Of a DNA stretch of 64,000 bases, positions 1-64,000 are shown piece after piece (positions within the stretch are counted from its first letter, which is position 1; every line of letters starts with the position of its first letter). Both the position numbers and the translations under genes were made by a program. Below the pieces are notes generated by a model. That model worked only from the letters and a program-made list of their open reading frames with translations, did not search any database and was not told the DNA's origin. This DNA comes from Allobosea sp. AAP35 (lineage in GTDB: Bacteria > Pseudomonadota > Alphaproteobacteria > Rhizobiales > Beijerinckiaceae), in NCBI RefSeq assembly GCF_001295925.1, contig NZ_LJHQ01000003.1, forward strand, positions 248,001-312,000, written 5' to 3'.

Positions 1-1
1 G

Positions 2-1120
2 CGCACCGTCCGCACGCTGGAGAACGAGGCCAAGATCGCCGGCCAGCGCGTCGAGAGCTTCACCGCCGCACTTGACGGGCAGAAGAAGAGCGTCTCGACC
101 GGCAATGACAGCGAGGTCCAGCTGCGCGCGCTGGAGCGCGAGGCGCGCACCCTGCGCGAGCAGCTCGAGCAATACATGCTGCGCTATCGCGAGGCGGTCG
201 CCCGCGACACCCAGAATGCGACGCCCGCCGACGCCCGCGTGATCTCGCGTGCCGTGGAGCCGACCGAACCGTCCTTCCCCAAGAAGCTGCCGACGGTGCT
301 GGTGGCGACGCTGGCGACCTTCCTGGCCTCTTTGGCCACCGTGGTGTCGCGCGAGCTGATGAACGGCCGCCGCGATGCGCCGATCCCGCAGCCGCGCCGG
401 GCACCGGGTTGGGTCGGCGCCCACAGCGCCGCTGCGACGAGGGCCGAAGACACGCCCAGCGATCTGCGCCGCGAGCGCGTCGCCGGCCTGCTCACCCATG
501 GCGGTCGTCTCGGCCAGATCACGCTCGATCTCGCCCATCCCGAACAGACGCTGGCCGATCTCGCCGAGCGCATCGAGGAGCCGGCCCGCGGCATGGCGCC
601 GATGGTGCTGGTGCTCGATGGCGCAGGCGACGGCTCGACCACGCCCCATGCGCTCGCCGAACTCCTGTCGCAGCGCTGCCGCTGCATCATCGTCGATCTC
701 GCCGATGACGACCGCAGCCAGCCCGGGTTTTCAGAACTTCTGGCTGGCGAGGCGCTGTTCTCCGACATCATCACCCGCGAGACCGGCTCCAGGCTGCATC
801 GCATCGGCCCCGGCCGCGCAGGCCGCGACGCCGTGCTGGCCGCGCCCGATCTGGTCGAGGTCGCGCTCGACGCGCTGTGCGAGACCTATGATTGGGTCCT
901 GGTCGCCGCCGCCTCGAACGATGCCGCTCCGGTTCTGGCTCCTTTGGCGAAACGGGCGCAGGGCGGGCTCGTCATGGCCGGCCAGCTCGGCAATGGCCAT
1001 GCGGTCGAGGCCGCCTATCGCCTGGCCGATCTCGCCAAGGCACCGGTGACGCTGATGCTGGACGCGCCCGACACCGTGCCGATGCGCGACCTGCGCGAGC
1101 GCGACCCCGCAGCCCTTTGA
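2..1120 (+). CDS. Wzz/GumC-type polysaccharide co-polymerase with degenerate BY-kinase domain (5' truncated by window)
   Basis: The reading frame is open from the first base, so the N-terminus lies outside the window. What remains is a charged coiled coil (LENEAKIAGQRV..., RALEREARTLREQLEQY). A proline-containing membrane segment follows around nt 280-355 (LPTVLVATLATFLASLATVV), then a cytoplasmic alpha/beta domain. This order is that of Wzz/GumC chain-length proteins fused to a bacterial tyrosine kinase domain, which act at the inner membrane in polysaccharide export. The P-loop position reads DGAGDGSTT (about nt 617-643) with no lysine, so ATP hydrolysis or kinase activity is doubtful. The next two genes also fit an exopolysaccharide locus. 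Confidence 0.75.
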   Translation, partial: RTVRTLENEAKIAGQRVESFTAALDGQKKSVSTGNDSEVQLRALEREARTLREQLEQYMLRYREAVARDTQNATPADARVISRAVEPTEPSFPKKLPTVLVATLATFLASLATVVSRELMNGRRDAPIPQPRRAPGWVGAHSAAATRAEDTPSDLRRERVAGLLTHGGRLGQITLDLAHPEQTLADLAERIEEPARGMAPMVLVLDGAGDGSTTPHALAELLSQRCRCIIVDLADDDRSQPGFSELLAGEALFSDIITRETGSRLHRIGPGRAGRDAVLAAPDLVEVALDALCETYDWVLVAAASNDAAPVLAPLAKRAQGGLVMAGQLGNGHAVEAAYRLADLAKAPVTLMLDAPDTVPMRDLRERDPAAL

Positions 1121-1124
1121 CCGG

Positions 1125-2372
1125 CTAGTCCTCGCCCCCGCGTTCACGGCCGCGGTTGAGCCAGCCCGAGACCCGGTGCGCCAGCTTGAGCGCCACGGGC
1201 GAGGCCTTGATCCGCCGCTTGGCCTCGCGCTTGGCGCGGCTGAACAGCGCGAAAGCGTGCCCCTTCGCCGTCAGCGGCAGGAAGCTGTCGACCAGATCGT
1301 CGCGCTCGTTGCAGATCGTCGTCTTGTAGCGCGCCTCGCCGACGCCGAGATCGAAGACGGTGATCCCCTCGCGGCATTTCAGCTTGATCAACTCGATCAG
1401 CAGGATCTCGCCCGGGCTGGTCTTGGCGATGTCGCTGTCCATCGCGAAGGACGTGGCCATGCCCGAAAAGCGACCCGCCTGGACTGCACCGACATAGGTC
1501 GCGACCGACTGGCTGGCGACATCCAGCGAATATAGCTCCAGCACCGGCTGCCGGTCTGCGTCGGCTTGCGCGCCCTGTTCCAGAAACCGACGGATGGCGG
1601 CCGACGCAAACGGATCGGGCACGCCCATCATCGCGAAACGCGCGGCCTTCTGGCGCAGGAACGCATCGATCACCCGCGCGATCTGGGCCGGCTCGCGCGC
1701 CCGGACGACCTCGGAGGGGCCGAAGGTGGCGAAGCGGTTGCGCTTGTTCTTGAGCTTCTTGTGGGCGTGGCTGCTCATCGAGCGCCGCAGCGAGCCCTCC
1801 GCATCGCCGGGCACGAGCGCGAGTTTGTAGGCTCCGCTCGGGCTCGGCCCTGCGGCCAGTGCCGCCAGCGGATTGGCGATGCCTTGCCATTCCGTTGGCT
1901 GGTTGACGAAGATGAAGGCGTCGAGACCGCCGATCGCGGCTGCCGCTTGCGACAGCATCAGCCGGGCAGCGGCCCCATCGAGCCTTGCGGCCAGATCAGG
2001 CGCGAACACGCCCATATGATAGTTGGCGTGTTTGCCGCCGATGAATTCAGCGAAGCGGATGCCGTGGCGGCGGGTGATGACGAGCGGCAGGATCGCCAGC
2101 GGCGCGCCGTCCTCGGCTCGGAAGACGACGAGCCTGACATCGTGACGCTCGGCTGCACCGACGGTCTCGACGAAAGGGCGCACCCAGCCATAGGCCTGAT
2201 AGGGCGTCAGCAGCGCATGGGCTTCGAGACCGCGCCACTCGGCCTCGACCGCGGCGATGTCGGCGGTCACCGACAGGCTGTGCCAGGCTTCGACCCCCCG
2301 GCCGTCTTCGCTTCTCGCCGGCGCGGCGGTGCGATGCGTCGCGGCAGAGCTGGATTCGACCAGGGCTGACAT
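1125..2372 (-). CDS. GNAT / CelD-BcsL-like acetyltransferase
   Basis: A 415-residue cytoplasmic protein without signal peptide or membrane segments. Its middle and C-terminal part match the BioF2-like/CelD-type GNAT fold: a core with HAHKKLKNKRNRF followed by a run ending in VFDLGVGEARYKT, the usual cofactor-site region of this family. Such proteins are common in cellulose and exopolysaccharide loci, where they are thought to acylate sugar intermediates. It converges on the co-polymerase gene with only 4 bases between them and is divergent from the polysaccharide deacetylase gene, the two sharing the 2373-2505 promoter region. Start is ATG at 2372. The specific acyl acceptor is unknown. Confidence 0.7.
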   Translation of the reverse strand: MSALVESSSAATHRTAAPARSEDGRGVEAWHSLSVTADIAAVEAEWRGLEAHALLTPYQAYGWVRPFVETVGAAERHDVRLVVFRAEDGAPLAILPLVITRRHGIRFAEFIGGKHANYHMGVFAPDLAARLDGAAARLMLSQAAAAIGGLDAFIFVNQPTEWQGIANPLAALAAGPSPSGAYKLALVPGDAEGSLRRSMSSHAHKKLKNKRNRFATFGPSEVVRAREPAQIARVIDAFLRQKAARFAMMGVPDPFASAAIRRFLEQGAQADADRQPVLELYSLDVASQSVATYVGAVQAGRFSGMATSFAMDSDIAKTSPGEILLIELIKLKCREGITVFDLGVGEARYKTTICNERDDLVDSFLPLTAKGHAFALFSRAKREAKRRIKASPVALKLAHRVSGWLNRGRERGGED

Positions 2373-2505
2373 GAAGGGCCGGACCTCGGATGGGCGACGA
2401 TGCGTGTCCTTAACCCGCTATTGTGAACGGACTGGGCAAGATCGCGGCGCTGTGCGGCCGGGATTGGCAAACAGCGTTAGCGAGCGGTTGCTGCGGAAGC
2501 GATAG

Positions 2506-3561
2506 ATGAACCTGCGCCACCATGCCTTCTCGGCGATTTTCCAGGCGATCGCGGCCACCGGCGCCGATCGCTGGGGCAGGGGGCTGGCGCAGGGCGCGGG
2601 CGTCATCCTGACATTGCACCATGTCCGGCCGCAGCGCCCGGCGACCTTCCAGCCGAACAGTCTGCTGGATATCACGCCGGAGTTTCTCGACCGCGCGCTC
2701 GCGCTGATCCGCGCCGAGGGCTACGATCTGGTCTCGCTGGAGGAAGCGGTGCTGCGCCTTTCGCAACCCCGCACGGAACGCTTCTTCGTCGCGCTGACCT
2801 TCGACGACGGCTACCGCGACAATGTCGAGCACGCCTGGCCGGTGCTGGCAAAACATGGCGCGCCCTGGACTCTCTTCGTCACCACGGGCTTCGCCGACCG
2901 CAGCGCGCGGCTCTGGTGGCTGGAGCTGGAGGAGGCGATCAGGGCTCTGCCTGCGATCACGCTGTCCCTGCCGGCCGGCCCCTTCGCGGCGCGGACGGCG
3001 AGCGATTCCGACAAGCAACGCGCTTTCGAGGCGCTCTACTGGCGTCTGCGCCAACAGCCGGAAGCGATTCTGCTGTCAGCGATTTCAGATCTTGCCGCTC
3101 AGGCGGGGATCGATGCCGCCGCCCTCGTGGAGCGCGAATGCCTGCCCTGGGAGACGCTGCGGGCCCTGGCCGGCGCGCCAGGCGTGACGATCGGCGCGCA
3201 CACGCTGAGCCACCCAATGTTGGCGAAGCATGAAGAGGCTTTCGCCCGCGACGAGATCACCGACAGCAGGACCCGGCTTGAAGCCGAGTTAGGTGTTCCC
3301 ATCCGCCATTTTGCTTATCCCGTCGGCGATCCGACTTCGGCCAGCCCGCGCGACTTCGCGCTGGCGCGGGAGGCTGGCTTCGCCAGCGCCGTGACGACGC
3401 GGCCGGGCCATCTCTTCGCCGATCATGCCAACCACCTGCACGCCTTGCCGCGCGTCTCCCTCAACGGCCTGCACCAGAGCGACGCGGCCGTAAGGGCGCT
3501 GCTGTCGGGGCTGCCGTTCTGGCTCTGGAACCGGGGGCGGCGGGTAAATGTGGGGGGTTAA
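2506..3561 (+). CDS. Polysaccharide deacetylase family protein (NodB-like)
   Basis: 351 residues. The NodB-homology deacetylase signature is visible: TFDDGY at residues 98-103 supplies the catalytic and metal-binding aspartates, and H232-TLS-H236 supplies the metal-binding histidines. A later FAYPVGD matches the conserved arginine/proline motif region. No clear signal peptide is seen. It probably removes N- or O-acetyl groups from an exopolysaccharide or its precursor. Start is ATG at 2506. It reads away from the acetyltransferase gene, so the locus encodes both an acetyl donor-type enzyme and a deacetylase. Confidence 0.85.
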   Translation: MNLRHHAFSAIFQAIAATGADRWGRGLAQGAGVILTLHHVRPQRPATFQPNSLLDITPEFLDRALALIRAEGYDLVSLEEAVLRLSQPRTERFFVALTFDDGYRDNVEHAWPVLAKHGAPWTLFVTTGFADRSARLWWLELEEAIRALPAITLSLPAGPFAARTASDSDKQRAFEALYWRLRQQPEAILLSAISDLAAQAGIDAAALVERECLPWETLRALAGAPGVTIGAHTLSHPMLAKHEEAFARDEITDSRTRLEAELGVPIRHFAYPVGDPTSASPRDFALAREAGFASAVTTRPGHLFADHANHLHALPRVSLNGLHQSDAAVRALLSGLPFWLWNRGRRVNVGG

Positions 3562-3566
3562 AAGGC

Positions 3567-3674
3567 GTCGTGCTCGGGATGGACCCGAGCACATCTCTCA
3601 CTGGAGGTTCTCCGGCAAGAGATTCTCCGGCAAGAGATTCTCGGGTCTCCGCTGCGCTGCGCCCGAGAATGACG
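3567..3674. repeat. Intergenic palindromic repeat, copy A
   Basis: Begins CGTCGTGCTCGGG and ends CCCGAGAATGACGG, so the ends are near-inverted repeats. The central part carries two tandem copies of a 15-base unit TTCTCCGGCAAGAGA. Other copies of this family (ends of the type CGTCAT.CTCGGG / CCCGAGAATGACG) lie at about 7345, 8812, 13270, 14510 and, decayed, 21079. It sits between the deacetylase and the DUF2842 gene. Confidence 0.75.
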
Positions 3675-3684
3675 GCTGCGCCTC

Positions 3685-3894
3685 TCAGGCCCGGTCCTTC
3701 CGCTCCATCCACTTGATCAGCGGCAGGAGCGGCAGAACCCAGGCGAGCCCGAGCGCGATATAGGCGATCGTCTGCACGGCCTGCGGCGCGGTGGTGATGC
3801 GCCCCTGCGCCAGTGCCATCGCGACGAGCGCATAGACGCAGACGAAGACGAGGATGACGACGGCGCCGATCAGCTTGCGGTGGGTCTGTCTCAT
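3685..3894 (-). CDS. DUF2842 small membrane protein
   Basis: A 69-residue protein with two hydrophobic segments (about residues 9-29 and 40-60) and a basic C-terminal end (KWMERKDRA). Length, topology and position match DUF2842, an alphaproteobacterial family of unknown function. It is divergent from heme A synthase. Start ATG at 3894 (MRQTHRKLIG); frames continuing further upstream would run into ctaA and have no matching sequence. Confidence 0.75.
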   Translation of the reverse strand: MRQTHRKLIGAVVILVFVCVYALVAMALAQGRITTAPQAVQTIAYIALGLAWVLPLLPLIKWMERKDRA

Positions 3895-4024
3895 CGGGGC
3901 GATCTCCCTGGCGCCAGCCAGCCTGCGGCAATGCGGGCGTTGTCGGGCCCCGGCGCGCCGACTATCTGTCACCTGCCAATCCGCTTGTGAAGCGCCAGCC
4001 CTTGCGACCGAAGGCCCCGCCACC

Positions 4025-5092
4025 GTGACGATCGCCCTCGACCGAGCCCGACCTGCCGCCCTGCCGGCCACCAGCCATGCCCATATTCGCCGCTGGCTCT
4101 GGGCCGTGGCGGCGCTGGTCTTCGTCATGGTGATCGTTGGAGGCGCGACCCGGTTGACCGGCTCGGGGCTGTCGATCACCGAGTGGAAGCCAATCACCGG
4201 CGCGCTGCCGCCGCTTTCGGCCGAAGCCTGGGCGAGCGAATTCGCCAAGTATCGGGCGAGCCCGCAATACCAGCTGCTCAACCAGGGCATGAGCCTCGGT
4301 GAATTCCAGTTCATCTACTGGTGGGAATGGGGCCACCGCCAGCTCGGCCGCTTCATCGGCCTGGTCTATCTCGGCGGCTTCCTCGTGGTGGCGGCGCTGC
4401 GCCTGCTGCCCTGGCGCCAGACGCTGGTGCTGTTTGGCATGGGCCTGCTGCTTGGCCTGCAGGGCGCGATCGGCTGGATCATGGTGGCTTCGGGCCTGCA
4501 GCCCGGCATGGTCGCTGTCGCTCCTGTAAAGCTGACGCTGCATTTGACCTTCGCCGCGCTGTTCTTTGCTTCTGTCGTCGCCTTCGCGACCTGGCTGACG
4601 CCGCCGCGCCGGGCCGAGCCCGCGCGCGGCCGGACCATGGCCTGGCTGCTGCTGGCGCTGCTCTTCGGGCAGATCGCGCTCGGCGGGCTCGTCGCGGGCT
4701 CGCGCGCCGGCTTCATCTACAACACCTGGCCGCTGATGGACGGCGCGCTGGTGCCGGGCATGGAGACGCTGTTCGTGCGTCCGGCCTTCTGGGAAAACTT
4801 TGTCGACAATGCCGCGCTGGTGCAATTCAACCACCGCGTCGGCGCCTATCTGCTGCTGGCGCTGGCGCTCTGGCACATGCTCGCGCTGCGCAAGGCCGCG
4901 CCGGGGTCGGGTGGGGCCAAGCGCGCCACGGCGATCTCCAGTCTCGTGATCGCGCAATCGGTGCTGGGCATCGTCACGCTGCTCTTGGTCGTCCCGCTCT
5001 GGGCCGGTCTCGCCCACCAGGCGCTCGGCTTCCTCGTGCTGGCGATGGGCGTGGTGCATGTGACGCGCACCGAAGGCGCCGCGCGCGGCTGA
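4025..5092 (+). CDS. ctaA: Heme A synthase (COX15/CtaA)
   Basis: Converts heme O to heme A for aa3-type cytochrome oxidase, in the inner membrane. From the GTG at 4025 the protein has 355 residues, the usual size of type 2 CtaA. It has about eight hydrophobic helices and the family signatures VGGATRLTGSGLSI near the first helix, the EFQFIYWWEWGHRQLGR motif and FNHRVGAY in the second half. These carry the conserved glutamate and heme-ligand histidines. An ATG at 3854 is in frame but would overlap the divergent DUF2842 gene and add unconserved residues, so the GTG is preferred. No strong Shine-Dalgarno is seen before either start. Confidence 0.9.
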   Translation: MTIALDRARPAALPATSHAHIRRWLWAVAALVFVMVIVGGATRLTGSGLSITEWKPITGALPPLSAEAWASEFAKYRASPQYQLLNQGMSLGEFQFIYWWEWGHRQLGRFIGLVYLGGFLVVAALRLLPWRQTLVLFGMGLLLGLQGAIGWIMVASGLQPGMVAVAPVKLTLHLTFAALFFASVVAFATWLTPPRRAEPARGRTMAWLLLALLFGQIALGGLVAGSRAGFIYNTWPLMDGALVPGMETLFVRPAFWENFVDNAALVQFNHRVGAYLLLALALWHMLALRKAAPGSGGAKRATAISSLVIAQSVLGIVTLLLVVPLWAGLAHQALGFLVLAMGVVHVTRTEGAARG

Positions 5093-5100
5093 TCCTCCCG

Positions 5101-5245
5101 GTCATTCCGGGGCACGCCGCAGGCGTGAACCCGGAACCCACGACTGGGTGACCGGTCGTGGGTCCCCTGCCGACGGAGCGGTGTGAATACTGGCTCACCC
5201 AGTCGTGGGTTCCGGGTTCGTCGCTGTGCGACGCCCCGGAATGAC
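5101..5245. repeat. Long palindromic element downstream of ctaA
   Basis: A 24-base arm at 5128-5151 has a perfect inverted copy at 5195-5218 (core CACGACTGGGTGA / TCACCCAGTCGTG). Outer arms GTCATTCCGGGG (5101) and CCCCGGAATGAC (about 5233-5244) also pair. The structure fills the space between the convergent ctaA and metY genes and may end transcription of both. It differs in core sequence from the CTCGGG-type copies but shares the GTCATTCCGG end with the copy at 51471. Confidence 0.8.
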
Positions 5246-5250
5246 AGCGC

Positions 5251-6528
5251 CTAAACCAGCGCCTGATCCAGATCGTCGATCAGATCCTGCACATCCTCCA
5301 GCCCGATCGAGAGCCGGATCACCTGCGGACCGGCGCCGGACGCGGTCTTCTGCTCGTCGCTCAGCTGGCGATGCGTCGTCGAGGCCGGGTGGATCACCAG
5401 CGAGCGCGTGTCGCCGATATTGGCCAGATGCGAGAACAGCTTCAGCTCGGTGACGAGCTTGACGCCCGCGTCGTAACCGCCCTTCAGCCCGAAGGTGAAG
5501 ACCGCGCCCGCACCCTTGGGGCAGTAGCGCTTGGCGAGCTCGTGATAGCGGTCGCCGGGGAGGCCGGGATAGCTGACCCATTCCACCGCCGGATGCTGCG
5601 CCAGATGCGTGGCGACGGCGAGCGCGTTCTCGCAATGGCGCTGCATGCGCAGGGGCAGGGTTTCGATGCCGGTCAGGATCATGAAGGCGTTGAAGGGCGA
5701 CAGAGCCGGGCCCATGTCGCGCAGGCCGAGAACCCGGGTCGCGATGGCGAAGGCGAAATTGCCGAAGGTCTCGGCCAGCACCATGCCGTTGTATTCGGGC
5801 CGCGGCTTGGAGAGCATGGGGTAGCGCTCATCGCCGACCCAGTTGAACGAGCCGCCATCGACGATGATGCCGCCGATCGAATTGCCGTGACCGCCGAGGA
5901 ACTTGGTCAGCGAATGCACGACGATGTCGGCGCCATGCTCGAAGGGGCGGATCAGGTACGGCGTCGCCATGGTGTTATCGACGATCAGCGGGATGTTGTG
6001 CTTGCGGGCGATCGCCGAAATGCCGGCGATGTCGACGACCACGCCGCCGGGATTGGCGATGGATTCGATGAAGATCGCCTTGGTCTTGGGCGTCACGGCG
6101 GCGGCAAACGCCTCCAGATCATCGGAATCGGCCCAGATCACGTTCCAGCCGAAGTTCTTGTAGGAGTGATTGAACTGGTTGATCGAGCCGCCATAGAGCT
6201 TCTTGGCCGCGACGAACTCGTCGCCGGGCTGCATCAGGGCGTGGAAGCACAGGAACTCGGCCGCGTGGCCCGAGGCGACCGCGAGCGCCGCCGTGCCGCC
6301 CTCCAGCGCCGCGACGCGCTCCTCCAGCACGGCGTTGGTCGGGTTGCCGATGCGGGTGTAGATGTTGCCGAAGGCCTGCAGCCCGAACAGCGAAGCGGCA
6401 TGGTCGACATCGTCGAAGACGAAAGAGGTCGTCTGGTAGATCGGCGTGGCGCGCGCGCCGGTCGCCGCATCGGGCGCGGCGCCGGCATGGATGGCGAGCG
6501 TATGGAACCCTGGGGCGCGGTCGGTCAT
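5251..6528 (-). CDS. metY: O-acetylhomoserine sulfhydrylase / aminocarboxypropyltransferase
   Basis: A PLP enzyme of the Cys/Met metabolism family, about 425 residues. It makes homocysteine from O-acetylhomoserine and sulfide for methionine synthesis. Family marks: the N-terminal HAGAAPD and PIYQTTSFVFDD, YTRIGNPT for phosphate binding, VDNTMATPYL with the cofactor aspartate, and the PLP lysine in SLTKFLGGHG. The length of about 425 (rather than about 390) fits MetY. ATG at 6528 is chosen because AGGGAG lies six bases upstream; a TTG at 6534 is also in frame but lies against the Shine-Dalgarno. A perfect 20-base palindrome sits 37 bases upstream of the start. Confidence 0.92.
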   Translation of the reverse strand: MTDRAPGFHTLAIHAGAAPDAATGARATPIYQTTSFVFDDVDHAASLFGLQAFGNIYTRIGNPTNAVLEERVAALEGGTAALAVASGHAAEFLCFHALMQPGDEFVAAKKLYGGSINQFNHSYKNFGWNVIWADSDDLEAFAAAVTPKTKAIFIESIANPGGVVVDIAGISAIARKHNIPLIVDNTMATPYLIRPFEHGADIVVHSLTKFLGGHGNSIGGIIVDGGSFNWVGDERYPMLSKPRPEYNGMVLAETFGNFAFAIATRVLGLRDMGPALSPFNAFMILTGIETLPLRMQRHCENALAVATHLAQHPAVEWVSYPGLPGDRYHELAKRYCPKGAGAVFTFGLKGGYDAGVKLVTELKLFSHLANIGDTRSLVIHPASTTHRQLSDEQKTASGAGPQVIRLSIGLEDVQDLIDDLDQALV

Positions 6529-6564
6529 CGTCAACTCCCTGCGATCTTCTGAATGCGCGACATT

Positions 6565-6584
6565 GCGTTCGTTTTAACGAACGC
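6565..6584. promoter_or_regulatory. Perfect palindrome upstream of metY, candidate operator
   Basis: GCGTTCGTTTTAACGAACGC is a perfect inverted repeat (9-base arms around TT) centred about 46 bases before the metY ATG. Its position in the expected promoter zone and its lack of a T-tract suggest an operator for a dimeric regulator rather than a terminator. The regulator is not identifiable from this window. Confidence 0.5.
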
Positions 6585-6664
6585 TCCCGATGGCGTCAAT
6601 TCGACGGGCGTTGGGAGGCGGCCGCGAGGGGGCGGCGGACGCAACGGCCTTGATCCCCACCACC

Positions 6665-6752
6665 CGTCATTGCGAGGAGCGAAGCGACGAAGCAATCCAG
6701 GAGGACGTAGCGCTTGACGGCCCTGGATTGCTTCGCTGCGCTCGCAATGACG
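6665..6752. repeat. Palindromic repeat (CGTCATTGCGAGG type)
   Basis: Begins CGTCATTGCGAGGAGCGAAG and ends CGCTCGCAATGACG; the arms AAGCAATCCAG (left) and CTGGATTGCTTC (right) pair. This is the familiar type of intergenic palindrome found in many Rhizobiales genomes. It lies between the divergent region of metY and the 3' end of the CoA-binding protein gene. Confidence 0.8.
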
Positions 6753-6777
6753 ATGGAAGGCCTGCGTGGTCCTCCGT

Positions 6778-7308
6778 TCACGTCCCCGGGCGGTGGATTG
6801 TCAGCTTCTGGAAGCCTTTGCCGGCGAGCACGGGCTTCTTCGACGACAGCAGCCGCGAATTGATGCCCTGCCAGCCGATCTCGCCGGAGAGCCGGCCATA
6901 TTCGATCTTGGGGCAGCGGTTCATGATGACGGTGACGCCCTTCGCCTCGGCCCGCGCGGCCGCCTCGTCATTGCGCACCGAAAGCTGCATCCAGATCACC
7001 TTCGGCAGGGGATCGAGCGTCAGCGCCTCGTCGGTGATCGGTCCCGCCGCTTCCGAGTTGCGGAAGATCTCGACCATGTCGATCACGCCGGGGACGTCCT
7101 TCAACGAGGCATAGACCGCCTTGCCGAGCAGGGTCTGGCCGGCCAGGCCGGGATTGACGGGCACGACGTCATAGCCGCGATCGATCAGGTATTTCGTCAC
7201 GATCCAGGAGGGCCGCGCCTCGCTGGCGGAGGCGCCGACCAGCGCGATGCGCTTCACGCTCTTGAGGATCTCGCGGATCTGGCTGTCGGGGTAGGCGTCG
7301 TGGGTCAT
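6778..7308 (-). CDS. CoA-binding domain protein (YccU-like)
   Basis: 176 residues, one Rossmann-type CoA-binding domain related to the N-terminal domain of succinyl-CoA synthetase alpha. Marks are IALVGASASEARPS near the N-terminus, GYDVVPVNPG, and DMVEIFRNSEAA. Stand-alone proteins of this size (YccU family) bind CoA but have no assigned reaction. Start ATG at 7308 (MTHDAYP). A palindromic repeat lies directly upstream, and the gene points the same way as the enoyl-CoA hydratase-like gene beyond it. Confidence 0.8.
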   Translation of the reverse strand: MTHDAYPDSQIREILKSVKRIALVGASASEARPSWIVTKYLIDRGYDVVPVNPGLAGQTLLGKAVYASLKDVPGVIDMVEIFRNSEAAGPITDEALTLDPLPKVIWMQLSVRNDEAAARAEAKGVTVIMNRCPKIEYGRLSGEIGWQGINSRLLSSKKPVLAGKGFQKLTIHRPGT

Positions 7309-7344
7309 GAATTTCCAAGGGTGAGGCGGCGGGGATGAAAGGGA

Positions 7345-7421
7345 CGTCATGCTCGGGCTCGACCCGAGCATCTCCGGCCAGAGATTCTCGGGTCTGCGCT
7401 TCGCTCCGCCCGAGAATGACG
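7345..7421. repeat. Intergenic palindromic repeat, copy D
   Basis: Begins CGTCATGCTCGGGCTCGACC and ends GCCCGAGAATGACG. Same family and end sequence as the copies at 3567, 8812, 13270 and 14510. It separates the CoA-binding and enoyl-CoA hydratase genes. Confidence 0.8.
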
Positions 7422-7438
7422 TCAATACAGCACCCGCG

Positions 7439-8251
7439 CTACCCCTCCCAAGCCGGCGCACGCTTCTCGACGAAGGCGCCGATTCCCTCTTCGGCATCGC
7501 GCGCCAGCATGTTCTCGACCATCACCGCGCTGGCATGGTCATAGGCTGCGGCCAGCCCCATCTCGCGCTGCTCGTAGAAGGTCTGTTTGCCGATCCGGAT
7601 CGTCGCCGGAGACTTGGACGCGATCACCGCCGCCAGCCGCTGCGCCTTGGCCAGCGCGCCGCCAGCCGGCACGACGCGGTTGACCAGCCCCATTCTGTGC
7701 GCCTCGTCGGCAGGGACCATCTCGCCGAGCAAAAGCATTTCCAGCGCGTGCTTGGCGCCGAGATTGCGCGTCAGCGCCACCATCGGCGTCGAGCAGAACA
7801 GGCCGATATGGACGCCCGGCGTGCAGAAACGGGCCCCTGCGCCCGCAACAGCAAGGTCACAACTCGCCACGAGCTGGCAGCCGGCCGCGGTCGCGGTGCC
7901 CTCGACGGCGGCGATCACCGGCTGGGGCAGGGCGGTGATCTGCTGCATCACGCCCGAACAGCGCGCGAGGATATCGGTGAAATAAGCGCGGCCCCGGTCG
8001 GCATCAGTGCGGTGCGCGCTCATTTCCTTGAGATCGTGGCCGGCGCAGAACACCGGGCCTTCCGCGGTCAGCACGACGGCCTTGACGCTCCGGTCGGCTG
8101 CGATCGCGGTGAAGGCATCGCGCAACGCCGCCAGCATCGCCTCGCTGAGCGGATTGCGCGATTGCGGCCGGTCGAGCGTAAGCACGGTGATGCCGTCGGC
8201 ATCCTCGCGTCGCAGCGCTGGGGCCGCGTCTGGGTGGACATGGGCGTTCAT
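7439..8251 (-). CDS. Enoyl-CoA hydratase/isomerase family protein (ECHDC3-like)
   Basis: 270 residues with the crotonase fold. The first oxyanion-hole segment is GPVFCAGHDLKEM, the second EGTATAAGCQLVASCD. The third active-site segment reads TPGVHIGLFCSTPM; a typical hydratase has a catalytic glutamate here (PEITLG), which is absent. This pattern matches the ECHDC3-like branch, whose substrate is unclear, so the general hydratase name should be read with caution. ATG at 8251 gives MNAHVHPDA; longer frames upstream have no conserved sequence. It is divergent from the PaaI-type thioesterase gene. Confidence 0.8.
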   Translation of the reverse strand: MNAHVHPDAAPALRREDADGITVLTLDRPQSRNPLSEAMLAALRDAFTAIAADRSVKAVVLTAEGPVFCAGHDLKEMSAHRTDADRGRAYFTDILARCSGVMQQITALPQPVIAAVEGTATAAGCQLVASCDLAVAGAGARFCTPGVHIGLFCSTPMVALTRNLGAKHALEMLLLGEMVPADEAHRMGLVNRVVPAGGALAKAQRLAAVIASKSPATIRIGKQTFYEQREMGLAAAYDHASAVMVENMLARDAEEGIGAFVEKRAPAWEG

Positions 8252-8356
8252 GGCGGTGACCTTTGGCGTTTCCCTGTGCGTTTTGCCGTATTGTCCGCCG
8301 CGTCCCCTCATGCTGCAAGAGGCATGTCCTCATCCCCGCCTGCGCCGGAACGCCCA

Positions 8357-8800
8357 ATGCCTCTTCGCGACACGACCCCTCTCATGACGGCCTCGCAGCT
8401 CGAGAGCTTCCTCGACGAGGTCTTCCCGCAGCTTCATCTCGGCGGGCGCACCTATTTCGTCGAGGAGGTCGGGCCGATGAGCGCGCGGATGCGCTGCGAC
8501 TATCATGAGAAGCATCTGCGGCCGGGCGGGACGATCTCGGGCCCCACCATGATGGCGCTGGCGGACGTCGCGCTTTATGCCGCGATCCTCGGCCAGATCG
8601 GCCCCGTCGCGCTGGCGGTGACGACGAGCCTCAACTTCAATTTCCTGCGCAAGCCCGGACCGACGGCCCTGATCGGGGACGCAAAGCTGCTCAAGCTCGG
8701 CAAGCGGCTGGCGGTGGGCGAGGTCGCGCTGTTCTCGCAAGGCGAAAGCGAGATGGTCGCCCACGCAACGGGGACCTATTCGATTCCGGCCGAGCGCTGA
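8357..8800 (+). CDS. PaaI-family hotdog thioesterase
   Basis: About 147 residues with a single hotdog fold. Conserved stretch HLRPGGTISGPTMMALADVALYAAI contains the family's active-site region, followed by TTSLNFNFLRKPGP on the central strand. It likely hydrolyses an acyl-CoA; the substrate is not predictable. The start is uncertain: ATG 8357 (MPLRDTTPL) or ATG 8384 (MTASQLESF); neither has a strong ribosome site. It lies just upstream of rplM-rpsI but a palindromic repeat and a promoter separate them. Confidence 0.8.
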   Translation: MPLRDTTPLMTASQLESFLDEVFPQLHLGGRTYFVEEVGPMSARMRCDYHEKHLRPGGTISGPTMMALADVALYAAILGQIGPVALAVTTSLNFNFLRKPGPTALIGDAKLLKLGKRLAVGEVALFSQGESEMVAHATGTYSIPAER

Positions 8801-8811
8801 GGCGGACGCGT

Positions 8812-8877
8812 CGTCATTCTCGGGCTTGACCCGAGAATCTCTGGCCTGAGATGCCCGGGTCAAGCCCGGGCATGACG
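8812..8877. repeat. Intergenic palindromic repeat, copy E
   Basis: Two consecutive hairpins: CTCGGGCTTGACCCGAG, then GCCCGGGTCAAGCCCGGGC, bounded by CGTCATTC and CATGACGA. Same family as the other CTCGGG copies. It lies between the thioesterase gene and the rplM promoter and may also insulate the two. Confidence 0.8.
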
Positions 8878-8962
8878 AATGAGGCGACGCGGTATCCGAA
8901 TACCGTTTTCGGTATTTCGCTGAAAACAATGCGTTTTTCGGGTCGCGAGCGTCGAGTAGCGC

Positions 8963-8991
8963 TTGACACCGCAGTGGCCTGCCCCTATCCC
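8963..8991 (+). promoter_or_regulatory. Predicted promoter of rplM-rpsI
   Basis: TTGACA at 8963-8968, a 17-base spacer, then TATCCC at 8986-8991. This is a good -35 with a weaker -10, about 70 bases before the rplM start. Confidence 0.5.
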
Positions 8992-9057
8992 CCGTTCACA
9001 CCGCCGCCGGTCCTCCGGCGGCTTGTCCTTTTTTCAACGCTCCGAAGGGTGCCCGCG

Positions 9058-9519
9058 ATGAAGACCATCTCGCTCAAGCCCGCCGATGTCGAAAAGAAGT
9101 GGGTTGTGATCGACGCCTCCGGGCTCGTCGTGGGTCGTCTCGCCGCGGTTGTGGCGTTGCGTCTGCGCGGCAAGCACAAGCCGGCGTACACCCCCCATGT
9201 CGACTGCGGCGACAACATCATCGTCATCAATGCCGACAAGATCGTCCTGACCGGCCGCAAGCGCGACCAGAAGGTCTATTACCACCACACCGGCTATGCC
9301 GGCGGCATCAAGGAGCGTTCGGCCAAGTTCATTCTCGAAGGCCGCTTCCCGGAGCGGATCGTCGAGAAGGCCGTCGAGCGCATGCTGCCCCGCGGCCCGC
9401 TGTTCCGCCAGATCCTCGGTAATCTGCGCGTCTATAAGGGCGCCGAGCATCCCCACGCAGCCCAAATGCCGGAGGCGCTCGACGTCGCCGCGCTCAACAG
9501 CAAGAATGCGAGGGTCTGA
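9058..9519 (+). CDS. rplM: 50S ribosomal protein L13
   Basis: 153 residues, full-length L13. Recognisable stretches are [49 protein letters not shown] and [20 protein letters not shown]. It binds 23S rRNA early in large-subunit assembly. ATG at 9058 is preceded by GAAGGG. It is followed two bases after its stop by rpsI, the widely conserved L13-S9 operon. Confidence 0.98.
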
Positions 9520-9521
9520 CC

Positions 9522-10001
9522 ATGGCCGAGATTCTTCAGTCTCTCGAGCAGCTCGGCCAGGTCGCGACGTCGACCCAGCCCGAGGCTCCCGTCCACGTCA
9601 AGAAGATCGATGCGCAGGGCCGCGCCTATGCCACCGGCAAGCGCAAGAACGCCATCGCCCGCGTCTGGATCAAGCCCGGCACCGGCAAGATCACGGTCAA
9701 CACCCGTGACCAGGTGGTGTATTTCGCGCGCCCCGTGCTGCGCATGGTCCTGCAGCAGCCGCTGCAGCTCGTCGATCGCCTGACCCAGTACGACGTCGTC
9801 GTCACGGTCAAGGGCGGCGGGCTCTCCGGCCAGGCCGGCGCGGTGCGCCACGGCATTTCCAAGGCCCTGACCTTCTATGAGCCCGAGCTTCGCGGCCCGC
9901 TCAAGAAGGAAGGCTTCCTGACCCGCGACTCGCGCGTCGTCGAGCGCAAGAAGTTCGGCAAGGCCAAGGCCCGCCGCAGCTTCCAGTTCTCGAAGCGCTG
10001 A
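9522..10001 (+). CDS. rpsI: 30S ribosomal protein S9
   Basis: 159 residues. The C-terminal 130 are classic S9, with [37 protein letters not shown] and the basic tail [15 protein letters not shown], which reaches the P-site tRNA. The first 25 or so residues ([13 protein letters not shown]...) are the acidic extension usual in Alphaproteobacteria. It is co-transcribed with rplM, with two bases between them. Confidence 0.98.
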
Positions 10002-10027
10002 TCGTTTTTCGATCACCGGTCATGTGC

Positions 10028-10056
10028 AAAGGGCGGCTCGCAAGGGCCGCCCTTTT
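10028..10056 (+). terminator. Rho-independent terminator of rplM-rpsI
   Basis: Ten-base stem AAAGGGCGGC (10028-10037) pairs with GCCGCCCTTT (10046-10055), and the stem ends in a T run. It lies 26 bases after the rpsI stop. Confidence 0.8.
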
Positions 10057-10080
10057 CGTATTCACTGCCGTGGCTCAGCC

Positions 10081-10191
10081 CTCATCCTGAGGAGGCCGCG
10101 AAGCGGTCGTCTCGAAGGATGCTCCAGCAGGCGCCAGTGGCATCTGGAGCATCCTTCGAGACGCAGGCCTTCGGCCCGCTCCTCAGGATGT
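10081..10191. repeat. Palindromic repeat (CTCATCCTGAGGA type)
   Basis: Begins CTCATCCTGAGGAGGCCGCG and ends GCTCCTCAGGATG. Inner arms GAAGGATGCTCCAG (left) and CTGGAGCATCCTTC (right) are exact inverses. This is a third palindrome type in the window, lying between rpsI and the SDR gene. Confidence 0.85.
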
Positions 10192-10230
10192 GGGCTCGGG
10201 TTTGAAAAGCGACCACCCAAGGAGCCGCCC

Positions 10231-10983
10231 ATGTCCCGTCCCGTCCTCCTCGTCACCGGCGGCAGCCGGGGCATCGGCGCCGCCATTTGCATCATGGCTG
10301 CGCAGCGCGGCTATGACGTCGCGGTGAACTATCAGGCCAATGGCGATGCGGCGGCCAAGGTCGTCGCGGCCTGCGAGGCGGCGGGGGCGAGGGCGGTCGC
10401 GCTGCAGGGCGACATGTCGCAACAGCCAGACATCGCCTGCGTCTTCACGCAGGCGCAGGCGGCGCTCGGCCCGCTCACCCATGTCGTCAACAATGCCGGC
10501 ATCACCGGCCCGGCGAGCAAGCTGGCCGACGCCGACCCGCAGACCATCCGCACCTGCATCGACGTCAACGTCACCGGCGCGATCCTGGTCGCGCGCGAGG
10601 CGACCCGCGCGCTACTCGCCAACGACGCGGCGAAGGGCAGGGCCATCGTCAACATCTCCTCGATCGCCGCCGGCCTCGGCTCGCCCGACGAGTTCGTCTG
10701 GTATGCGGCCTCCAAGGGCGCGATCGATTCCCTGACGCTTGGCATGGCCAAGGAATTGGCTCCCTCAGGCATCCGGGTCAATGCGGTGGCGCCGGGCATG
10801 ACCGAGACCGAGATCCACGCTTTGTCCTCGGGCGAGCCCGGCCGCGTCGCCCGCATCGCGCCGACGATCCCCATCAAGCGCGCCGCCCAGCCCGAAGAGG
10901 TGGCGGAGGTGGTGCTCTTTGCCCTGTCGGACGCGGCCTCCTACGTCGTCGGCTCGATCCTGCGCGTCGGCGGCGGTCGGTAG
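10231..10983 (+). CDS. SDR family oxidoreductase (glucose 1-dehydrogenase-like)
   Basis: 250 residues, a classical short-chain dehydrogenase. Cofactor motif TGGSRGIG near residue 8, NNAG, and the catalytic SS...YAASK set (ISSIAAGLG, then WYAASKGAID). The C-terminal IRVNAVAPGMTETEIH is typical of the FabG/glucose dehydrogenase-like branch. The residue after the second strand region (AVNYQANGD) lacks the acidic residue of NAD-specific enzymes, which hints at NADP. Start ATG 10231 has AAGGAG six bases upstream. Substrate unknown. Confidence 0.85.
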   Translation: MSRPVLLVTGGSRGIGAAICIMAAQRGYDVAVNYQANGDAAAKVVAACEAAGARAVALQGDMSQQPDIACVFTQAQAALGPLTHVVNNAGITGPASKLADADPQTIRTCIDVNVTGAILVAREATRALLANDAAKGRAIVNISSIAAGLGSPDEFVWYAASKGAIDSLTLGMAKELAPSGIRVNAVAPGMTETEIHALSSGEPGRVARIAPTIPIKRAAQPEEVAEVVLFALSDAASYVVGSILRVGGGR

Positions 10984-11083
10984 CCTTTGCCGACATGCCG
11001 CGATCGCCGCAGGCGGCGACGCGGCGGTTGGCCCTGGGGCGCGCGGCGGCTATAGCTCCGCCCCACAGCCTTGCAGCGGGGAC

Positions 11084-11908
11084 ATGAGCGAAGCGATGGC
11101 CGCATGGCTCTATCAGATACACTCCACCGTGCTGATCAGCCTGGCGGTGATGCTGGCGCTGGGGATCTGTGTGGCAGCGCCCTGGGTGGCGCATAACCTG
11201 TTTCGCCTGAAGCCGAACGCGGAGCGGTCTTTGGCCGCGCTCGATGCCTTCAAGCTGATCGGCCCGCTCACCGGCATCTTCACCGCCTTCCTCCTGCTGC
11301 AATCGGTCAATCGCCTGCATGATGCGCGCCGATTGGTCGAGAGCCAGGCGATGAATCTGCTGCAACTCGACCGCGCATTGGGTCGTATCGATTCCGCCGA
11401 GAGCGCCGATGCCCGCCGGGCAGTGCGCGAGTATGCCCGCATCCTGGTCGATCGGGGCTGGCCGGCGATGCGCGCCCAGAAGGCGAGCCCCGAGGTCGGC
11501 ACGGCTCTCGGTCTTCTGTCGGAGCGTATCGACGCTCTTGCCATCGCGTCAGCGGGAGACCGCAGCGCGCTCGAACTGATCTCCGCCGGCCTTGAAGCGG
11601 TGGGCGATGTCCAGTCTCAGATCGAAGCGGCCGCAGCCGGCGGATTGCCTGACACCTTCTGGCTTGCCGTGGTGCTTCTACTCCTCCTGATGACAGCCGA
11701 GGCGGCGATGATCGTGCCGCGCTGGGCCGTGATCCTGCCGCTGGCCGGCTATTCCGGCGGGATCGGTCTCCTGATCGGACTCCTCTTCGTGATGGACCGG
11801 CCCTTCCTTGGCGATCAGAGTGCCGATCCGTCTCCGATCGAACGCAGCATCGCGACGCTTGATCTGCGTGCTCAACTCATGTCGCGACCGCCGCAGGCGC
11901 AGCCATGA
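11084..11908 (+). CDS. DUF4239 (bestrophin-like domain) membrane protein
   Basis: 274 residues with two hydrophobic segments near the N-terminus (about 15-35 and 57-75), a long helical soluble part with VESQAMNLLQLDRALG, and two more membrane segments (about 190-208 and 217-240) followed by VMDRPFLGD. This topology and the final motif match DUF4239 proteins, whose function is not established. Start ATG at 11084; upstream in-frame sequence overlaps the SDR gene and is unconserved. It may form a unit with the next two genes. Confidence 0.65.
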   Translation: MSEAMAAWLYQIHSTVLISLAVMLALGICVAAPWVAHNLFRLKPNAERSLAALDAFKLIGPLTGIFTAFLLLQSVNRLHDARRLVESQAMNLLQLDRALGRIDSAESADARRAVREYARILVDRGWPAMRAQKASPEVGTALGLLSERIDALAIASAGDRSALELISAGLEAVGDVQSQIEAAAAGGLPDTFWLAVVLLLLLMTAEAAMIVPRWAVILPLAGYSGGIGLLIGLLFVMDRPFLGDQSADPSPIERSIATLDLRAQLMSRPPQAQP

Positions 11909-11939
11909 GACACCCTTCCAACCGCCCGGACCCCGACCC

Positions 11940-12221
11940 ATGCGCGTCCTCCTGATCCTCATCGCCTTCGGCATGATCGCCGTGCCGGCCCTGATCGCGC
12001 TGGCGCGGCGAGATTTGCCGCGCGGACGTCGCATCGGCAATGCGCTGGTGATCTTCCTCGCGCCGGCCTTCGCGCTCGGGCTGATTCATGGCGTGCCGGA
12101 ACTCGACGGACGCGCCCTGCAGAACCCCGTCGGCTGGACTGTCCTGCGGATGGTGCTGTCGGGGCTGGCGCTGATCCTGCCCTGGTGCCTGTATGTCTGG
12201 CTCGTTGGCCGCAAGCCCTGA
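11940..12221 (+). CDS. Small hypothetical membrane protein
   Basis: 93 residues with three likely membrane helices (about 2-20, 35-50, 68-88) and a basic loop RRDLPRGRR. I recognise no family. It sits 31 bases after the DUF4239 gene and 17 bases before the agmatinase-like gene, so co-transcription is likely. Confidence 0.6.
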   Translation: MRVLLILIAFGMIAVPALIALARRDLPRGRRIGNALVIFLAPAFALGLIHGVPELDGRALQNPVGWTVLRMVLSGLALILPWCLYVWLVGRKP

Positions 12222-12238
12222 CGTCACGGATCATCCTC

Positions 12239-13195
12239 ATGACTGAACCCGCCGAGACGCCGCCAATCGACCACGCCTTCACCGGCGACAGGCGCGGCCC
12301 CGCCCAGGACCCGACCTATGCCGGCGCGCTCTCCTTCATGCGGCGGCGCTATTCCAAGGACGTCTCGGGCTGCGATCTGGTGATCTGGGGCGTGCCGTTC
12401 GATCTCGCCGTCTCGAACCGCCCAGGCACGCGTTTCGGGCCCCAGGCCCTGCGCCGCGCCAGCGCGATCTTCGATGGCGATGCGCAGTACCCCTCGCGGA
12501 TCGACCCGTTCGAGCGCCTGAGCGCCGTCGATTATGGCGACTGCCTGCTGCCACGCAGCGATCTGCAGGGCTGTGCGCGAGCGATCGAGCAGGAGGCGGC
12601 GGGCATCCTTGCGGCGGGCGCCCATCTCGTCACGCTGGGCGGCGACCATTTCATCACCCTGCCGCTGCTGCGCGCCCATGTCGCCCGCCATGGCAAACTC
12701 GCGCTGGTCCAGTTCGACGCGCATCAGGACACCTGGGACGACGGCATCGGCGCGATCAGCCATGGCTCCTTCGTGCTGGAGGCGGTGCGCGAGGGCTTGA
12801 TCGACACCGACCGCTCAATCCAGATCGGCCTGCGCACCGTGGCGCCGCGCGATTGCGGCATCGCCGTGCTCGACGCCTATGCCACCCATGAGCTCGGTGT
12901 CGCCGGCACGATCGCGCGCATCCGCGAGCGGGTGGGGGCGGGGCCGGCCTATTTGACCTTCGACATCGACGCGCTCGACCCCGCCTTCGCGCCGGGCACC
13001 GGCACGCCGGTGGCCGGCGGTTTCACCTCGGATCAGGCGCTGCGCATGGTCTGGGGGCTGCGCGATCTCGACTTTCGCGGCATGGACGTGGTCGAGATCT
13101 CGCCCCCCTACGACCATGCCGACACGACCGCGATCGCGGGGGCGGCGCTGGTGCAGCACTATATCCAGGCGCTGGCGTTGAAGAGGGTGGGTTGA
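12239..13195 (+). CDS. speB: Agmatinase / ureohydrolase family protein
   Basis: 318 residues with all arginase-fold manganese ligands: GGDH (His137), D160-A-H162-Q-D164 and D242-I-D244. It likely hydrolyses agmatine to putrescine and urea in the cytoplasm. Members of this family also include guanidinobutyrase and other guanidine hydrolases, so the exact substrate is a family-based guess. Start ATG 12239, just after the small membrane protein gene. Confidence 0.85.
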   Translation: MTEPAETPPIDHAFTGDRRGPAQDPTYAGALSFMRRRYSKDVSGCDLVIWGVPFDLAVSNRPGTRFGPQALRRASAIFDGDAQYPSRIDPFERLSAVDYGDCLLPRSDLQGCARAIEQEAAGILAAGAHLVTLGGDHFITLPLLRAHVARHGKLALVQFDAHQDTWDDGIGAISHGSFVLEAVREGLIDTDRSIQIGLRTVAPRDCGIAVLDAYATHELGVAGTIARIRERVGAGPAYLTFDIDALDPAFAPGTGTPVAGGFTSDQALRMVWGLRDLDFRGMDVVEISPPYDHADTTAIAGAALVQHYIQALALKRVG

Positions 13196-13269
13196 ATCTT
13201 GATGTGAGGGATTGGAATCGGTTTGGCAGCCTCCCAGTGCAAGCGGTTCAAATCCTTGGCCCTTGCGCC

Positions 13270-13361
13270 CGTCATGCTCGGGCTCGACCCGAGCCTCTCG
13301 ACCCGAGCCTCTCGATCCGGAGATTCTCGGGTCGCCGCTTTGCGCCGCCCGAGAATGACGG
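13270..13361. repeat. Intergenic palindromic repeat, copy G
   Basis: Begins CGTCATGCTCGGGCTCGACC, contains a short internal duplication of CGACCCGAGCCTCT, and ends GCCCGAGAATGACG. Member of the CTCGGG family. It separates the agmatinase gene from the argC leader region. Confidence 0.8.
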
Positions 13362-13403
13362 CGTGCAATTGACAGCGCGTCCGCCCTCCCTCATATCCCG
13401 ATC

Positions 13404-13463
13404 ATGACCACGATACTGTCCCGACGTCGCACCGCACCGGCCGCCCTAGCGCGCCCGCGATGA
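13404..13463 (+). CDS. Possible arginine-rich leader peptide upstream of argC
   Basis: A 19-codon frame, MTTILSRRRTAPAALARPR, has three consecutive arginine codons (CGA CGT CGC) and two more near its end. Its stop is 29 bases before a rho-independent terminator, and argC begins 50 bases after that terminator. This layout is that of amino-acid attenuators. Against it: arginine codons are frequent in GC-rich DNA, the frame has no clear Shine-Dalgarno, and I found no obvious alternative antiterminator pairing. Confidence 0.35.
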   Translation: MTTILSRRRTAPAALARPR

Positions 13464-13492
13464 CGCTCGGCTTGATGTCCGAACGCCCGCGA

Positions 13493-13516
13493 CCGCGCCC
13501 TGAGCGCGGTTTTTTT
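13493..13516 (+). terminator. Rho-independent terminator between speB and argC
   Basis: Stem CCGCGC (13493-13498), loop CCTGA, stem GCGCGG (13504-13509), then seven Ts. It is 298 bases beyond the speB stop and 50 bases before argC, which places it better as a leader terminator or the end of a short RNA than as the speB terminator. Confidence 0.7.
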
Positions 13517-13566
13517 ATGCCTGAAGCCGACCAAGCATCTTGTCCATGCCGGTCTTGGAGGTCCCG

Positions 13567-14502
13567 ATGAGCCAGAACCTGAAATCCATCTTCATTGACG
13601 GCGAGGCCGGCACCACCGGGCTCGGTATCCGCGAGCGCCTCGCCGCGATGCAGGGCGTCGTCATCAAGAGCATCGACCCCGACAAGCGCAAGGACCCCGC
13701 CGCGCGCCAGCAGATGATGGCCGATGTCGATCTCGTCGTGCTCTGCCTGCCCGACGATGCCGCCAAGGAATCGGTCGCGCTCGCCGACGAACTCGGCGAC
13801 GACTCGCCCAAGATCGTCGACGCCTCGACCGCCTATCGCGTTGCGCCCGACTGGGTCTATGGCTTTGCCGAACTCGAGCATGGCCATGGCGCCCGGATCG
13901 CGGCTTCGACCCGCGTCTCCAATCCTGGCTGCTATCCGACTGGTGGCATCGCGCTGCTGCGGCCGCTGGTCGATGCCGGCTTCATCGCGCCCGACCACCC
14001 GATCACCGTCAACGCGGTCTCCGGCTATTCCGGCGGGGGAAAAAGCATGATCGAGGCCTATGAGGCCGGCATCGCGCCGGCCTTCGAGCTCTACGGGCTG
14101 GGCCTCCAGCACAAGCACCTGCCCGAACTGCAGCAATATGCCAAGCTGACACGCCGGCCGATCTTCATCCCCTCGGTCGGGAATTTCCGCCAGGGCATGC
14201 TGGTCTCGGTCCCGCTGCATCTCGATCTGCTGCCGGGCAAGCCCAAGGCGGCCGATCTCGCCGATGCGCTGGCCGAGCATTATGCCGGCTCGACCTATGT
14301 CAGCGTCGTGCCCGCAGTGCAGGCGGGCGGCAAGCTGGAGCCGGAAGCGCTCAACGACACCAACAAGCTGGAGCTGCGGGTCTTCGGCGACGACGATCTG
14401 CGCCAGGCCGTGCTGGTCGCGCGGCTCGACAATCTCGGCAAGGGTGCATCGGGTGCCGCCGTACAGAACATCCGGCTGATGCTGGGGTTGGCGGAGAAGT
14501 AG
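13567..14502 (+). CDS. argC: N-acetyl-gamma-glutamyl-phosphate reductase
   Basis: 311 residues, the short (type 2) ArgC. It reduces N-acetylglutamyl phosphate to the semialdehyde with NADPH in arginine synthesis. Cofactor-binding EAGTTGLGIRERL lies at the N-terminus. The catalytic cysteine is C122 in SNPGCYPTGG, and GYSGGGKSMIE and LQHKHLPELQ follow in the substrate domain. Start ATG at 13567; GGAGG at 13557-13561 gives a six-base-spaced ribosome site. An upstream ATG at 13540 is possible but overlaps that site. Confidence 0.95.
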   Translation: MSQNLKSIFIDGEAGTTGLGIRERLAAMQGVVIKSIDPDKRKDPAARQQMMADVDLVVLCLPDDAAKESVALADELGDDSPKIVDASTAYRVAPDWVYGFAELEHGHGARIAASTRVSNPGCYPTGGIALLRPLVDAGFIAPDHPITVNAVSGYSGGGKSMIEAYEAGIAPAFELYGLGLQHKHLPELQQYAKLTRRPIFIPSVGNFRQGMLVSVPLHLDLLPGKPKAADLADALAEHYAGSTYVSVVPAVQAGGKLEPEALNDTNKLELRVFGDDDLRQAVLVARLDNLGKGASGAAVQNIRLMLGLAEK

Positions 14503-14509
14503 TTCACGC

Positions 14510-14608
14510 CGTCATGCTCGGGCCGCGCTGAGCGCGGACCCGAGCATCTCTGTCAGATTGAGGCGCCAGTGCGGCCTGAGATGCTCGGGGCAAGCCCGAG
14601 CATGACGA
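14510..14608. repeat. Intergenic palindromic repeat, copy H
   Basis: Begins CGTCATGCTCGGGCCGCGC, ends GCCCGAGCATGACG, with inner arms ACCCGAGCATCTC and GAGATGCTCGGGG. It lies between the convergent argC and FAH-family genes. Confidence 0.8.
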
Positions 14609-14618
14609 TCGTCGCGCC

Positions 14619-15467
14619 TCAGCCCTGATAGGCCTTGAAGTGCTGCTGCTGCTCGCCGAGCCCTTCGATGCCGAGCTTGACGATTTCGCCGCCCTTCAGG
14701 AAGCGTGGTGGCTTGAAGCCGAGCCCGACGCCCGGCGGTGTGCCGGTGGTGATGACATCACCCGGATCCAGCCGCATGAACTGGCTGATATAGTGGACGA
14801 GATAGGCGCAGCCGAAGATCATCGTCTTGCTTGATCCGTTCTGGACGCGCTCGCCATCGACCTCGAGCCACATCGCGAGGTTTTGCACATCCGCGATCTC
14901 GTCGGCCGTCACCAGCCAGGGGCCGAGCGGCCCGAATGTCGGGCAGCCCTTGCCCTTGGCCCATTGCCCGCCGCGCTCGATCTGGAACTCGCGCTCCGAG
15001 ACGTCGTTGCAGACGGCAAAGCCGGCGATCGCGGCCATCGCCTTGTCTTCCGGGATATAGGAGCCGCCATCGCCGATGACGATCGCCAGTTCGACCTCCC
15101 AGTCCGTCTTCACCGAACCCTTGGGGATGATGACGTCGTCATGGGGCCCGACGATGCAACTCGGCGCCTTGTTGAAGAGGATCGGCTCCTTGGGAATCTC
15201 GGCGCCGGTTTCAGCCGCGTGGTCGGCGAAGTTGAGCCCGACCGCGATGAAATTGCGAACATCGCCGACGCAGGCGCCGATGCGCGGCGACCCGGAAACC
15301 ACCCGCAACGATTCGGGGTCGAGTGCCCGAATTTTAGCCAGCGAGGCCGCCGACAAGGCTTGGCCGGCGAGGTCCGGGATCGCCCCGGAGAGGTCGCGCA
15401 TGACGCCCTTCGCATCGAGAAGAGCCGGCTTTTCCTGGCCAAGCGCACCGTAACGTAGCAGTTTCAC
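14619..15467 (-). CDS. Fumarylacetoacetate hydrolase (FAH) family protein
   Basis: 282 residues. The FAH catalytic domain begins near residue 70 (VGLNFADHAAETG) and carries the metal-binding acidic residues in WEVELAIVIGDGG and the conserved NDVSEREFQ and TGTPPGVGLG segments. Related enzymes cleave C-C bonds of diketo acids such as 2,4-diketo-3-deoxy sugar acids or ureidoglycolate; the substrate here is not determined. Start is GTG at 15467, with GGGGGAAA a few bases upstream. No catabolic neighbours help to fix its role. Confidence 0.85.
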   Translation of the reverse strand: MKLLRYGALGQEKPALLDAKGVMRDLSGAIPDLAGQALSAASLAKIRALDPESLRVVSGSPRIGACVGDVRNFIAVGLNFADHAAETGAEIPKEPILFNKAPSCIVGPHDDVIIPKGSVKTDWEVELAIVIGDGGSYIPEDKAMAAIAGFAVCNDVSEREFQIERGGQWAKGKGCPTFGPLGPWLVTADEIADVQNLAMWLEVDGERVQNGSSKTMIFGCAYLVHYISQFMRLDPGDVITTGTPPGVGLGFKPPRFLKGGEIVKLGIEGLGEQQQHFKAYQG

Positions 15468-15894
15468 GTCGTTTCCCCCGTTTCAAACGATCTAATTGGG
15501 GCGTGATCCTGACAAGATGGCAGGCGCAAACACAAGCCTGTTCCTGCGCATGGCGCCGCTGCATGGTGATGCCGGTCATGTTGTTGCGCGAATGCCACGA
15601 GGATCATGAAAGCTGCGTGCCCGGGTTTTGTGCGCAGCCGAACAATTCGGCACAGCCTAAGCCGGAAACCGGGGATAGTTCGTATATAAACCATCCTTTT
15701 GGCCCATGCGTCGAAGCCGGCAAGGCAAATAATCGACAATATTGGGCCTTTTCGACCAAGCGACCCGTCAAAGCGGCGTTGGCGCGGCGTAATTGCGGCG
15801 TCGAGGGCGGGATTGCGGCGGCAAACGGCTCGGTCCATGTTCGTGTTCAGCGAAGCAAATCAGCTTCCAAGAAACGACACACGGGATGGATCTC
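15468..15894. other. Intergenic region between FAH-family gene and fadL
   Basis: 427 bases between divergent genes. Open frames here have no recognisable protein sequence. A short hairpin (GCCGAACAATTCGGC, about 15638-15652) and an AT-richer stretch (TTCGTATATAAACCATCC, about 15679-15696) suggest promoters for fadL, but no confident -35/-10 pair can be named. Confidence 0.4.
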
Positions 15895-17232
15895 ATGAAG
15901 GGCTTTGTTCGCACAGCAGCAGTTGCTACGGTCTCGGCAGCCGCGCTCATGGTTGCGGGAGCGGCCCAGGCCAGCTCCTTTGCGATCCGCAGCGGCCAGA
16001 GCGCCGAGGGTCTCGGCATGGCCTATGCGGGCGCGGCGTCCGGCGGCATCGGCATGGGCGCGATGGCCTGGAACCCGGCCACGATCACCATGTTTCCCGG
16101 CCGCAACAGCCAGTGGAACGTGACGTATCTCTATGCCAACGCCTCCTATGATCCGACATCGCCGACCCGGCTGGGTTCGCCCGTCGGTCCGCTGAGCCCG
16201 ATCCAGAACGGCAGCGGCAACATCGGCGGCGATGGGGCCTTCATCCCCGCCTCCTATTCGGCCTGGCAGTTGACCGACCGGTTCTGGGTCGGCCTGACCA
16301 CGGGCGCGCCGTTCGGCCTGCGATCCAAGGCCGACGATCAGGTTTATGCCGGTCAGGTCTATGGTCGCTCCGCCACATTGCGCACCATCAACGTCTCGCC
16401 GACCATCGGCTACAAGGTCAATGACTGGCTCTCGATCGGTGCCGCCTTCCAGGTCCAGTACCTGAAGACCAGCCTCAAGAACGCGACGGGCGCCACGCTG
16501 GCGACGGCGATCGGCCCCAACGCGCCCAACCAGATTCTGAAGGGCGATTCGATCGATTACGGCTTCCGGGTCGGTGCGACGCTGACGCCAATGCAGGGCA
16601 CCACGATCGGTCTCGCCTACCGCTCCTCGATCCGCCAGACGCTGGAGGGGACGATCTCGACCGTTGCCGGCGTGTCACCGATCAAGGCCAATCTCAATCT
16701 GCCCGACTCCGTCGTGTTCGGCGTGTCGCAGGTCATCAACGACCAGTGGCAGGCTCATCTCGGTGTCGAGTGGACGAACTGGAGCCGCTTCCGCCGCATC
16801 CCGATCGTCAGCCAGATCAGCGGCCTGCCGATCTCGAGCCTCAACTTCGTCTATGACGACAGCTGGTATTTCAGCGGCGGCGTCGAGTACAAGTACAACC
16901 AGGCGCTGACACTGCGCGCCGGCGTCGCCTACGAGCTTTCGGCGGTCAACGACACCAATCGCACGGTCTTCATCTCGGACAATGACCGGCTTTGGCTCTC
17001 GGCGGGTGCGAGCTATCAGGTCAGCGACAAGCTCAAGCTGGACCTTGGCTATACCTACATCCATGTCACCAAGGCTTCGGTGAACTATGGCGGCACCCAC
17101 CCGCAGCAGGGTCCGGTCTTCTTCTCCGCCGAGGCCAAGCCCTATATCCACATCGTCTCGGCCGGCCTGACCTATCGCTGGGACAATCCGGCGGAAGCGA
17201 TCCCCGCCCAGCCGGTCGTGCGCAAGTTCTGA
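15895..17232 (+). CDS. fadL: FadL/OmpP1-type outer-membrane long-chain fatty acid transporter
   Basis: 445 residues. A signal peptide of about 25 residues (MKGFVRTAAVATVSAAALMV..., cleavage after AQA) precedes SSFAIRSGQSAEGLGMAYAGAAS. This is the FadL hatch-type N-terminus with GMAYAGAA and NPATI. The rest alternates beta strands and ends in TYRWDNP...VVRKF with a C-terminal Phe, as in outer-membrane barrels. It should admit long-chain fatty acids or other hydrophobic compounds. ATG 15895 is preferred over 15886 because a GGGATGG stretch precedes it and it gives a clean signal peptide. Confidence 0.9.
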   Translation: MKGFVRTAAVATVSAAALMVAGAAQASSFAIRSGQSAEGLGMAYAGAASGGIGMGAMAWNPATITMFPGRNSQWNVTYLYANASYDPTSPTRLGSPVGPLSPIQNGSGNIGGDGAFIPASYSAWQLTDRFWVGLTTGAPFGLRSKADDQVYAGQVYGRSATLRTINVSPTIGYKVNDWLSIGAAFQVQYLKTSLKNATGATLATAIGPNAPNQILKGDSIDYGFRVGATLTPMQGTTIGLAYRSSIRQTLEGTISTVAGVSPIKANLNLPDSVVFGVSQVINDQWQAHLGVEWTNWSRFRRIPIVSQISGLPISSLNFVYDDSWYFSGGVEYKYNQALTLRAGVAYELSAVNDTNRTVFISDNDRLWLSAGASYQVSDKLKLDLGYTYIHVTKASVNYGGTHPQQGPVFFSAEAKPYIHIVSAGLTYRWDNPAEAIPAQPVVRKF

Positions 17233-17256
17233 GCCACGCCGTTCCTGAACGCTCGA

Positions 17257-17290
17257 AGAAAGCCGGTCCTCGCGGGCCGGCTTTCTGGTT
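17257..17290 (+). terminator. Terminator after fadL
   Basis: AGAAAGCCGG (17257-17266) pairs with CCGGCTTTCT (17277-17286). The stem is symmetrical, with A-rich and T-rich flanks, and can serve both fadL and the converging phaC. Confidence 0.7.
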
Positions 17291-17326
17291 TGTGGGTTGC
17301 TGTTCCGGAGACGGCTTGCCCGGGCG

Positions 17327-19150
17327 TTACGCCTTCATCAGCACATAGCTGCCTGGCGCATCCTCCAGCGCAGGCAGCTTGCCGGCTCCGGGCTCGCGCG
17401 CCGGCACGCGCCGGGGCGCCTGCCGTTCCAGCCAGGCGAACCAGTGCGGCCACCAGGAGCCAGGATGCTCGCTGGCACCCGCGATCCAGTCCCCATAGGC
17501 ACCCGTCGGCGGCCCGCTGGTCCAGTACTGGTACTTCACCTTGGCGGGCGGGTTGACCACGCCGGCGATATGCCCCGAACCGGCCACCACATGATCGACC
17601 GGGCCGCCGAAGCATTGCGATCCGAGAAACACCGACTGCGCGGGCGCGATGTGGTCCTCGCGCGTCGCGAGGTTGTAGATCGGGATCCTGACCTTCTTCA
17701 GGTTCAGGCGTTTGCCGCCGATCGTCATCTCGCCCTTCGAGAGCTTGTTCTCGAGATAGCAGTTGCGCAGATAGAAGGAGTGGTTGGCGGCCGGCATGCG
17801 GGTCGAATCCGCATTCCAGTACAGCAGGTCGAAGGGCATCGGCGCCTTGCCCTTGAGGTAGTTGTTGACCGCATAGGACCAGATCAGGTCGTTGGGCCGC
17901 AGCATGTTGAAGGCGCCCGCCATCCGCGAGCCGTCGAGATAGCCGCTCTTGGTCATCTGCTCTTCGACCGCGCGGATCTGGTCCTCGTCGACGAAGACCG
18001 CAAGCTCGCCGGCTTGCGAAAAATCCACCTGCGTCGTGAAGAAGGTCGCACTGTCGATGCGCTTGTCCTTTGTCGCTGCCATATAGGCGAGCGTCACGCC
18101 AAGCAGCGTGCCCCCGACACAGTAACCGATCGCGCTGACCTTCTTTTCGCCCGTCGCCTGCTCGATCGCATCGAGCGCCGCGAAGACGCCCTCGCGCATA
18201 TAGCTCTCGAAATCCTTGTTCGCATGACGCTCGTCCGGATTGACCCAGGAGATGCAGAACACGGTCAGCCCCTGCGCCACGGCCCAGCGTATGAAGCTCT
18301 TCTCGGCGTTGAGATCGAGGATGTAGAACTTGTTGATCCAGGGCGGCACGATCAGGAGAGGGCGCTTCAGCACGGTCTGCGTCGACGGCGCGTATTGGAT
18401 CAGTTCGATGATGTCGTTGCGGAAGACCACCTTGCCCGGGGTCGAGGCGATGTTGACGCCGATCTTGAAGGCACCGGGATCGGATTGGCGGATCTTGAGT
18501 TCGCCCCGGCCGGCCTCGACATCCTCGGCGAGCATCTTCATGCCGCGCACCAGGTTTTCGCCATTCTGCCGCAGCGTCTCGCGCAAGAGTTCCGGGTTGG
18601 TCGCGATGAAATTCGAGGGCGAGAGCGCGCTGGCGATCTGCTTCACATAGAAGCGCGCCTTCTCGCGGGTGTGCGGGTCGAGATCCTCGGCCTTGTCGAC
18701 CATCGACTCGGCCCAGCGCGTGCCGATCAGGTAGGCCTGCTTGACGAAGTCGAACATCGGATGCCCCGACCATTCGGGATCGGCGAAGCGGCCATCACGG
18801 GCATCGGGTTCGGCGACGGGCTTGGCGTCCTCGCCGCTCGCGCGCTTGAGCATGGTGCTCCAGAGGTTGAGAAAGTCACCGGTGATCGAGGCCTGCGCCT
18901 CGATGATCTTGCGGGGGTCGGACACCCAGCGCTCTGCGACGCGGCCGAGCGTCTTGACCATCTCGCTGGCCTCGTCGGCCTGGCCGCCCTTGGCCTCCCC
19001 GCGCTCGATGGGTTTGAGATAGGCGGCCGTGACCTTGCCGTATTCCTCGACGAGCCGGCCCATATTCTGCGCGAACTGGTCGAAATCCGGCACCGGTGCA
19101 CCCGTGGCTGCGTCCGCATCCCCCGGCTTGTCGTCCGCCTGCCGCTTCAT
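17327..19150 (-). CDS. phaC: Class I poly(3-hydroxyalkanoate) synthase
   Basis: 607 residues, usual class I length. Polymerises 3-hydroxyacyl-CoA into PHA granules in the cytoplasm. The lipase-like box is GYCVGG at residues 342-347 with the catalytic cysteine C344. The catalytic histidine lies in [13 protein letters not shown], and the conserved [14 protein letters not shown] and [13 protein letters not shown] stretches are present. A Lys/Asp-rich N-terminal domain of about 90 residues precedes the core. No phaA, phaB or phasin gene is adjacent. Start ATG 19150. Confidence 0.96.
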
Positions 19151-19269
19151 TGCGTTCTCCCCCGTCGCATTCTTCGGCGAGGATGCAGCCTGCTCCCCAT
19201 TTTGGTCCTATTAAGGACGTAGCGGATATCGATTACAAAGAGAATTCATCAACCAAGCCGGATCACCTC

Positions 19270-19629
19270 ATGCCGTTCCATCAGCCGACCAGGATGTCGT
19301 TTCTGCCGCTGCTGATCGTGGTCGCAGGGGCAATGAGCGCGGCCGGATGCGCGGGCGGGGCCGGCAAGGTCGTCGCGGAGGCGGCCGGCATGGCCACCAC
19401 GCCGCAGGAAGCCAAGCCCTTCGTTCAGGAATCGCGGCCAATCGAAACGGATTACGTGCCCGTCGGCTCCACGATCACGCGCGCGGCACCCCGCCGGCCG
19501 GTGGCGGATTTCAAGACGATGGAAGCCGAACTGGAAGCTCAGCGCATTTCAAACGAAGCCGCCGGGAACCAGGCAAGGGCACTGGGCGCGACGCCCCCGC
19601 CCAAGCCGGCAGTTTTGCCGACCAACTGA
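19270..19629 (+). CDS. Small hypothetical lipoprotein
   Basis: 119 residues from ATG 19270, or 111 from ATG 19294 (MSFLPLLIVVAG). A lipoprotein signal is visible: hydrophobic LLIVVAGAMSAAGC with the lipidated cysteine after SAAG. The mature part is short and polar (VQESRPIETDYVPVG, MEAELEAQRISNEAAGNQA) with a proline-rich end. I recognise no named family; similar short periplasmic lipoproteins are common in Rhizobiales. It is divergent from phaC. Confidence 0.7.
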   Translation: MPFHQPTRMSFLPLLIVVAGAMSAAGCAGGAGKVVAEAAGMATTPQEAKPFVQESRPIETDYVPVGSTITRAAPRRPVADFKTMEAELEAQRISNEAAGNQARALGATPPPKPAVLPTN

Positions 19630-19837
19630 AGGTTGCATCCTGCGCTCGCGGAGCCCGGGCGCTTCCGCCTGAATGAATCTTGCGTTTTTCAGCCTCTCGT
19701 GAACAAAGATGCGATGAGAGCGGCATGCGGCGCAACGATCTGAATCGTCACCGTTGGGGCCGCCGATAAGCAGGGGTGCCGGAGTGGAGCCGCGCCCCGT
19801 TCGAGATATGCCGGATCCGGTAAGGGAACTGTTCGAG

Positions 19838-21058
19838 ATGGCCGATTTTCATCGCATCAAGCGCCTGCCGCCTTACGTTTTCGAGCAGGTCAACAAGATC
19901 AAGGCCGCCGAACGCGCCAAGGGCGTCGATATTGTCGATCTCGGCATGGGCAATCCCGATCTGCCGGCACCCAAGCACGTTATCGAGAAGCTGATCGAGA
20001 CGGCGGGCAAGCCGCGCACTGACCGCTACTCCGCCTCCAAGGGAATCGGCGGCCTGCGCCGCGCCCAGGCCGGCTATTACGAACGCCGCTTTGGCGTGAA
20101 GCTCAATCCAGACACGCAGGTCGTCGCCACGCTTGGCTCCAAGGAAGGCTTCGCCAACATGGCGCAGGCTATCACTGGCCCTGGCGACGTCGTGCTGGTG
20201 CCCAATCCGAGCTACCCGATCCACGCCTTCGGCTTCCTGATGGCGGGCGGCGTCATCCGCTCGGTGCCGGCAGAGCCGACGCCGGCCTTCTTCCCGGCGC
20301 TGGAGCGGGCGATGATCCATTCGGTGCCCAAGCCGATCGCGCTGGTCACCTGCTATCCGGCAAACCCGACCGCCTACACCGCCTCGCTCGATTTCTACCG
20401 CGACCTCGTCGCCTTCGCCAAGAAGCACGACCTGATCCTGCTCTCGGACCTCGCCTATGCCGAGGTCTATTTCGACGAGAACGATCCCCCGCCCTCGATG
20501 CTGCAGGTGCCGGGCGCGATGGATGTCACCGTCGAGTTCACTTCGATGTCGAAGACCTTCTCGATGGCCGGCTGGCGCATGGGTTTCGCCGTCGGCAATG
20601 AGCGCCTGCTGGCGGCACTCGCCCGGGTGAAATCCTATCTTGACTACGGCGCCTACACGCCGATCCAGGTCGCGGCCGCGGCTGCTCTCAATGGCCCGGA
20701 TGATTGCATCCGCGAGATGCGCGACATCTACCGCAAGCGTCGCGACGCGCTGGTCGAGAGCTTCGGCAAGGCGGGCTGGGAGTTTCCGGCGCCCGCAGCC
20801 TCGATGTTCGCCTGGGTGCCGATCCCCGAGAAATTCCGCCATCTCGGCTCGCTCGAATTCTCCAAGCTCCTGATCGAGAAGGCCGAGGTCGCGGTCGCGC
20901 CGGGCATCGGCTTCGGCGAGCATGGCGACGACTATGTCCGCATCGCCATCGTCGAGAACGAGCAGCGCATCCGCCAGGCGGCCCGCAATGTCGGCCGCTT
21001 CCTCAAGGGCGCCGATCACACGCTGCATAACGTCATCCAGATGCCCAGGGCGGGGTAG
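19838..21058 (+). CDS. AlaC-like PLP aminotransferase (class I/II, LL-DAP aminotransferase-like)
   Basis: 406 residues from ATG 19838 (MADFHRIKRLPPYVFEQVN), which matches the usual start of this family and has AAGGGA ten bases upstream. An in-frame ATG at 19808 would add ten residues. The fold type I core is clear: DLGMGNPDLP, GSKEGFANM, the LVPNPSYPIH stretch, and the PLP lysine in SMSKTFSMAGWRMGF. Homologues are called alanine transaminase AlaC or LL-diaminopimelate aminotransferase. Position before hom in the same direction suggests an amino-acid biosynthetic role. Confidence 0.88.
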   Translation: MADFHRIKRLPPYVFEQVNKIKAAERAKGVDIVDLGMGNPDLPAPKHVIEKLIETAGKPRTDRYSASKGIGGLRRAQAGYYERRFGVKLNPDTQVVATLGSKEGFANMAQAITGPGDVVLVPNPSYPIHAFGFLMAGGVIRSVPAEPTPAFFPALERAMIHSVPKPIALVTCYPANPTAYTASLDFYRDLVAFAKKHDLILLSDLAYAEVYFDENDPPPSMLQVPGAMDVTVEFTSMSKTFSMAGWRMGFAVGNERLLAALARVKSYLDYGAYTPIQVAAAAALNGPDDCIREMRDIYRKRRDALVESFGKAGWEFPAPAASMFAWVPIPEKFRHLGSLEFSKLLIEKAEVAVAPGIGFGEHGDDYVRIAIVENEQRIRQAARNVGRFLKGADHTLHNVIQMPRAG

Positions 21059-21078
21059 GGGCGCTTTAGCGCTCGCAC

Positions 21079-21181
21079 GTCACGCTCGGGCTTGACCGAA
21101 AAGCATGACGCGACGCCTCGGGCTGGCGCAACTTCTGTAAGAGACGCTCTGGCATCCGCTGCACTGCGCCCGAGAATGATG
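21079..21181. repeat. Decayed palindromic repeat, copy I
   Basis: Begins CGTCACGCTCGGGCTTGACC and ends GCGCCCGAGAATGATGG, with the middle diverged. It has the ends of the CTCGGG family with point changes. It overlaps the region where longer starts of the following hypothetical gene would fall, which argues for a later start of that gene. Confidence 0.6.
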
Positions 21182-21238
21182 GAAGGCTTCCTCTGGACCC
21201 CGCCCCCGAAACATGGGAACCCCGTCAAACGGACCAGC

Positions 21239-21697
21239 ATGTCCGGAATGGGGCTTTCATACGCGATGATCAGCAAGGGCCGTTTGCTCGCGGGGGGCGT
21301 CATTCTGTTTGCGCTCGTCTGCCTCGTTGCGACGCTGGATTTTTCCCGCGGCCGCGTGCCGGAGACGACCTCTCCCCTGGTCGGTGATGTGCTGGCTGCG
21401 ACGACGGCGCGCGAATGCGGCCGCGACGCCACCGAGGTCGTATCGCGCCATCTCCCGGCCGGGATCGAGCAGGCGGCGGCGGAATCCATTCTGAAAGCCG
21501 CGACGATCGTCCCGCCCCAGCCCTGGTTCTGGACGCCCGTGATGGAGACAGCCACGACCTGGACCGGCGATACGCTGGAGGCGCTGCGCACCATCAAGAC
21601 CACCGCCTTCGGCACCAATCTCCTGCGCGTCCATCTGACCTTCGGCGATGGCAAGCTGCGGCGCCTCGCGGCCGAGGTCGTTTGCCGATTCGGATGA
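21239..21697 (+). CDS. Hypothetical membrane-anchored protein
   Basis: 152 residues from ATG 21239; ATG 21266 is also possible. One N-terminal membrane helix (GRLLAGGVILFALVCLVATL) is followed by a soluble domain of about 110 residues with two cysteines (ARECGRDATEV and the final EVVCRFG) that could form a disulfide in the periplasm. No family recognised. It precedes hom by 51 bases in the same direction. Confidence 0.6.
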   Translation: MSGMGLSYAMISKGRLLAGGVILFALVCLVATLDFSRGRVPETTSPLVGDVLAATTARECGRDATEVVSRHLPAGIEQAAAESILKAATIVPPQPWFWTPVMETATTWTGDTLEALRTIKTTAFGTNLLRVHLTFGDGKLRRLAAEVVCRFG

Positions 21698-21748
21698 GGC
21701 GATGGGTGCGGCGTTGACTCGACGCCCCCCTCATGCGACCCCGCGCCC

Positions 21749-23095
21749 ATGACAAGCACGACCGTCCAGACCGTCTCGAAGCCCCTGCGTATCGGCCTTG
21801 CCGGCCTCGGTACGGTCGGCGCTTCTGTGCTGGGCATCCTGCGCCGCCAGGAGAAAGCTCTGAGCGAGCGCTGCGGCCGGCCCATCGTCGTCACTGCCGT
21901 CAGCGCCCGCGATCGCACGCGTGATCGCGGGATCGATCTCAATGGTTTGACCTGGTTCGACGATCCGGTCGCCCTGGCGACATCCGACGAGATCGATTGC
22001 CTGGTCGAGTTGATCGGTGGCTCCGACGGCCCGGCGAAAGCGGCCGTCGAGGCGGCGCTCGCCGCCGGCAAATCGGTCGTCACCGCCAACAAGGCGCTGC
22101 TCGCCCATCACGGGACCGCTTTGGCGACCCTGGCCGAGGAGAACGGCGTTGCGCTCGCCTTCGAGGCCTCGTCGGCCGGCGGCATCCCCATCGTCAAGAC
22201 GCTGCGCGAGGCCCTGGCCGGCAATACCGTGACCCGGCTTTACGGCATCCTGAACGGCACCTGCAATTACATCCTCTCGCGCATGGAACTGGAAGGGCTG
22301 ACCTTCGAGGCCTGCCTCAAGGACGCGCAGCGCCTGGGCTATGCCGAGGCCGACCCGACCTTCGACGTCGAGGGCTACGACACCGCCCACAAGCTCGCCA
22401 TCCTGACCAGCCTCGCCTTCGGCACGAAGATCGATGCCGAAGCGATTCATGTCGAAGGCATTTCCTCAATCACTCCGCTTGATCTGAAGATGGCCGACGA
22501 ACTCGGTTACCGGATCAAACTGCTCGGCGTGGCCGAACGCACGAAGACCGGCATCGAGCAGCGCGTCCACCCCACCATGGTACCGAAGTCGTCGGCCATC
22601 GCGCAGGTGATGGGCGTCCTCAACGCCGTCACCATCGATGCCGACGCCGTGCGCGAACTGACGCTGATCGGGCCTGGTGCCGGCGGCGATCCGACCGCGT
22701 CAGCCGTCGTCGCCGACATCGCCGATGTCGCGCGCGGCACGGCGGGTCTGCCGTTCGGCCTGCCGGTCGCGCGGCTCGAGACTGCGGCGCGCGCGCCGAT
22801 GCAGCGTCATGAGGGCGGCTATTATGTCCGCCTCTCCGTCATCGACCGGCCGGGCGCGGCAGCGGGCATCGCAACCCGCATGGCGCAATCCGACATCTCG
22901 CTGGAAAGCATCGTGCAGCGCCGCTCGGCCGCCGCCGCCGCTCAGGACCCCGCCGGCCGCTCCGGCGCGCCCGTGCCCGTCGTGCTGATCACCTACGCGA
23001 CCAGCGAGGCCGCGATCCGCGCGACGCTCGACAAGGTTTCCGCCGATGGTCATGTCGCCGAACCTCCGCAAGTCATCCGGATCGAACGGGAGTAG
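21749..23095 (+). CDS. hom: Homoserine dehydrogenase
   Basis: 448 residues. Reduces aspartate semialdehyde to homoserine for threonine and methionine. The NAD(P) fold starts GLAGLGTVGASVLG. Catalytic-domain marks are VTANKALLAHHG, EASSAGGIPIVKTLRE, LNGTCNYILSRM and DVEGYDTAHKL, and a C-terminal ACT-like domain begins near residue 355 (YYVRLSVIDRPGAAAGIATRM), as in feedback-regulated enzymes. The order aminotransferase, hom, glpX, recJ is a conserved Rhizobiales neighbourhood. Its product pathway links to metY in this window. Confidence 0.96.
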   Translation: MTSTTVQTVSKPLRIGLAGLGTVGASVLGILRRQEKALSERCGRPIVVTAVSARDRTRDRGIDLNGLTWFDDPVALATSDEIDCLVELIGGSDGPAKAAVEAALAAGKSVVTANKALLAHHGTALATLAEENGVALAFEASSAGGIPIVKTLREALAGNTVTRLYGILNGTCNYILSRMELEGLTFEACLKDAQRLGYAEADPTFDVEGYDTAHKLAILTSLAFGTKIDAEAIHVEGISSITPLDLKMADELGYRIKLLGVAERTKTGIEQRVHPTMVPKSSAIAQVMGVLNAVTIDADAVRELTLIGPGAGGDPTASAVVADIADVARGTAGLPFGLPVARLETAARAPMQRHEGGYYVRLSVIDRPGAAAGIATRMAQSDISLESIVQRRSAAAAAQDPAGRSGAPVPVVLITYATSEAAIRATLDKVSADGHVAEPPQVIRIERE

Positions 23096-23099
23096 CGCG

Positions 23100-23178
23100 T
23101 GGCGAATGGCGAGTGGAAAGCCCACTCTCAGGTCGATCCGCGTCCGCCATCGTCGCCATTTCGCCATTCGCCACTCGC
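23100..23178. repeat. Short inverted repeat between hom and glpX
   Basis: GTGGCGAATGGCGA (23100-23113) is inverted exactly as TCGCCATTCGCCAC (about 23160-23173). It fills the gap between hom and glpX and could form a long hairpin; no T-tract follows, so it is probably not a terminator. Confidence 0.6.
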
Positions 23179-23194
23179 CTCAAGGGAGCCACCC

Positions 23195-24193
23195 ATGTCC
23201 GAAGATCTCCGCATTTCCTCCTCCCAGATCATCGAGCGCTATCTCTCGATGGAACTGGTGCGCGTCACCGAGCGGGCCGCCGTCTCGGCTGCCCGCCTGC
23301 GCGGGCATGGCAACGAGAAGGCGGCGGACCAGGCGGCGGTCGATGCCATGCGTCGCGAGTTGAACCGGCTCGCGATCGACGGCGAGATCGTCATTGGTGA
23401 GGGCGAGCGCGACGAGGCACCGATGCTCTTCATCGGCGAAAAGGTCGGCACCCGGCAGGGCCCCAAGGTCCACATCGCCGTCGATCCGCTCGAGGGTACG
23501 ACGCTTTGCGCCAAGGACATGCCCGACTCGATCGCCGTGATGGCGATGGCGGAGGCCGGCAAGCTCCTCAACGCGCCCGACGTCTACATGGACAAGATCG
23601 CCATCGGCCCGGGCTATGCCCGCGGCGTCGTCGATCTCGATGCCTCGGCCACCGACAATATCTATGCGCTCGCCAAGGCCAAGGGCGTCAAGCCCAGCGA
23701 GATCTCGACGCTGATCATGGACCGCCCGCGCCATGCCAAGCTGATCGAGGAGGTCCGTAAGACCGGCTGCTCGATCCGCCTGATCACCGATGGCGACGTC
23801 GCCGGCGTGATCTACTGCACCGAGCCGCACAAGACCGGCATCGACCTTTATCTCGGCATCGGCGGCGCGCCCGAGGGCGTTCTCGCGGCGGCGGCGCTGC
23901 GCTGCGTCGGCGGCCAGATGCAGGGCCGCCTCATCCTCGACACCGAGGAGAAGCGCGCGCGCGCCTTGACCATGGGCATCACCGATCCCAACAAGAAATA
24001 CAGCATGGAAGAGATGGCCTCTGGCGACACCATCGTCTGCGCGACGGGCGTCACCGACGGCGGCATGCTGAAGGGCGTCAAGTTCGGCCGCGAGGTCATC
24101 GAGACCGAGACGATCGTCTACCGCTCGATCACCGGCACGGTCCGCCGTATCCATGGCGAGCATCGCGACTTCAGCAAGTTCAATCTCGACTGA
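23195..24193 (+). CDS. glpX: Class II fructose-1,6-bisphosphatase
   Basis: 332 residues. Hydrolyses fructose 1,6-bisphosphate (and often sedoheptulose 1,7-bisphosphate) in gluconeogenesis. Class II marks are GEGERDEAPMLFIGE, VDPLEGTTLCAKD with the metal-binding aspartate and glutamate, and GIGGAPEGVLAAAALRC. ATG 23195 has AAGGGAG seven bases upstream. It sits 99 bases after hom, separated by an inverted repeat. Confidence 0.96.
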   Translation: MSEDLRISSSQIIERYLSMELVRVTERAAVSAARLRGHGNEKAADQAAVDAMRRELNRLAIDGEIVIGEGERDEAPMLFIGEKVGTRQGPKVHIAVDPLEGTTLCAKDMPDSIAVMAMAEAGKLLNAPDVYMDKIAIGPGYARGVVDLDASATDNIYALAKAKGVKPSEISTLIMDRPRHAKLIEEVRKTGCSIRLITDGDVAGVIYCTEPHKTGIDLYLGIGGAPEGVLAAAALRCVGGQMQGRLILDTEEKRARALTMGITDPNKKYSMEEMASGDTIVCATGVTDGGMLKGVKFGREVIETETIVYRSITGTVRRIHGEHRDFSKFNLD

Positions 24194-24218
24194 AGCCTGC
24201 TTCAAGCCAGAGGCGATC

Positions 24219-24242
24219 CGGCCGGCTTCGCCCGGCCGTTTT
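24219..24242 (+). terminator. Terminator after glpX
   Basis: Stem CGGCCGG (24219-24225) with CCGGCCG (24232-24238), six-base loop, then TTTT. It lies 26 bases after the glpX stop. Confidence 0.75.
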
Positions 24243-24335
24243 CGTTTGCGCGCCGCTGCGGATTGCGCCTGAATCGGGCGCCCGCCAGGCGGGCACAGTT
24301 GACGGAAGCCCGCGCCTGCGCGACGCCCTCCACGC

Positions 24336-26138
24336 ATGAGTCTCGAACCTCCCCGCGCCTTTCTCGGCGTCACCCGTTCCGCGCTGGGTCGTCCCTGGCG
24401 CGACCGGCTCGACGCCGCTGGTCTCGGCCGCGCCGAGGCGCTGTCGCAGATCGAGGGCATTCCCGACATTCTCGCCCGCTTGCTGGCGGGGCGAGGCATC
24501 GAGGCCAGCGAGGCGGCGATCTATCTCGAACCGAAGCTGCGCGACCTCCTGCCCGATCCCAACACCCTGGTCGGCATGGACGCCGCCGCGCAAAGGCTCG
24601 CGAAAGCCGTCGTCGCGCGGGAGCAGGTCGCGATCTTCGGCGACTACGACGTCGATGGCGCCTGTTCGGCGGCGCTGCTGGCAGGATTTCTGTCGGATGC
24701 CGGCGCGCGCCCGCGCATCCATATTCCCGACCGGCTGATCGAGGGCTACGGCCCCAACAGCGAGGCCATCCGCCAACTTGCCACTGAGGGCGCGACGCTG
24801 CTCGTCACCGTCGATTGCGGCACGACCAGCCACGAGCCGCTCGCGGAGGCAAGGCGGCTGGGGCTCGACGTCGTCGTGCTCGATCATCACCAGGCGCCCG
24901 AGCGGCTGCCGGAGGTCGAGGCGCTGGTCAATCCCAACCGTCAGGACGATCTCTCGGGGCTCGGCCATCTCTGCGCCGCCGGCGTCGTCTTCGTGGCGCT
25001 GGTGGCGACGCGCGCCGAACTGCGGCGCCAGGGCGTCTGGGCGGCGCGGGGGGGCGAGCCCGATCTTCTGGCGGCGCTCGATCTCGTGGCGCTGGCGACA
25101 GTTGCCGACGTCGTGCCGCTGCAGGGCCTCAACCGCGCCTTCGTCCGCCAAGGACTGTCGATCCTGCGCGGCCGGGCGAGGCCGGGTCTGGCCGCGCTGA
25201 TGGATGTGGCGGGGCTCGATGGGCCGGTCCAACCCTGGCATCTCGGCTTCCTGTTGGGTCCCCGCATCAATGCCGGCGGGCGCATCGGCGATGCGGGGCT
25301 CGGCGCCAGACTCCTGCTGACGACGGACGAAATCGAGGCGCGCGGCATCGCCGCCGAACTCAACCGCCTCAATCAGGAGCGCCAGGAGATCGAACGCCAG
25401 GCGGTGATCGAGGCCACCTCGCAGGCCGACCACGCGCTGCTGCGCGACGCCGACCTGCCCGTCCTGCTGGCTGCATCGAAGGACTGGCACCCCGGCATCG
25501 TCGGGCTGGTGGCCGCCAGATTGAAGGAGCGTTTTCGCCGGCCGGCCCTTGCGTTGGCGTTGAACGGGGAGGGCGGTGCCACCGGCTCGGGCCGCTCGGT
25601 GACCGGCGTCGATCTGGGGCGCGCGGTGCGGGAGGCCGTCGAGGCCGGACTCGCGGTCAAGGGCGGCGGGCATGCCATGGCGGCGGGTGTCACCCTCGCA
25701 CCGGGGCAGGATGTCGCCTTCCACGCCTTCCTGATCGAACGCCTGGCGGCCGAGGTTGCCGTCGCCGGCGATTCGCAGGCGCTGTTGATCGACGCGGCGC
25801 TCAGCGCCGGCGGCGCCACCCCGCGCCTTTTGGCCGAGATCGACAAGGCCGGCCCTTTCGGCCAGGGCAGCCCCGAGCCGGTCTTCGTCTTTCCGGCACA
25901 TCGCCTGACCGATGTGGTCGAGATCGGCAGCGGCGGGCATGTCCGGGTCAAGCTCAGGAGCGGCGATGGCGGAAGCGTCGGCGGCATCGCATTCCGCGTC
26001 GCCAGCGAGCCCCTGGGGCGGGCCCTGATGGCGGCGCGCGGCGAAAGCGTCCATCTTGCCGCGACGCTGACCTTGAACCGCTGGGGTGGCAACGAGACCG
26101 CCGAACTGCGCGTCCTCGATCTCGCCAGGCCGACCTGA
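24336..26138 (+). CDS. recJ: Single-stranded-DNA-specific exonuclease RecJ
   Basis: 600 residues, full length. A DHH-superfamily 5'-3' exonuclease for recombination and mismatch repair. Motif I is DYDVDG at 103-108; the DHH motif is VLDHHQ (near 186-190); DHHA1-domain GGGHAMAAG lies near residue 445; an OB-like C-terminal domain ends the protein. Start ATG 24336. Confidence 0.96.
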   Translation: MSLEPPRAFLGVTRSALGRPWRDRLDAAGLGRAEALSQIEGIPDILARLLAGRGIEASEAAIYLEPKLRDLLPDPNTLVGMDAAAQRLAKAVVAREQVAIFGDYDVDGACSAALLAGFLSDAGARPRIHIPDRLIEGYGPNSEAIRQLATEGATLLVTVDCGTTSHEPLAEARRLGLDVVVLDHHQAPERLPEVEALVNPNRQDDLSGLGHLCAAGVVFVALVATRAELRRQGVWAARGGEPDLLAALDLVALATVADVVPLQGLNRAFVRQGLSILRGRARPGLAALMDVAGLDGPVQPWHLGFLLGPRINAGGRIGDAGLGARLLLTTDEIEARGIAAELNRLNQERQEIERQAVIEATSQADHALLRDADLPVLLAASKDWHPGIVGLVAARLKERFRRPALALALNGEGGATGSGRSVTGVDLGRAVREAVEAGLAVKGGGHAMAAGVTLAPGQDVAFHAFLIERLAAEVAVAGDSQALLIDAALSAGGATPRLLAEIDKAGPFGQGSPEPVFVFPAHRLTDVVEIGSGGHVRVKLRSGDGGSVGGIAFRVASEPLGRALMAARGESVHLAATLTLNRWGGNETAELRVLDLARPT

Positions 26139-26298
26139 CCTGGCCCGACGACTGTGCCGGCCTTTGGGCGCGCGGCCTCGGGGAGGGCCCTGTGTCGCAG
26201 GATGAGCTGGGCAGAACGCGAAACAGACGCTTGCGGAGTGGGAACGCTGCCACTATACCTCGCCCCGCTTCGACAGGAACCGCGCGCGGTTCTGAAGC

Positions 26299-26373
26299 CC
26301 GCGACCTTCGTCTATCGGTTAGGACACCAGCCTTTCACGCTGGGGAGACGGGTTCGACTCCCGTAGGTCGCGC
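26299..26373 (+). tRNA. tRNA-Glu (anticodon TTC)
   Basis: Acceptor stem GCGACCT (26299-26305) pairs with AGGTCGC (26363-26369). The anticodon stem-loop CCAGC-CTTTCAC-GCTGG puts TTC at 26332-26334. The T-arm CGGGTTCGACTCCCG is canonical, and CCA is encoded at 26371-26373. The gene marks the end of the conserved recJ region; the long minus-strand operon starts 340 bases further on. Confidence 0.95.
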
Positions 26374-26716
26374 CACTCATGTGGCTCAGTCATTGATTTT
26401 CAAAGAGAATAGCTTCGTTCTGTGGGCTCAGATCGGCTCATTACACCGGTGGGAAGTCGGTGCGGGCGAAAGCGGTTTCGGTCGAGCAGTTTGCATTCCG
26501 CCCGGCGGCAAGAATGCTGCCGATCATTCCGAGGCATCCGCTCTTAGCCTGGTCAAACGCACAAATCGTTTCTCTGTCATCCTCGCGATGTATGATGATG
26601 GCTGTGAGCAAGTCGCGAGACCAGCCGTGTACGGCACGCCTCAGGGCATTGCGAAGGCCAGCTGTCACGGCATGTGGCGTCCCTGACCCTGGTGTACAAA
26701 CACGCTGAATACGGCA
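26374..26716. other. Intergenic region between tRNA-Glu and the catabolic operon
   Basis: 343 bases. No protein I recognise, no repeat of the tRNA 3' end and no integrase gene in the window. It lies at the 3' ends of both recJ/tRNA-Glu and the operon, yet no clear terminator was seen. Confidence 0.4.
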
Positions 26717-28336
26717 TCACCCGTCGGTCGCGGCGATGACGGCGTCGACATCGGTGACGACACAGACATTCTGCAGCGCGTAATTGACCGAGGCTGCGTG
26801 CCATTCGGCGTTCATCGTCGAGCAGGCATCTTCCGGTACCAGCATGAAATAGCCCTTGTCGGCACCGGTGCGGGCCGTGTGCTCGATCGACATGTTGGTC
26901 CAGGCGCCCGTGACGATGACGACGTCACGGCCCAGCGCCTTGACCACGGTTTCGAGTCGCGTGCCCTCCCAGGCGCTCATGCGGCACTTCTCAACGACAT
27001 GATCGCCGGCCTGAGCCTCCAGCCCGGGCACGGGCGCGCAGCCCCAGGTCCCGCGCACCAGCGCCTTGGCGTCGGCCAGCCCCTCGAACAGCGGCGCGTT
27101 CATGGTGACGCCCGGCGCGCCGGGCTCGACCACGAACCAGACATGGATCACCGGAATGCCGCGCGCTCGCGCCGCATGCGCCAGCTTCGCGCCGTTGGCG
27201 ATGGCGTTCTGCTGCCTGCAATGCTCCGGGGAGCCGGACGACGCGAAGGCCCCGCCCTCCATCACGACATCGTTCTGCATGTCCTGGATGATGAGCGCGC
27301 AGCGCGCGGGATCGAGGTGATAGCCGGCAGCAGCCTTCTTTGCGCCGCTGGGGGCGACCGTCGCGGCAGGCTTGACGCCCGAGACCGGCTCGGATGCGGG
27401 ACTGCCGCCGCGCACCGTGCCGCCCCCCGCTTTCATGAAGGGCTCCATGCGCGGGCCGATCTTGGTCTCGACTGCGTAGAGCGAATGCGTTGCGGTGAGG
27501 AACAGCGTGCGCCAGTCCGGCCCGCCCCAGGCGAGGTTTCCGACGAGTTCCGGCACGCGCAGCTTGCCGATCAGCTCGCCCTTGATGGTGTAGACCCAGA
27601 CGCCGCCGGGGCCACAGACCCAAAGATTGCCTTGCGCATCGCATTTCATCCCGTCGGGGACGCCGGGCTCCGAGGCCGAAACGATGCCCGAGGCGAGGAT
27701 GCGACCCGGCCCAAGCCGCCCATCGGCCAGGATCGGGAAGACGCGGATGTTGTGCTGCACCGTGTCGTTGACGAAGAGCCTGTCCTCCGTCGGGCAGAAG
27801 CACAGCCCGTTGGGCTGGTCGAAGAGATAGCGATCGACCAGGAGCTGCGGCTCGCCGCCTCCGGGGGGAATGCGATAGACGCCCTGAAAGCCGAGCTGGC
27901 GCGGCCGCTCGACGCCGAAGACCGGCATGCGGCCATACCAGGGGTCGGAGAAATAGATCGACCCGTCCGACTTCACCACGACGTCGTTGGGGCTGTTGAG
28001 TTCCTGCCCCTCGAAATGCGAGGCCAGCACCTCGCGCTGCCCATCCGGCCGCTCGCGGATCAGCGACGAGGTCGCGTGCTCGCAGACGATCAGGTTAAGC
28101 TCGGCATCATAGGTCATGCCGTTGCATTTGTTGGCCGGCCGCTTGACCTCGCGCACGCCGCTCTTGTCCCAGCGACGGCGGACATCGCCCGGCATGTCGG
28201 AGAACAGCAGATGCTGCTCGCGCGGATGCCAGACCGGCCCCTCGCAGAAATCGAAGCCGGTGCCGAGTTGGCGGACCGGCGCCCAGAGATCGACGAGGTC
28301 GGCGAAGGCCGGGCGGACGGCTGTATGTGTGGTCAT
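26717..28336 (-). CDS. SMP-30/gluconolactonase domain fused to isochorismatase-like domain
   Basis: 539 residues with two enzymes in one chain. Residues 20-300 form an SMP-30/gluconolactonase propeller with its metal ligands visible: E32 (CEGPVW), N117 (SPNDVV), N176 (QPNG) and D228 (VPDGM). A Gly/Ala/Pro linker (300-337) leads to an isochorismatase-like hydrolase at 340-539. That domain has D352 (QDMQND) and K450 (VVEKCRMSAW), but the usual catalytic cysteine position is serine, S483, in TGAWTNMSIEHTAR. The first domain probably opens a lactone. The second may act without cysteine, as true isochorismatases do, or be impaired. It is the last gene of the operon, 12 bases after the MBL gene. 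Confidence 0.85.
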   Translation of the reverse strand: MTTHTAVRPAFADLVDLWAPVRQLGTGFDFCEGPVWHPREQHLLFSDMPGDVRRRWDKSGVREVKRPANKCNGMTYDAELNLIVCEHATSSLIRERPDGQREVLASHFEGQELNSPNDVVVKSDGSIYFSDPWYGRMPVFGVERPRQLGFQGVYRIPPGGGEPQLLVDRYLFDQPNGLCFCPTEDRLFVNDTVQHNIRVFPILADGRLGPGRILASGIVSASEPGVPDGMKCDAQGNLWVCGPGGVWVYTIKGELIGKLRVPELVGNLAWGGPDWRTLFLTATHSLYAVETKIGPRMEPFMKAGGGTVRGGSPASEPVSGVKPAATVAPSGAKKAAAGYHLDPARCALIIQDMQNDVVMEGGAFASSGSPEHCRQQNAIANGAKLAHAARARGIPVIHVWFVVEPGAPGVTMNAPLFEGLADAKALVRGTWGCAPVPGLEAQAGDHVVEKCRMSAWEGTRLETVVKALGRDVVIVTGAWTNMSIEHTARTGADKGYFMLVPEDACSTMNAEWHAASVNYALQNVCVVTDVDAVIAATDG

Positions 28337-28348
28337 CGCGGCCGGCCC

Positions 28349-29197
28349 TTAAGCCGCGAACCAGTTGCGCGGCGGCAGCGACTGCACGACCGGCCCGGGA
28401 ACCGCCATGTCCATGCGGCCGACGACCTGGCCATGTGCAATCTTGGCCGGCTTGTCATGGACCGGCAGCAGGAATTTGCCGGCCGAGAGCAGCTTTTTGA
28501 TCGCGGCCTTCTCCTCGCGCTTGGAGACGCCGTGATTGCCGGTGGTGCGCGGCTCGTTGGCGCTGATCTCGTGGAAGGGCGTGACGATCTGGTCGTTGAA
28601 ATCATAGATCACGTCGCCGCAGAGGATGGCGCGGCCCTCGACCGTGTCGACATGCACGTTCATCGAGCCCTCGGTATGGGCGCCGGCCGCTTCGAGATAG
28701 CACCCCGGGAACAGCTCGATCATCCCCGACAGCTCCAGATCCTCAAAACGCAGCGCGTCGCGCGTGTGCAGCCGGTCGATCAAATGCTTGATGTCGGGGG
28801 CCGGATATTGCGGGTGCATCAGCCCCGAGACGGAGTATTCGAGCTCGCGCCGGTTGAGGATTACCGTCGTGTTCATCGAGAAGAGCTCATCCTTCCCGGC
28901 ATGGTCGATATGGAGATGGGTGTGCATGACGTAGCGCACATCGCCCATCCGGACGCCGTGTTTGGCGAGCTGGTTTTCGATCATGTTCTCGTGGAACTGG
29001 AGCCCGCGCATGCCGAGCGTCTCCATGATCTGGTTGTGGCGGTAGCCGGTGTCGACGACCACCGGCCAGGGGCCGCCGAGGATCAGGAAGCCATAGGTCG
29101 GGACGCGGCGGGTACGGCCGCAATCGCGACCGAGCACGAGGAAGCTCGATTCCAGCTCGATGTCGCCATAGTCGAGGATCTTGATTTCGAGCGCCAT
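28349..29197 (-). CDS. N-acyl-homoserine-lactonase-like metallo-beta-lactamase-fold hydrolase
   Basis: 282 residues. The dinuclear zinc motif HTHLHIDH is at 92-99, with H174 (GAHTEGS), D195 (CGDVIYDF) and a later histidine completing the site. Sequence and length match the AHL-lactonase (AttM/AhlD-like) branch, which opens lactone rings. Within this operon it may act on a lactone intermediate rather than on a quorum signal. Start ATG 29197 with a GGAG upstream (reverse of CTCC at 29204-29207). Confidence 0.8.
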   Translation of the reverse strand: MALEIKILDYGDIELESSFLVLGRDCGRTRRVPTYGFLILGGPWPVVVDTGYRHNQIMETLGMRGLQFHENMIENQLAKHGVRMGDVRYVMHTHLHIDHAGKDELFSMNTTVILNRRELEYSVSGLMHPQYPAPDIKHLIDRLHTRDALRFEDLELSGMIELFPGCYLEAAGAHTEGSMNVHVDTVEGRAILCGDVIYDFNDQIVTPFHEISANEPRTTGNHGVSKREEKAAIKKLLSAGKFLLPVHDKPAKIAHGQVVGRMDMAVPGPVVQSLPPRNWFAA

Positions 29198-29210
29198 GGA
29201 GGTTCTCCCG

Positions 29211-30095
29211 TCAGTGCTGGGCGAGGCGGTAGACCCGCCGCGCGGTTTGGCTGAAAACAGAGGCCGCCGCGCCCTCCGGCACGGCGGCGCGATGGCGGCC
29301 GATCAGCTCCGGATAGGTCGTCCAGAGCTTCTCGATCGGGAAATTCGAGCCGAACAAGCAGCGCTCTGCGCCAAAGAGCGCGAGCGTCTCCTGAACGACG
29401 AAGGTGATGTGCTGCGGGTCGTTGCGGCGCAGGAAGGTGCCCAGCCCCGAGAGCTTGCTGACGATGTTGGGCTGGCCCGCCAGCGCCCGCATGCCGTCCC
29501 GCCAGTGCTCGACGCCCTCCGGCGAGAGGTCCTCCAGCATCCCGGCATGCTGCAGCACGAAATTTACCTTCGGGCAGTTGAACGCCAGTTCGGCCGCCCC
29601 CTCCATCTGGGGAGCGAAGACCTGCAGATCGAAGCTGAAGCCGTAATCTGCCAGGAGCGCGATGTTGGCCTGCAGCTTGGGGTCCCGGCAGAGATCGGCG
29701 CCGCTGGCGAAGCGATAAAGCGGGTTGTCGTGCCAGTGCAACTGCATCCGCACGCCACGCACCCGCGGGTTCGTCGCCAGCGCATCGAGCTGCGGCCGGA
29801 CGTCTTCTGCAAGCATGTCGGCATAGGCGACGATGGCGATCGGGAAGCCGGATTCGTCGGAGGCCTGCGAGACGAAAGCGACCTCGTCGAGATGAAGCGC
29901 GGGCGCCCAGTTGGCCTGGACATAAACGGCCTCGGTCACGCCGCAGGGCCGACAATCCGCGAGATATTCCGCGACCGGGTAGTCGCGCCGGATCGGCTCA
30001 TAGGGGCCGAAGATGCGCGGCTGCATCGGGCCAACGAGCCAGGGCAGGTCGGCCTGGCGCCAGATATGGAAATGCGAATCGACGATTGGGATCAT
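29211..30095 (-). CDS. Amidohydrolase family 2 (TIM-barrel lactonase/decarboxylase-like)
   Basis: 294 residues. The metal-binding start DSHFHIW (6-12) and RGVRMQLHWHDN, VLQHAG and FGSNFPIEKL segments are those of amidohydrolase-2 proteins such as L-fuconolactonase and 2-pyrone-4,6-dicarboxylate lactonase. The reaction is probably lactone hydrolysis, which fits the two other lactonase-type genes next door. ATG at 30095 overlaps the VWA gene stop by four bases (ATGA), so the two are translationally coupled. Confidence 0.8.
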   Translation of the reverse strand: MIPIVDSHFHIWRQADLPWLVGPMQPRIFGPYEPIRRDYPVAEYLADCRPCGVTEAVYVQANWAPALHLDEVAFVSQASDESGFPIAIVAYADMLAEDVRPQLDALATNPRVRGVRMQLHWHDNPLYRFASGADLCRDPKLQANIALLADYGFSFDLQVFAPQMEGAAELAFNCPKVNFVLQHAGMLEDLSPEGVEHWRDGMRALAGQPNIVSKLSGLGTFLRRNDPQHITFVVQETLALFGAERCLFGSNFPIEKLWTTYPELIGRHRAAVPEGAAASVFSQTARRVYRLAQH

Positions 30096-31204
30096 GCCGC
30101 GACCGAGCCTCCGAGCGAAAGGATGTGGCGGCAGATCCGAGCCGTGCTGGCGCCATTGCCGAGGCTGGCGAGGCGCGGCGCGATCAACCGCAAGGCCTCG
30201 GTCTCCGGCCGGTAGCCGGGGTCGATGGCGAGCGGCGTCAGCCAGTCGATGCGGTGGGCTCGCGCCGCAAGCCGCGTCACGGCCGACACCAGCGCGGCGG
30301 GGTCGCCGCGCTCCAGACCGTCCGACAGCACGACCACGACCGCGCCGCGCGCGTAAGACGCGAAGCGCGGCACGGCGAGGAAGGCCTGCAGCGCGTCGCC
30401 TATGCGGGTGCCGCCATCCCAGTCGGCGACCAGCCCCGACGCCTCGGCCAGCGCCTGCTCGCGGCGCTTGCGGCGTAGCGCCCGGGTCACCCGCGTCAGC
30501 CGCGTGCCGAAGGTGAAGACCTCCACCCTGGACGTCGCCTGGACGATCGCATGTGCCAGCGCAAGATTTGCGTCGCTGCGCTGCTTCATCGAGCCGGAGA
30601 CGTCGATCAGCAGCAGGATGGGGCGGGGACGGGTCACCCGCCGGAGCTTCTTCAGGCTCATCACCTCGCCATCATGGCGGATCGCCGCGCGCAGGCTGCG
30701 GGCGAGATCGACGCTGGGGCCCCGCCGTGCGCCGCGATGGCGGTAGCCGCGCCGCCGGGGCAGGGCGGCCGGCAGCGCGCGGGCGAAGCGGCGCAATGTC
30801 TCGCTCTCGTCCAGCGGCTGCAAGGCCCGCACCGACAAGGCCTCGGCGCCGGTTGCCGCCTGGCCGGTCTCGTTGACCTCCTCCCCGACCAGGATCTCGC
30901 GCGAACCGGAATCCTCCTGGACCGCCATCTCCTCGTCGGGCGCGAAATCCTCATCGCCGGGCTCTGCGAGGGCGCCGAGGAAATGCAGGTCGAACAGCGC
31001 GTCGAACAGGTCGCGCTGCTCGGGATGGGGCGCGAGCGTCGCGACAGCCGCCTTGCGCACATGCGCGAGGCTGCGCGGCCCGAGCAGCTCGACGGCCATC
31101 AGGAAGCTCGTCGTCTGCTCCGGAGCGACAGAGAACCCATGGCCGCGCAGCAGCGTGGGGAAGGCGACGAACAGGCGCGCGGCTGCGGGGAGTGGGGCGA
31201 TCAT
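30092..31204 (-). CDS. CoxE-like VWA-domain protein
   Basis: 370 residues. A C-terminal VWA domain carries the MIDAS motif D201-V-S-G-S205 (LLLIDVSGSMKQRS) and LSDGLERGD near residue 290. The N-terminal part (LFVAFPTLLRGHGFSVAPEQT) is typical of CoxE. In Mo-hydroxylase clusters, CoxE works with the CoxD AAA ATPase in maturing the active site. It overlaps both neighbours by four bases. Confidence 0.85.
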   Translation of the reverse strand: MIAPLPAAARLFVAFPTLLRGHGFSVAPEQTTSFLMAVELLGPRSLAHVRKAAVATLAPHPEQRDLFDALFDLHFLGALAEPGDEDFAPDEEMAVQEDSGSREILVGEEVNETGQAATGAEALSVRALQPLDESETLRRFARALPAALPRRRGYRHRGARRGPSVDLARSLRAAIRHDGEVMSLKKLRRVTRPRPILLLIDVSGSMKQRSDANLALAHAIVQATSRVEVFTFGTRLTRVTRALRRKRREQALAEASGLVADWDGGTRIGDALQAFLAVPRFASYARGAVVVVLSDGLERGDPAALVSAVTRLAARAHRIDWLTPLAIDPGYRPETEALRLIAPRLASLGNGASTARICRHILSLGGSVAA

Positions 31205-32085
31205 GCCGCCAGCCCCGGAATGATCAGCGGCAGGCGGGGGCGTAAGTGGACGAAATCCTCCTCGTCCTTGATCGCGGCGCCCAGCGAGCGGCGGAACGCC
31301 TCCGGCCAGGGCGCGCCGGCCTGGGCGAGCGCGGTCGCGGCCTCCGCCCAGTCGACGGCTTCCGCCACGCCCGGCGGCTTGGCCAGCGGCTCCTGCCGCA
31401 AAAGCCCGATGGCGTGGACGACGGCGCGCGCCGTGCCCTCGGCTACGGCGGATGAGCGCAGCATGATGATCTGGGCCTCCCGCTCTGGCTCGGGATAGGC
31501 GATGTAATGGTAGACGCAGCGGCGGCGCAGCGCCTCGTGCAGCTCGCGGGTGCGGTTGGAGGTCAGGACCACGACCGGTCGCTCGGCCGCGCGCAAGGTC
31601 CCGCGCTCGGGGATCGAGATCGAGAAATCGGAGAGGAATTCGAGCAGGAAGGCCTCGAATTCATGGTCCGATCGATCGATTTCGTCGATCAGCAGCACGG
31701 TGGATTCCGGCCGGCGCAGCGCCGTCAGCATCGGCCGCTCGATCAGGAAATCGTCGCGGTAGATGTCGAGCGCCTCGCCCTCCCGCGCCTGGCGGATCGC
31801 CAGCATCTGGCGCGGATAGTTCCACTCATAGAGCGCGGCAGAGGCGTCGATTCCCTCAAAGCATTGCAGGCGGATGAGCTGGCGCCCAAGGATGCCGGCG
31901 ATGGCCTTGGCGGCCTCGGTCTTGCCGACGCCGGGCGCGCCTTCGAGCAGCAGCGGTTTGCCGAGCGCGAGCGAAAGATAGCCGGCGGTGGCGATGCCGT
32001 CATCGGCGAGATACATCGCCCCCGTCAGGGCCTGGGCCAAGTCCTCGGGGCTGGATATGCCGGCGACGGTGGTCCTCAGCGCCAT
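31201..32085 (-). CDS. CoxD/MoxR-family AAA+ ATPase
   Basis: 294 residues. Walker A GAPGVGKTE at 49-57, Walker B with LLIDEIDRSDHEFEAFLLEFL, and sensor-type VVLTSNRTRELHEALRRRCVYHY. This is the MoxR-type chaperone ATPase paired with a VWA protein, as in CO dehydrogenase and related molybdenum hydroxylases. It lies four bases after the large-subunit C-terminal gene and overlaps the CoxE-like gene by four. Confidence 0.88.
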   Translation of the reverse strand: MALRTTVAGISSPEDLAQALTGAMYLADDGIATAGYLSLALGKPLLLEGAPGVGKTEAAKAIAGILGRQLIRLQCFEGIDASAALYEWNYPRQMLAIRQAREGEALDIYRDDFLIERPMLTALRRPESTVLLIDEIDRSDHEFEAFLLEFLSDFSISIPERGTLRAAERPVVVLTSNRTRELHEALRRRCVYHYIAYPEPEREAQIIMLRSSAVAEGTARAVVHAIGLLRQEPLAKPPGVAEAVDWAEAATALAQAGAPWPEAFRRSLGAAIKDEEDFVHLRPRLPLIIPGLAA

Positions 32086-32089
32086 GCCG

Positions 32090-33133
32090 TCACCGCCAGT
32101 TCACGGGGCCGCCGCGCCGCGGGCCGGGCTTGACCCCGCCATTGGCCTTCAGGCCGCGCAGGATCTTTTCGGGCGTGATCGGCAGTTCGTCGACGCGCAC
32201 GCCGACCGCATTGTAGACCGCGTTGGCGATCGCCGGCAGGACGGGATTGGCGCACATCTCGCCGGGCCCCTTGCCGCCGAACGGCCCGTCCGGCGCCGGG
32301 CGCTCCAGCACCGTGACGTGATAGGGCGCGATCTCGCCCGGGCCCGGCATCAGATATTCGTTGAAGTCGCGCGGGCCGTGCGCCGGGTCCGGATAATAGG
32401 GCTCGGGTGTCTCAAACAGCGCGTGGCTCATGCCCATCCAGGCGCCGCCGACAAGCTGCTGCTCGACCATGCGCGGATTGATGACGCGGCCGAGTTCATA
32501 GGCGCTGGTCATCCTGAGCACTTCGACCTCGCCGGTCTCGTCATCGACGGCGACGTCCGCCACCAGGCAGGCATGGGCGAAGGCGGTGTTGGGGTTCATC
32601 TCGCCGGTCTCGGCATCGACCGCCGAGAGCGGGATCAGGAAGATGCCGCGGCCGGCGATGGTCTTGCCCTGCTTGAACTGCGCCGCCTGGGCGGTCGCCT
32701 TGACCGTGATCGAGCGGGATGGCGCGCCGCGAACATGGATGTTGCCGCGCCCGTCGGTGACGAGGTCGCCGGCATCGACCTCCAGTTCCTCGGCCGCGGC
32801 CTCGAGCAGCACGCCGCGGGCCTCGCGCGCCGCGACGATGATGGCATTGCCCATGCGATGCGTGCCGCGCGAGGCAAAGGAGCCCATGTCATGGGGGCCG
32901 GTGTCGCTGTCGGCGGTGTCGACATAGACGTCCTCGACCGGCACGCCGAGCGTTTCCGCCGCGATCTGCCGCGAGACCTGCTTCATGCCCTGGCCGAGAT
33001 CGATCGCCGAGAGCGCGACGGTGAACTTGCCGTCGGGGTTGGAATGGATCAGCGCCTGGCTCGGATCGCCGCCGAGATTCATCCCGATCGGATAATTGAC
33101 GGACGCCATGCCGCGACCTTGGTGACGGGCCAT
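32090..33133 (-). CDS. Molybdenum hydroxylase large subunit, C-terminal half
   Basis: 347 residues, equivalent to the second half of an XDH-family molybdopterin-binding subunit. It starts at MARHQGRGMASVNYPIGMNL. Cofactor-binding segments are DLGQGMKQVSRQ and MGSFASRGTHRMGN. The catalytic glutamate lies in GGKGPGEMCANP near the C-terminus. The preceding gene, which supplies the first half, ends at 33135: its TGA is followed by one base and then this ATG, so translation is surely coupled. Normally both halves form one chain of about 780 residues. Both must associate to give an active site. Confidence 0.85.
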   Translation of the reverse strand: MARHQGRGMASVNYPIGMNLGGDPSQALIHSNPDGKFTVALSAIDLGQGMKQVSRQIAAETLGVPVEDVYVDTADSDTGPHDMGSFASRGTHRMGNAIIVAAREARGVLLEAAAEELEVDAGDLVTDGRGNIHVRGAPSRSITVKATAQAAQFKQGKTIAGRGIFLIPLSAVDAETGEMNPNTAFAHACLVADVAVDDETGEVEVLRMTSAYELGRVINPRMVEQQLVGGAWMGMSHALFETPEPYYPDPAHGPRDFNEYLMPGPGEIAPYHVTVLERPAPDGPFGGKGPGEMCANPVLPAIANAVYNAVGVRVDELPITPEKILRGLKANGGVKPGPRRGGPVNWR

Positions 33134-33134
33134 G

Positions 33135-34892
33135 TCAGCGCCTCCTGCCGAAGACGGATGAAAAGCGCACCGCGCCATGCTGGGTCTGGGTGGCCGGCGC
33201 CGGAGCGGGCGAGGGCGGCGCTGGGGGCGGTTGGTAGGGCGGGGGCTGGCGGCCCGCCACCGGCTGGTACGGCGAGGGCGGCGGGGCATAGGCCGCAGGT
33301 GCCAGCGGCTGCGTCGCTGTCCGGGCCGGTTCGTAGCGCGGCACCTGGGTCGGCGCGGCGCGGCCGTCTCGCGCGCCCTCCATCACCGGCTGCTTGCTCG
33401 GCGCGATGCGCGAGGTGCCGGCCGGCAGGGTTTGCGTCGGGCCCGATTGACGCGTGTCGGGCCGGCCGATCTGGCCGCGTGCATCGAGCACGGTGGCGGG
33501 AATCTGCGCGCGCTCGCCGGCGCCGCCGCCGGTGAGAGAGGATTGCCGCTTGCCCTGTTCCGAGATCGGCCAGTTCGCCTTCCCGGCCGCGACCTGGACG
33601 CATTCGATCAACGCCGTGTTCGAGGCCTTGCGCCGATGCGGCTTCATGTCGCCGTCGCGATAGGCGTTGAGGATCCGGAACTCCATCGGGTCCATGCCGG
33701 CGGCCTCGGCGAGCCGGTCCATCTGGACCTCCAGCGCGAAATCCACCGCCGTGATGCCGAAGCCGCGCATGGCGGTGGAGGGGCAGCGGTTGGTGTAGGC
33801 GACATGGACGTCGGAGGAGACGTTGGGGATCCAGTAGGGCCCTGGCAGATGCGCCGTGCATTTGATCGCGGCATAGCTGGAGAGCCGCGTATAAGCGCCG
33901 GCGTCGAAATAGCTGCGGATCTGGCGGGCAACGATGCGCCCGTCGCGCATCAGCCCATCCTTGATGTAGATGCGCTCGGCCCCGCGCGGCGAGCCGTAGA
34001 GCATCTCCTCCTCGCGATCGAGCACGAAGCGGACCGGGCGCCCCGTCACCATCGCGCCCAGCACCGCCAGCGGTTCGGTCAAGGAATCGACCTTGCCGCC
34101 GAAGCCGCCACCGACCGTGCCGCCGATGAAATGCAGCCGGTTGGACTCGACCGCGACGATCTTGGCCGCGGTCCCAAGCGCGAAGAACAGGCCCTGCGCG
34201 CAGGAATGCACCACGAAGCGGCCGTTCTGCTCGGGCGCGGCGATCGAACCATTGGTTTCGGTCGGCGCATGCTCGATCGGCGACATCTGGTAGCGGTGCT
34301 CCAGCACCATGTCGGCCGAGGCGAAGGCGCGCTCGACATCGCCGAAGCGCAGCTTCTGATGGTCGAAACGCTCGTGATACTCGAAATAGTTTGCCGGATA
34401 GGTTTCGTTGACGACAGGCGCGCCGGGCTTCAGCGCCTCCTCGACGTCGAAGACGGCGGGCATCGGCTCATAGTCGATCCGCACCAGTTTCTTGGCCGCG
34501 AGTGCCTGCGCCTCGGTTTCGGCGATGATCGCGACGACCGGCTCGCCCTTGTAGTGGACCTGGTCGACCGCCAGCGAGGGCTCGTCGTCCTTGCCGAAAT
34601 TGATCAGGCTGAGCAGCGTGTTCTTGTTCACCGGCACGTCGGCGGCGCGCAGCACGCGCTTCACGCCCGGTGCGCGCGCCGCCGCCGCGATATCGATCGA
34701 GCGGATGCGGGCGCTGGCATGGGGACTGCGCACCACCTTGAGATGCAGCATCCCGTCGAAGGCATGGTCGTCGAAATAGCGCGTCAGCCCGGTGACATGG
34801 CCGGGCATGTCCTGACGCTGGATGCCCTTGCCGATGACGTTGAGATTGTCGTCGCGCTCGTCGGCGAAGAGGTCCTTGCGGAGTTCTAGCAT
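33135..34892 (-). CDS. Molybdenum hydroxylase large subunit, N-terminal half with proline-rich tail
   Basis: 585 residues. Residues 1-448 match the first half of XDH-family molybdopterin subunits: GKGIQRQDMPGHVTG at the start, the molybdopterin loop GGTVGGGFGGKVDS (257-270), and AYTNRCPSTAMRGFG (365-379). The last loop lacks the AYRCSFR cysteine motif of true CO dehydrogenase, so the substrate is not CO. From about residue 449 the sequence changes to a low-complexity Pro/Gln/Ala tail of about 137 residues (PPPSPYQPVAG, PPYQPPPAPP) ending in FGRRR. The tail sits exactly where the protein would continue into the next gene. Confidence 0.85.
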   Translation of the reverse strand: MLELRKDLFADERDDNLNVIGKGIQRQDMPGHVTGLTRYFDDHAFDGMLHLKVVRSPHASARIRSIDIAAAARAPGVKRVLRAADVPVNKNTLLSLINFGKDDEPSLAVDQVHYKGEPVVAIIAETEAQALAAKKLVRIDYEPMPAVFDVEEALKPGAPVVNETYPANYFEYHERFDHQKLRFGDVERAFASADMVLEHRYQMSPIEHAPTETNGSIAAPEQNGRFVVHSCAQGLFFALGTAAKIVAVESNRLHFIGGTVGGGFGGKVDSLTEPLAVLGAMVTGRPVRFVLDREEEMLYGSPRGAERIYIKDGLMRDGRIVARQIRSYFDAGAYTRLSSYAAIKCTAHLPGPYWIPNVSSDVHVAYTNRCPSTAMRGFGITAVDFALEVQMDRLAEAAGMDPMEFRILNAYRDGDMKPHRRKASNTALIECVQVAAGKANWPISEQGKRQSSLTGGGAGERAQIPATVLDARGQIGRPDTRQSGPTQTLPAGTSRIAPSKQPVMEGARDGRAAPTQVPRYEPARTATQPLAPAAYAPPPSPYQPVAGRQPPPYQPPPAPPSPAPAPATQTQHGAVRFSSVFGRRR

Positions 34893-34903
34893 GTCGGCCT
34901 CCC

Positions 34904-35386
34904 TCAGGCGCGGCGCAGGCCGGGCGAACCGGCTGCGGCGAGGATCGCCGCGACGATCGGCTCGTAGCCGGTGCAGCGGCAGATATTGCCGCTGATCGCC
35001 TCGATCACCTCGTCGCGGGTGGGGTTGGGGTTCCGGTCGAGCAGCGCGCGTGCCGCCGTCAGCATGCCCGGCGTGCAGAAGCCGCACTGCGCCGCGAAAT
35101 GCTCCATGAACTGGGCCTGCAGCGGGTGCAGTTCGGGTCCATCAGCCATCCCGGACGCCGTCTCGACCTGCCGGCCCTCGCAGGCGACCGAGAGCGTCAG
35201 GCAGGACAGATGCGGCTCGCCGTCGATCAGCACGGTGCAGACGCCACATGCCCCCTGGCCGCAGCCATATTTCGGCGCGAAATCGCCGAGGCTCCGCCGC
35301 AGCGTGTTGAGCAGGGTCTCGGGCGCATCGACGAAGGCGGCGCGGTCGGTGCCGTTGAGGCGGAACTGGACGGGGATCTTGGCCAT
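34904..35386 (-). CDS. Molybdenum hydroxylase small [2Fe-2S] subunit (CoxS-like)
   Basis: 160 residues with two iron-sulfur clusters. The N-terminal plant-type ferredoxin motif is YGCGQGACGVCTV plus a fourth cysteine in LSCLTL. The C-terminal helical domain has CGFCTPGM and CRCTGYEPI. It passes electrons from the molybdenum site to the FAD subunit. It lies between the FAD and large-subunit genes in the usual M-S-L order. Confidence 0.95.
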   Translation of the reverse strand: MAKIPVQFRLNGTDRAAFVDAPETLLNTLRRSLGDFAPKYGCGQGACGVCTVLIDGEPHLSCLTLSVACEGRQVETASGMADGPELHPLQAQFMEHFAAQCGFCTPGMLTAARALLDRNPNPTRDEVIEAISGNICRCTGYEPIVAAILAAAGSPGLRRA

Positions 35387-35396
35387 GGCGCGCTCC

Positions 35397-36218
35397 TCAG
35401 CGGGGCTCGCCGGCGAGCAGCCGGCCGAGATGAACGGGCAGCACCTCGCGGCGATACCATTCGCTCGCGATCGCGTCGGTGGCAGGGCGGCAGCCTTCCA
35501 GCGCGCCCGTCTTCGCGGCGGCGATCGCGGCGGCATCCAGGCTCTTGCCCTCCAGCGCCCGTTCGACGCCGCGCGCGCGGATCGGCGTCGGCGCCATCGC
35601 GCCATAGGCGACCCGCGCTTGGGCGACGCGCCCGCCGGCCAGCGGCAGATGCGCGGCGATCGACAGGACCGAGATGCCCTTGGGCTTCACCCGGCTGATC
35701 TTGCGGAAGTGGAAGTCCCCCGGATTGGCCGGCCGCGAGAACTGCACGGATGTGACCAGCGCCGATCCCGAGCGCTCGCGCGCGGCCAGGAACTCCTCCA
35801 GCGGCGTCGCCCGGCCGGAGCCGAAACCCGCCTGTAGGACAACCTGCGCGTCGAGGGCCAGCAACGCGACCGTGAAATCGCCATAAGGCGCGGGAGCGAA
35901 CAGGTTGCCTCCGACGGAGGCCATATTGCGCACGGCCGGTCCGCCGATGGCGCGCGCCGCAGGATGCAGGAAGGCAAGCTCCCGGTTCGCCAGGATCATC
36001 CCCATGGTCACGCCCGCGCCGAGTTCGATGCGTCCGCCGCCGGCCTCGATCCGCCGGAAGGCGGGATCGGTGACGCGAAGCAGCGTGCCCTCCGTCAGGC
36101 GGCCTTCGTTGACATCGCGCATGACCAGCGTGCCGCCGCCGATCAGCACCGCCTGCCGGTCGCCCGACAGGATGCCGGCGGCCTCCGAAAGGGTCGTGCA
36201 GCTTCTCACATCGAGCAT
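35397..36218 (-). CDS. Molybdenum hydroxylase FAD-binding medium subunit (CoxM-like)
   Basis: 273 residues. FAD-binding stretches are LIGGGTLVMRD (shortened from the AGGQSL type), IGGPAVRNMASVGGNL and PYGDFTVALLALDA, with a C-terminal CoxM domain ending HLGRLLAGEPR. It accepts electrons from the iron-sulfur subunit. One base separates it from the upstream SRPBCC gene. Confidence 0.9.
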   Translation of the reverse strand: MLDVRSCTTLSEAAGILSGDRQAVLIGGGTLVMRDVNEGRLTEGTLLRVTDPAFRRIEAGGGRIELGAGVTMGMILANRELAFLHPAARAIGGPAVRNMASVGGNLFAPAPYGDFTVALLALDAQVVLQAGFGSGRATPLEEFLAARERSGSALVTSVQFSRPANPGDFHFRKISRVKPKGISVLSIAAHLPLAGGRVAQARVAYGAMAPTPIRARGVERALEGKSLDAAAIAAAKTGALEGCRPATDAIASEWYRREVLPVHLGRLLAGEPR

Positions 36219-36219
36219 G

Positions 36220-36672
36220 TCAGACGGCCTCCCTCGCCAGTTCGGGCAGGCGGCGCACCGCCTCGATGCCGTTGGTGTAGACCTCGTCGCCGACGATGCG
36301 GGCGAGCTCGGCTTCCCGGCCGGGCGGCGTGGTGAAGCGGCTTTCCCAGTGCCAGAAGGCGCGGTTGCCGTCGGTCACCGGCAAAAGCCGGACATGGGCG
36401 ACGTAGTTGAACAGCGGGATCGGCGTATCGAGCAGGCAGTAGCTGAAGGTCATTTCGAGATCCGAAAGCGTGAGGAGCTGCTCGCGCAATTCGCTGCCGT
36501 CCTGCAGCCAGAAGCGGCGCACGCAGCCGATCTTGTCGGACGGGTGCCCGCGCTCGATCTCGCTGCGGGCGACGATCGGGTGCCAGCGGTCATGGCCGTT
36601 GAAGTCGCGCAGCACCGACCAGAGCAGGTCGACCGGCGCGTCGATGATCGTGCTGCGGACGACATGGGGCAT
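36220..36672 (-). CDS. SRPBCC family protein (copy 2)
   Basis: 150 residues, one START-like helix-grip domain of the polyketide-cyclase type. It is clearly related to the next upstream gene (shared DFNG..WHP, REQLL.LSD and NYVA..RL.P.TD). Such proteins hold hydrophobic ligands. In CO dehydrogenase clusters a protein of the same fold, CoxG, links the enzyme to the membrane quinone pool. A similar job is possible here but unproven. Confidence 0.8.
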   Translation of the reverse strand: MPHVVRSTIIDAPVDLLWSVLRDFNGHDRWHPIVARSEIERGHPSDKIGCVRRFWLQDGSELREQLLTLSDLEMTFSYCLLDTPIPLFNYVAHVRLLPVTDGNRAFWHWESRFTTPPGREAELARIVGDEVYTNGIEAVRRLPELAREAV

Positions 36673-36676
36673 GGTC

Positions 36677-37114
36677 TCATCCCCCGAATGCGCGCTTGAG
36701 CGCGTCGAAGCCGCCCTGGAAGACATTGGTGCCGATGCCCTCGATCAGCTCCGCCTCGCGTTCGGGCGCGCAGTCGAATTCGGCCGACCACTCGATGAAG
36801 GTCCGCTCCTGGTCGGTGATCGGCGTCAGCCTCAGCGTCGCGACATAGTTCGTCAGCGGCATCGGCGAGTCGAGGATCGCGTAGGTGCAGAACATGTCGT
36901 AGTCCGAGAGGCCGAGCAGCTGCTCGCGCAGGCGATCGCCGCTGCGCAGCGAGAAGGCACGGATGCAGCCGACCTTGTCGGCCGGTTCGCCATTCTCGAT
37001 CCGGCTTTCGGCGATGCGAGGGTGCCAGTTCGGCAGGCCGTTGAAATCCCGCACGCGGGCCCAGACCTTGGCGGCGGGGGCGGAGATGACGCTGGAAACG
37101 TAGACGCGGGCCAT
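36677..37114 (-). CDS. SRPBCC family protein (copy 1)
   Basis: 145 residues, same fold and about half identical to copy 2 by eye, so the pair is a tandem duplication. Marks: MARVYVSSVISAPAAKVW, RDFNGLPNWHPRIAESRIENG, VGCIRAF. ATG 37114 lies 12 bases after the flotillin gene stop; copy 2 begins four bases beyond its own stop. Function inferred only from the fold and neighbours. Confidence 0.8.
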   Translation of the reverse strand: MARVYVSSVISAPAAKVWARVRDFNGLPNWHPRIAESRIENGEPADKVGCIRAFSLRSGDRLREQLLGLSDYDMFCTYAILDSPMPLTNYVATLRLTPITDQERTFIEWSAEFDCAPEREAELIEGIGTNVFQGGFDALKRAFGG

Positions 37115-37126
37115 GATGCTTCAGCC

Positions 37127-40057
37127 TCAGGAGGTCTTGCCGGGGCCGGCTTTGGGCGCTCTGCCCCCGCCGCCCGACTTGGGATCGCCGCCGCTCTGAC
37201 CGTCGCTCTTCGTCTCGCCGCCATCCTTCGGTTTGGCCGGCTGCGCATCCTTGGCGACGCGCTGCATGTCGGAGGCCTCGCGCATCAGCCCGCCCATCTT
37301 GGCGAGGTTGCCGCCCTCGATGCCGATCTCCTTCAGCACCTGGTCGATCATCGGCGCCTGGACGCGGTAGCGCAGCGCCGATTCGATGACCTCATCGGTC
37401 GGCGAGCGCGCCGCCCCGCCTGCGCCGCCCGAACCGCCGCCACCGGCGAGGCCGTCGACATGCAGGATGCGGATGCCCTCGATCTTCTCCATCGGCTTGA
37501 CGCTCTCGCGCACGATGCCCTCGATCTTGTCGAGCAGGCGGCGACGGAAGAGCCCGTAGCGGGAGCCGTCGGTGAGCACGTTCTCGGCCTCGTAGAGCAG
37601 CTTCTGCGCATCGGCCTCGACGGTGCGGCGAATCTTGTCGGCCGCCGCGGCGATGTTGGATTCCTCGGCCGCCTTCTCGGCCAGCAGCACCTCGACGGTC
37701 TTGCGCCGCCGCGCGCCCTCGCTCTCGCGCACCGTCTTGACGTTTTCCTCGGCCTCGACCGCCTTGGCGCGGGCGATCTCGGCATTGGCCTGGGCGGCGG
37801 ATTCCTCGAGCGACTTGGTGTAGAGCGCGATCGCCTTGTCCATGGCGGCGGCCTCGACATCGCGCTCCCTAGCGATCTCCAGCTTGCGCAGCTCGCGCTG
37901 GCGCCCGACACGGGCCTCGTCGAGCCCCCGATCCGACGAGATGCGGGCGCGCTCGACCTCCTCGTTGGAGGCGATCTGCGCCTCCTGCAGCGCCTGGGTG
38001 CGGGCGATCTCGAGCTGTTCCAGCGCGCGGCGGCGTTCGATCCGCGTGGTCTCCAGCGCCTGCTCGCGGACGATATCGACGGTCTCGACCTGCTGCCTGG
38101 CGGTGATCTCTGCCTGGCGCAGCGCGCTGTCGGCATCCGTACGCTCGACCTTCTTGGCGGCGAGCACGATCGCGCGGTCTTCCTCCGCAACCTCGACCGC
38201 CTTCTTCTGGGCGATCTGCAGCATTTCGCGCGATTTCGCCGCGTCGATGCGCTCCTCGTCCAGCTTGAGTTCGGTGGCGATGCGCTGACGCTCGACGGTA
38301 TCACGACGCTTCAGCTCGGCTGTGTCGAGATCGGCGTTGCGGCGGATCTCCAGCTCCTTGGTCGAGAGCTCGGCGGCGATCCGCTCGGCTGCGACGACCT
38401 TCTCCTGCGCGATGCGTGCGGCTTCCGTGGCCTCGCGGGCCGCGATCTCGGCGGTGTCGATCGCCTGGTTGCGGGCAATTTCGAGATTGCGGATGTCCTC
38501 GTCGCGGCGGATGCGCTCACTGGCGACGATGCGCTCCTGGCTGATGCGCGCCTTCTCCACGGTCTCACGCGCCGAAATCTCGGCCGCCTCGATCGTCTCG
38601 CTCTGCTCGATCTCCAGCAGGCGCTTGCGCTGCTCCAGCGCGATGCGGTCGGCCGTCAGCACGTTCTCTTGGGCGATCCGGGCCTTCTCGACCGCCTCGC
38701 GAGCGGCGATCTCGGCCTCGTCCAGCGCACGGTTGCGGGCGATGCCGAGCGCGCGGACGCGCTCCTCCTGGCCGATGCGGGCGGTATCGACCGCTTCGCG
38801 CGCCGCGATATCCTCCTGGTCGAGCACGCGGGTGCGCTCGATCTCGCGATTGCGGATCTCCTGCTCGCGGATGATGCGCTCGGCGCTGATCGCGCTCTCC
38901 TGCAGGATGCGCGCTTTCTCCGTGGCTTCACGAGCCGCGATCTCGGCGGCTTCCAGCGTCTGCGCGCGCTCGATCTCCTTCTGCCGTATGTCGCGCTCGG
39001 AGGCGATGCGGGCTGCGCTGATCGCCTGTTCATTGGCGATGCGGGCCTTCTCGATCAGTTCGCGGGAGGCGATCTCGGCCTCCTCGACGGCCTGCGTCCT
39101 CGCAATCTCCTGCTGGCGGATGTCGCGGTCGGACGCGATGCGCGCCTCGCTGATCGCGCGCTCATTGGAGATGCGCGACTTCTCGATCTCCTCGCGGGAG
39201 AGGATCTGCGCCTGCTCGGCCTCGGTGTCGCGGGCGGCGCGCTCGCGGGCGACCTCGGCGCGCTGGACGGCGCGCTTGATCTCGATTTCGCGTTGCTGTT
39301 CGAGGCGGGCCGCCTCGCTGTCGCGCTCGATGTCGAGCGCCTGGCGCTCGGCCTCGAGGTTGCGGGTGCGGATGCGGATCATCGAATCCTGCTCGATGTC
39401 GTTGCGCAGCTTCCGCTTGTCTTCGATCTCCTCGATGATCCGCGTCAGACCGGCGGCGTCGAAGCGGTTGGACGGGTTGAAATACTGAAGATCGGTCTGG
39501 TCGAGATCGGTCAGCGCCACCGATTCGAGCAAGAGCCCGTTCTGGTCGAGCGCCTCGGCGGCAGCCTCCTTGACGCGCTGGACGTACATTCCGCGCTGCT
39601 CATGCATCTCCTCCATCGTCATCTCGGAGGCGACGGTGCGAAGCGCCGAGATGAACTTGCCGGACAGGAGGGCATGAAGCTGGTCGGGTTGGAGCGTGCG
39701 CCGGCCCAGCGTCGCGGCGGCGACGGACACCGAGTCCCGCTCCGGCTTCACCCGGACATAGAACTCGGCGTCGATGTCGACGCGCATCCGGTCGCGGGTG
39801 ATCAGCGCGTCGTTGTTGGCCCGCGTCACCGCGAGCTGCAGCACGTTCATGTTGACGGGCGTGACGTCGTGGATGATCGGCAGCACGAAGGCGCCACCAT
39901 TGATCACCACCTGTTCGCCGAACAGGCCGGTGCGGACGAAGGAGACCTCCTTCGACGAGCGCCGATACAGCCAGTTCACCAGATAGACGATGATGGCGAT
40001 GACGATCACCGCCACGATCAGCCAGAGGATCAGCGATCCGATCAGCTGTCCCGTCAT
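37127..40057 (-). CDS. Flotillin-like SPFH protein with giant hendecad coiled coil
   Basis: 976 residues, far longer than usual bacterial flotillins (about 500-700). Residues 4-28 form one membrane anchor (LIGSLILWLIVAVIVIAIIVYLV). An SPFH domain follows (about 35-200; TGLFGEQVVINGGAFVLP, VDIDAEFYVRV). Residues 284-727 are a charged rod with Ile/Leu/Val every 11 residues. Residues 800-865 are flotillin C-terminal-like, followed by a Gly-rich segment (871-881), an alpha-helical patch and a disordered Lys/Gly tail. SPFH proteins build membrane scaffolds and microdomains. Its place between a TIM-barrel gene and the Mo-hydroxylase genes suggests it organises that enzyme or the uptake system at the membrane. 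This is inference. Confidence 0.85.
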   Translation of the reverse strand: MTGQLIGSLILWLIVAVIVIAIIVYLVNWLYRRSSKEVSFVRTGLFGEQVVINGGAFVLPIIHDVTPVNMNVLQLAVTRANNDALITRDRMRVDIDAEFYVRVKPERDSVSVAAATLGRRTLQPDQLHALLSGKFISALRTVASEMTMEEMHEQRGMYVQRVKEAAAEALDQNGLLLESVALTDLDQTDLQYFNPSNRFDAAGLTRIIEEIEDKRKLRNDIEQDSMIRIRTRNLEAERQALDIERDSEAARLEQQREIEIKRAVQRAEVARERAARDTEAEQAQILSREEIEKSRISNERAISEARIASDRDIRQQEIARTQAVEEAEIASRELIEKARIANEQAISAARIASERDIRQKEIERAQTLEAAEIAAREATEKARILQESAISAERIIREQEIRNREIERTRVLDQEDIAAREAVDTARIGQEERVRALGIARNRALDEAEIAAREAVEKARIAQENVLTADRIALEQRKRLLEIEQSETIEAAEISARETVEKARISQERIVASERIRRDEDIRNLEIARNQAIDTAEIAAREATEAARIAQEKVVAAERIAAELSTKELEIRRNADLDTAELKRRDTVERQRIATELKLDEERIDAAKSREMLQIAQKKAVEVAEEDRAIVLAAKKVERTDADSALRQAEITARQQVETVDIVREQALETTRIERRRALEQLEIARTQALQEAQIASNEEVERARISSDRGLDEARVGRQRELRKLEIARERDVEAAAMDKAIALYTKSLEESAAQANAEIARAKAVEAEENVKTVRESEGARRRKTVEVLLAEKAAEESNIAAAADKIRRTVEADAQKLLYEAENVLTDGSRYGLFRRRLLDKIEGIVRESVKPMEKIEGIRILHVDGLAGGGGSGGAGGAARSPTDEVIESALRYRVQAPMIDQVLKEIGIEGGNLAKMGGLMREASDMQRVAKDAQPAKPKDGGETKSDGQSGGDPKSGGGGRAPKAGPGKTS
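37879..39208 (-). repeat. DNA encoding the 11-residue repeat rod of the flotillin-like protein
   Basis: The segment EIAAREAxEKARI occurs at residues 328, 372, 416, 449, 493 and 537, spaced 44, 44, 33, 44 and 44 residues, which is 132 or 99 bases in the DNA. The unit is four (or three) hendecads. This indicates growth by internal duplication and deletion in multiples of 33 bases. Confidence 0.8.
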
Positions 40058-40085
40058 GTCCTCATCCTCCCGCCCGTAGCCTGGG

Positions 40086-40961
40086 TCATTTCGCTTTGCC
40101 CGCCTTGCCGGCGGGCTTCTTGACTGTGAGATCGCGCCCGATGCGCTTGAAGGCGCGGGTCTGTTCGCGGATCGCGACCTCGACCGGCAGCCGTTCCATC
40201 GAGGAAGCGCCGTAGAAGCCGTGGCAGTGCTTGGTGTTTTTCATGATGAAATCGGCGTCCGCCGGCTCGGCGACCGGCCCGCCATGGACGAGGATCAGCG
40301 CGTCCTTCTTCACCGCGAGCGCGGCGGCTGCCCATGCATCGACCAGCGCCGGGCAGTCGGCGAGCTTGAGCGCGGTCTCGGCGCCGATCGCTCCCCCCGT
40401 CGTCAGGCCGAGATGGCAGACGATGATGTCGGCGCCGGCCTGCGCCATGGCCCGCGCATCGTCCTCGCAGAAGACGTAAGGCGTCGTCAGCAGGCCCTTG
40501 GCGTTGGCGAGCCTGATCATCTCGACCTCGAGGCCGTAGCCCATGCCGGTCTCTTCGAGATTCTTGCGGAAGACGCCGTCGATCAGCCCGACGGTCGGGA
40601 AATTCTGCACCCCCGCGAAGCCGATGCGCGCGACCTCGTCGAGGAAGACATCCATCCGCCGGAACGGATCGGTGCCGCAGACGCCGGCGACGACCGGCGT
40701 GGTCTTCACCACCGGCAGCACTTCGGCCGCCATCTCCATGACGATCGCATTAGCGTCGCCATAGGGCATGAGCCCTGAGAGCGAGCCGCGCCCGGCCATG
40801 CGGTAGCGGCCGGAATTGTAGATCACGATGAGGTCGATGCCGCCGGCCTCCTCGCATTTGGCCGACAGCCCCGTGCCGGCGCCGCCGCCGACGATTGGCT
40901 CTCCGGCTTTCACCATCGCCCGGAAGCGCTTCAGCAGGCTCTTCTTGTCGAAGCTCACCAT
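40086..40961 (-). CDS. Phosphoenolpyruvate-hydrolase-family TIM-barrel protein
   Basis: 291 residues. The family signature [39 protein letters not shown]... is unmistakable, followed by [12 protein letters not shown] and [18 protein letters not shown]. The family is named for predicted PEP hydrolase activity, but its reaction is not established. It is typically encoded beside a Tm-1-like (UPF0261) protein, as here. ATG 40961 is chosen because AGGAG lies four bases upstream and the length before the glycine motif fits homologues; an ATG at 40973 overlapping the upstream stop is the alternative. Confidence 0.85.
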
Positions 40962-40969
40962 CTTGCTCC

Positions 40970-43210
40970 TCATGCCTTCGCCCGCTCGCGTCGGCGCCCG
41001 GCATGCAGCGGGCGGAACTGCTGCACGAGGGCGGCGGCGAAGGCCGGGTCGTTGATGTGATGCGCGTAGCGGATCAGCTGCCGGGTCGGCGTCTGGCGCA
41101 CGGTCTGTTCCAGCGCCTGGAACAGCGCGGCGTCCGCTACGGGATCGTGGAAGGGCTGGCCGGGCGCATCGAGCGCCGAGACGCCCTTCTCGGGCAGAAG
41201 GAAGCGCACCGGCCCCTCCATCAGGTTCAGCCGCTCGCCGATCCAGCGCCCCATCCGCGCATTCTCGTCAGGCGTGGTGCGCATCAGCGTGATCTGCGGA
41301 TTGTGCGGGTAAAGGTTGCGGCCGCGATAGCGCTCGGGAACGGTCTCGGGGGCAAAGAAATTGACCATGTCGAGCGCGCCGACCGAGCCGACATAGGGAA
41401 TGCGGGTGCGGATGATCGCCCCAAACCGGTCCTCGGTCGCGGGCAGGAAGCCGCCCATCATCATGTCGCAGATTTCGGTGGTGGAGACGTCGATGACGGC
41501 GCCGACCAGCCCGGAATCGACCAGCTTCTCCAGTGCCCGCCCGCCCGTGCCCGTGGCGTGGAAGACCAGCGGCTCCCACTCGGCCTCCAACAGCTTACCG
41601 ACCTGCTGCACGCAGGGCGTCGTCACGCCGAACATGGTCAGCCCGACAAGCGGCTTCTCAGGCTCGCCGCGCCGCGTCGTCGCCGGTCTGGTCAAGTCGG
41701 CCAGCCGCGACTTGGCCATGGCGGCCATCGCCCGCGCGCCATTGCCGAGCACCAGGCGCGAGACGCGGTTCAGCCCCTGCACATCGGTGACGGCATGCAT
41801 CATGGTGATGTCGGCGGCGCCGACATAAGCCCCGACATCGCCCGAGGCCATGGTGGAGATCATCAGCTTCGGCAGGCCGATGGGCAGGTCCTGCATCGCC
41901 GGCGTCACCATCGCGGTCGCGCCCGAGCCGCCGGCCGAGATCACGCCGAGAACGCCCTGCTGGCGCGGCAGCCAGGCCTTGAAGGCTTGCGTCATCGCCG
42001 CGACCGCAGCGCCGCGGTCGCCCGATGCGATGCCGGCCGAGCCGCGCGGATGGGCGAGCGCGATCTCCTGGGGGGGGACGTCGCCGCCAGCGCTGCGGCC
42101 CGAGGTCGAGATGTCGACGAGCCGCGCCCGCACCCCTTCCGCCTGCACGAGATCGCGGATGAATCGCAGCTCGTCGCCCTTGGTGTCGAGCGTGCCGACG
42201 ACGATGACATGCGGCTCGCCGCTGGCCGAGGGCGCCTGGCGCCGGCCATCCGCGACGGCCCGGCCGTCGAGCGTCGCCAGGGTCGGCCGCGAGATGGTGC
42301 GCGCCTGCGCCTCGATGCGCGCTGCCGGCACCGGCTGCGACCAGCGCGTCGGGATCACCGGATTGGCGTTGTAGACCCGCAGCGGCCCGGTCGGCGGGGA
42401 GGGCGCGCGAGCCGCCCCGCTCTCGGGAGCCTGAGCCTCGCTTTGCGCCCCATCCGTTTCGTCATGGCCGTGACGGCCGACGCCGAGCAGGCGTTGCTGG
42501 AGTTCACGATCACCCGCCAGCGTCGCCGAGGCGATGATGCGGTTGACCCGGCCATTGACCATGATGGCGACGGGGTCCGACATCTCGGTGGCGACGCCGA
42601 TATTCTGTTCGATCACGAGGATGGCGACGTCGCCCTGATCGGCGAGGCGCACCAGCATCTCCTCGACATGGGCGACGATGACCGGCGCGAGCCCCTCAGT
42701 CGGCTCGTCCATGATCAGGAGGCGTGGATTCATCAGCAGCGCGCGGCTGATCGCCAGCATCTGCTGCTCGCCGCCGGACAATTGGGCGCCGCCATTGTTG
42801 CGGCGCTCGGCGAGCCGCGGGAAAGCCTCGTAGATCCGCTCCGGCGTCCAGGCCCCGCGCTTGCCGCGCTGCATCAGGCGCAGGTGTTCGTCGACCGTCA
42901 GCGAACGCCAGAGCCGACGGCCCTGCGGGACATAGCCGATGCCGAGCCGCGCGATCTCGGCGGGGCTGCGGCCGGCGATCTCCTCGCCGAAGAAGCGGAT
43001 CGAGCCGGAGCTGATCGGCACCAGCCCCATGATCGCCTTGCACATGGTCGTCTTGCCCATGCCGTTGCGGCCGACGACCGAGAGCACGCCGCTCTGCAGC
43101 GTGAGATCGACGCCCTGCACCGCATGGGAGCGGCCGTAGAAAACGTTGAGACCCGCGATCTGCAGGATCGGCACGCCGACGCCTGGAGGAGCCTTGAGGC
43201 GTTCAGCCAT
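40970..43210 (-). CDS. LivF-type ABC ATPase fused to Tm-1-like (UPF0261) domain
   Basis: 746 residues. Residues 12-245 are a branched-chain amino-acid-type ATPase: Walker [10 protein letters not shown] (48-56), signature LSGGEQQ (144-150), Walker B LLIMDEP (164-170), and LVIEQNI. A linker rich in Ala/Pro/Gln follows (250-330). Residues 333-746 form a full UPF0261/Tm-1-like protein beginning [17 protein letters not shown], with [23 protein letters not shown] and [13 protein letters not shown]-like [16 protein letters not shown] 43210 has GGAGG five bases upstream. It overlaps livG by eight bases. The fusion ties the uncharacterised domain to an importer. The role of the second domain is unknown; plant Tm-1 binds ATP. 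Confidence 0.88.
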
Positions 43211-44006
43211 GACCACCTCCGACATGACCGCCTCCCAGGTAGAGTTCCTGGACCTCGGGGTCGGTTTCGATCTCCTCGGGCGCGCCTTCCTTGAAGATTC
43301 GGCCATTGTGCATCATCGTCACGCTTTCGACGACGCGCAGCGCCACATCCATGTCGTGCTCGATGATGATGTAGCCGATATGGCTCGGCAGCGAGGTCAG
43401 GATATGGACGAGGTCGCGCCGTTCCGTCGGCGACAGCCCCGCCGCCGGCTCGTCGAACAGGATGAAGCGCGGCGCTCCTGACAGAGCCAGCGCGATCTCG
43501 AGCTGGCGCTGCTGGCCATAGGCGAGCTCGCCGACCAGTCTGTCCTTGACGGGACCAAGGTGCACGGCCTCCACCAGCGTCTCGGCGGCATGGACCAGCG
43601 CATCGTCGCGGCGTGGCCGCAGCATCGAGAAGCGGTTCCGCGAGACGCCCCGGCAGGCCAGATAGACATTGTCGAGCACCGACAGCCCGACGAAGAGCGA
43701 GGAGATCTGGTAGGTCCGGCGCAGGCCGCGCCGGATGCGCTCCTGCGGCGGGAAGGCAGTGACATCCTCGCCGAAGAAGCGGATGACGCCGGAGCTCGGC
43801 GCGAAATCACCTGTGATGCAGTTGAAGAGCGTGGTCTTGCCGGCGCCGTTGGAGCCGAGCACGGCGCGCCTTTCGCCGGGCCTCACCGAGAGTGTGATAT
43901 CGGTCAGCGCCGCTAGCGCTCCGAACAGCCGCGAGACCCCGCGCAGTTCGAGCGCATTGGCCGAGCCCGCCGCCGTCAGCCGTTCGCGTGTGGCGATCGC
44001 GCTCAT
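43203..44006 (-). CDS. livG: LIV-type ABC transporter ATPase
   Basis: 267 residues. Walker A GSNGAGKTT, signature LAYGQQRQLEIALAL (a LivG-type variant of LSGGQ), Walker B FILFDEPAAGL, and IIIEHDMD. The second ATPase of the importer, partner of the LivF half in the next gene. ATG 44006 overlaps the livM stop by four bases. Confidence 0.93.
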   Translation of the reverse strand: MSAIATRERLTAAGSANALELRGVSRLFGALAALTDITLSVRPGERRAVLGSNGAGKTTLFNCITGDFAPSSGVIRFFGEDVTAFPPQERIRRGLRRTYQISSLFVGLSVLDNVYLACRGVSRNRFSMLRPRRDDALVHAAETLVEAVHLGPVKDRLVGELAYGQQRQLEIALALSGAPRFILFDEPAAGLSPTERRDLVHILTSLPSHIGYIIIEHDMDVALRVVESVTMMHNGRIFKEGAPEEIETDPEVQELYLGGGHVGGGHG

Positions 44007-45088
44007 GGCGTGCCTCCGCCGGATCCCATCTGGCTGTCGCGGATATCGCCGCTGCGGCGATAGCGGTCGCGCAGCCGCTGCCAGATGCCGATCAGCCCGT
44101 CGGGCGAGAACAGCACGATGACGAGGAAGCCCAGCCCGATCAGCAACTGGTAGCGCCGCCCGTCGAGACCGACACCCTCCAGCACATCGAGCGAGAAGGT
44201 GCGCAGCAGCACATAGACCAGCGCGCCGATGAAGGGGCCGATGGGGCGGCTCAGGCCGCCGACCACCGCGATGATCAGCATGTCGACGACCGGGCCGACC
44301 CCGGCCGTGCCGGGCGAGATCTGGCGCTGATACCAGACCAGCAGCACGCCCGCTGAGGCCGCGATCAGCGAGGCGAAGGTATAGGCCGCGATGCGGTGCG
44401 CCACGACGTCGAAGCCCAGCGCGGCCATGCGGCGGGGATTGTCGCGCGTACCCTGCAAGGCGAGCCCGAAAGGCGCCCGTGAGACATAGACCACGGCGCC
44501 ATAAGCCAGCGCCGCGCAGGCGAGCGTCAGGTAGTAGAAGGGCACCTGCTGGCCCCAGTCGATGCCGAGGAAAACCGGCGGCAGGATGCCGTTGAAGCCG
44601 CTGAAGCCGTTGAAGATCGTGTAGTTCTGCAATGTCAGGTAGTAGAACGCCGAGGCGATCGCGAGCGTGATCATGATCGTGTAGATGCCCTCGGTGCGCA
44701 CCGAAAGCGCGCCGCTCAGCGTGCCGAACAGCGTCGCGACCAGGATCGCGACCGGCGCGGCCAGCCACCACGGCCAGTGCAGGCTGATCTGCGAGATCGC
44801 GCTGTCGCCCAGGATCGCGACGAGGTAGCCGGCAAACCCCGCCACCGTCATCTGGACCAGGCTGACGATGCCGCCATAGCCGGCCAGGAACATCAGGCTC
44901 AGTGCGATCAGGCCAAGGATCATGGAATAGGCAATGATCTGGACCAGCCAGAACGGGCTCGCGATCGCCGGCATGAGAAGCAGCAATCCAGCGACGACCC
45001 AGAACGCCGTGCCACGGCGCGCCACCCAGTCGCTGAAGCTCTCGCGAGGGCGGGCTTGCTGTGCCAGGTTGAGGTCCGCGACCGCCAT
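44003..45088 (-). CDS. livM: LIV-type ABC transporter permease (LivM)
   Basis: 361 residues with about ten hydrophobic segments. GYGGIVSLVQMTVAGFAGYLVA and ALQGTRDNPRRMAALGFDV are the LivM substrate-gate and ATPase-coupling (EAA-like) regions. Two bases separate it from livH. Confidence 0.92.
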   Translation of the reverse strand: MAVADLNLAQQARPRESFSDWVARRGTAFWVVAGLLLLMPAIASPFWLVQIIAYSMILGLIALSLMFLAGYGGIVSLVQMTVAGFAGYLVAILGDSAISQISLHWPWWLAAPVAILVATLFGTLSGALSVRTEGIYTIMITLAIASAFYYLTLQNYTIFNGFSGFNGILPPVFLGIDWGQQVPFYYLTLACAALAYGAVVYVSRAPFGLALQGTRDNPRRMAALGFDVVAHRIAAYTFASLIAASAGVLLVWYQRQISPGTAGVGPVVDMLIIAVVGGLSRPIGPFIGALVYVLLRTFSLDVLEGVGLDGRRYQLLIGLGFLVIVLFSPDGLIGIWQRLRDRYRRSGDIRDSQMGSGGGTP

Positions 45089-45090
45089 CG

Positions 45091-46101
45091 TTAGCGCCTT
45101 GCCGCCAGGCCTTCGGGCCGCACTGCCAGGACCGCGACCATGATGATGAAGGTCAGCATCACGGCATAGGTCGGCATGTAGACGGAGCCGAATTGCTCGG
45201 CGAGCCCGACGATGAGCGCGCCGACGGCGGCTCCCGGAATCGAGCCCATCCCGCCGACGATGACGACCACGAGCGAGGACAACAGGATGCGGGTGTCCTC
45301 GCCCGGCTGCAGCGACTGGAAGGTGCCGCCGACGACGCCGGCCAAGCCCGCCAGCCCCGCCCCGAAGGCGAACACCATCACGAAGACGAGCTGCACCCGC
45401 ACGCCGGTCGCCGACAGCATGTCGCGATCATCGACGCCCGCCCGCACCAGCATGCCGACCCGCGTGCGGTTGAGCGCGAGCCACATCAGCACGCCGAGGA
45501 TGATCGCGCCGACCAGAATGGCGATGCGCACCAGCGGATAGGTCATCATGACCGCCTCGCCATTGCTGCGCAGCGCGACCGCGAAGGGCAGCGTGACCGG
45601 ACCCGAGAGCCAGTCGGGCGCCGTGACCTGGAAGGTGTCGCCGCCATAATTCCACAGCAGCAGGTCGGCGAAGATGATCGAGAGGCCGATGGTGACCAGC
45701 GTCTGCCGCAGGTCCTGGCCCTCCATCCAGCGAAACAGCAGCACCTGCATCAGGACGCCGACGAGCGCCACGACCAGAAAGGCGACTACGAGCGCCACCA
45801 GCCAGGAGCCGCTCCATTCGCCGATGCTGTAGCCGAGGTAGCCGCCGAACAGATACAGCGAGCCATGCGCCAGATTGACGTTGCGCATCAGCCCGAAGAT
45901 CAGCGTGAAGCCGCTGGCGACGAGGAAATACAGCGCGCCCAGCGTGATGCCGTTGAACAGCGCGCTCAGGAACACGCGCTTGCGGCCGAACATCGCCTCC
46001 ATTCCCGGCGTCCAGATCGAAAAGACGAGCCAGACCAGGATCGCGACGGCGAGGATGATGATGAGCGACCAGATCGGCCGGCGGGCGATGACATCAGACA
46101 T
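45091..46101 (-). CDS. livH: LIV-type ABC transporter permease (LivH)
   Basis: 336 residues, about eight membrane helices. GLMRNVNLAHGSLYLFGGYLGY and RAGVDDRDMLSATGV mark LivH. First permease gene after the AraC gene, with which it overlaps by eight bases (46094-46101). Confidence 0.92.
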   Translation of the reverse strand: MSDVIARRPIWSLIIILAVAILVWLVFSIWTPGMEAMFGRKRVFLSALFNGITLGALYFLVASGFTLIFGLMRNVNLAHGSLYLFGGYLGYSIGEWSGSWLVALVVAFLVVALVGVLMQVLLFRWMEGQDLRQTLVTIGLSIIFADLLLWNYGGDTFQVTAPDWLSGPVTLPFAVALRSNGEAVMMTYPLVRIAILVGAIILGVLMWLALNRTRVGMLVRAGVDDRDMLSATGVRVQLVFVMVFAFGAGLAGLAGVVGGTFQSLQPGEDTRILLSSLVVVIVGGMGSIPGAAVGALIVGLAEQFGSVYMPTYAVMLTFIIMVAVLAVRPEGLAARR

Positions 46102-46966
46102 GGCAGGCCCGCAGCGCTGTCGGAGATTGCAGCGGCAATTGGCCGACGCGGCGCAGGACCCGGCGATAATCGCGCGGCGCCATGCCCATATGCGCGGTGA
46201 AGAAGCGGGTGAAGACGCTCTGGCAGGAGAAGCCGAGCGCATTGCTGATCCCCGTCACCGGGTCGCTCGACAGGACCAGCCGGTCGAGCGCGGCATCGAG
46301 GCGCACGGTGTTGGCGAAGACGGTCGGGGTGACGCCGACCTGCTCGCGGAACAGCTTGAAGAAATGCGCGCGCGACAGGCCGGCCTCGCGAGCGACGCGC
46401 TCGAGCGCACCCTCATGGGCCGGGTGAGCCTCGATCAGGCGCCGCGCCCGCGCCACGCGCCGGTCGAGTGCGCTTTCGGGCGCGACATGGATCAGTGCGG
46501 AGGCGAGTTCCTGGCCGATCGGCTCGCTCGAGGCCTGGGCCAGCGCCATCAGCACCGGGGCGGGATTGAGTTCGCGGTGCGCTGACAGCAACATCTCGAC
46601 CACCTCGTCGCGCCATGACGCGAGTTCGCGCGTGATCACCAGTTCGGAGGCCGGGAAGGCCAGCGAGCCGGGCGGCGTCATGGTCTGCGTCGCCAACCAT
46701 TCGGGCTTGAGATAGACGACGAGGAAGAGGCCGAGTGCGCCTGCACGCTCCGGTACGAAGTTGTGCGGCTCCCAGGGGTTGATCGCCACCCCCATGAAGG
46801 GATCGACGAGCGTGGTGCGGCCGTTGATGGTGACGAGCCCGCGCGAGCCTTCGAGGAAGAAGATCAGATGCGCCTCGCGATGGGCATGCAGCACCAGCGG
46901 TCGGTCGAGATCGTAAATCGCAACCCGGCCGAAGGGACCGTGGCAGACCGCAACTGCGCGACTCAT
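46094..46966 (-). CDS. AraC-family transcriptional regulator
   Basis: 290 residues. N-terminal cupin sensor (LVLHAHREAHLIFFLEGSRG...WEPHNFVPE) and C-terminal double helix-turn-helix (VAREAGLSRAHFFKLFREQVGVTP, then ISNALGFSCQSVFTRFFTAHMGMAPRDYRR). Probably activates the 20-kb operon whose first gene it is, in response to the imported compound. ATG 46966; no recognised conserved sequence precedes it. Confidence 0.9.
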   Translation of the reverse strand: MSRAVAVCHGPFGRVAIYDLDRPLVLHAHREAHLIFFLEGSRGLVTINGRTTLVDPFMGVAINPWEPHNFVPERAGALGLFLVVYLKPEWLATQTMTPPGSLAFPASELVITRELASWRDEVVEMLLSAHRELNPAPVLMALAQASSEPIGQELASALIHVAPESALDRRVARARRLIEAHPAHEGALERVAREAGLSRAHFFKLFREQVGVTPTVFANTVRLDAALDRLVLSSDPVTGISNALGFSCQSVFTRFFTAHMGMAPRDYRRVLRRVGQLPLQSPTALRACHV

Positions 46967-47130
46967 GACACCTCGCGAATGATGATCCGGCGATGGGGGC
47001 TTTGCCTCATCAGGCAAGCCTCCCCCCTTTGCGTCGCGAGATCGGTTCGCGGGCGCTCGGGTCGGGACAAGACGGGGAGTGAAGGGGGCGCGCATCGCGC
47101 GTTCTCCCCCTTCGGCGGGCGCTCAGGCGC

Positions 47131-48378
47131 CTATTTCTTGCATTCCGGATTGGTCCGCGAGGGCAGACCCACGGCCTTGAACGCTTCGAGCGAGAGCCCC
47201 AGCGTCTGCGTTACGTCGGGAACCGCCCGGACGAACTTGTTGGTCAGATCGCCGTTGGGCAGTTCCGCGACCTCGGTGATGAAGGTCGTGGCGATGGCCT
47301 GCCGGTTGTCGTCGAGCTTGATCTTGCCGTTGGGCGCATCGAGCTCGACCTTGGCGAGTTCGGCCCGCAGCTTGGCGCCGCCATCCGAGATGTCGCCCTT
47401 GACCTTCTCCATCGCGACCGCCAGCGCCTTCACGGCATTGTAGTAGTTGGTGGCGAAGAGCGAGGGGCTGGCAAAGCGCTTATCGGCGGGAAAAGCGTCC
47501 TGATAGGCCTTGACCCAAGCCTTCCAGCGCGGATCGTCCCAGGCATCAGCGACACCGCCCGAGGAGGGCGTGCCGACGAGCAGCTTCTTGGCGGCGCCCT
47601 TCGATGACAGCACGGTCTGATCGACCATGATCGAGCCGCCGATGAACTTCGCCTTGCCGCCGGTCTGGCTGTACTGGTTCAGGAAGTTGACGGCATCGCC
47701 GCCGCCCAGCCCGAGGAAGACAGCATCGACATCGTCGGGGATGTTGGCGATCACCGAACCGAAATCCTTGGTGCCGAGCGGCACCCACTGGCGCTGCGTG
47801 ATCTCGCCGCCGGCGCGGCAATAGCCGAGCGCGAAGCCGAAGACCTGCGTGTAGGGGAACGAATAGTCCTCGGCGATGACCGAAATCTTCTTGAAGCCCT
47901 TGTCCTTCAGCACATATTCGCCGAGGCCGGCCATCCACATCGCGCCGTCGCTGTTGAAGCGGAAGAAGTTCGGCGAGGGGTTGACGAAGGTCGTCTCGAG
48001 CGCGCCCGACGAGCCGTTGATCATGACGAGGTTGGGCACCGTCTTGCTGTAGTCGCGCATGGCGATGCCTTCGGAGCCGGAAAGCGGCCCGATGATGAGC
48101 TGCACCTTGTCCTGCTCGACGAGCTTGCGGGCGGCGCGCAGCGCGGAATCCGGGCTGGCGTCGGTGGCCGTGATGATGAATTCGAACTCGCGCCCGGCCA
48201 TCTTGTTGCCGAGTTCCTTGGCCGCGATCTGGACGCCGCGGACACCGTCTTCGCCGCCGGACGTCAAAGCGCCCGACAGCGTCGCCATCACACCGATCTT
48301 GAGTTTCTCCTGAGCGATCGCGGCTGGTGAAGCCGCGACGAAACAGGCCGCGACAGCGGCCGCAAGCGTCTTTCGCAT
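47131..48378 (-). CDS. LivK-type periplasmic solute-binding protein
   Basis: 415 residues. Signal peptide MRKTLAAAVAACFVAASPAAIAQ, then EKLKIGVMATLSGALTSGGEDGVRG, the standard start of type I periplasmic binding proteins. It delivers substrate to the LivHM-G-F importer. It is 164 bases upstream of the AraC gene and may have its own promoter for higher expression. The sequence resembles the aromatic/amide-binding branch more than leucine-specific LivK, but specificity cannot be read. Confidence 0.9.
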   Translation of the reverse strand: MRKTLAAAVAACFVAASPAAIAQEKLKIGVMATLSGALTSGGEDGVRGVQIAAKELGNKMAGREFEFIITATDASPDSALRAARKLVEQDKVQLIIGPLSGSEGIAMRDYSKTVPNLVMINGSSGALETTFVNPSPNFFRFNSDGAMWMAGLGEYVLKDKGFKKISVIAEDYSFPYTQVFGFALGYCRAGGEITQRQWVPLGTKDFGSVIANIPDDVDAVFLGLGGGDAVNFLNQYSQTGGKAKFIGGSIMVDQTVLSSKGAAKKLLVGTPSSGGVADAWDDPRWKAWVKAYQDAFPADKRFASPSLFATNYYNAVKALAVAMEKVKGDISDGGAKLRAELAKVELDAPNGKIKLDDNRQAIATTFITEVAELPNGDLTNKFVRAVPDVTQTLGLSLEAFKAVGLPSRTNPECKK

Positions 48379-49029
48379 CGTATTCCTCCCTGCGTGCTGG
48401 CCGCGCCGAAGGTCACTACGGCGAAGCCGGTGGCGGCTTTTAAATCCGCTCTAAACGCACGGTAACATAGCGTGAGACGCTGCCAAGGTGGAGAATATTG
48501 CGCTGGGTCTGCTTTTTGGGCTGCGGTCGTCAGCCGCAAGATGACTTGCCAGACCGTCTTGCGAACCTTCTGAACGCCGCAGGCGCGGGACCGACGACGA
48601 CCCTTTCCGCCTCGTCCTCGACGCGAGCAACCGCACGCGTGATGCGCTAGAGCTGGTCGTGACTGCCTGACATCGCTCCCGCCATCCGCGTCGCCACGCT
48701 CGAGCGGTGCGGTGCCTGCTGTCCGACACCAATGATTGCCTGGCCGACCTGATTTCGGGTCGGCGGCCGGGCGCCGGCACCGTTCGACCCGGTCTGGCCA
48801 ATCCAAAGAAAGGGGCCTGGCGCGAGGTCGTGTCCTCCCTCGGGCAGCTGCCTCAAGGCAGAACGTTTCGCACAGCACCCGTTCCGACAAAACGAGTGGC
48901 CTGTTGAAAACCTATATCGGCCGCCTGACATGATCGTGAAAGACCTCCGGCCTGAATTGGTCCAAAAGCACGTCGGTATCGATCTTGAATTCGCGATCTG
49001 GACAAGAGCGCGGCGACAAGGGCACCGGC
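48379..49029. other. Intergenic region with no recognised gene
   Basis: 651 bases between divergent units (solute-binding protein on minus, SoxE-like on plus). Several short frames exist but none gives recognisable protein. A small palindrome AGCGTGAGACGCT (about 48466-48478) lies in the likely promoter zone of the solute-binding protein gene. Base composition is more mixed than the neighbours, consistent with a decayed gene, but nothing can be named. Confidence 0.4.
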
Positions 49030-49380
49030 GTGGATCGGAACGAAAACCAGCTTCATAGGGCTTTGCATCGCTTGAGGGTCGCTCTGCTCTGCGTCACGGT
49101 TTTGCTCATCCACGCAACGCCTTTGAGAGCCGCCGGCGACATCGGTCTCGGCCAATACCTCGCCGCCGAATGCGTCTCCTGTCACCAACCTTCCGGCCCG
49201 CGGGACGCCGATATTCCACCGATCGTTGGCTGGCCCGAAGACCAATTCGTCGCAGTGCTAAGCGCCTTTGGCCGGAAGCAGCGCGATGGACAGGTCATGC
49301 AGGCAGTCGCCGCGCGCTTGAGCCGCGAGGAGATGGCCGCGCTGGCTGCCTATTTCGGCGCGTTGACGCCTCAACCCTGA
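49030..49380 (+). CDS. soxE: SoxE-like small c-type cytochrome
   Basis: About 116 residues from GTG 49030. Signal peptide (LRVALLCVTVLLIHATPLRAAG) then one heme motif CVSCH in AAECVSCHQPSG, and a C-terminal LSREEMAALAAYFGAL, the usual last helix of class I cytochrome c. It is encoded 20 bases before a SoxF/FccB-type flavoprotein, so the two likely form a flavocytochrome c sulfide dehydrogenase in the periplasm. Start uncertain: a TTG at 48985 is also in frame. Confidence 0.75.
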   Translation: MDRNENQLHRALHRLRVALLCVTVLLIHATPLRAAGDIGLGQYLAAECVSCHQPSGPRDADIPPIVGWPEDQFVAVLSAFGRKQRDGQVMQAVAARLSREEMAALAAYFGALTPQP

Positions 49381-49400
49381 CCGCGCGGATGGCAGCTTCC

Positions 49401-50678
49401 ATGAAAACCTCGCGACGCGATCTGATAGCAGGCACCGGCGCTCTGCTGGCCGCGAGCACGCTCGCCGCGCCCGCCCTTTTGGGCCAGGCCCGGCCGCGCG
49501 TGGTCGTCGTCGGCGGCGGGCCGGGCGGCGCAACGGCGGCGAAATATCTTGCCAGGGACAGCCAGAACGCGATCTCGGTGACACTGGTCGAGGAGAACGA
49601 GACCTACCAGACCTGCTTTCACTCCAACCTCTACATCGGCGGCTTCAAGCGCTATGACGAGATCGTCCATCGCTACGACAGGCTGGCCTCGGCTTATGGC
49701 ATCGCGCTCGTCCGCAGCCGCGCCACGCAGATCGACCGGGACAGGAAAGAGGTCGTGCTTACCGATGGCGGTCGGCTACCTTACGACCGGCTGGTGCTCT
49801 CGCCCGGCATCGACCTGAACTACGATTCTGTCCCCGGCTGGTCGCAGGCAGCCGAGGAGCTCATGCCGCATGGCTGGAAGCCCGGCCGGCAGACGCAACT
49901 GATCCGCGAAAAGCTCGATGCGGTGCCGGACGGCGGCACGATCGTGATGATCGCCCCGCCCAACCCCTATCGCTGCCCTCCCGGCCCCTATGAGCGCGCC
50001 TCGATGTTCGCGCATGTGCTGAAGCGGACCGGCCGCGACAAGGCCCGGATCATCATCCTCGATCCCAAGGACAGCTTCTCCAAGCAGGGCCTCTTCATGC
50101 CGGATTGGGAGAGGCGCTATGGCGCGATGATCGAATGGCTCGGCCCGAAGGTGCATGACGGCATCACATCGGTCGATCCAAAGACGGGGACGGTCGTCAC
50201 CGGCTTCGAGACTTACGAGAATTGCGCCTTCGTCAACGTCATCCCGGCCCAGATGGCCGGCGCCATCGCGCGCGATGCCGGGCTGGCGCCAGCAGGCGGC
50301 TATTGCACCATCGACCCGGCGACGATGAAGTCGGTGGTCGATCCCACCATCGTCGTGCTCGGCGATGCCTGCCATGCCGGTGACATGCCGAAATCGGCTT
50401 TTTCGGCCAACAGCCAGGCCAAGGTCGCGGCGATGATCCTGCGCGGCGAACTCGTCGGCGCTCAGACCTTCCCCGCGCGCTATCTCAATACCTGCTGGAG
50501 CCTGATCGACACCGACGATGCCATCAAGGTCGGCGGCCGCTACGAGCCCCGGGACGGCCGCATCTCCGCGGTCGAGACCTTCATCTCGCAGCCGGGCGAG
50601 AGCGCCGAGACCCGCAAGCAAACCCAGGCCGAGAATATGGCCTGGTATGACGCCATCTGCGCCGACATGTTCACCTGA
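49401..50678 (+). CDS. soxF: SoxF/FccB-like flavocytochrome c sulfide dehydrogenase flavoprotein
   Basis: 425 residues. Twin-arginine signal SRRDLIAGTGALLAAS. FAD fold RVVVVGGGPGGATAAKYLA, then redox cysteines in NETYQTCFHSN and later in YENCAFVN, plus VVLGDACHAGDMPKSAFSAN for the second FAD-binding part. Oxidises sulfide and passes electrons to the cytochrome partner encoded just upstream. Start ATG 49401; ATG 49389 is also possible. It converges with soxA 36 bases further on. Confidence 0.88.
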   Translation: MKTSRRDLIAGTGALLAASTLAAPALLGQARPRVVVVGGGPGGATAAKYLARDSQNAISVTLVEENETYQTCFHSNLYIGGFKRYDEIVHRYDRLASAYGIALVRSRATQIDRDRKEVVLTDGGRLPYDRLVLSPGIDLNYDSVPGWSQAAEELMPHGWKPGRQTQLIREKLDAVPDGGTIVMIAPPNPYRCPPGPYERASMFAHVLKRTGRDKARIIILDPKDSFSKQGLFMPDWERRYGAMIEWLGPKVHDGITSVDPKTGTVVTGFETYENCAFVNVIPAQMAGAIARDAGLAPAGGYCTIDPATMKSVVDPTIVVLGDACHAGDMPKSAFSANSQAKVAAMILRGELVGAQTFPARYLNTCWSLIDTDDAIKVGGRYEPRDGRISAVETFISQPGESAETRKQTQAENMAWYDAICADMFT

Positions 50679-50714
50679 CAGCCGATCCTGCCACGTCGCT
50701 GCGTTGGGTGGCCC

Positions 50715-51476
50715 TCAGCGCCGCATTCCCGGCGTCTCGACCGGCAGCCCCTTGGCGCGGTCTGCGAGGTAAAGCTCCAGCGCGAGATATTCCGGCGCGC
50801 CGTAGTCGAACTGGGTCGCGCGGACGCCGAGCGAGCAGGCGCGCAGGCGCCGATGCAGCGAGCCGACATCGTTCCATTCCAGCCGATAGGCCGGGTAGCC
50901 CGTGCCCGCGCCATGGCTGATCGTGTCGCCGCGCAGCTTCTGGCCGACGAGGCCGTCATGGCATTGCTGGCAGGACAGGTTGAGCTGGCCCTGACGGCGC
51001 TCGAAGAAGGCCTTGCCTGCCTCGTAATAGGGCGTGGCGGCGCCATCGGTCTTCACCTGCATCGGCAGGCCGCGCGAGAGGGAGGCGAGATAGGCGGTCA
51101 GCGAGAGCAGTTCGGGCGTCTCATGGCCGAAGGCCGGCTGCTTCTGCCGCTCGACGCGGCACTGCTCGATGCGGCCCTCGAGGTTGAGCAGCTTGCCGGT
51201 CCCCGCATCGACCTGCGGATACTGCGTCGCGGTGCCGCGCAGGCTCTGCTGAGGGTCGGCATGGCAGGCGATGCAGGCCTGCCCTTCGCCTGCCGGTTTG
51301 CGGCTGAACAGCTCGCGGCCCTGCTCGACCCAGAAGAAGGCCGGGTTGCGGGTCTCGTCGGCCTGCTGCCGGCGCAGTTCGGGGGAAAGGAAGTCGGAGC
51401 CGGATTTGATCTCAGCGAGGGCGGGGGACGCTAACGGCAGAACAAGCACAACGATGGCGGAAAGGAACCACGTCAT
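50715..51476 (-). CDS. soxA: SoxA, diheme cytochrome c of thiosulfate oxidation
   Basis: 253 residues. Signal peptide (MTWFLSAIVVLVLPLASPALA), two heme motifs CIACH (68-72) and CQQCH (169-173), and the conserved C214 in RACSLGVRA that ligands the catalytic heme. Both hemes make it the diheme class. With SoxX it joins thiosulfate to SoxY. ATG 51476 lies inside the end of a palindromic repeat; a frame continues to ATG 51545, so the true start is open. Confidence 0.9.
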   Translation of the reverse strand: MTWFLSAIVVLVLPLASPALAEIKSGSDFLSPELRRQQADETRNPAFFWVEQGRELFSRKPAGEGQACIACHADPQQSLRGTATQYPQVDAGTGKLLNLEGRIEQCRVERQKQPAFGHETPELLSLTAYLASLSRGLPMQVKTDGAATPYYEAGKAFFERRQGQLNLSCQQCHDGLVGQKLRGDTISHGAGTGYPAYRLEWNDVGSLHRRLRACSLGVRATQFDYGAPEYLALELYLADRAKGLPVETPGMRR

Positions 51477-51592
51477 TCCGGGCGCAGCGAAGCGGAGGCC
51501 CGGAATCCATCGTAAGGCCGATCCCTTCGACGAATCGCGCTCCATGATGGATTCCGGAGAAGCGCCGCTTTCGCGGCTTGTCCGGAATGACG
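51471..51592. repeat. Palindromic repeat between soxZ and soxA
   Basis: Left end CGTCATTCCGGGCGCAGCG, right end GCTTGTCCGGAATGACGG, with inner arms GGCCCGGAATCCATC and GATGGATTCCGG. Shares the GTCATTCCGG end with the element at 5101. It fills almost all of the soxZ-soxA gap and includes the annotated soxA start codon. Confidence 0.8.
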
Positions 51593-51601
51593 GCGATCGT
51601 C

Positions 51602-51925
51602 TCACGTCACGGTCAGCCTGGCCGTCCGGGTGTAGGTCGCGCCGCCGTCCTCGCGCCATTCGAAGATGATGTCGCCGGTCGCGACCGCCCGCGTCGTGAA
51701 GGAGACAAAGGGGTTGGCGGAGACGCCGGTGTGCATGTCGAAACGGAAGATCGGCTCGCCGGCATAGGTCGCGGTCAGCCGGTTCAGGATCTTGCGCGGC
51801 ACGGTGCCGCCCTTGCCGTCGGACTGGCCGCCGCGATCCATCGCATGGCGGGTCAGCACCTTGATCTCGACGATCTCGCCGGCCTTTGCCTCGGTGGGCA
51901 TGGTGATGCGGGCGTTGAAGCTCAT
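51602..51925 (-). CDS. soxZ: SoxZ, sulfur-carrier complex subunit
   Basis: 107 residues, single immunoglobulin-like domain. NARITMPTEAKAGEIVEIKVLTRHAMDRGG and SANPFVSFTTRAVATGDIIFEW are characteristic. It forms the SoxYZ carrier with SoxY in the periplasm; it has no signal and is exported with SoxY. Confidence 0.92.
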   Translation of the reverse strand: MSFNARITMPTEAKAGEIVEIKVLTRHAMDRGGQSDGKGGTVPRKILNRLTATYAGEPIFRFDMHTGVSANPFVSFTTRAVATGDIIFEWREDGGATYTRTARLTVT

Positions 51926-51937
51926 TCGTGTGTCTCC

Positions 51938-52432
51938 TCAACCGCCGTCGATGCAGGCGCTCAGCGTCACGACGATGTCGGCATCGGTCATGACGAAGCG
52001 TCCGTCGCTCAGCGCCGCAACTACCGCGACCTTCTGGGACTGGGCGATCCGCAGCGTGGTCGAGACCTCGGCACGGCCGGCGCGCGGGCCGAGATGGAAG
52101 CGCGCCATGTCCGGAAACGGGTTCTTCTCGGCGATGAGATGGATCCAGCGGACATAATCGGCCCCCGTCATCGGGCTCTCGACCAAAATGCGGGTGTCGA
52201 CGGAGTTGCCGTTCTCGGCGAGCGCTGGAATCGACAATGTGATGCGGCCGCGCTCGGGCGCCACGCCTTCGGTGACGCGCGCGATCAGCTGCGCCAGGTC
52301 AGGCGATGGCTCGGTGGCCGCACGCCCCGGAAGGGCCGAGACCAGCAGACCGGCTGCCGCGCCCGCAAGCACGCAGCGACGGTCGAGCCCAGCTTCAGAA
52401 CGTCTTGAGCGTGGCGAGATAGCTGACGACAT
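51938..52432 (-). CDS. soxY: SoxY, thiosulfate-oxidation carrier protein (variant C-terminus)
   Basis: 164 residues. Twin-arginine-like signal DRRCVLAGAAAGLLVSALPGRA, then the SoxY domain (NGNSVDTRILVESPMTGADYVRWIHLIAEKNPFPDMARFHLG). It ends ...VTLSACIDGG, not the usual GGCGG; the swinging-arm cysteine is fifth from the end. From ATG 52432 it overlaps soxX by 38 bases; that start is chosen to keep the full signal. Confidence 0.85.
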   Translation of the reverse strand: MSSAISPRSRRSEAGLDRRCVLAGAAAGLLVSALPGRAATEPSPDLAQLIARVTEGVAPERGRITLSIPALAENGNSVDTRILVESPMTGADYVRWIHLIAEKNPFPDMARFHLGPRAGRAEVSTTLRIAQSQKVAVVAALSDGRFVMTDADIVVTLSACIDGG

Positions 52433-52859
52433 CCTCGATCTCCTGGGCCGAGAGGGCCGGCTTGCCCCGGTATGGCAGGGCGACATCATGCAGGTTTTCC
52501 GTCCGGAAATAGGGCGGCATCACCGTCTGCGGGTTCACAAGCGAGGCATCGACCAGCCGCAGCCGGATCTGGCCTGCGTCGAGCCTCGCTCCGACGCCGG
52601 TCAGCGGCGGCCCGATATTGCCCTGGAAGGGCTCGGAGGGGTCCGCACCCTGATGGCAGATCAGGCAATTGCCGCGCTCGCGATCCTTGACCAGCACTTC
52701 GCCGCGCGCCGCGTTGCCGACCAGTCTACCGAGCGGCGCCGGGATCGCGTCGCCGACGATGGCGTAGGTCTCAAGTGCCGAAGCAGTCGAAGCGCCGCCG
52801 GATGCCAGAACGGCCCCGGCGAGCGCCAGACGCGATAGCACTCCTGCCGTCGCCCTCAC
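52395..52859 (-). CDS. soxX: SoxX, monoheme cytochrome c
   Basis: 154 residues. Signal peptide (about 1-28), one heme motif C65-LI-C68-H69, a likely axial methionine in TVMPPYF and C-terminal LSAQEIEDVVSYLATLKTF. Partner of SoxA. GTG start at 52859 overlaps the stop of the upstream molybdopterin gene by four bases (GTGA), so the sox genes are in that operon. Confidence 0.92.
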   Translation of the reverse strand: MRATAGVLSRLALAGAVLASGGASTASALETYAIVGDAIPAPLGRLVGNAARGEVLVKDRERGNCLICHQGADPSEPFQGNIGPPLTGVGARLDAGQIRLRLVDASLVNPQTVMPPYFRTENLHDVALPYRGKPALSAQEIEDVVSYLATLKTF

Positions 52860-55063
52860 GCCTTCTTCAGGTCGGCGTTCTTGATCGGCAGGTTGCGGAC
52901 GCGCTTGCCGGTGGCGGCGAAGATCGCGTTCAGCACGGCGGGCGCCGCGACCGCGATCGTGGGTTCGCCGACACCGCCCCAGAAGCCGCCCGAGGGCACC
53001 AGCACCGTCTCGACCGCCGGCATCGCCTCCAGCCGCATCACCTCGTACGTGTCGAAGTTCTCCTGCTCGACGCGGCCGTCCTTGATCGTGATCTCGCCAT
53101 AAAGCGAAGCGGAGAGACCGTAGACGAAGGAACCCTCGACCTGGCGCTCGACCTGGGCGGGATTGACGACATGGCCGGGATCGGTCGCCGCGACGATGCG
53201 GTGGATCTTGAGCTTGCCGTCGTCGCTAACCGAGACTTCGGCCACGGCCGCGACATAGGAGCCGAAACCCATGGTCTGGCAGATGCCGCGGAAGACACCG
53301 GCCGGCAGCGGCTTGCCCCATTCCGCCTTCTCGGCCGCGGCATTGAGCACGGCGAGATGCTTGGGATGGTTCTTCATCAGGGCACGGCGGAACTCGAGCG
53401 GGTCCTTGCCGGCGGCATGCGCCAGCTCGTCCAGGAAGGATTCCAGATAGATCGCGTTCTGGTTGAGGTTCACGCCACGCCAGAAGCCCGGCGGCACATG
53501 CGGATTGCGCATGGCGTGGTCGATCAGAAGATTGGGGATCGTGTAGCCGATCGAGGCCTCGGGACCGGGCGGGTTGAGCCCCTGGAAGGCGACCGGGTCC
53601 TTCCCGTTCTGGATGTTCTGCGGGAAGATCCCCGCCACGATCGACTGGCCGGAGATGCGCATGTGCAGCCCGGTCAGATTGCCGTCCTTGTCGAGTGCGC
53701 CGACCATCTTGCACTGGGTCAGCGGGTGGAAGCGGCCATGCAGCATGTCCTCCTCGCGCGACCAGATCAGCTTCACCGGCGTGCCGGGGATCTGCTTGGC
53801 GATGGCGACAACCTGGCGAACCCAGTCATGCACCGCGCCGCGCCGGCCGAAGCCGCCGCCGAGATCGATCTTGTAGGCCTCGCATTTGGCGATCGGCAGG
53901 CCCGAGGCTTCGGCGGTCGCGGCCAGCGCCGCCTCGCCATTCTGCGTCGGCGTCCAGACCTCGCATTTCTCGGGCGTGTAGAGCGCCGTCGCGTTCATCG
54001 TCTCCATGCAGGCATGGTTCTGGAACGGGTAGGAATAGACCGCCTCGATGGTGCGGGCAGCAGAGGAGAATGCCGCCTTGACGTCGCCGTTCTGGTTGCC
54101 GACGACGGCGTTGGGGGCGTCTAGCCCTTCCTTCAGCCACTCGGCCAGGCTCGCGCTGGAGACCTTGGCGTGCTGCCCCTCGTCCCAGACGATCGGCAGC
54201 GCGTCGAGCGCGGTCTTGGCCTGCCACCAGGTGTCGGCGACGACCGTGATGGCGCTGTCGCCGACGGGGAGGACGTGCTTGACGCCCGGCATGTCCTTGA
54301 TCTTGGCGGCGTCGAAGCTCTTCACCTTGCCGCCGAAGACCGGGCAGTCCTTGATCGCGGCGTTGAGCATGCCCGGCATCTTCAGATCCATGCCGTAGAT
54401 CTTGCTGCCATTGGTCTTGGGTGCCGTGTCGAGTCGCGCCAGCGGCTTGCCGGCGATGGTCCAGTCCTTGGGATCCTTCAGCGCCATAGCCTTGGGCGCC
54501 TCGATTTTCGACGCAGCCGCCGCGACCTGGCCATAGCGCAGCGAACGGCCCGAGGCCTTGTGCGTAATCACGCTCTTCTCGGCCGTGCATTCGCCCGCCG
54601 GCACCTTCCATTCGTTCGCCGCCGCCTGGATCAGCATGGTGCGGGCCGCCGCGCCGCCCTTGCGGACATAGTCATGCGATTCGCGGATGCCGCGGCTGCC
54701 GCCGGTCGAGAAATTGCCCCAGACGCGGTTGCGGGCGACGTTCTGACCCGGCGTCGGGTACTCGGTCGTGACCTTGGCCCAGTCGCAGTTCAGCTCCTCG
54801 GCGACGAGCTGGGCGAGGCCGGTCAGCGTGCCCTGACCCATCTCAGAGCGGGCAATGCGGATCACCACCTTGTCGTCGGGATGGATCACGACCCAGGCGT
54901 TGATCTCGGGCACGGCGCCCTGCGCCTGCGCCTCGCCGAAGGGAATGGCGAAGCCGAAGCTGAAGGCCCCGGCTGCCGCTGCGGAGCCGGCCAGCATGCC
55001 GCGCCGGGACAGGCCAGCGCGGGCGGCGGCATTCTTCTGAGATGTGGTCGAAGCGGATATCAT
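52856..55063 (-). CDS. IorB-like molybdopterin oxidoreductase large subunit (Tat-exported)
   Basis: 735 residues. Tat signal LSRRGMLAGSAAAAGAF near residue 18 marks periplasmic location. XDH-family marks are RSEMGQGTLTGLAQLVAEELNCDW, IDLGGGFGRRGAVHDW and, with the catalytic glutamate, WGGVGEPTIAVAAPAVLNAI. Closest family is the isoquinoline 1-oxidoreductase / aldehyde dehydrogenase beta type, which pairs with a small iron-sulfur subunit and has no FAD subunit. ATG 55063 has GGAGG upstream. The substrate is unknown; coupling to soxX suggests a shared regulation or a sulfur-related role. Confidence 0.88.
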   Translation of the reverse strand: MISASTTSQKNAAARAGLSRRGMLAGSAAAAGAFSFGFAIPFGEAQAQGAVPEINAWVVIHPDDKVVIRIARSEMGQGTLTGLAQLVAEELNCDWAKVTTEYPTPGQNVARNRVWGNFSTGGSRGIRESHDYVRKGGAAARTMLIQAAANEWKVPAGECTAEKSVITHKASGRSLRYGQVAAAASKIEAPKAMALKDPKDWTIAGKPLARLDTAPKTNGSKIYGMDLKMPGMLNAAIKDCPVFGGKVKSFDAAKIKDMPGVKHVLPVGDSAITVVADTWWQAKTALDALPIVWDEGQHAKVSSASLAEWLKEGLDAPNAVVGNQNGDVKAAFSSAARTIEAVYSYPFQNHACMETMNATALYTPEKCEVWTPTQNGEAALAATAEASGLPIAKCEAYKIDLGGGFGRRGAVHDWVRQVVAIAKQIPGTPVKLIWSREEDMLHGRFHPLTQCKMVGALDKDGNLTGLHMRISGQSIVAGIFPQNIQNGKDPVAFQGLNPPGPEASIGYTIPNLLIDHAMRNPHVPPGFWRGVNLNQNAIYLESFLDELAHAAGKDPLEFRRALMKNHPKHLAVLNAAAEKAEWGKPLPAGVFRGICQTMGFGSYVAAVAEVSVSDDGKLKIHRIVAATDPGHVVNPAQVERQVEGSFVYGLSASLYGEITIKDGRVEQENFDTYEVMRLEAMPAVETVLVPSGGFWGGVGEPTIAVAAPAVLNAIFAATGKRVRNLPIKNADLKKA

Positions 55064-55155
55064 GTCGTCCTCCGGATCTGCTGGACGCGAGGGAGCGGCT
55101 GTCTCCAGGACGTGCCGCATCGACCCCGCGCGGGGAATGCGAAACAGGCGAAAAC

Positions 55156-55623
55156 TCAGCCGCGGCCGAGCGTTCCGCCCGCGACGACGTCGAGGATCGC
55201 GGTCTTGACCCGCGCATAGGTGCCGCAGCGGCAGATATTGGTGATCTCGGCGGCGATGTCGGCTTCCGTCGCCTTGGGATTCGCCTGAAGCAAAGCGGCG
55301 GTCGCCATGATCATGCCGCTCTGGCAGAAGCCGCATTGCGGCACCTCATGCTTGATCCAGGCCTGCTGGACCGGATGCGTGCCGTTTGGCGAGAGCCCCT
55401 CGATCGTGACGATCTTCTGCTCGGCCGTCACCGCGTCGAGCGGAAGCGCACAGGCGCGCGTCGCGACGCCATCGATATGCACCGTGCAGGCACCGCATTG
55501 CGCGACGCCGCAGCCATATTTCGTCCCCGTGAGGCCGATCTGTTCGCGGATGACCCAGAGCAGCGGCGTGTCGCCGGCCGCTTCGACATCCAGCATCTTG
55601 CCGTTCACATTAAGCTTCGCCAT
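55156..55623 (-). CDS. IorA-like [2Fe-2S] small subunit
   Basis: 155 residues with two clusters: [17 protein letters not shown] plus RACALPL, and CGFCQSGM with [13 protein letters not shown]. The last motif (CRCGTY) is that of the IorA branch. It pairs with the large subunit 92 bases downstream; the Fe-S subunit is presumably carried through the Tat system with it. First gene of the ior-sox operon. Confidence 0.92.
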
Positions 55624-56096
55624 CGTAAACCTCCCGGTCTCCACAAGACGTACGGCGAGAGTGCCAACGCGCCTCGCCGTCAATTCCGGCCTGTCGCCAA
55701 ACATGCGGCCACCGTTGAATTGGAACGAATTGAAACTCAATTCTGCGGGCAAGCCAATGGCCGCCGTCTCGCCAGCCTCATTGCAGGGAAACGCGATCGC
55801 TGGCTTTTTGCGTGCTCGAAACTATCGGGACGCTGGTTTGGCACGCTGTCGCGACATGTTTCGCAGCATGCCGACCGAGGCATGACAAAATCTGACGCGG
55901 CTTCACGATGAAGTGTATCTGTGTGGTTTGGCTATCACGCGGGAAGTCCGGGCGATCTTGCGATCCGTCAATTGGGCGGCAGTGCTCTGCCTAGACTGAG
56001 GGCAGGCTGAATGCCGGCTTCGCCCGCCGGTCGCGGCGCGGCAGCAGCGGGTTAAGCTGGCACCTTGTCGCGCAGCAAGGCCGCCAGGGTCCGCTG
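55624..56096. other. Promoter region of the ior-sox operon; no gene seen
   Basis: 473 bases between the start of the IorA-like gene and the 3' end of the siderophore-interacting protein gene. Frames here give no recognisable protein. A promoter for the ior-sox operon must lie here but no confident motif is visible. Confidence 0.4.
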
Positions 56097-57152
56097 TTAC
56101 GCCTCCCAGTACCAAGCGACATACATGTTCTTTTTGTCATGGCCGCGCTGCTTCAGCAGTGAGCGGATCGCGCGCACATCGTCCTTTTCGCAGGCGGCCC
56201 AGATGAAGGTAGAGCCATCGGTGGTTTCGATCGCCGCCTTCCCTTCTGTCAGCAACCTGCCAGCCTGATCGTCCCGATAGCTGCGGCGATGCAGCCAGCG
56301 GATGTCGAGTTGCCCGGCTGACGGCAGCTTCTGTTCTTCCGCCGCGTCGAGAACTTCGATGATCGCCCGGATCTCGGTGCCGGCCTCGACCTCGGCCGCG
56401 ATGCGGGCGATGGCGGGCAGGGCGCTTTCGTCGCCGATCATCAGGATGGAGCGGGCTTTCGGCACAGTTCCGCTTCCCGGTCCGAGCAGGGCGACCAGAT
56501 CGCCGGCCTGCGCATCGCGGGCGAAGTCTCCGCCCGGCGTGGCGACGCCCGCGGCCGGATGCTGGAAGACGTCGATCCAGAGTTCGCGGCGCTCGATATC
56601 GACGGCGCGGATCGTGTAGGGGCGCACCAGCAATGCGTCATCGCCTTCGGGCCATGCGATGCGGCCGTCGCTGCGATAGCCCGGCCAGACCGGCTGCCGG
56701 CCTTTCGGCGGGACGACGATGCGCACATGCATGTCGCCGTCGACGAACGGGGCAACGTCCGCGCAGGACAGTCTCACGCGTCTCATCTGAGGCGTGATGT
56801 TGTCCGCCCCGACGACCACCGCCTGATGGAAATTGCGCAGCTCGCCGAGCGGTGCGGTGTGCGACCAGGTCAGATTGAGCGGCTCGTCCTTCGCGAAATA
56901 GAACATGTGTTCGGCGATGCTGTTGCGCGCGACCTGAAGGGCCGTCTCGCTCGGAGCTGCCAGATCGATCAGCAGCTTTCGGTCCCGCAGCCGGATGCGC
57001 GCGGTGCCGAGCTTGCTGGTCAGCAAGGCGAGATCGGCGGTGCGCTCGACCTCGGCATGCTCGACGAAATGTTCGCAGATCTGGTCGAGCATGTGACCGG
57101 CGTTCGCCAGGAGCGCCATGCCCGCCAGCTCATAAGACTGATTGGTGTTCAT
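56097..57152 (-). CDS. Siderophore-interacting protein (DUF2218 + FAD/NAD(P)H ferric-siderophore reductase)
   Basis: 351 residues. Residues 5-95 match DUF2218 (LLTSKLGTARIRLRDRKLLIDL), followed by the SIP FAD-binding domain (RRVRLSC, VRPYTIRAVD at 176-185) and an NADPH-binding end with AACEKDDVRAIRSLLKQRG and YVAWYW. It reduces ferric siderophore in the cytoplasm to release iron. Last gene of the operon; its ATG overlaps the ATPase stop by four bases. Confidence 0.9.
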   Translation of the reverse strand: MNTNQSYELAGMALLANAGHMLDQICEHFVEHAEVERTADLALLTSKLGTARIRLRDRKLLIDLAAPSETALQVARNSIAEHMFYFAKDEPLNLTWSHTAPLGELRNFHQAVVVGADNITPQMRRVRLSCADVAPFVDGDMHVRIVVPPKGRQPVWPGYRSDGRIAWPEGDDALLVRPYTIRAVDIERRELWIDVFQHPAAGVATPGGDFARDAQAGDLVALLGPGSGTVPKARSILMIGDESALPAIARIAAEVEAGTEIRAIIEVLDAAEEQKLPSAGQLDIRWLHRRSYRDDQAGRLLTEGKAAIETTDGSTFIWAACEKDDVRAIRSLLKQRGHDKKNMYVAWYWEA

Positions 57153-57988
57153 CGCGTCGTCTCCTCGGACGGGTGAGGGTCGCCCAGCATGCGGTGCCGC
57201 CCGATCGGCAGCATGATCGGTCTGCCCGATGTCGGATCGGTCAGGATGTGGCTTTGAAGTCCGAACACGGCTTGCACATTTGCTTGCGTGAGGACCTGTT
57301 CGGGTGGCCCTGCGGCGTGGAGGCGCCCATTCGCCAGCGCGATGAGATGGTCGCCATAGCGGGCGCCGAGATTGAGATCGTGCAGCACCATCACGATGGT
57401 GGTGCCGCGCGCCCGGTTGAGATCGACGAGCAGATCGAGGATCTCGATCTGGTGATTGATGTCGAGGAAGGTCGTGGGCTCGTCCAGCAGCAGGATGCTG
57501 GTCTGCTGGGCGAGCGCCATGGCGATCCAGACGCGCTGGCGCTGTCCGCCGGACAGCTCGTCGATCGGCCGCTCCGCCAGGTCGAGGATGCGCGTGGCGA
57601 TGAGCGCCTGTTCCACGGCCGCTTCGTCCTGGGCGCTCCAGCGCGAGAACAGCCGCGAATGGGGATGCCGGCCGCGCCGGACGAGGTCGTCGACGGTGAT
57701 GCCCTCGGGCGCGATCGGCGACTGGGGCAGCAATCCGACGATGCGGGCGAGTTCGCGCGTTGGCGTCCCGTGGATCGCCTTTCCGTCGAGCAGGACCTGG
57801 CCGTGGCTGGGTTTCAGGAGGCGCGACATGGTACGCAGCAGTGTGGATTTGCCTGAGGCATTGGCCCCGACGATCACGGTGATCCGGCCCGGCGGCACAT
57901 CGACATCGAGCTCGTGGAGGATGTCGGCGCCACCATAGCCAGCGCAAAGCTGGCTTGTGGTCAGGGCGGGGCCCAAGCGTGCCGTCAT
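57149..57988 (-). CDS. Iron-siderophore ABC transporter ATPase (FepC/FecE-like)
   Basis: 279 residues. Walker A GANASGKST, signature LSGGQRQR, Walker B LLLDEPTTFLD and the switch histidine in VLHDLN. Family typical of Fe-siderophore importers. Overlaps the permease gene by four bases (57985-57988). Confidence 0.93.
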   Translation of the reverse strand: MTARLGPALTTSQLCAGYGGADILHELDVDVPPGRITVIVGANASGKSTLLRTMSRLLKPSHGQVLLDGKAIHGTPTRELARIVGLLPQSPIAPEGITVDDLVRRGRHPHSRLFSRWSAQDEAAVEQALIATRILDLAERPIDELSGGQRQRVWIAMALAQQTSILLLDEPTTFLDINHQIEILDLLVDLNRARGTTIVMVLHDLNLGARYGDHLIALANGRLHAAGPPEQVLTQANVQAVFGLQSHILTDPTSGRPIMLPIGRHRMLGDPHPSEETTR

Positions 57989-59040
57989 AGCGAGCGTCCA
58001 CTGCGATTGATGCGCATGATCAGGTAGAGCAGGTAGGGAGCGCCCAGGGCCCCGGTCACCACGCCGACCGGGTAGCGGCTCGGCAGCAGGAACTGGCCGG
58101 CATAGTCCCCGGCGAGCGCCAGCAAGGCCCCGATCAGCGCCGATGGCAGGAGCAGGGATGCGCCGCCGCCGACGATGCGGGCGGCGATCGGGCCTGACAG
58201 AAAGGATATGAAGGCAATCGGGCCCGTCACGGCCGTCGCGCAGGCGATCAGGCCGACGGCGGCGAAGATGACGGCGATTCGTGTTCGCGCGACCCTCACG
58301 CCGAGACCGGCCGCCATGTCGTCACCGAGCCGCATGATCTCGAGATCGCGGCGCTGGCTGAACAGCACGCCGCCGAAGACGATCACCGCCGCCAAGAGCA
58401 GATAGGCATCGCCGCGTTGCGCACCGTTGACGCTGCCGGTGAGCCAGCGCATCGCCTCCTGCAGGTTCCAGGCGGGCGCCGTCGAGAGGATATAGGCGAC
58501 CACGCTGTTGAGCATGGCCGAGACGCCGATCCCGATCAGGATCAGGCGCGTGCCCGCCACCCCGTTGCGGACCGCGAGCGCATAGATCAGCAGCGCGACG
58601 CCCAGCCCCGCCGCAACCGCCACGAGGGACACCACGGGTCCGTCGAGCGACAGCACGATGATCGCGAAGACGGCCGCCGCGCTGGCGCCCGAGGTGATGC
58701 CGATGATGTCGGGGCTGGCGAGCGGATTGCGCAGCAGGATCTGGAAGACGACCCCGCCCAACCCGAAACTCATCCCCGCCAGGAGCGACAGCACGGCGCG
58801 CGGCAGCCGCAGCGTGCCAACGAGGAAGCCGGCGCTCGCGACGTCCTCGCCCAGCAGCACACGCAGCACGGTGGCGGGTGGCGTGAAGGATTGCCCGAGC
58901 GTCAGCGTCAGCGCCACCATCAGCGCGGCCGACAATGCAAGGACAGCGATCGTCAGCCGTTGGCGGTTCAGCCGCCGCTGACGGCCGGCCGCGATGCGGG
59001 TCGTCGGCGACGCGTCGATGGCGAAGACGGGCGTGGTCAC
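57985..59040 (-). CDS. Iron-siderophore ABC permease (FecD/FepG-like)
   Basis: 351 residues with about nine hydrophobic helices. NPLASPDIIGITSGASAAAVF and GPIAFISFLSGPIAARIVGG match FecCD permeases. Start GTG 59040, which overlaps the stop of the other permease gene (GTGA); frames further upstream belong to that gene's shadow. Confidence 0.9.
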   Translation of the reverse strand: MTTPVFAIDASPTTRIAAGRQRRLNRQRLTIAVLALSAALMVALTLTLGQSFTPPATVLRVLLGEDVASAGFLVGTLRLPRAVLSLLAGMSFGLGGVVFQILLRNPLASPDIIGITSGASAAAVFAIIVLSLDGPVVSLVAVAAGLGVALLIYALAVRNGVAGTRLILIGIGVSAMLNSVVAYILSTAPAWNLQEAMRWLTGSVNGAQRGDAYLLLAAVIVFGGVLFSQRRDLEIMRLGDDMAAGLGVRVARTRIAVIFAAVGLIACATAVTGPIAFISFLSGPIAARIVGGGASLLLPSALIGALLALAGDYAGQFLLPSRYPVGVVTGALGAPYLLYLIMRINRSGRSL

Positions 59041-60080
59041 AGCTCGCGCACCTTCTTGCGCCTGACGATCCAGATGAAGACCGGCGCACCGATCAGCGCC
59101 GTGATGATCGAGACCTCGATTTCGGCGGGCCGCGCGACGACACGCCCGACGATATCGGCCAGGAGCAGCAGGCAGGCCCCTGCCAAAGCCGAAAAAGGCA
59201 GCAGCCAGCGGTAATCGACGCCCACCAGCAGGCGGCAGAGATGGGGCACGACCAGTCCCACGAAGCCGATCGGCCCGCACAAGGCCGTCGTCGCTCCGCA
59301 CAGAAGAACCGCACCCAGCGAGGCGATCGCGCGCGAGGCCGCGACATGCTCGCCCAGCCCGGCCGCAAGATCGTCTCCCAGCGCCAGTGAGTTCAGCCTT
59401 CGGGCCGACAGCAGGCTGATGATGAAGCCGGCCATCAGGAACGGCAGCGCAGGGACCAGCCGCTCGAAGGTCGCACCGCCGACGCCGCCCACCGACCAGG
59501 ACTGGATGCCGCCGGCGATGTCGGCGCGGGGGAGCACCACGGCGATGACGAAGGAGGCGCAGGCGACGGAGGTCGCAGCGCCCGCCAGCGTCAGCTTGAG
59601 CGGCGTCGCACCGCCCGGTCCCAGCGAGCCGACGGCATAGACAAAGACCGTCGCAGCTGCAGCCCCGATCACTGCGTGCCAGAGATAGGCTTCGCTGGAG
59701 GCGATATCGAACCAGGCCACACCGATGACGACGGCCAGCGCCGCGCCGGCATTGACCCCGAGAATGCCGGGATCGGCCAGCGGATTGCGCGTGACGCCCT
59801 GCATCACCGCGCCGGCCAGAGACAGCGCCCCGCCGGCGAGAAGTGCCAGCAGCGTGCGAGGTATGCGAACCGCCACCGCTGCCTGCCCGAGGCTGTCGGT
59901 GTGGCCGCCGATTGCCGCCAGGATATCCGCCGAGCCGACCGCGCGCGTCCCCACCGTGACCGAGAGCCCGGCGAGAAGCGCGAGCACGGCCAGCAATCCG
60001 AGCAGGGACACGCCACGGATGGCGTGGCGCCGGGCGCTCGCGCCTCCCGGCGACAGCATGGGCGCGGTCGTTGCGGTCAT
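59037..60080 (-). CDS. Iron-siderophore ABC permease (FecC/FepD-like)
   Basis: 347 residues. RIPRTLLALLAGGALSLAGAVMQGVTRNPLADPGILGVNAGAAL and GPIGFVGLVVPHLCRLLVG are the classical FecCD marks, and the second contacts the ATPase. ATG 60080 overlaps the binding-protein stop by four bases. Confidence 0.93.
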   Translation of the reverse strand: MTATTAPMLSPGGASARRHAIRGVSLLGLLAVLALLAGLSVTVGTRAVGSADILAAIGGHTDSLGQAAVAVRIPRTLLALLAGGALSLAGAVMQGVTRNPLADPGILGVNAGAALAVVIGVAWFDIASSEAYLWHAVIGAAAATVFVYAVGSLGPGGATPLKLTLAGAATSVACASFVIAVVLPRADIAGGIQSWSVGGVGGATFERLVPALPFLMAGFIISLLSARRLNSLALGDDLAAGLGEHVAASRAIASLGAVLLCGATTALCGPIGFVGLVVPHLCRLLVGVDYRWLLPFSALAGACLLLLADIVGRVVARPAEIEVSIITALIGAPVFIWIVRRKKVREL

Positions 60081-61069
60081 TTCGACTTGCGGGCTGCCTC
60101 AGCCAGAAGTGCCACGTAATCCTTCAGCACCCAGGAGATCGAGAGCGGCGTCGGGTTGGCGGCCGTCCCCGTGGGATTGCGGCCCAGCAGGACGAGCGCG
60201 CCCTTCGAGACGGCCGGCATCCTGGCTGTCAGCGGGTTCTTCGCCAGCGCGTCGAGCAGGCTCGCGCTGCCATAGGTCACGAGGATGTCGACATCGTCGA
60301 ACATGTCGATCCGCTCGGTGCTGATCGAGCCCGAATATTTGCCGGGCATGGTAGCCTCGACGACGCTCTTCGGTGAGGTCAGCCCGAGATCGGCAAAGAA
60401 CCGCACCCTTGTGTCATTGGCCGTGTAGAAGCTGACCTTGCTCAGATCCTGCGCGCTCAGATGGGTGATGAACATCGCCGATTTGCCGGAGAGTTCCGGA
60501 TATTGCGCGACGGTGCCGGCAATCTCTGTCTCGATCCGGGCGATCAGCGCCGTGCCTTGCGCGGCCATGCCCATGGCCCGGCTGTTGAACCGGATCATGT
60601 CGCGCCAATCGGTCGACCAGGGCGCCTCGGGATAGGCGACGACCGGCGCGATCTGGCTGAGCAGCGCGTAGTCCTTCTGCGTCAGGCCGGAATAGGAGGC
60701 GAGAATGATGTCGGGGCGGGTGGCGGCCACGGCCTCGAAATCGATGCCGTCGCCCTCGTTGAACAGGACCGGCTTGGCAGCAGGTAGCTCTTTCAGCCGC
60801 GCCGCGACCCAGGGCAGCAGGCCGTCGCCATCGTCATCGCCGAAATTGGCCCGCGCGAAGCCGACCGGGACGACGCCCAGCGCCAGCGGCACCTCATGGT
60901 TCGCCCAGGCAACCGTTGCGACGCGCTCGGGCTTCTTCTTGATCACCGTCGTGCCAAGGGCGTGCTTGATGGTCATCGGATAGGTCGTCGCCTCCTGCGC
61001 GGCTGTGCCGGTGGCTGCAAGGACTGCGAGGCCGATGGCGAGCCGCAGCGCGGTCCAGAATGTCAGCAT
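60077..61069 (-). CDS. Iron-siderophore periplasmic binding protein
   Basis: 330 residues. Signal peptide (MLTFWTALRLAIGLAVLAATGTAAQ) then the type III binding-protein fold: VATVAWANHEVPLALGVVPVG, and DIILASYSGLTQKDYALLSQIAPVV. No lipobox cysteine, so soluble in the periplasm. First gene of the four-base-overlap transporter chain. Confidence 0.88.
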   Translation of the reverse strand: MLTFWTALRLAIGLAVLAATGTAAQEATTYPMTIKHALGTTVIKKKPERVATVAWANHEVPLALGVVPVGFARANFGDDDGDGLLPWVAARLKELPAAKPVLFNEGDGIDFEAVAATRPDIILASYSGLTQKDYALLSQIAPVVAYPEAPWSTDWRDMIRFNSRAMGMAAQGTALIARIETEIAGTVAQYPELSGKSAMFITHLSAQDLSKVSFYTANDTRVRFFADLGLTSPKSVVEATMPGKYSGSISTERIDMFDDVDILVTYGSASLLDALAKNPLTARMPAVSKGALVLLGRNPTGTAANPTPLSISWVLKDYVALLAEAARKSK

Positions 61070-61130
61070 GGCGAAGGCTCCTGCCGGAAAGGGTTCGGTG
61101 GGGCGACGAAGGCGTCCCACCGGTTCTCGA

Positions 61131-63551
61131 TCAGAACTGGACGGTCGCGGAGCCGACGAAGGTCCTGGGCGACGCGACGGTCACGAAATTGCCGGTGGTG
61201 AGCCAGTAGTTCTTGTCGAAGACGTTCTCGACATTGAAGCGGAAGGTGACCGGCCGCTCATAGATCGTCGTGGTGTAGCGGGCGCCGAGATCGAACCGTG
61301 TCCAATCCGGGAACTCGACCGTGTTGGCCGTGGTGAGATAGGAGCCCGAGGTGTAGATCACGCGTCCGTTGAGCGACAATCCGGGGACGAAGGGCGTGTC
61401 CCATTCCAGCCCGGCTGAGGCGGTGAAATTCGGCACGCCGGCGGCGTCGTTGCCGCGTTCGAGCGGGTTGGTGGGCGAGGTCAGCTCCGGCTTCAGGAAG
61501 GTCGCGCTGGCCAGGCCGCGCAGGCCCGGGACGATCTCGCCATAGGCGGAGAGTTCGAGGCCGCGGTTGCGCTGCTCGCCATCATAGGCGAGCGCATTGG
61601 AGGCGGTGCGGACCTGGCTCGGCCGCGAGATCTGGAACAGCGCGGCGGTCGTGGTGATGCGGCCCCAATCGACCTTGATGCCGACTTCCTGCTGGTCCGA
61701 TTTGAACGGGGCCAGCACCGCGCCGGTGTTGCTGTAGCCGGCGCCGACGATAGTGCCCGCCGTCAGGCCCTCGGCGTAGTTGGCGTAGAGCGAGACATTC
61801 TGCCAGGGCTTGATCACGATGCCGGCGAGCGGCGTCGTGGCATTCCCTTCGTAGCGGGTCGTCCGGGCGCCGGTGGCCGTGCTGTAGCTTTGCGTCGTGA
61901 CCTGCTGATGGCGCACGCCGACGGTCAGCAGCACCCGCTCGTCGAGAAACGACATCGTGTCGGCGGCCGCGTAGCTGGTCAGCGTCTGGTAGGAGGCCTT
62001 GCGCGGATCCTGCCGCGTGCCGGTCACCGTCGGCAGCGCGGCCGGGTTGTAGAGGTTGGACGGGACCGACTGGGCCGCCGTGTTAGCGACATAGGCGTTC
62101 CCGGATTCCTGGCCATAGCCGGTAAAGCCGAAGCTCAGCGAATGCTTGACCGGGCCGGTGTCGAAGCGCGCCCGCAGGCCGATATTGCCGCTGACCGTCT
62201 CGGTGTAGGAATCGTAATAGGCGTTGACCAGCCTGAAATTGCCGAGCGCATCCGCGCCACTGGTGAAGCCGGCGACGCGCGAATCCGGGAAGGTCTGGTC
62301 GTTCGTGCCCTTGCGATAGCCGATGCCGCCGAACGCCGTCAGCCATTCCGTCAGATCATATTCGACGAAGGACGCGATCGTGTGGTCGCGCTGCTTCAGC
62401 TTCGTGCCGGGATACCAGTTGCCGCGTGCGTCCGGGGCGCGGGGGACGAACGGGATGTTCGTTTGCAGCGTCATCTGCGGGCGGAAGTTCTTGGTGTCGT
62501 CGTTCTGGGTGATCGCGTCGAGCGACCAGCGCAGGCGCTCTCCGCGATAGTCGAGAGCGATGGAGCCGAGTCCCGTACGCAGGTTGCCGTCCTCGATCGA
62601 GGCCTCGCCGCTGCGCACCAGGCCGTTGACCCGCACGCCCCACTCCTTGTTGGCGCCGAAACGGCGGCTGGCGTCGACATGGGTGCCAAAATTGCCGCTG
62701 CTGATGAAGGTCGGCGTCACGCGCACGAAAGCCTCGTCGGGCGCCCGCTTGGTGATGATGTTGATGGCGCCGCCGATGCTGCCGCTCGGCGGGATGCCGT
62801 TGGCGAGCGCGCCCGGGCCCTTCAGCAATTCGATCCGCGCGATGTACTGCGCCGCGGCGCGGTTGGACGAGATCAGCCCGTAGAGGCCGTTGAAGCCTGT
62901 GTCGGCTGAACCGACCTGGAAGCCGCGAATCTGGAAGGTGTCGTCGAAGCCGTTGCTGCCGGTGGTCAGGCGCACCGAGGAATCATTGATCAGCGTGTCG
63001 GCGGCGGTTCGCGCCTGCTGGTCCTCGATCAGCTTCTCGGTGAAATTGACTGTGCTGAACGGCGTGTTGAGCACATTGCTGGTGCCCAGGATGCCGAGCG
63101 ATCCGCCCTGTGCGACCTGCCCGCCGGCATAGGCGGGGGGCAACTCGCCGGGCCTGCGCTCGCCCGTTACCTCGATCGTCTGCAGGTCGATCACATCCGA
63201 GGCCGCGCGTGGCGCCGGAGCCGCCTGCGCATAGCGGATCGAGGGGCGCACGACTGCGGCGTCGGGCCCACGCAGCCCGTGCAGGGGCGTTTCGACCGCG
63301 ACCAGACGTCCCGAACGCGCTGCCGAGGCCTGCGCCGGATGCTGATGCATCATTGACGGGGTCCCGCCCGTCGGCGCGCCGCTGGTATGGGCGATGGCCG
63401 ATGAGGTGAAGAGCACACCCGCCATCACGCCGCCGGCCAGATGCACGGCCATCGCGACGTGGCTCGCTCCGTATCCTGCGATAATCGTGTCGAGACGACG
63501 ATGGTGGCGGGTCGCATCCTTGCGGGAAATCTTGGCCTCGACGCAGAACAT
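61131..63551 (-). CDS. TonB-dependent siderophore receptor
   Basis: 806 residues. A long N-terminal region with a hydrophobic segment (about 34-55) acts as signal; a TonB-box-like stretch and plug domain follow (VIDLQTIEVTGERR, then NVLNTPFSTVNFTEKLIEDQQARTAADTLINDSSVRL, RIELLKGPGALANGIPPSGSIGGAINIITKRA). The 22-strand barrel ends ...FVGSATVQF with the C-terminal Phe. Ferric siderophore passes to the ABC system encoded 61 bases downstream. Start ATG 63551; ATG 63452 would shorten the pre-signal region. Confidence 0.92.
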   Translation of the reverse strand: MFCVEAKISRKDATRHHRRLDTIIAGYGASHVAMAVHLAGGVMAGVLFTSSAIAHTSGAPTGGTPSMMHQHPAQASAARSGRLVAVETPLHGLRGPDAAVVRPSIRYAQAAPAPRAASDVIDLQTIEVTGERRPGELPPAYAGGQVAQGGSLGILGTSNVLNTPFSTVNFTEKLIEDQQARTAADTLINDSSVRLTTGSNGFDDTFQIRGFQVGSADTGFNGLYGLISSNRAAAQYIARIELLKGPGALANGIPPSGSIGGAINIITKRAPDEAFVRVTPTFISSGNFGTHVDASRRFGANKEWGVRVNGLVRSGEASIEDGNLRTGLGSIALDYRGERLRWSLDAITQNDDTKNFRPQMTLQTNIPFVPRAPDARGNWYPGTKLKQRDHTIASFVEYDLTEWLTAFGGIGYRKGTNDQTFPDSRVAGFTSGADALGNFRLVNAYYDSYTETVSGNIGLRARFDTGPVKHSLSFGFTGYGQESGNAYVANTAAQSVPSNLYNPAALPTVTGTRQDPRKASYQTLTSYAAADTMSFLDERVLLTVGVRHQQVTTQSYSTATGARTTRYEGNATTPLAGIVIKPWQNVSLYANYAEGLTAGTIVGAGYSNTGAVLAPFKSDQQEVGIKVDWGRITTTAALFQISRPSQVRTASNALAYDGEQRNRGLELSAYGEIVPGLRGLASATFLKPELTSPTNPLERGNDAAGVPNFTASAGLEWDTPFVPGLSLNGRVIYTSGSYLTTANTVEFPDWTRFDLGARYTTTIYERPVTFRFNVENVFDKNYWLTTGNFVTVASPRTFVGSATVQF

Positions 63552-64000
63552 CTCGCAAACCCTTCGTCACTGTCGTGATGTATTGATGGAAGGCGGTGAT
63601 GCAGGAATCGATAAGGACATGCAGTCAACCGCGAGAGGACCGTTTAACAGTTGTGCTTCTGTATTTGCAAGGTCTCACAAAACTATAGAAATAGAACTAT
63701 TCTAATATCCAAGTTAGAATGATTAAATTGTAGATCTTGCGATTTTTGCTGGCCTCTATCCTGTTCGCGCGTGGGCGGCGGCAGGCGTCGCGTGAGCCGA
63801 TGGAAAAGGCATAGCCATCGGTCGCTCGCTCACGCGCAGCTTCGCCAGAGTTTCGACCCCGGCTTGGACGGAAGGCATGGCGGGTAGAGACAGGGAAGAG
63901 ACCGGTACCGAGGCGACCGCAGGGAGAACGGGGCCGAGGCCCTGAGGGTGAGCCGCGGATTTACCGGTGGACGGTATCGATCGGACCGGTGCCGCCCGCC
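63552..64000. other. Region upstream of the receptor, with an imperfect hairpin; no gene seen
   Basis: 449 bases to the window edge. Besides the AT-rich operator-like stretch, an inverted repeat occurs at 63789-63836: outer arms CGCGTGAG / CTCACGCG and inner arms CCGATGG / CCATCGG, with a seven-base bulge and an 11-base loop. The rest (63840-64000) gives no recognisable protein or known RNA; a gene may start beyond the edge. Confidence 0.4.
63690..63706. promoter_or_regulatory. Irr/ICE-like palindrome upstream of the siderophore receptor
   Basis: AATAGAACTATTCTAAT contains TAGAA-N3-TTCTA, the core of the rhizobial iron control element (TTTAGAA-N3-TTCTAAA) bound by Irr. A second, partial copy TTAGAATGATTAAA is at 63714-63727. 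They lie about 140-175 bases before the receptor start, in an AT-rich stretch that contrasts with the GC-rich surroundings. Confidence 0.45.

Follow-up and report, generated by a model that had tools for sequence, protein, structure and literature searches.

The flotillin gene and its operon

The window, a 64,000-nucleotide stretch from Allobosea sp. AAP35, contains an operon for an ABC importer, Tm-1-like proteins, a flotillin (P0001), SRPBCC proteins, a molybdenum hydroxylase, CoxD, and CoxE. The features are given below by position in the window and strand.

29211..30095 (-) amidohydrolase; Amidohydro_2
30092..31204 (-) CoxE-like VWA protein; VWA_CoxE 2.7e-49
31201..32085 (-) CoxD-like AAA+ ATPase; AAA, AAA_5
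32090..33289 (-) Mo-binding subunit, second half; MoCoBD_2
33135..35087 (-) Mo-binding subunit, first half, start uncertain; MoCoBD_1, Ald_Xan_dh_C
34904..35605 (-) 2Fe-2S subunit, start codon uncertain; Fer2_2, Fer2
35397..36218 (-) FAD subunit of the molybdenum hydroxylase; FAD_binding_5, CO_deh_flav_C
36220..36726 (-) SRPBCC protein 2; Polyketide_cyc2 1.6e-18
36677..37114 (-) SRPBCC protein 1; Polyketide_cyc2 3.1e-28
37127..40057 (-) flotillin P0001, ORF of 976 aa; Band_7 8.6e-18, Flot 4.5e-33 (Pfam)
37319..37681 (-) Flotillin C-terminal domain of P0001, residues 793-913 (Pfam)
37847..38134 (-) hendecad block 2 of P0001, residues 642-737 (register model)
38135..38182 (-) joint of P0001, residues 626-641, register shift +3 (register model; low-confidence break at 623-643 in the structural model)
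38183..39217 (-) hendecad block 1 of P0001, residues 281-625 (register model, spectrum)
38873..39218 (-) 132-bp DNA repeats, the best preserved 44-residue superunits of P0001 (Tandem Repeats Finder)
39476..39934 (-) SPFH/Band_7 domain of P0001, residues 42-194 (Pfam)
39959..40051 (-) N-terminal hydrophobic helix of P0001, residues 3-33, followed by Arg-Arg (sequence; helix in the structural model)
40086..40973 (-) PEP_hydrolase-like (Tm-1 type barrel) protein; PF09370 5.8e-129
40970..43306 (-) ABC ATPase fused to UPF0261 (Tm-1-like); ABC_tran, UPF0261, UPF0261_C
43203..44771 (-) importer ABC ATPase; ABC_tran
44003..46242 (-) two ABC permeases; BPD_transp_2 twice
46094..47095 (-) AraC-type regulator; HTH_18
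47131..48378 (-) importer periplasmic binding protein; Peripla_BP_6 1.3e-58

P0001 is a flotillin by its domain content, carrying both defining domains, an SPFH/Band 7 domain (PF01145; 65.4 bits against a cut-off of 23.6) and a C-terminal Flotillin domain (PF15975; 114.4 bits against a cut-off of 27); its score for the FloT equivalog NF058507 (NCBIfam) was 36.5 bits, below the curated cut-off of 700. Between the two domains lie approximately 620 mostly helical residues free of proline, in agreement with the very long helical wall that the earlier note proposed for a flotillin-type protein; we refer to the helix at residues 205-827 (623 residues) as the wall. The N-terminal helix is probably a membrane anchor that leaves the remainder of the protein cytoplasmic. 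The AlphaFold2 monomer was weak (mean pLDDT 62.8), with breaks at 409-439 and 623-643, and its closest fold in the PDB was flotillin 9bq2 (E 1.6e-10), with a low TM over the query of 0.15. A profile search of the PDB aligned the SPFH part with flotillins and a stomatin and gave a weak match to a designed protein. The sole PDB sequence match along the rod, a leucine-rich-repeat protein, was judged to be a repeat artefact.

Hendecad periodicity of the wall

P0001 is a hendecad protein by its 11-residue periodicity. Residues 285, 296 and so on to 615 (31 positions in steps of 11) comprise 30 Ile and one Leu (582), and are followed on the ladder by Glu626 and Val637. The 33-position ladder described by the earlier note at residues 284-636 is thus real, with 626 as its only deviating position rather than 625-626. 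Its resumption after a shift, placed at 661-727, was recovered at 662-728, where all seven positions are Ile or Val at phase +3. The recurrence at 11 residues stands, but the description as a single ladder does not, since each hendecad has aliphatic residues at two positions, 5 and 10.

The spectrum of I/L/M/V/F over residues 284-636 had peaks at 5.49, 2.75, and 2.20 residues (11/2, 11/4, and 11/5), with powers of 47.8, 38.3, and 21.2 against shuffle maxima averaging 6.5 and reaching 11.3 (200 shuffles). The same spectrum contained no heptad signal (power 0.41 at 7 and 0.17 at 3.5 residues), ruling out a heptad coil and bearing out the preference for hendecads over heptads. Growth by internal duplication of 44-residue superunits was likewise corroborated by the 132-bp repeats and by amino-acid identity, which was 49% at a lag of 44, 26% at a lag of 11, and 10% in the background. 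The superunit bears an Arg-Arg-Glu-Glu ladder, and one superunit (419-451) has 33 residues instead of 44.

Wall length among relatives and conservation of the operon

Wall length relative to P0001 ranged from -253 to +297 residues in 127 relatives with lengths of 700 aa or more (L016, L169, L011, L097, and L098 left out), which are not independent, some genomes being counted twice. The 35 distinct length differences fell into 24 at 0 mod 11, 8 at 8 mod 11, and 3 others. All 102 relatives in the 0-mod-11 class kept the +3 joint, whereas it was missing from every one of the 22 in the 8-mod-11 class, which fall 3 residues below a multiple; L082 (3 mod 11) had two +3-type joints, and the 11-residue register rule was violated in L094 (-78) and L138 (-39). 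Landmark measurements gave 44 proteins at 0, 11 at 8, and 9 at other values (one of them the frameshifted L016) among the 64 with both landmarks in a first set, and 61, 14, and 2 (L138 and the fragment L169) among the 77 of a second set, in which 3 further proteins had no C-terminal landmark. On a tree built without the wall (identical SPFH parts dropped, 120 rows; changes counted on 110 rows), at least 42 length changes were required, compared with 4 changes mod 11, 26 mod 44, 35 mod 7, 35 mod 10, and 37 mod 12. These data demonstrated that the wall grew and shrank many times in related bacteria, nearly always in 11-residue steps; its length is not fixed, and its 11-residue register nearly is.

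Steps of 11 could also arise from in-register repeat recombination only, with the register kept without selection. In-register crossovers automatically yield multiples of 11, and the 132-bp repeats, with 60% DNA identity at a 132-bp lag, speak for such a process, yet at least 26 of the 42 changes shift the 44-residue phase even though DNA identity is no more than 43% at a lag of 33 bp (background 33%). As the +3 joint also persists through length change, we regard recombination as the whole explanation as rather doubtful, while giving it more weight than the other alternatives below.

At one operon position, orthologs had total lengths of 536 to 1259 aa and walls that, reckoned by adding the length differences to helix 205-827, span roughly 235 to 920 residues. 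Short YqiK-like relatives did not follow the 11-residue length rule, but a few hendecads were found in the short relatives L089 and L177, in keeping with expansion from a hendecad seed. The earlier note had counted orthologs lacking the repeat while keeping function as evidence against its reading; the ortholog comparison revealed such a case in part, L177 (536 aa) having few hendecads but retaining the core of the operon. All seven operon loci with orthologs of 536-744 aa (L177, L178, and L184-L188) lacked a FAD, 2Fe-2S, or Mo match within 18-19 kb, one of the two comparisons covering matches over 200 bases and 35% identity; the same held for L189 (857 aa), which lies in a short contig. On the wall-free tree, six of these seven loci group in a single clade, with L177 by itself on a long branch; the pairing of short walls with missing molybdenum genes therefore amounts to one or two evolutionary events and is not statistical proof.

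Gene order in the operon was held across many genera. The ABC-UPF0261 fusion was kept at 76 of 80 loci, PEP_hydrolase at 77, SRPBCC at 74, FAD at 72, CoxD at 66, and CoxE at 63, and all 17 loci without some core gene were shorter than the full stretch. The flotillin could instead be a general microdomain organiser whose place in the operon is that of a passenger without functional link. Consistent with this, L093 and L094 (729 and 876 aa; loci L181 and L180) stand outside the operon, and in genome G136 the flotillin-SRPBCC-Mo part lies approximately 170 kb from the ABC-Tm-1 part. In G136, however, the flotillin remains beside the SRPBCC and Mo genes, and a P0001-like match was found in 36 of 37 sampled genomes bearing a near-full-length ABC-UPF0261 fusion; together with the conserved order, these observations make a passenger role improbable. 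L093 and L094, along with the short-walled L177 and its operon core, show that neither long wall nor operon strictly needs the other. The NfeD family was absent from the Pfam matches of the window genes scanned, and the locus is thus unlike the SPFH2/NfeD operon type, which has an NfeD-type partner gene adjoining the flotillin according to the sections of the source considered (PMC2636767). The operon seems to import and oxidise a compound.

Packing of the wall and comparison with known systems

Three helical turns take up eleven residues, and every side chain therefore comes back to the same angle from one unit to the next. The aliphatics of the P0001 wall form two stripes 131 degrees apart, with Ile at position 10, and Ile, Val, or Leu at position 5 with Ala beside it; a long charged stripe at positions 9, 2, and 6 runs between them. 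Their two-face moment was 0.106 (highest of 500 shuffles, 0.057), and their one-face moment of 0.034 gave no signal (shuffle maximum 0.053). On the Eisenberg scale, to which Ala and charges also contribute, one-face and two-face moments were both present, the former being 0.182 in P0001 against a shuffle maximum of 0.185 and exceeding the maximum in L078 and L162. The straight or slightly right-handed hendecad coiled coil envisaged earlier was not recovered in its classical single-seam form: the aliphatic moment is two-faced, to which the Eisenberg scale adds a one-face component. Two such stripes would suit helices standing side by side in a cage wall.

Hendecads also occur in small coiled coils, and the repeat might be a single charged helix or a dimeric to tetrameric rod that serves as a membrane spacer rather than a cage wall. 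Its 42% charged residues, its lack of proline, and the one-face Eisenberg component fit such a rod; the separation of the aliphatic stripes, the missing one-face aliphatic moment, and the flanking SPFH and Flotillin domains, an arrangement shared with known cages, make it unlikely. A lipid-binding 11/3 amphipathic helix coating the membrane, as in perilipins and synuclein, would share the 11-residue repeats, an Ala-rich side, and, in three of four proteins, a one-face Eisenberg moment that approaches or exceeds the shuffle maximum, but is very improbable given the negative mean hydrophobicity of the walls (-0.31 to -0.38), aliphatics that are not one-faced, and the charged stripe between them.

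A charge zipper setting the helix stagger was considered and dropped. When 30 chosen walls were modelled electrostatically as helix pairs, 28 favoured a stagger of 13-14 residues, and each of the 30 reached a lower minimum than its own 12 shuffles of hendecad order, although the margin was minute in a few. Under a tighter control, in which charges were shuffled position by position inside the 44-residue unit, 52-82% of 300 draws equalled or surpassed the real walls across four parameter sets, and for this reason the charge ladder is not claimed to set the stagger.

Taken together, we favour, with somewhat better than even confidence, a reading of P0001 as a register-locked, length-tolerant flotillin cage serving its operon. 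A hendecad seed would have been amplified from a wall helix of approximately 230 residues in short relatives to approximately 620 in P0001, and the two aliphatic stripes with Ala would allow numerous identical helices to pack laterally into a closed palisade. Selection, rather than mutation bias, would permit changes in wall length and forbid changes in register. The cage would sit at the inner membrane on its cytoplasmic side, and its most likely role would be that of a scaffold gathering the importer and membrane-linked oxidation by the molybdenum hydroxylase, with the SRPBCC and CoxD/E proteins as helpers. The conserved operon also provides a concrete candidate client for a bacterial flotillin, in the form of the importer together with the molybdenum hydroxylase and its membrane-linking SRPBCC proteins.

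This family would bear on what determines the size and contents of SPFH cages. In the sections available of a study relating wall length (x) to subunit number, n = 0.1782 x + 10.22, and further structures are said to be needed to see whether the relation holds (PMC12624060). The natural series of 536 to 1259 aa, with register held and length varied, would allow a direct test. At 623 residues, more than 3-fold beyond the data, the relation gives approximately 121 subunits and near 13 MDa, and for the longest relative, L165 (approximately 920 residues), an extrapolated 174 or so. A P0001 cage of approximately 13 MDa would be vault-like in mass. It is conceivable, albeit improbable, that a scalable membrane nanocompartment takes its size from the length of the wall, and that the wall grew when the molybdenum hydroxylase and AAA+/VWA helpers joined the operon, enclosing them; if so, this would be a bacterial membrane-bound metabolic cage tuned in size in 11-residue steps.

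In the open-access literature, we found no paper joining flotillin with hendecad, none pairing any two of UPF0261, Tm-1-like ATP-binding, phosphoenolpyruvate hydrolase, and flotillin, and, among the titles and abstracts found, none on a P0001-type wall or operon. CO oxidation is not claimed for this operon; true CO dehydrogenase has a copper-binding active-site loop. CoxG is an SRPBCC protein, and the SRPBCC genes here are placed like the CoxG link of the cox cluster. With coxMSLDEFG, as described in the portions used of PMC4240915, the operon shares FAD, 2Fe-2S, and Mo subunits and CoxD-like and CoxE-like proteins, to which it adds the ABC importer, Tm-1-like proteins, and flotillin. Unlike in the cox cluster, the Mo subunit is split into two genes in 66 of 66 loci.

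E. coli YqiK and short bacterial flotillins resemble P0001 in domain order, N-terminal helix, and recognisable homology, whereas YqiK has 553 aa, only 3 weak hendecads (borderline signal, 2.9 against a shuffle maximum of 2.7), and a neighbouring yqiJ (NfeD-type). Major vault protein, a fold match at rank 30, is also an SPFH-family cage, but it is soluble and its wall is made up of repeat domains, not of a single long helix. The human flotillin-1/2 cage (9bq2, 9l3g) shares with P0001 the SPFH domain, the C-terminal cap region, and a long, heptad-free wall helix; in the sections of PMC11260169 considered, 44 helices build its wall as a single-layer, right-handed barrel, and no hendecad ladder such as that of P0001 is reported. 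The human protein is a lipid-anchored heteromer, in contrast to the P0001 gene with its N-terminal hydrophobic helix. Because the 186-residue human wall, a 28 nm helix, sits in a cage 22 nm high (PMC11260169, same sections), height is not readable from contour length, such as the earlier figure of roughly 65 nm for a rod of about 440 residues. At about 620 residues, the P0001 wall has about three times the length of the walls in the solved cages used for comparison.

Domain architecture and the hendecad wall

The flotillin under study (P0001) contains a long, mostly helical segment, the wall, between the following two domains.

37127-40057 (minus strand): flotillin gene P0001, 976 residues
N-terminus of P0001 (minus strand): hydrophobic helix
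P0001 residues 42-194: Band 7/SPFH domain
P0001 residues 793-913: Flotillin domain

Close named relatives from Bosea and Aquabacter showed 86-89% identity, and the window therefore probably originates from Bosea or a close relative. Residues 205-828 contained no proline and five glycines, and 42% of the wall residues were charged. A weak AlphaFold2 monomer model (mean pLDDT 62.8) presented three long helices between the domains (205-408, 440-622, and 644-827). The first break contained Gly429, Gly438, and the sole short superunit (normally 44 residues, or four 11-residue hendecads), and the second coincided with a phase shift; the model may have placed them at genuine joints, or they may be artefactual. 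Antisense to the gene lies an open frame of 1217 codons (36470-40123, plus strand), which seems to result from the composition of the repeats, because the opposite strand of relatives also gave weak matches.

An earlier note had described an unbroken 11-residue ladder and interpreted it as a rod that would make an unusually tall membrane cage or fence, grown by internal duplication. The ladder was confirmed and proved deeper than stated: Ile, replaced once by Leu, occupied 31/31 steps at residues 285, 296 ... 615, and Ile or Val all seven steps of the ladder restarted after a +3 shift (662 ... 728). The wall spectrum showed peaks at 11/2, 11/4, and 11/5, and none at the heptad values of 7 or 3.5. 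The observation stands, and the interpretation only in part. Within residues 287-616, hendecad position 10 was aliphatic in 30/30 repeats and position 5 in 25/30, the two being separated by 131 degrees on an 11/3 wheel; Ala was common at positions 11, 8, and 4, and position 9 was charged in 28/30. The aliphatic two-face moment exceeded all 500 shuffles, whereas the one-face moment did not rise above them. On the Eisenberg scale, a one-face component was also seen (P0001 near the shuffle maximum, its relatives L078 and L162 above it), and one side of the wall helix is accordingly more polar as well. In the solved flotillin wall, 44 helices lacking heptads are described as forming a right-handed barrel one layer thick (PMC11260169). 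Two contact stripes would suit a similar palisade, in which every helix touches two neighbors, and we infer that the P0001 wall is built in this way.

At the superunit level, the wall showed 49% identity at lag 44, and its DNA carries 132-bp repeats. In most long relatives inspected, position 9 read Arg-Arg-Glu-Glu across four consecutive hendecads, such units containing 2680 of 4404 hendecads (Lys counted as Arg and Asp as Glu). This constant feature was absent from the earlier note; tests for a role in stagger did not establish one.

Wall length and register among relatives

With query residues 220 and 800 as fixed landmarks, wall lengths were measured in 127 relatives that were 700 aa or longer. 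Differences from P0001 spanned -253 to +297 residues and took 35 distinct values, comprising 24 multiples of 11, eight equal to 8 mod 11, and three that were neither. The +3 joint (P0001 residues 626-641) was found in 102/102 multiples-of-11 proteins and 0/22 of the 8-mod-11 proteins; its presence or absence accounts for the latter class. L082 (3 mod 11) contained two such joints; L094 and L138 did not fit this register model. The longest uninterrupted register extended over 685 residues (L078, 248-932).

On a tree built from the SPFH part only (110 rows of the main clade scored), parsimony required at least 42 length changes versus 4 changes of length mod 11, and 26 mod 44, 35 mod 7, 35 mod 10, and 37 mod 12. 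Approximately nine in ten length changes preserved the 11-residue register, and most broke the 44-residue frame. Some part in these changes must be played by recombination between repeats. Wall DNA identity was 60% at a 132-bp lag but just 43% at 33 bp against a background of 33%, and we therefore favor selection on the 11-residue register as the probable explanation.

The short relatives L089 and L177 each carry a few hendecads, a plausible seed for the long wall; the signal in Escherichia coli YqiK was borderline. The gene of L016 (genome G028) is broken into an ORF of 870 codons and another of 282; the frameshift is either genuine or an error of sequencing. In the SPFH tree, L115, titled Frankia sp. 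RB7, grouped among Bradyrhizobium and may therefore be mislabeled.

Genomic context and possible function

The P0001 gene belongs to a one-strand cluster, presented below from its upstream side.

Table. Cluster genes and their occurrence in the best 80 named loci among the matches listed
Periplasmic binding protein: 37 (often past the flank examined)
AraC regulator: 66
Two ABC permeases: 70 and 71
ABC ATPase
ABC ATPase-UPF0261 (Tm-1-like) fusion, 40970-43306 (minus strand): 76
PEP_hydrolase-like protein, next to the fusion: 77
Flotillin P0001
Two SRPBCC proteins: 74 (two copies in 72)
FAD subunit: 72
2Fe-2S subunit: 71
Mo-binding large subunit, split into MoCoBD_1 and MoCoBD_2 ORFs, 32090-35087 (minus strand): 70 and 66
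CoxD-like AAA+: 66
CoxE-like VWA: 63
Amidohydrolase: 60
Metallo-beta-lactamase fold: 39

The Mo subunit was encoded by two ORFs in 66/66 of these loci with matches to both halves, and all 17 loci lacking a core gene ended early at contig ends. A single ORF at 26717-28336 (minus strand), combining an SMP-30/gluconolactonase-like region with an isochorismatase domain, was matched in one of the 80 loci. Upstream of the operon, 49170-51941 encodes a flavocytochrome c sulfide dehydrogenase-like protein and a SoxA/TsdA-type cytochrome.

In the order sample of 199 genomes, 36 of the 37 with a near-full-length ABC-UPF0261 fusion had a P0001-like match (1e-60 or better), the exception (G150) being 71% complete. 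The cluster of G136 lies in two halves approximately 170 kb apart, no PEP_hydrolase match was seen in G193, and L093 and L094 are located outside the operon. We found no paper in the open-access literature linking the ABC-UPF0261/PEP_hydrolase-like pair with flotillin.

Operon orthologs of 733-744 aa retain the importer, ABC-UPF0261, flotillin, and SRPBCC genes, as well as PEP_hydrolase in 5/6 (not adjoining L186), with no Mo genes nearby. In both such loci examined, a single fusion protein combines the second SRPBCC with a zinc-type alcohol dehydrogenase (L178, 7330-8841; L184, 11789-13294), and therefore the pairing of an oxidoreductase with an SRPBCC protein recurs. In O. carboxidovorans, CoxG was proposed to carry CO dehydrogenase to the membrane, with electrons passing to quinone (PMC4240915). 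As an unproven function, we prefer a flotillin platform for such membrane-linked oxidation.

Comparison with known flotillins

The helix contour of P0001 is approximately 93 nm (623 x 0.15). Because human flotillin fits a 28 nm wall into a 22 nm cage (PMC11260169), plain scaling would give a putative P0001 cage of roughly 50-75 nm, with approximately 121 subunits per ring if the dependence of subunit number on wall length published in PMC12624060 holds. Judged by both defining domains, P0001 is a flotillin, and it departs from known flotillins in wall length, hendecad construction, and operon.
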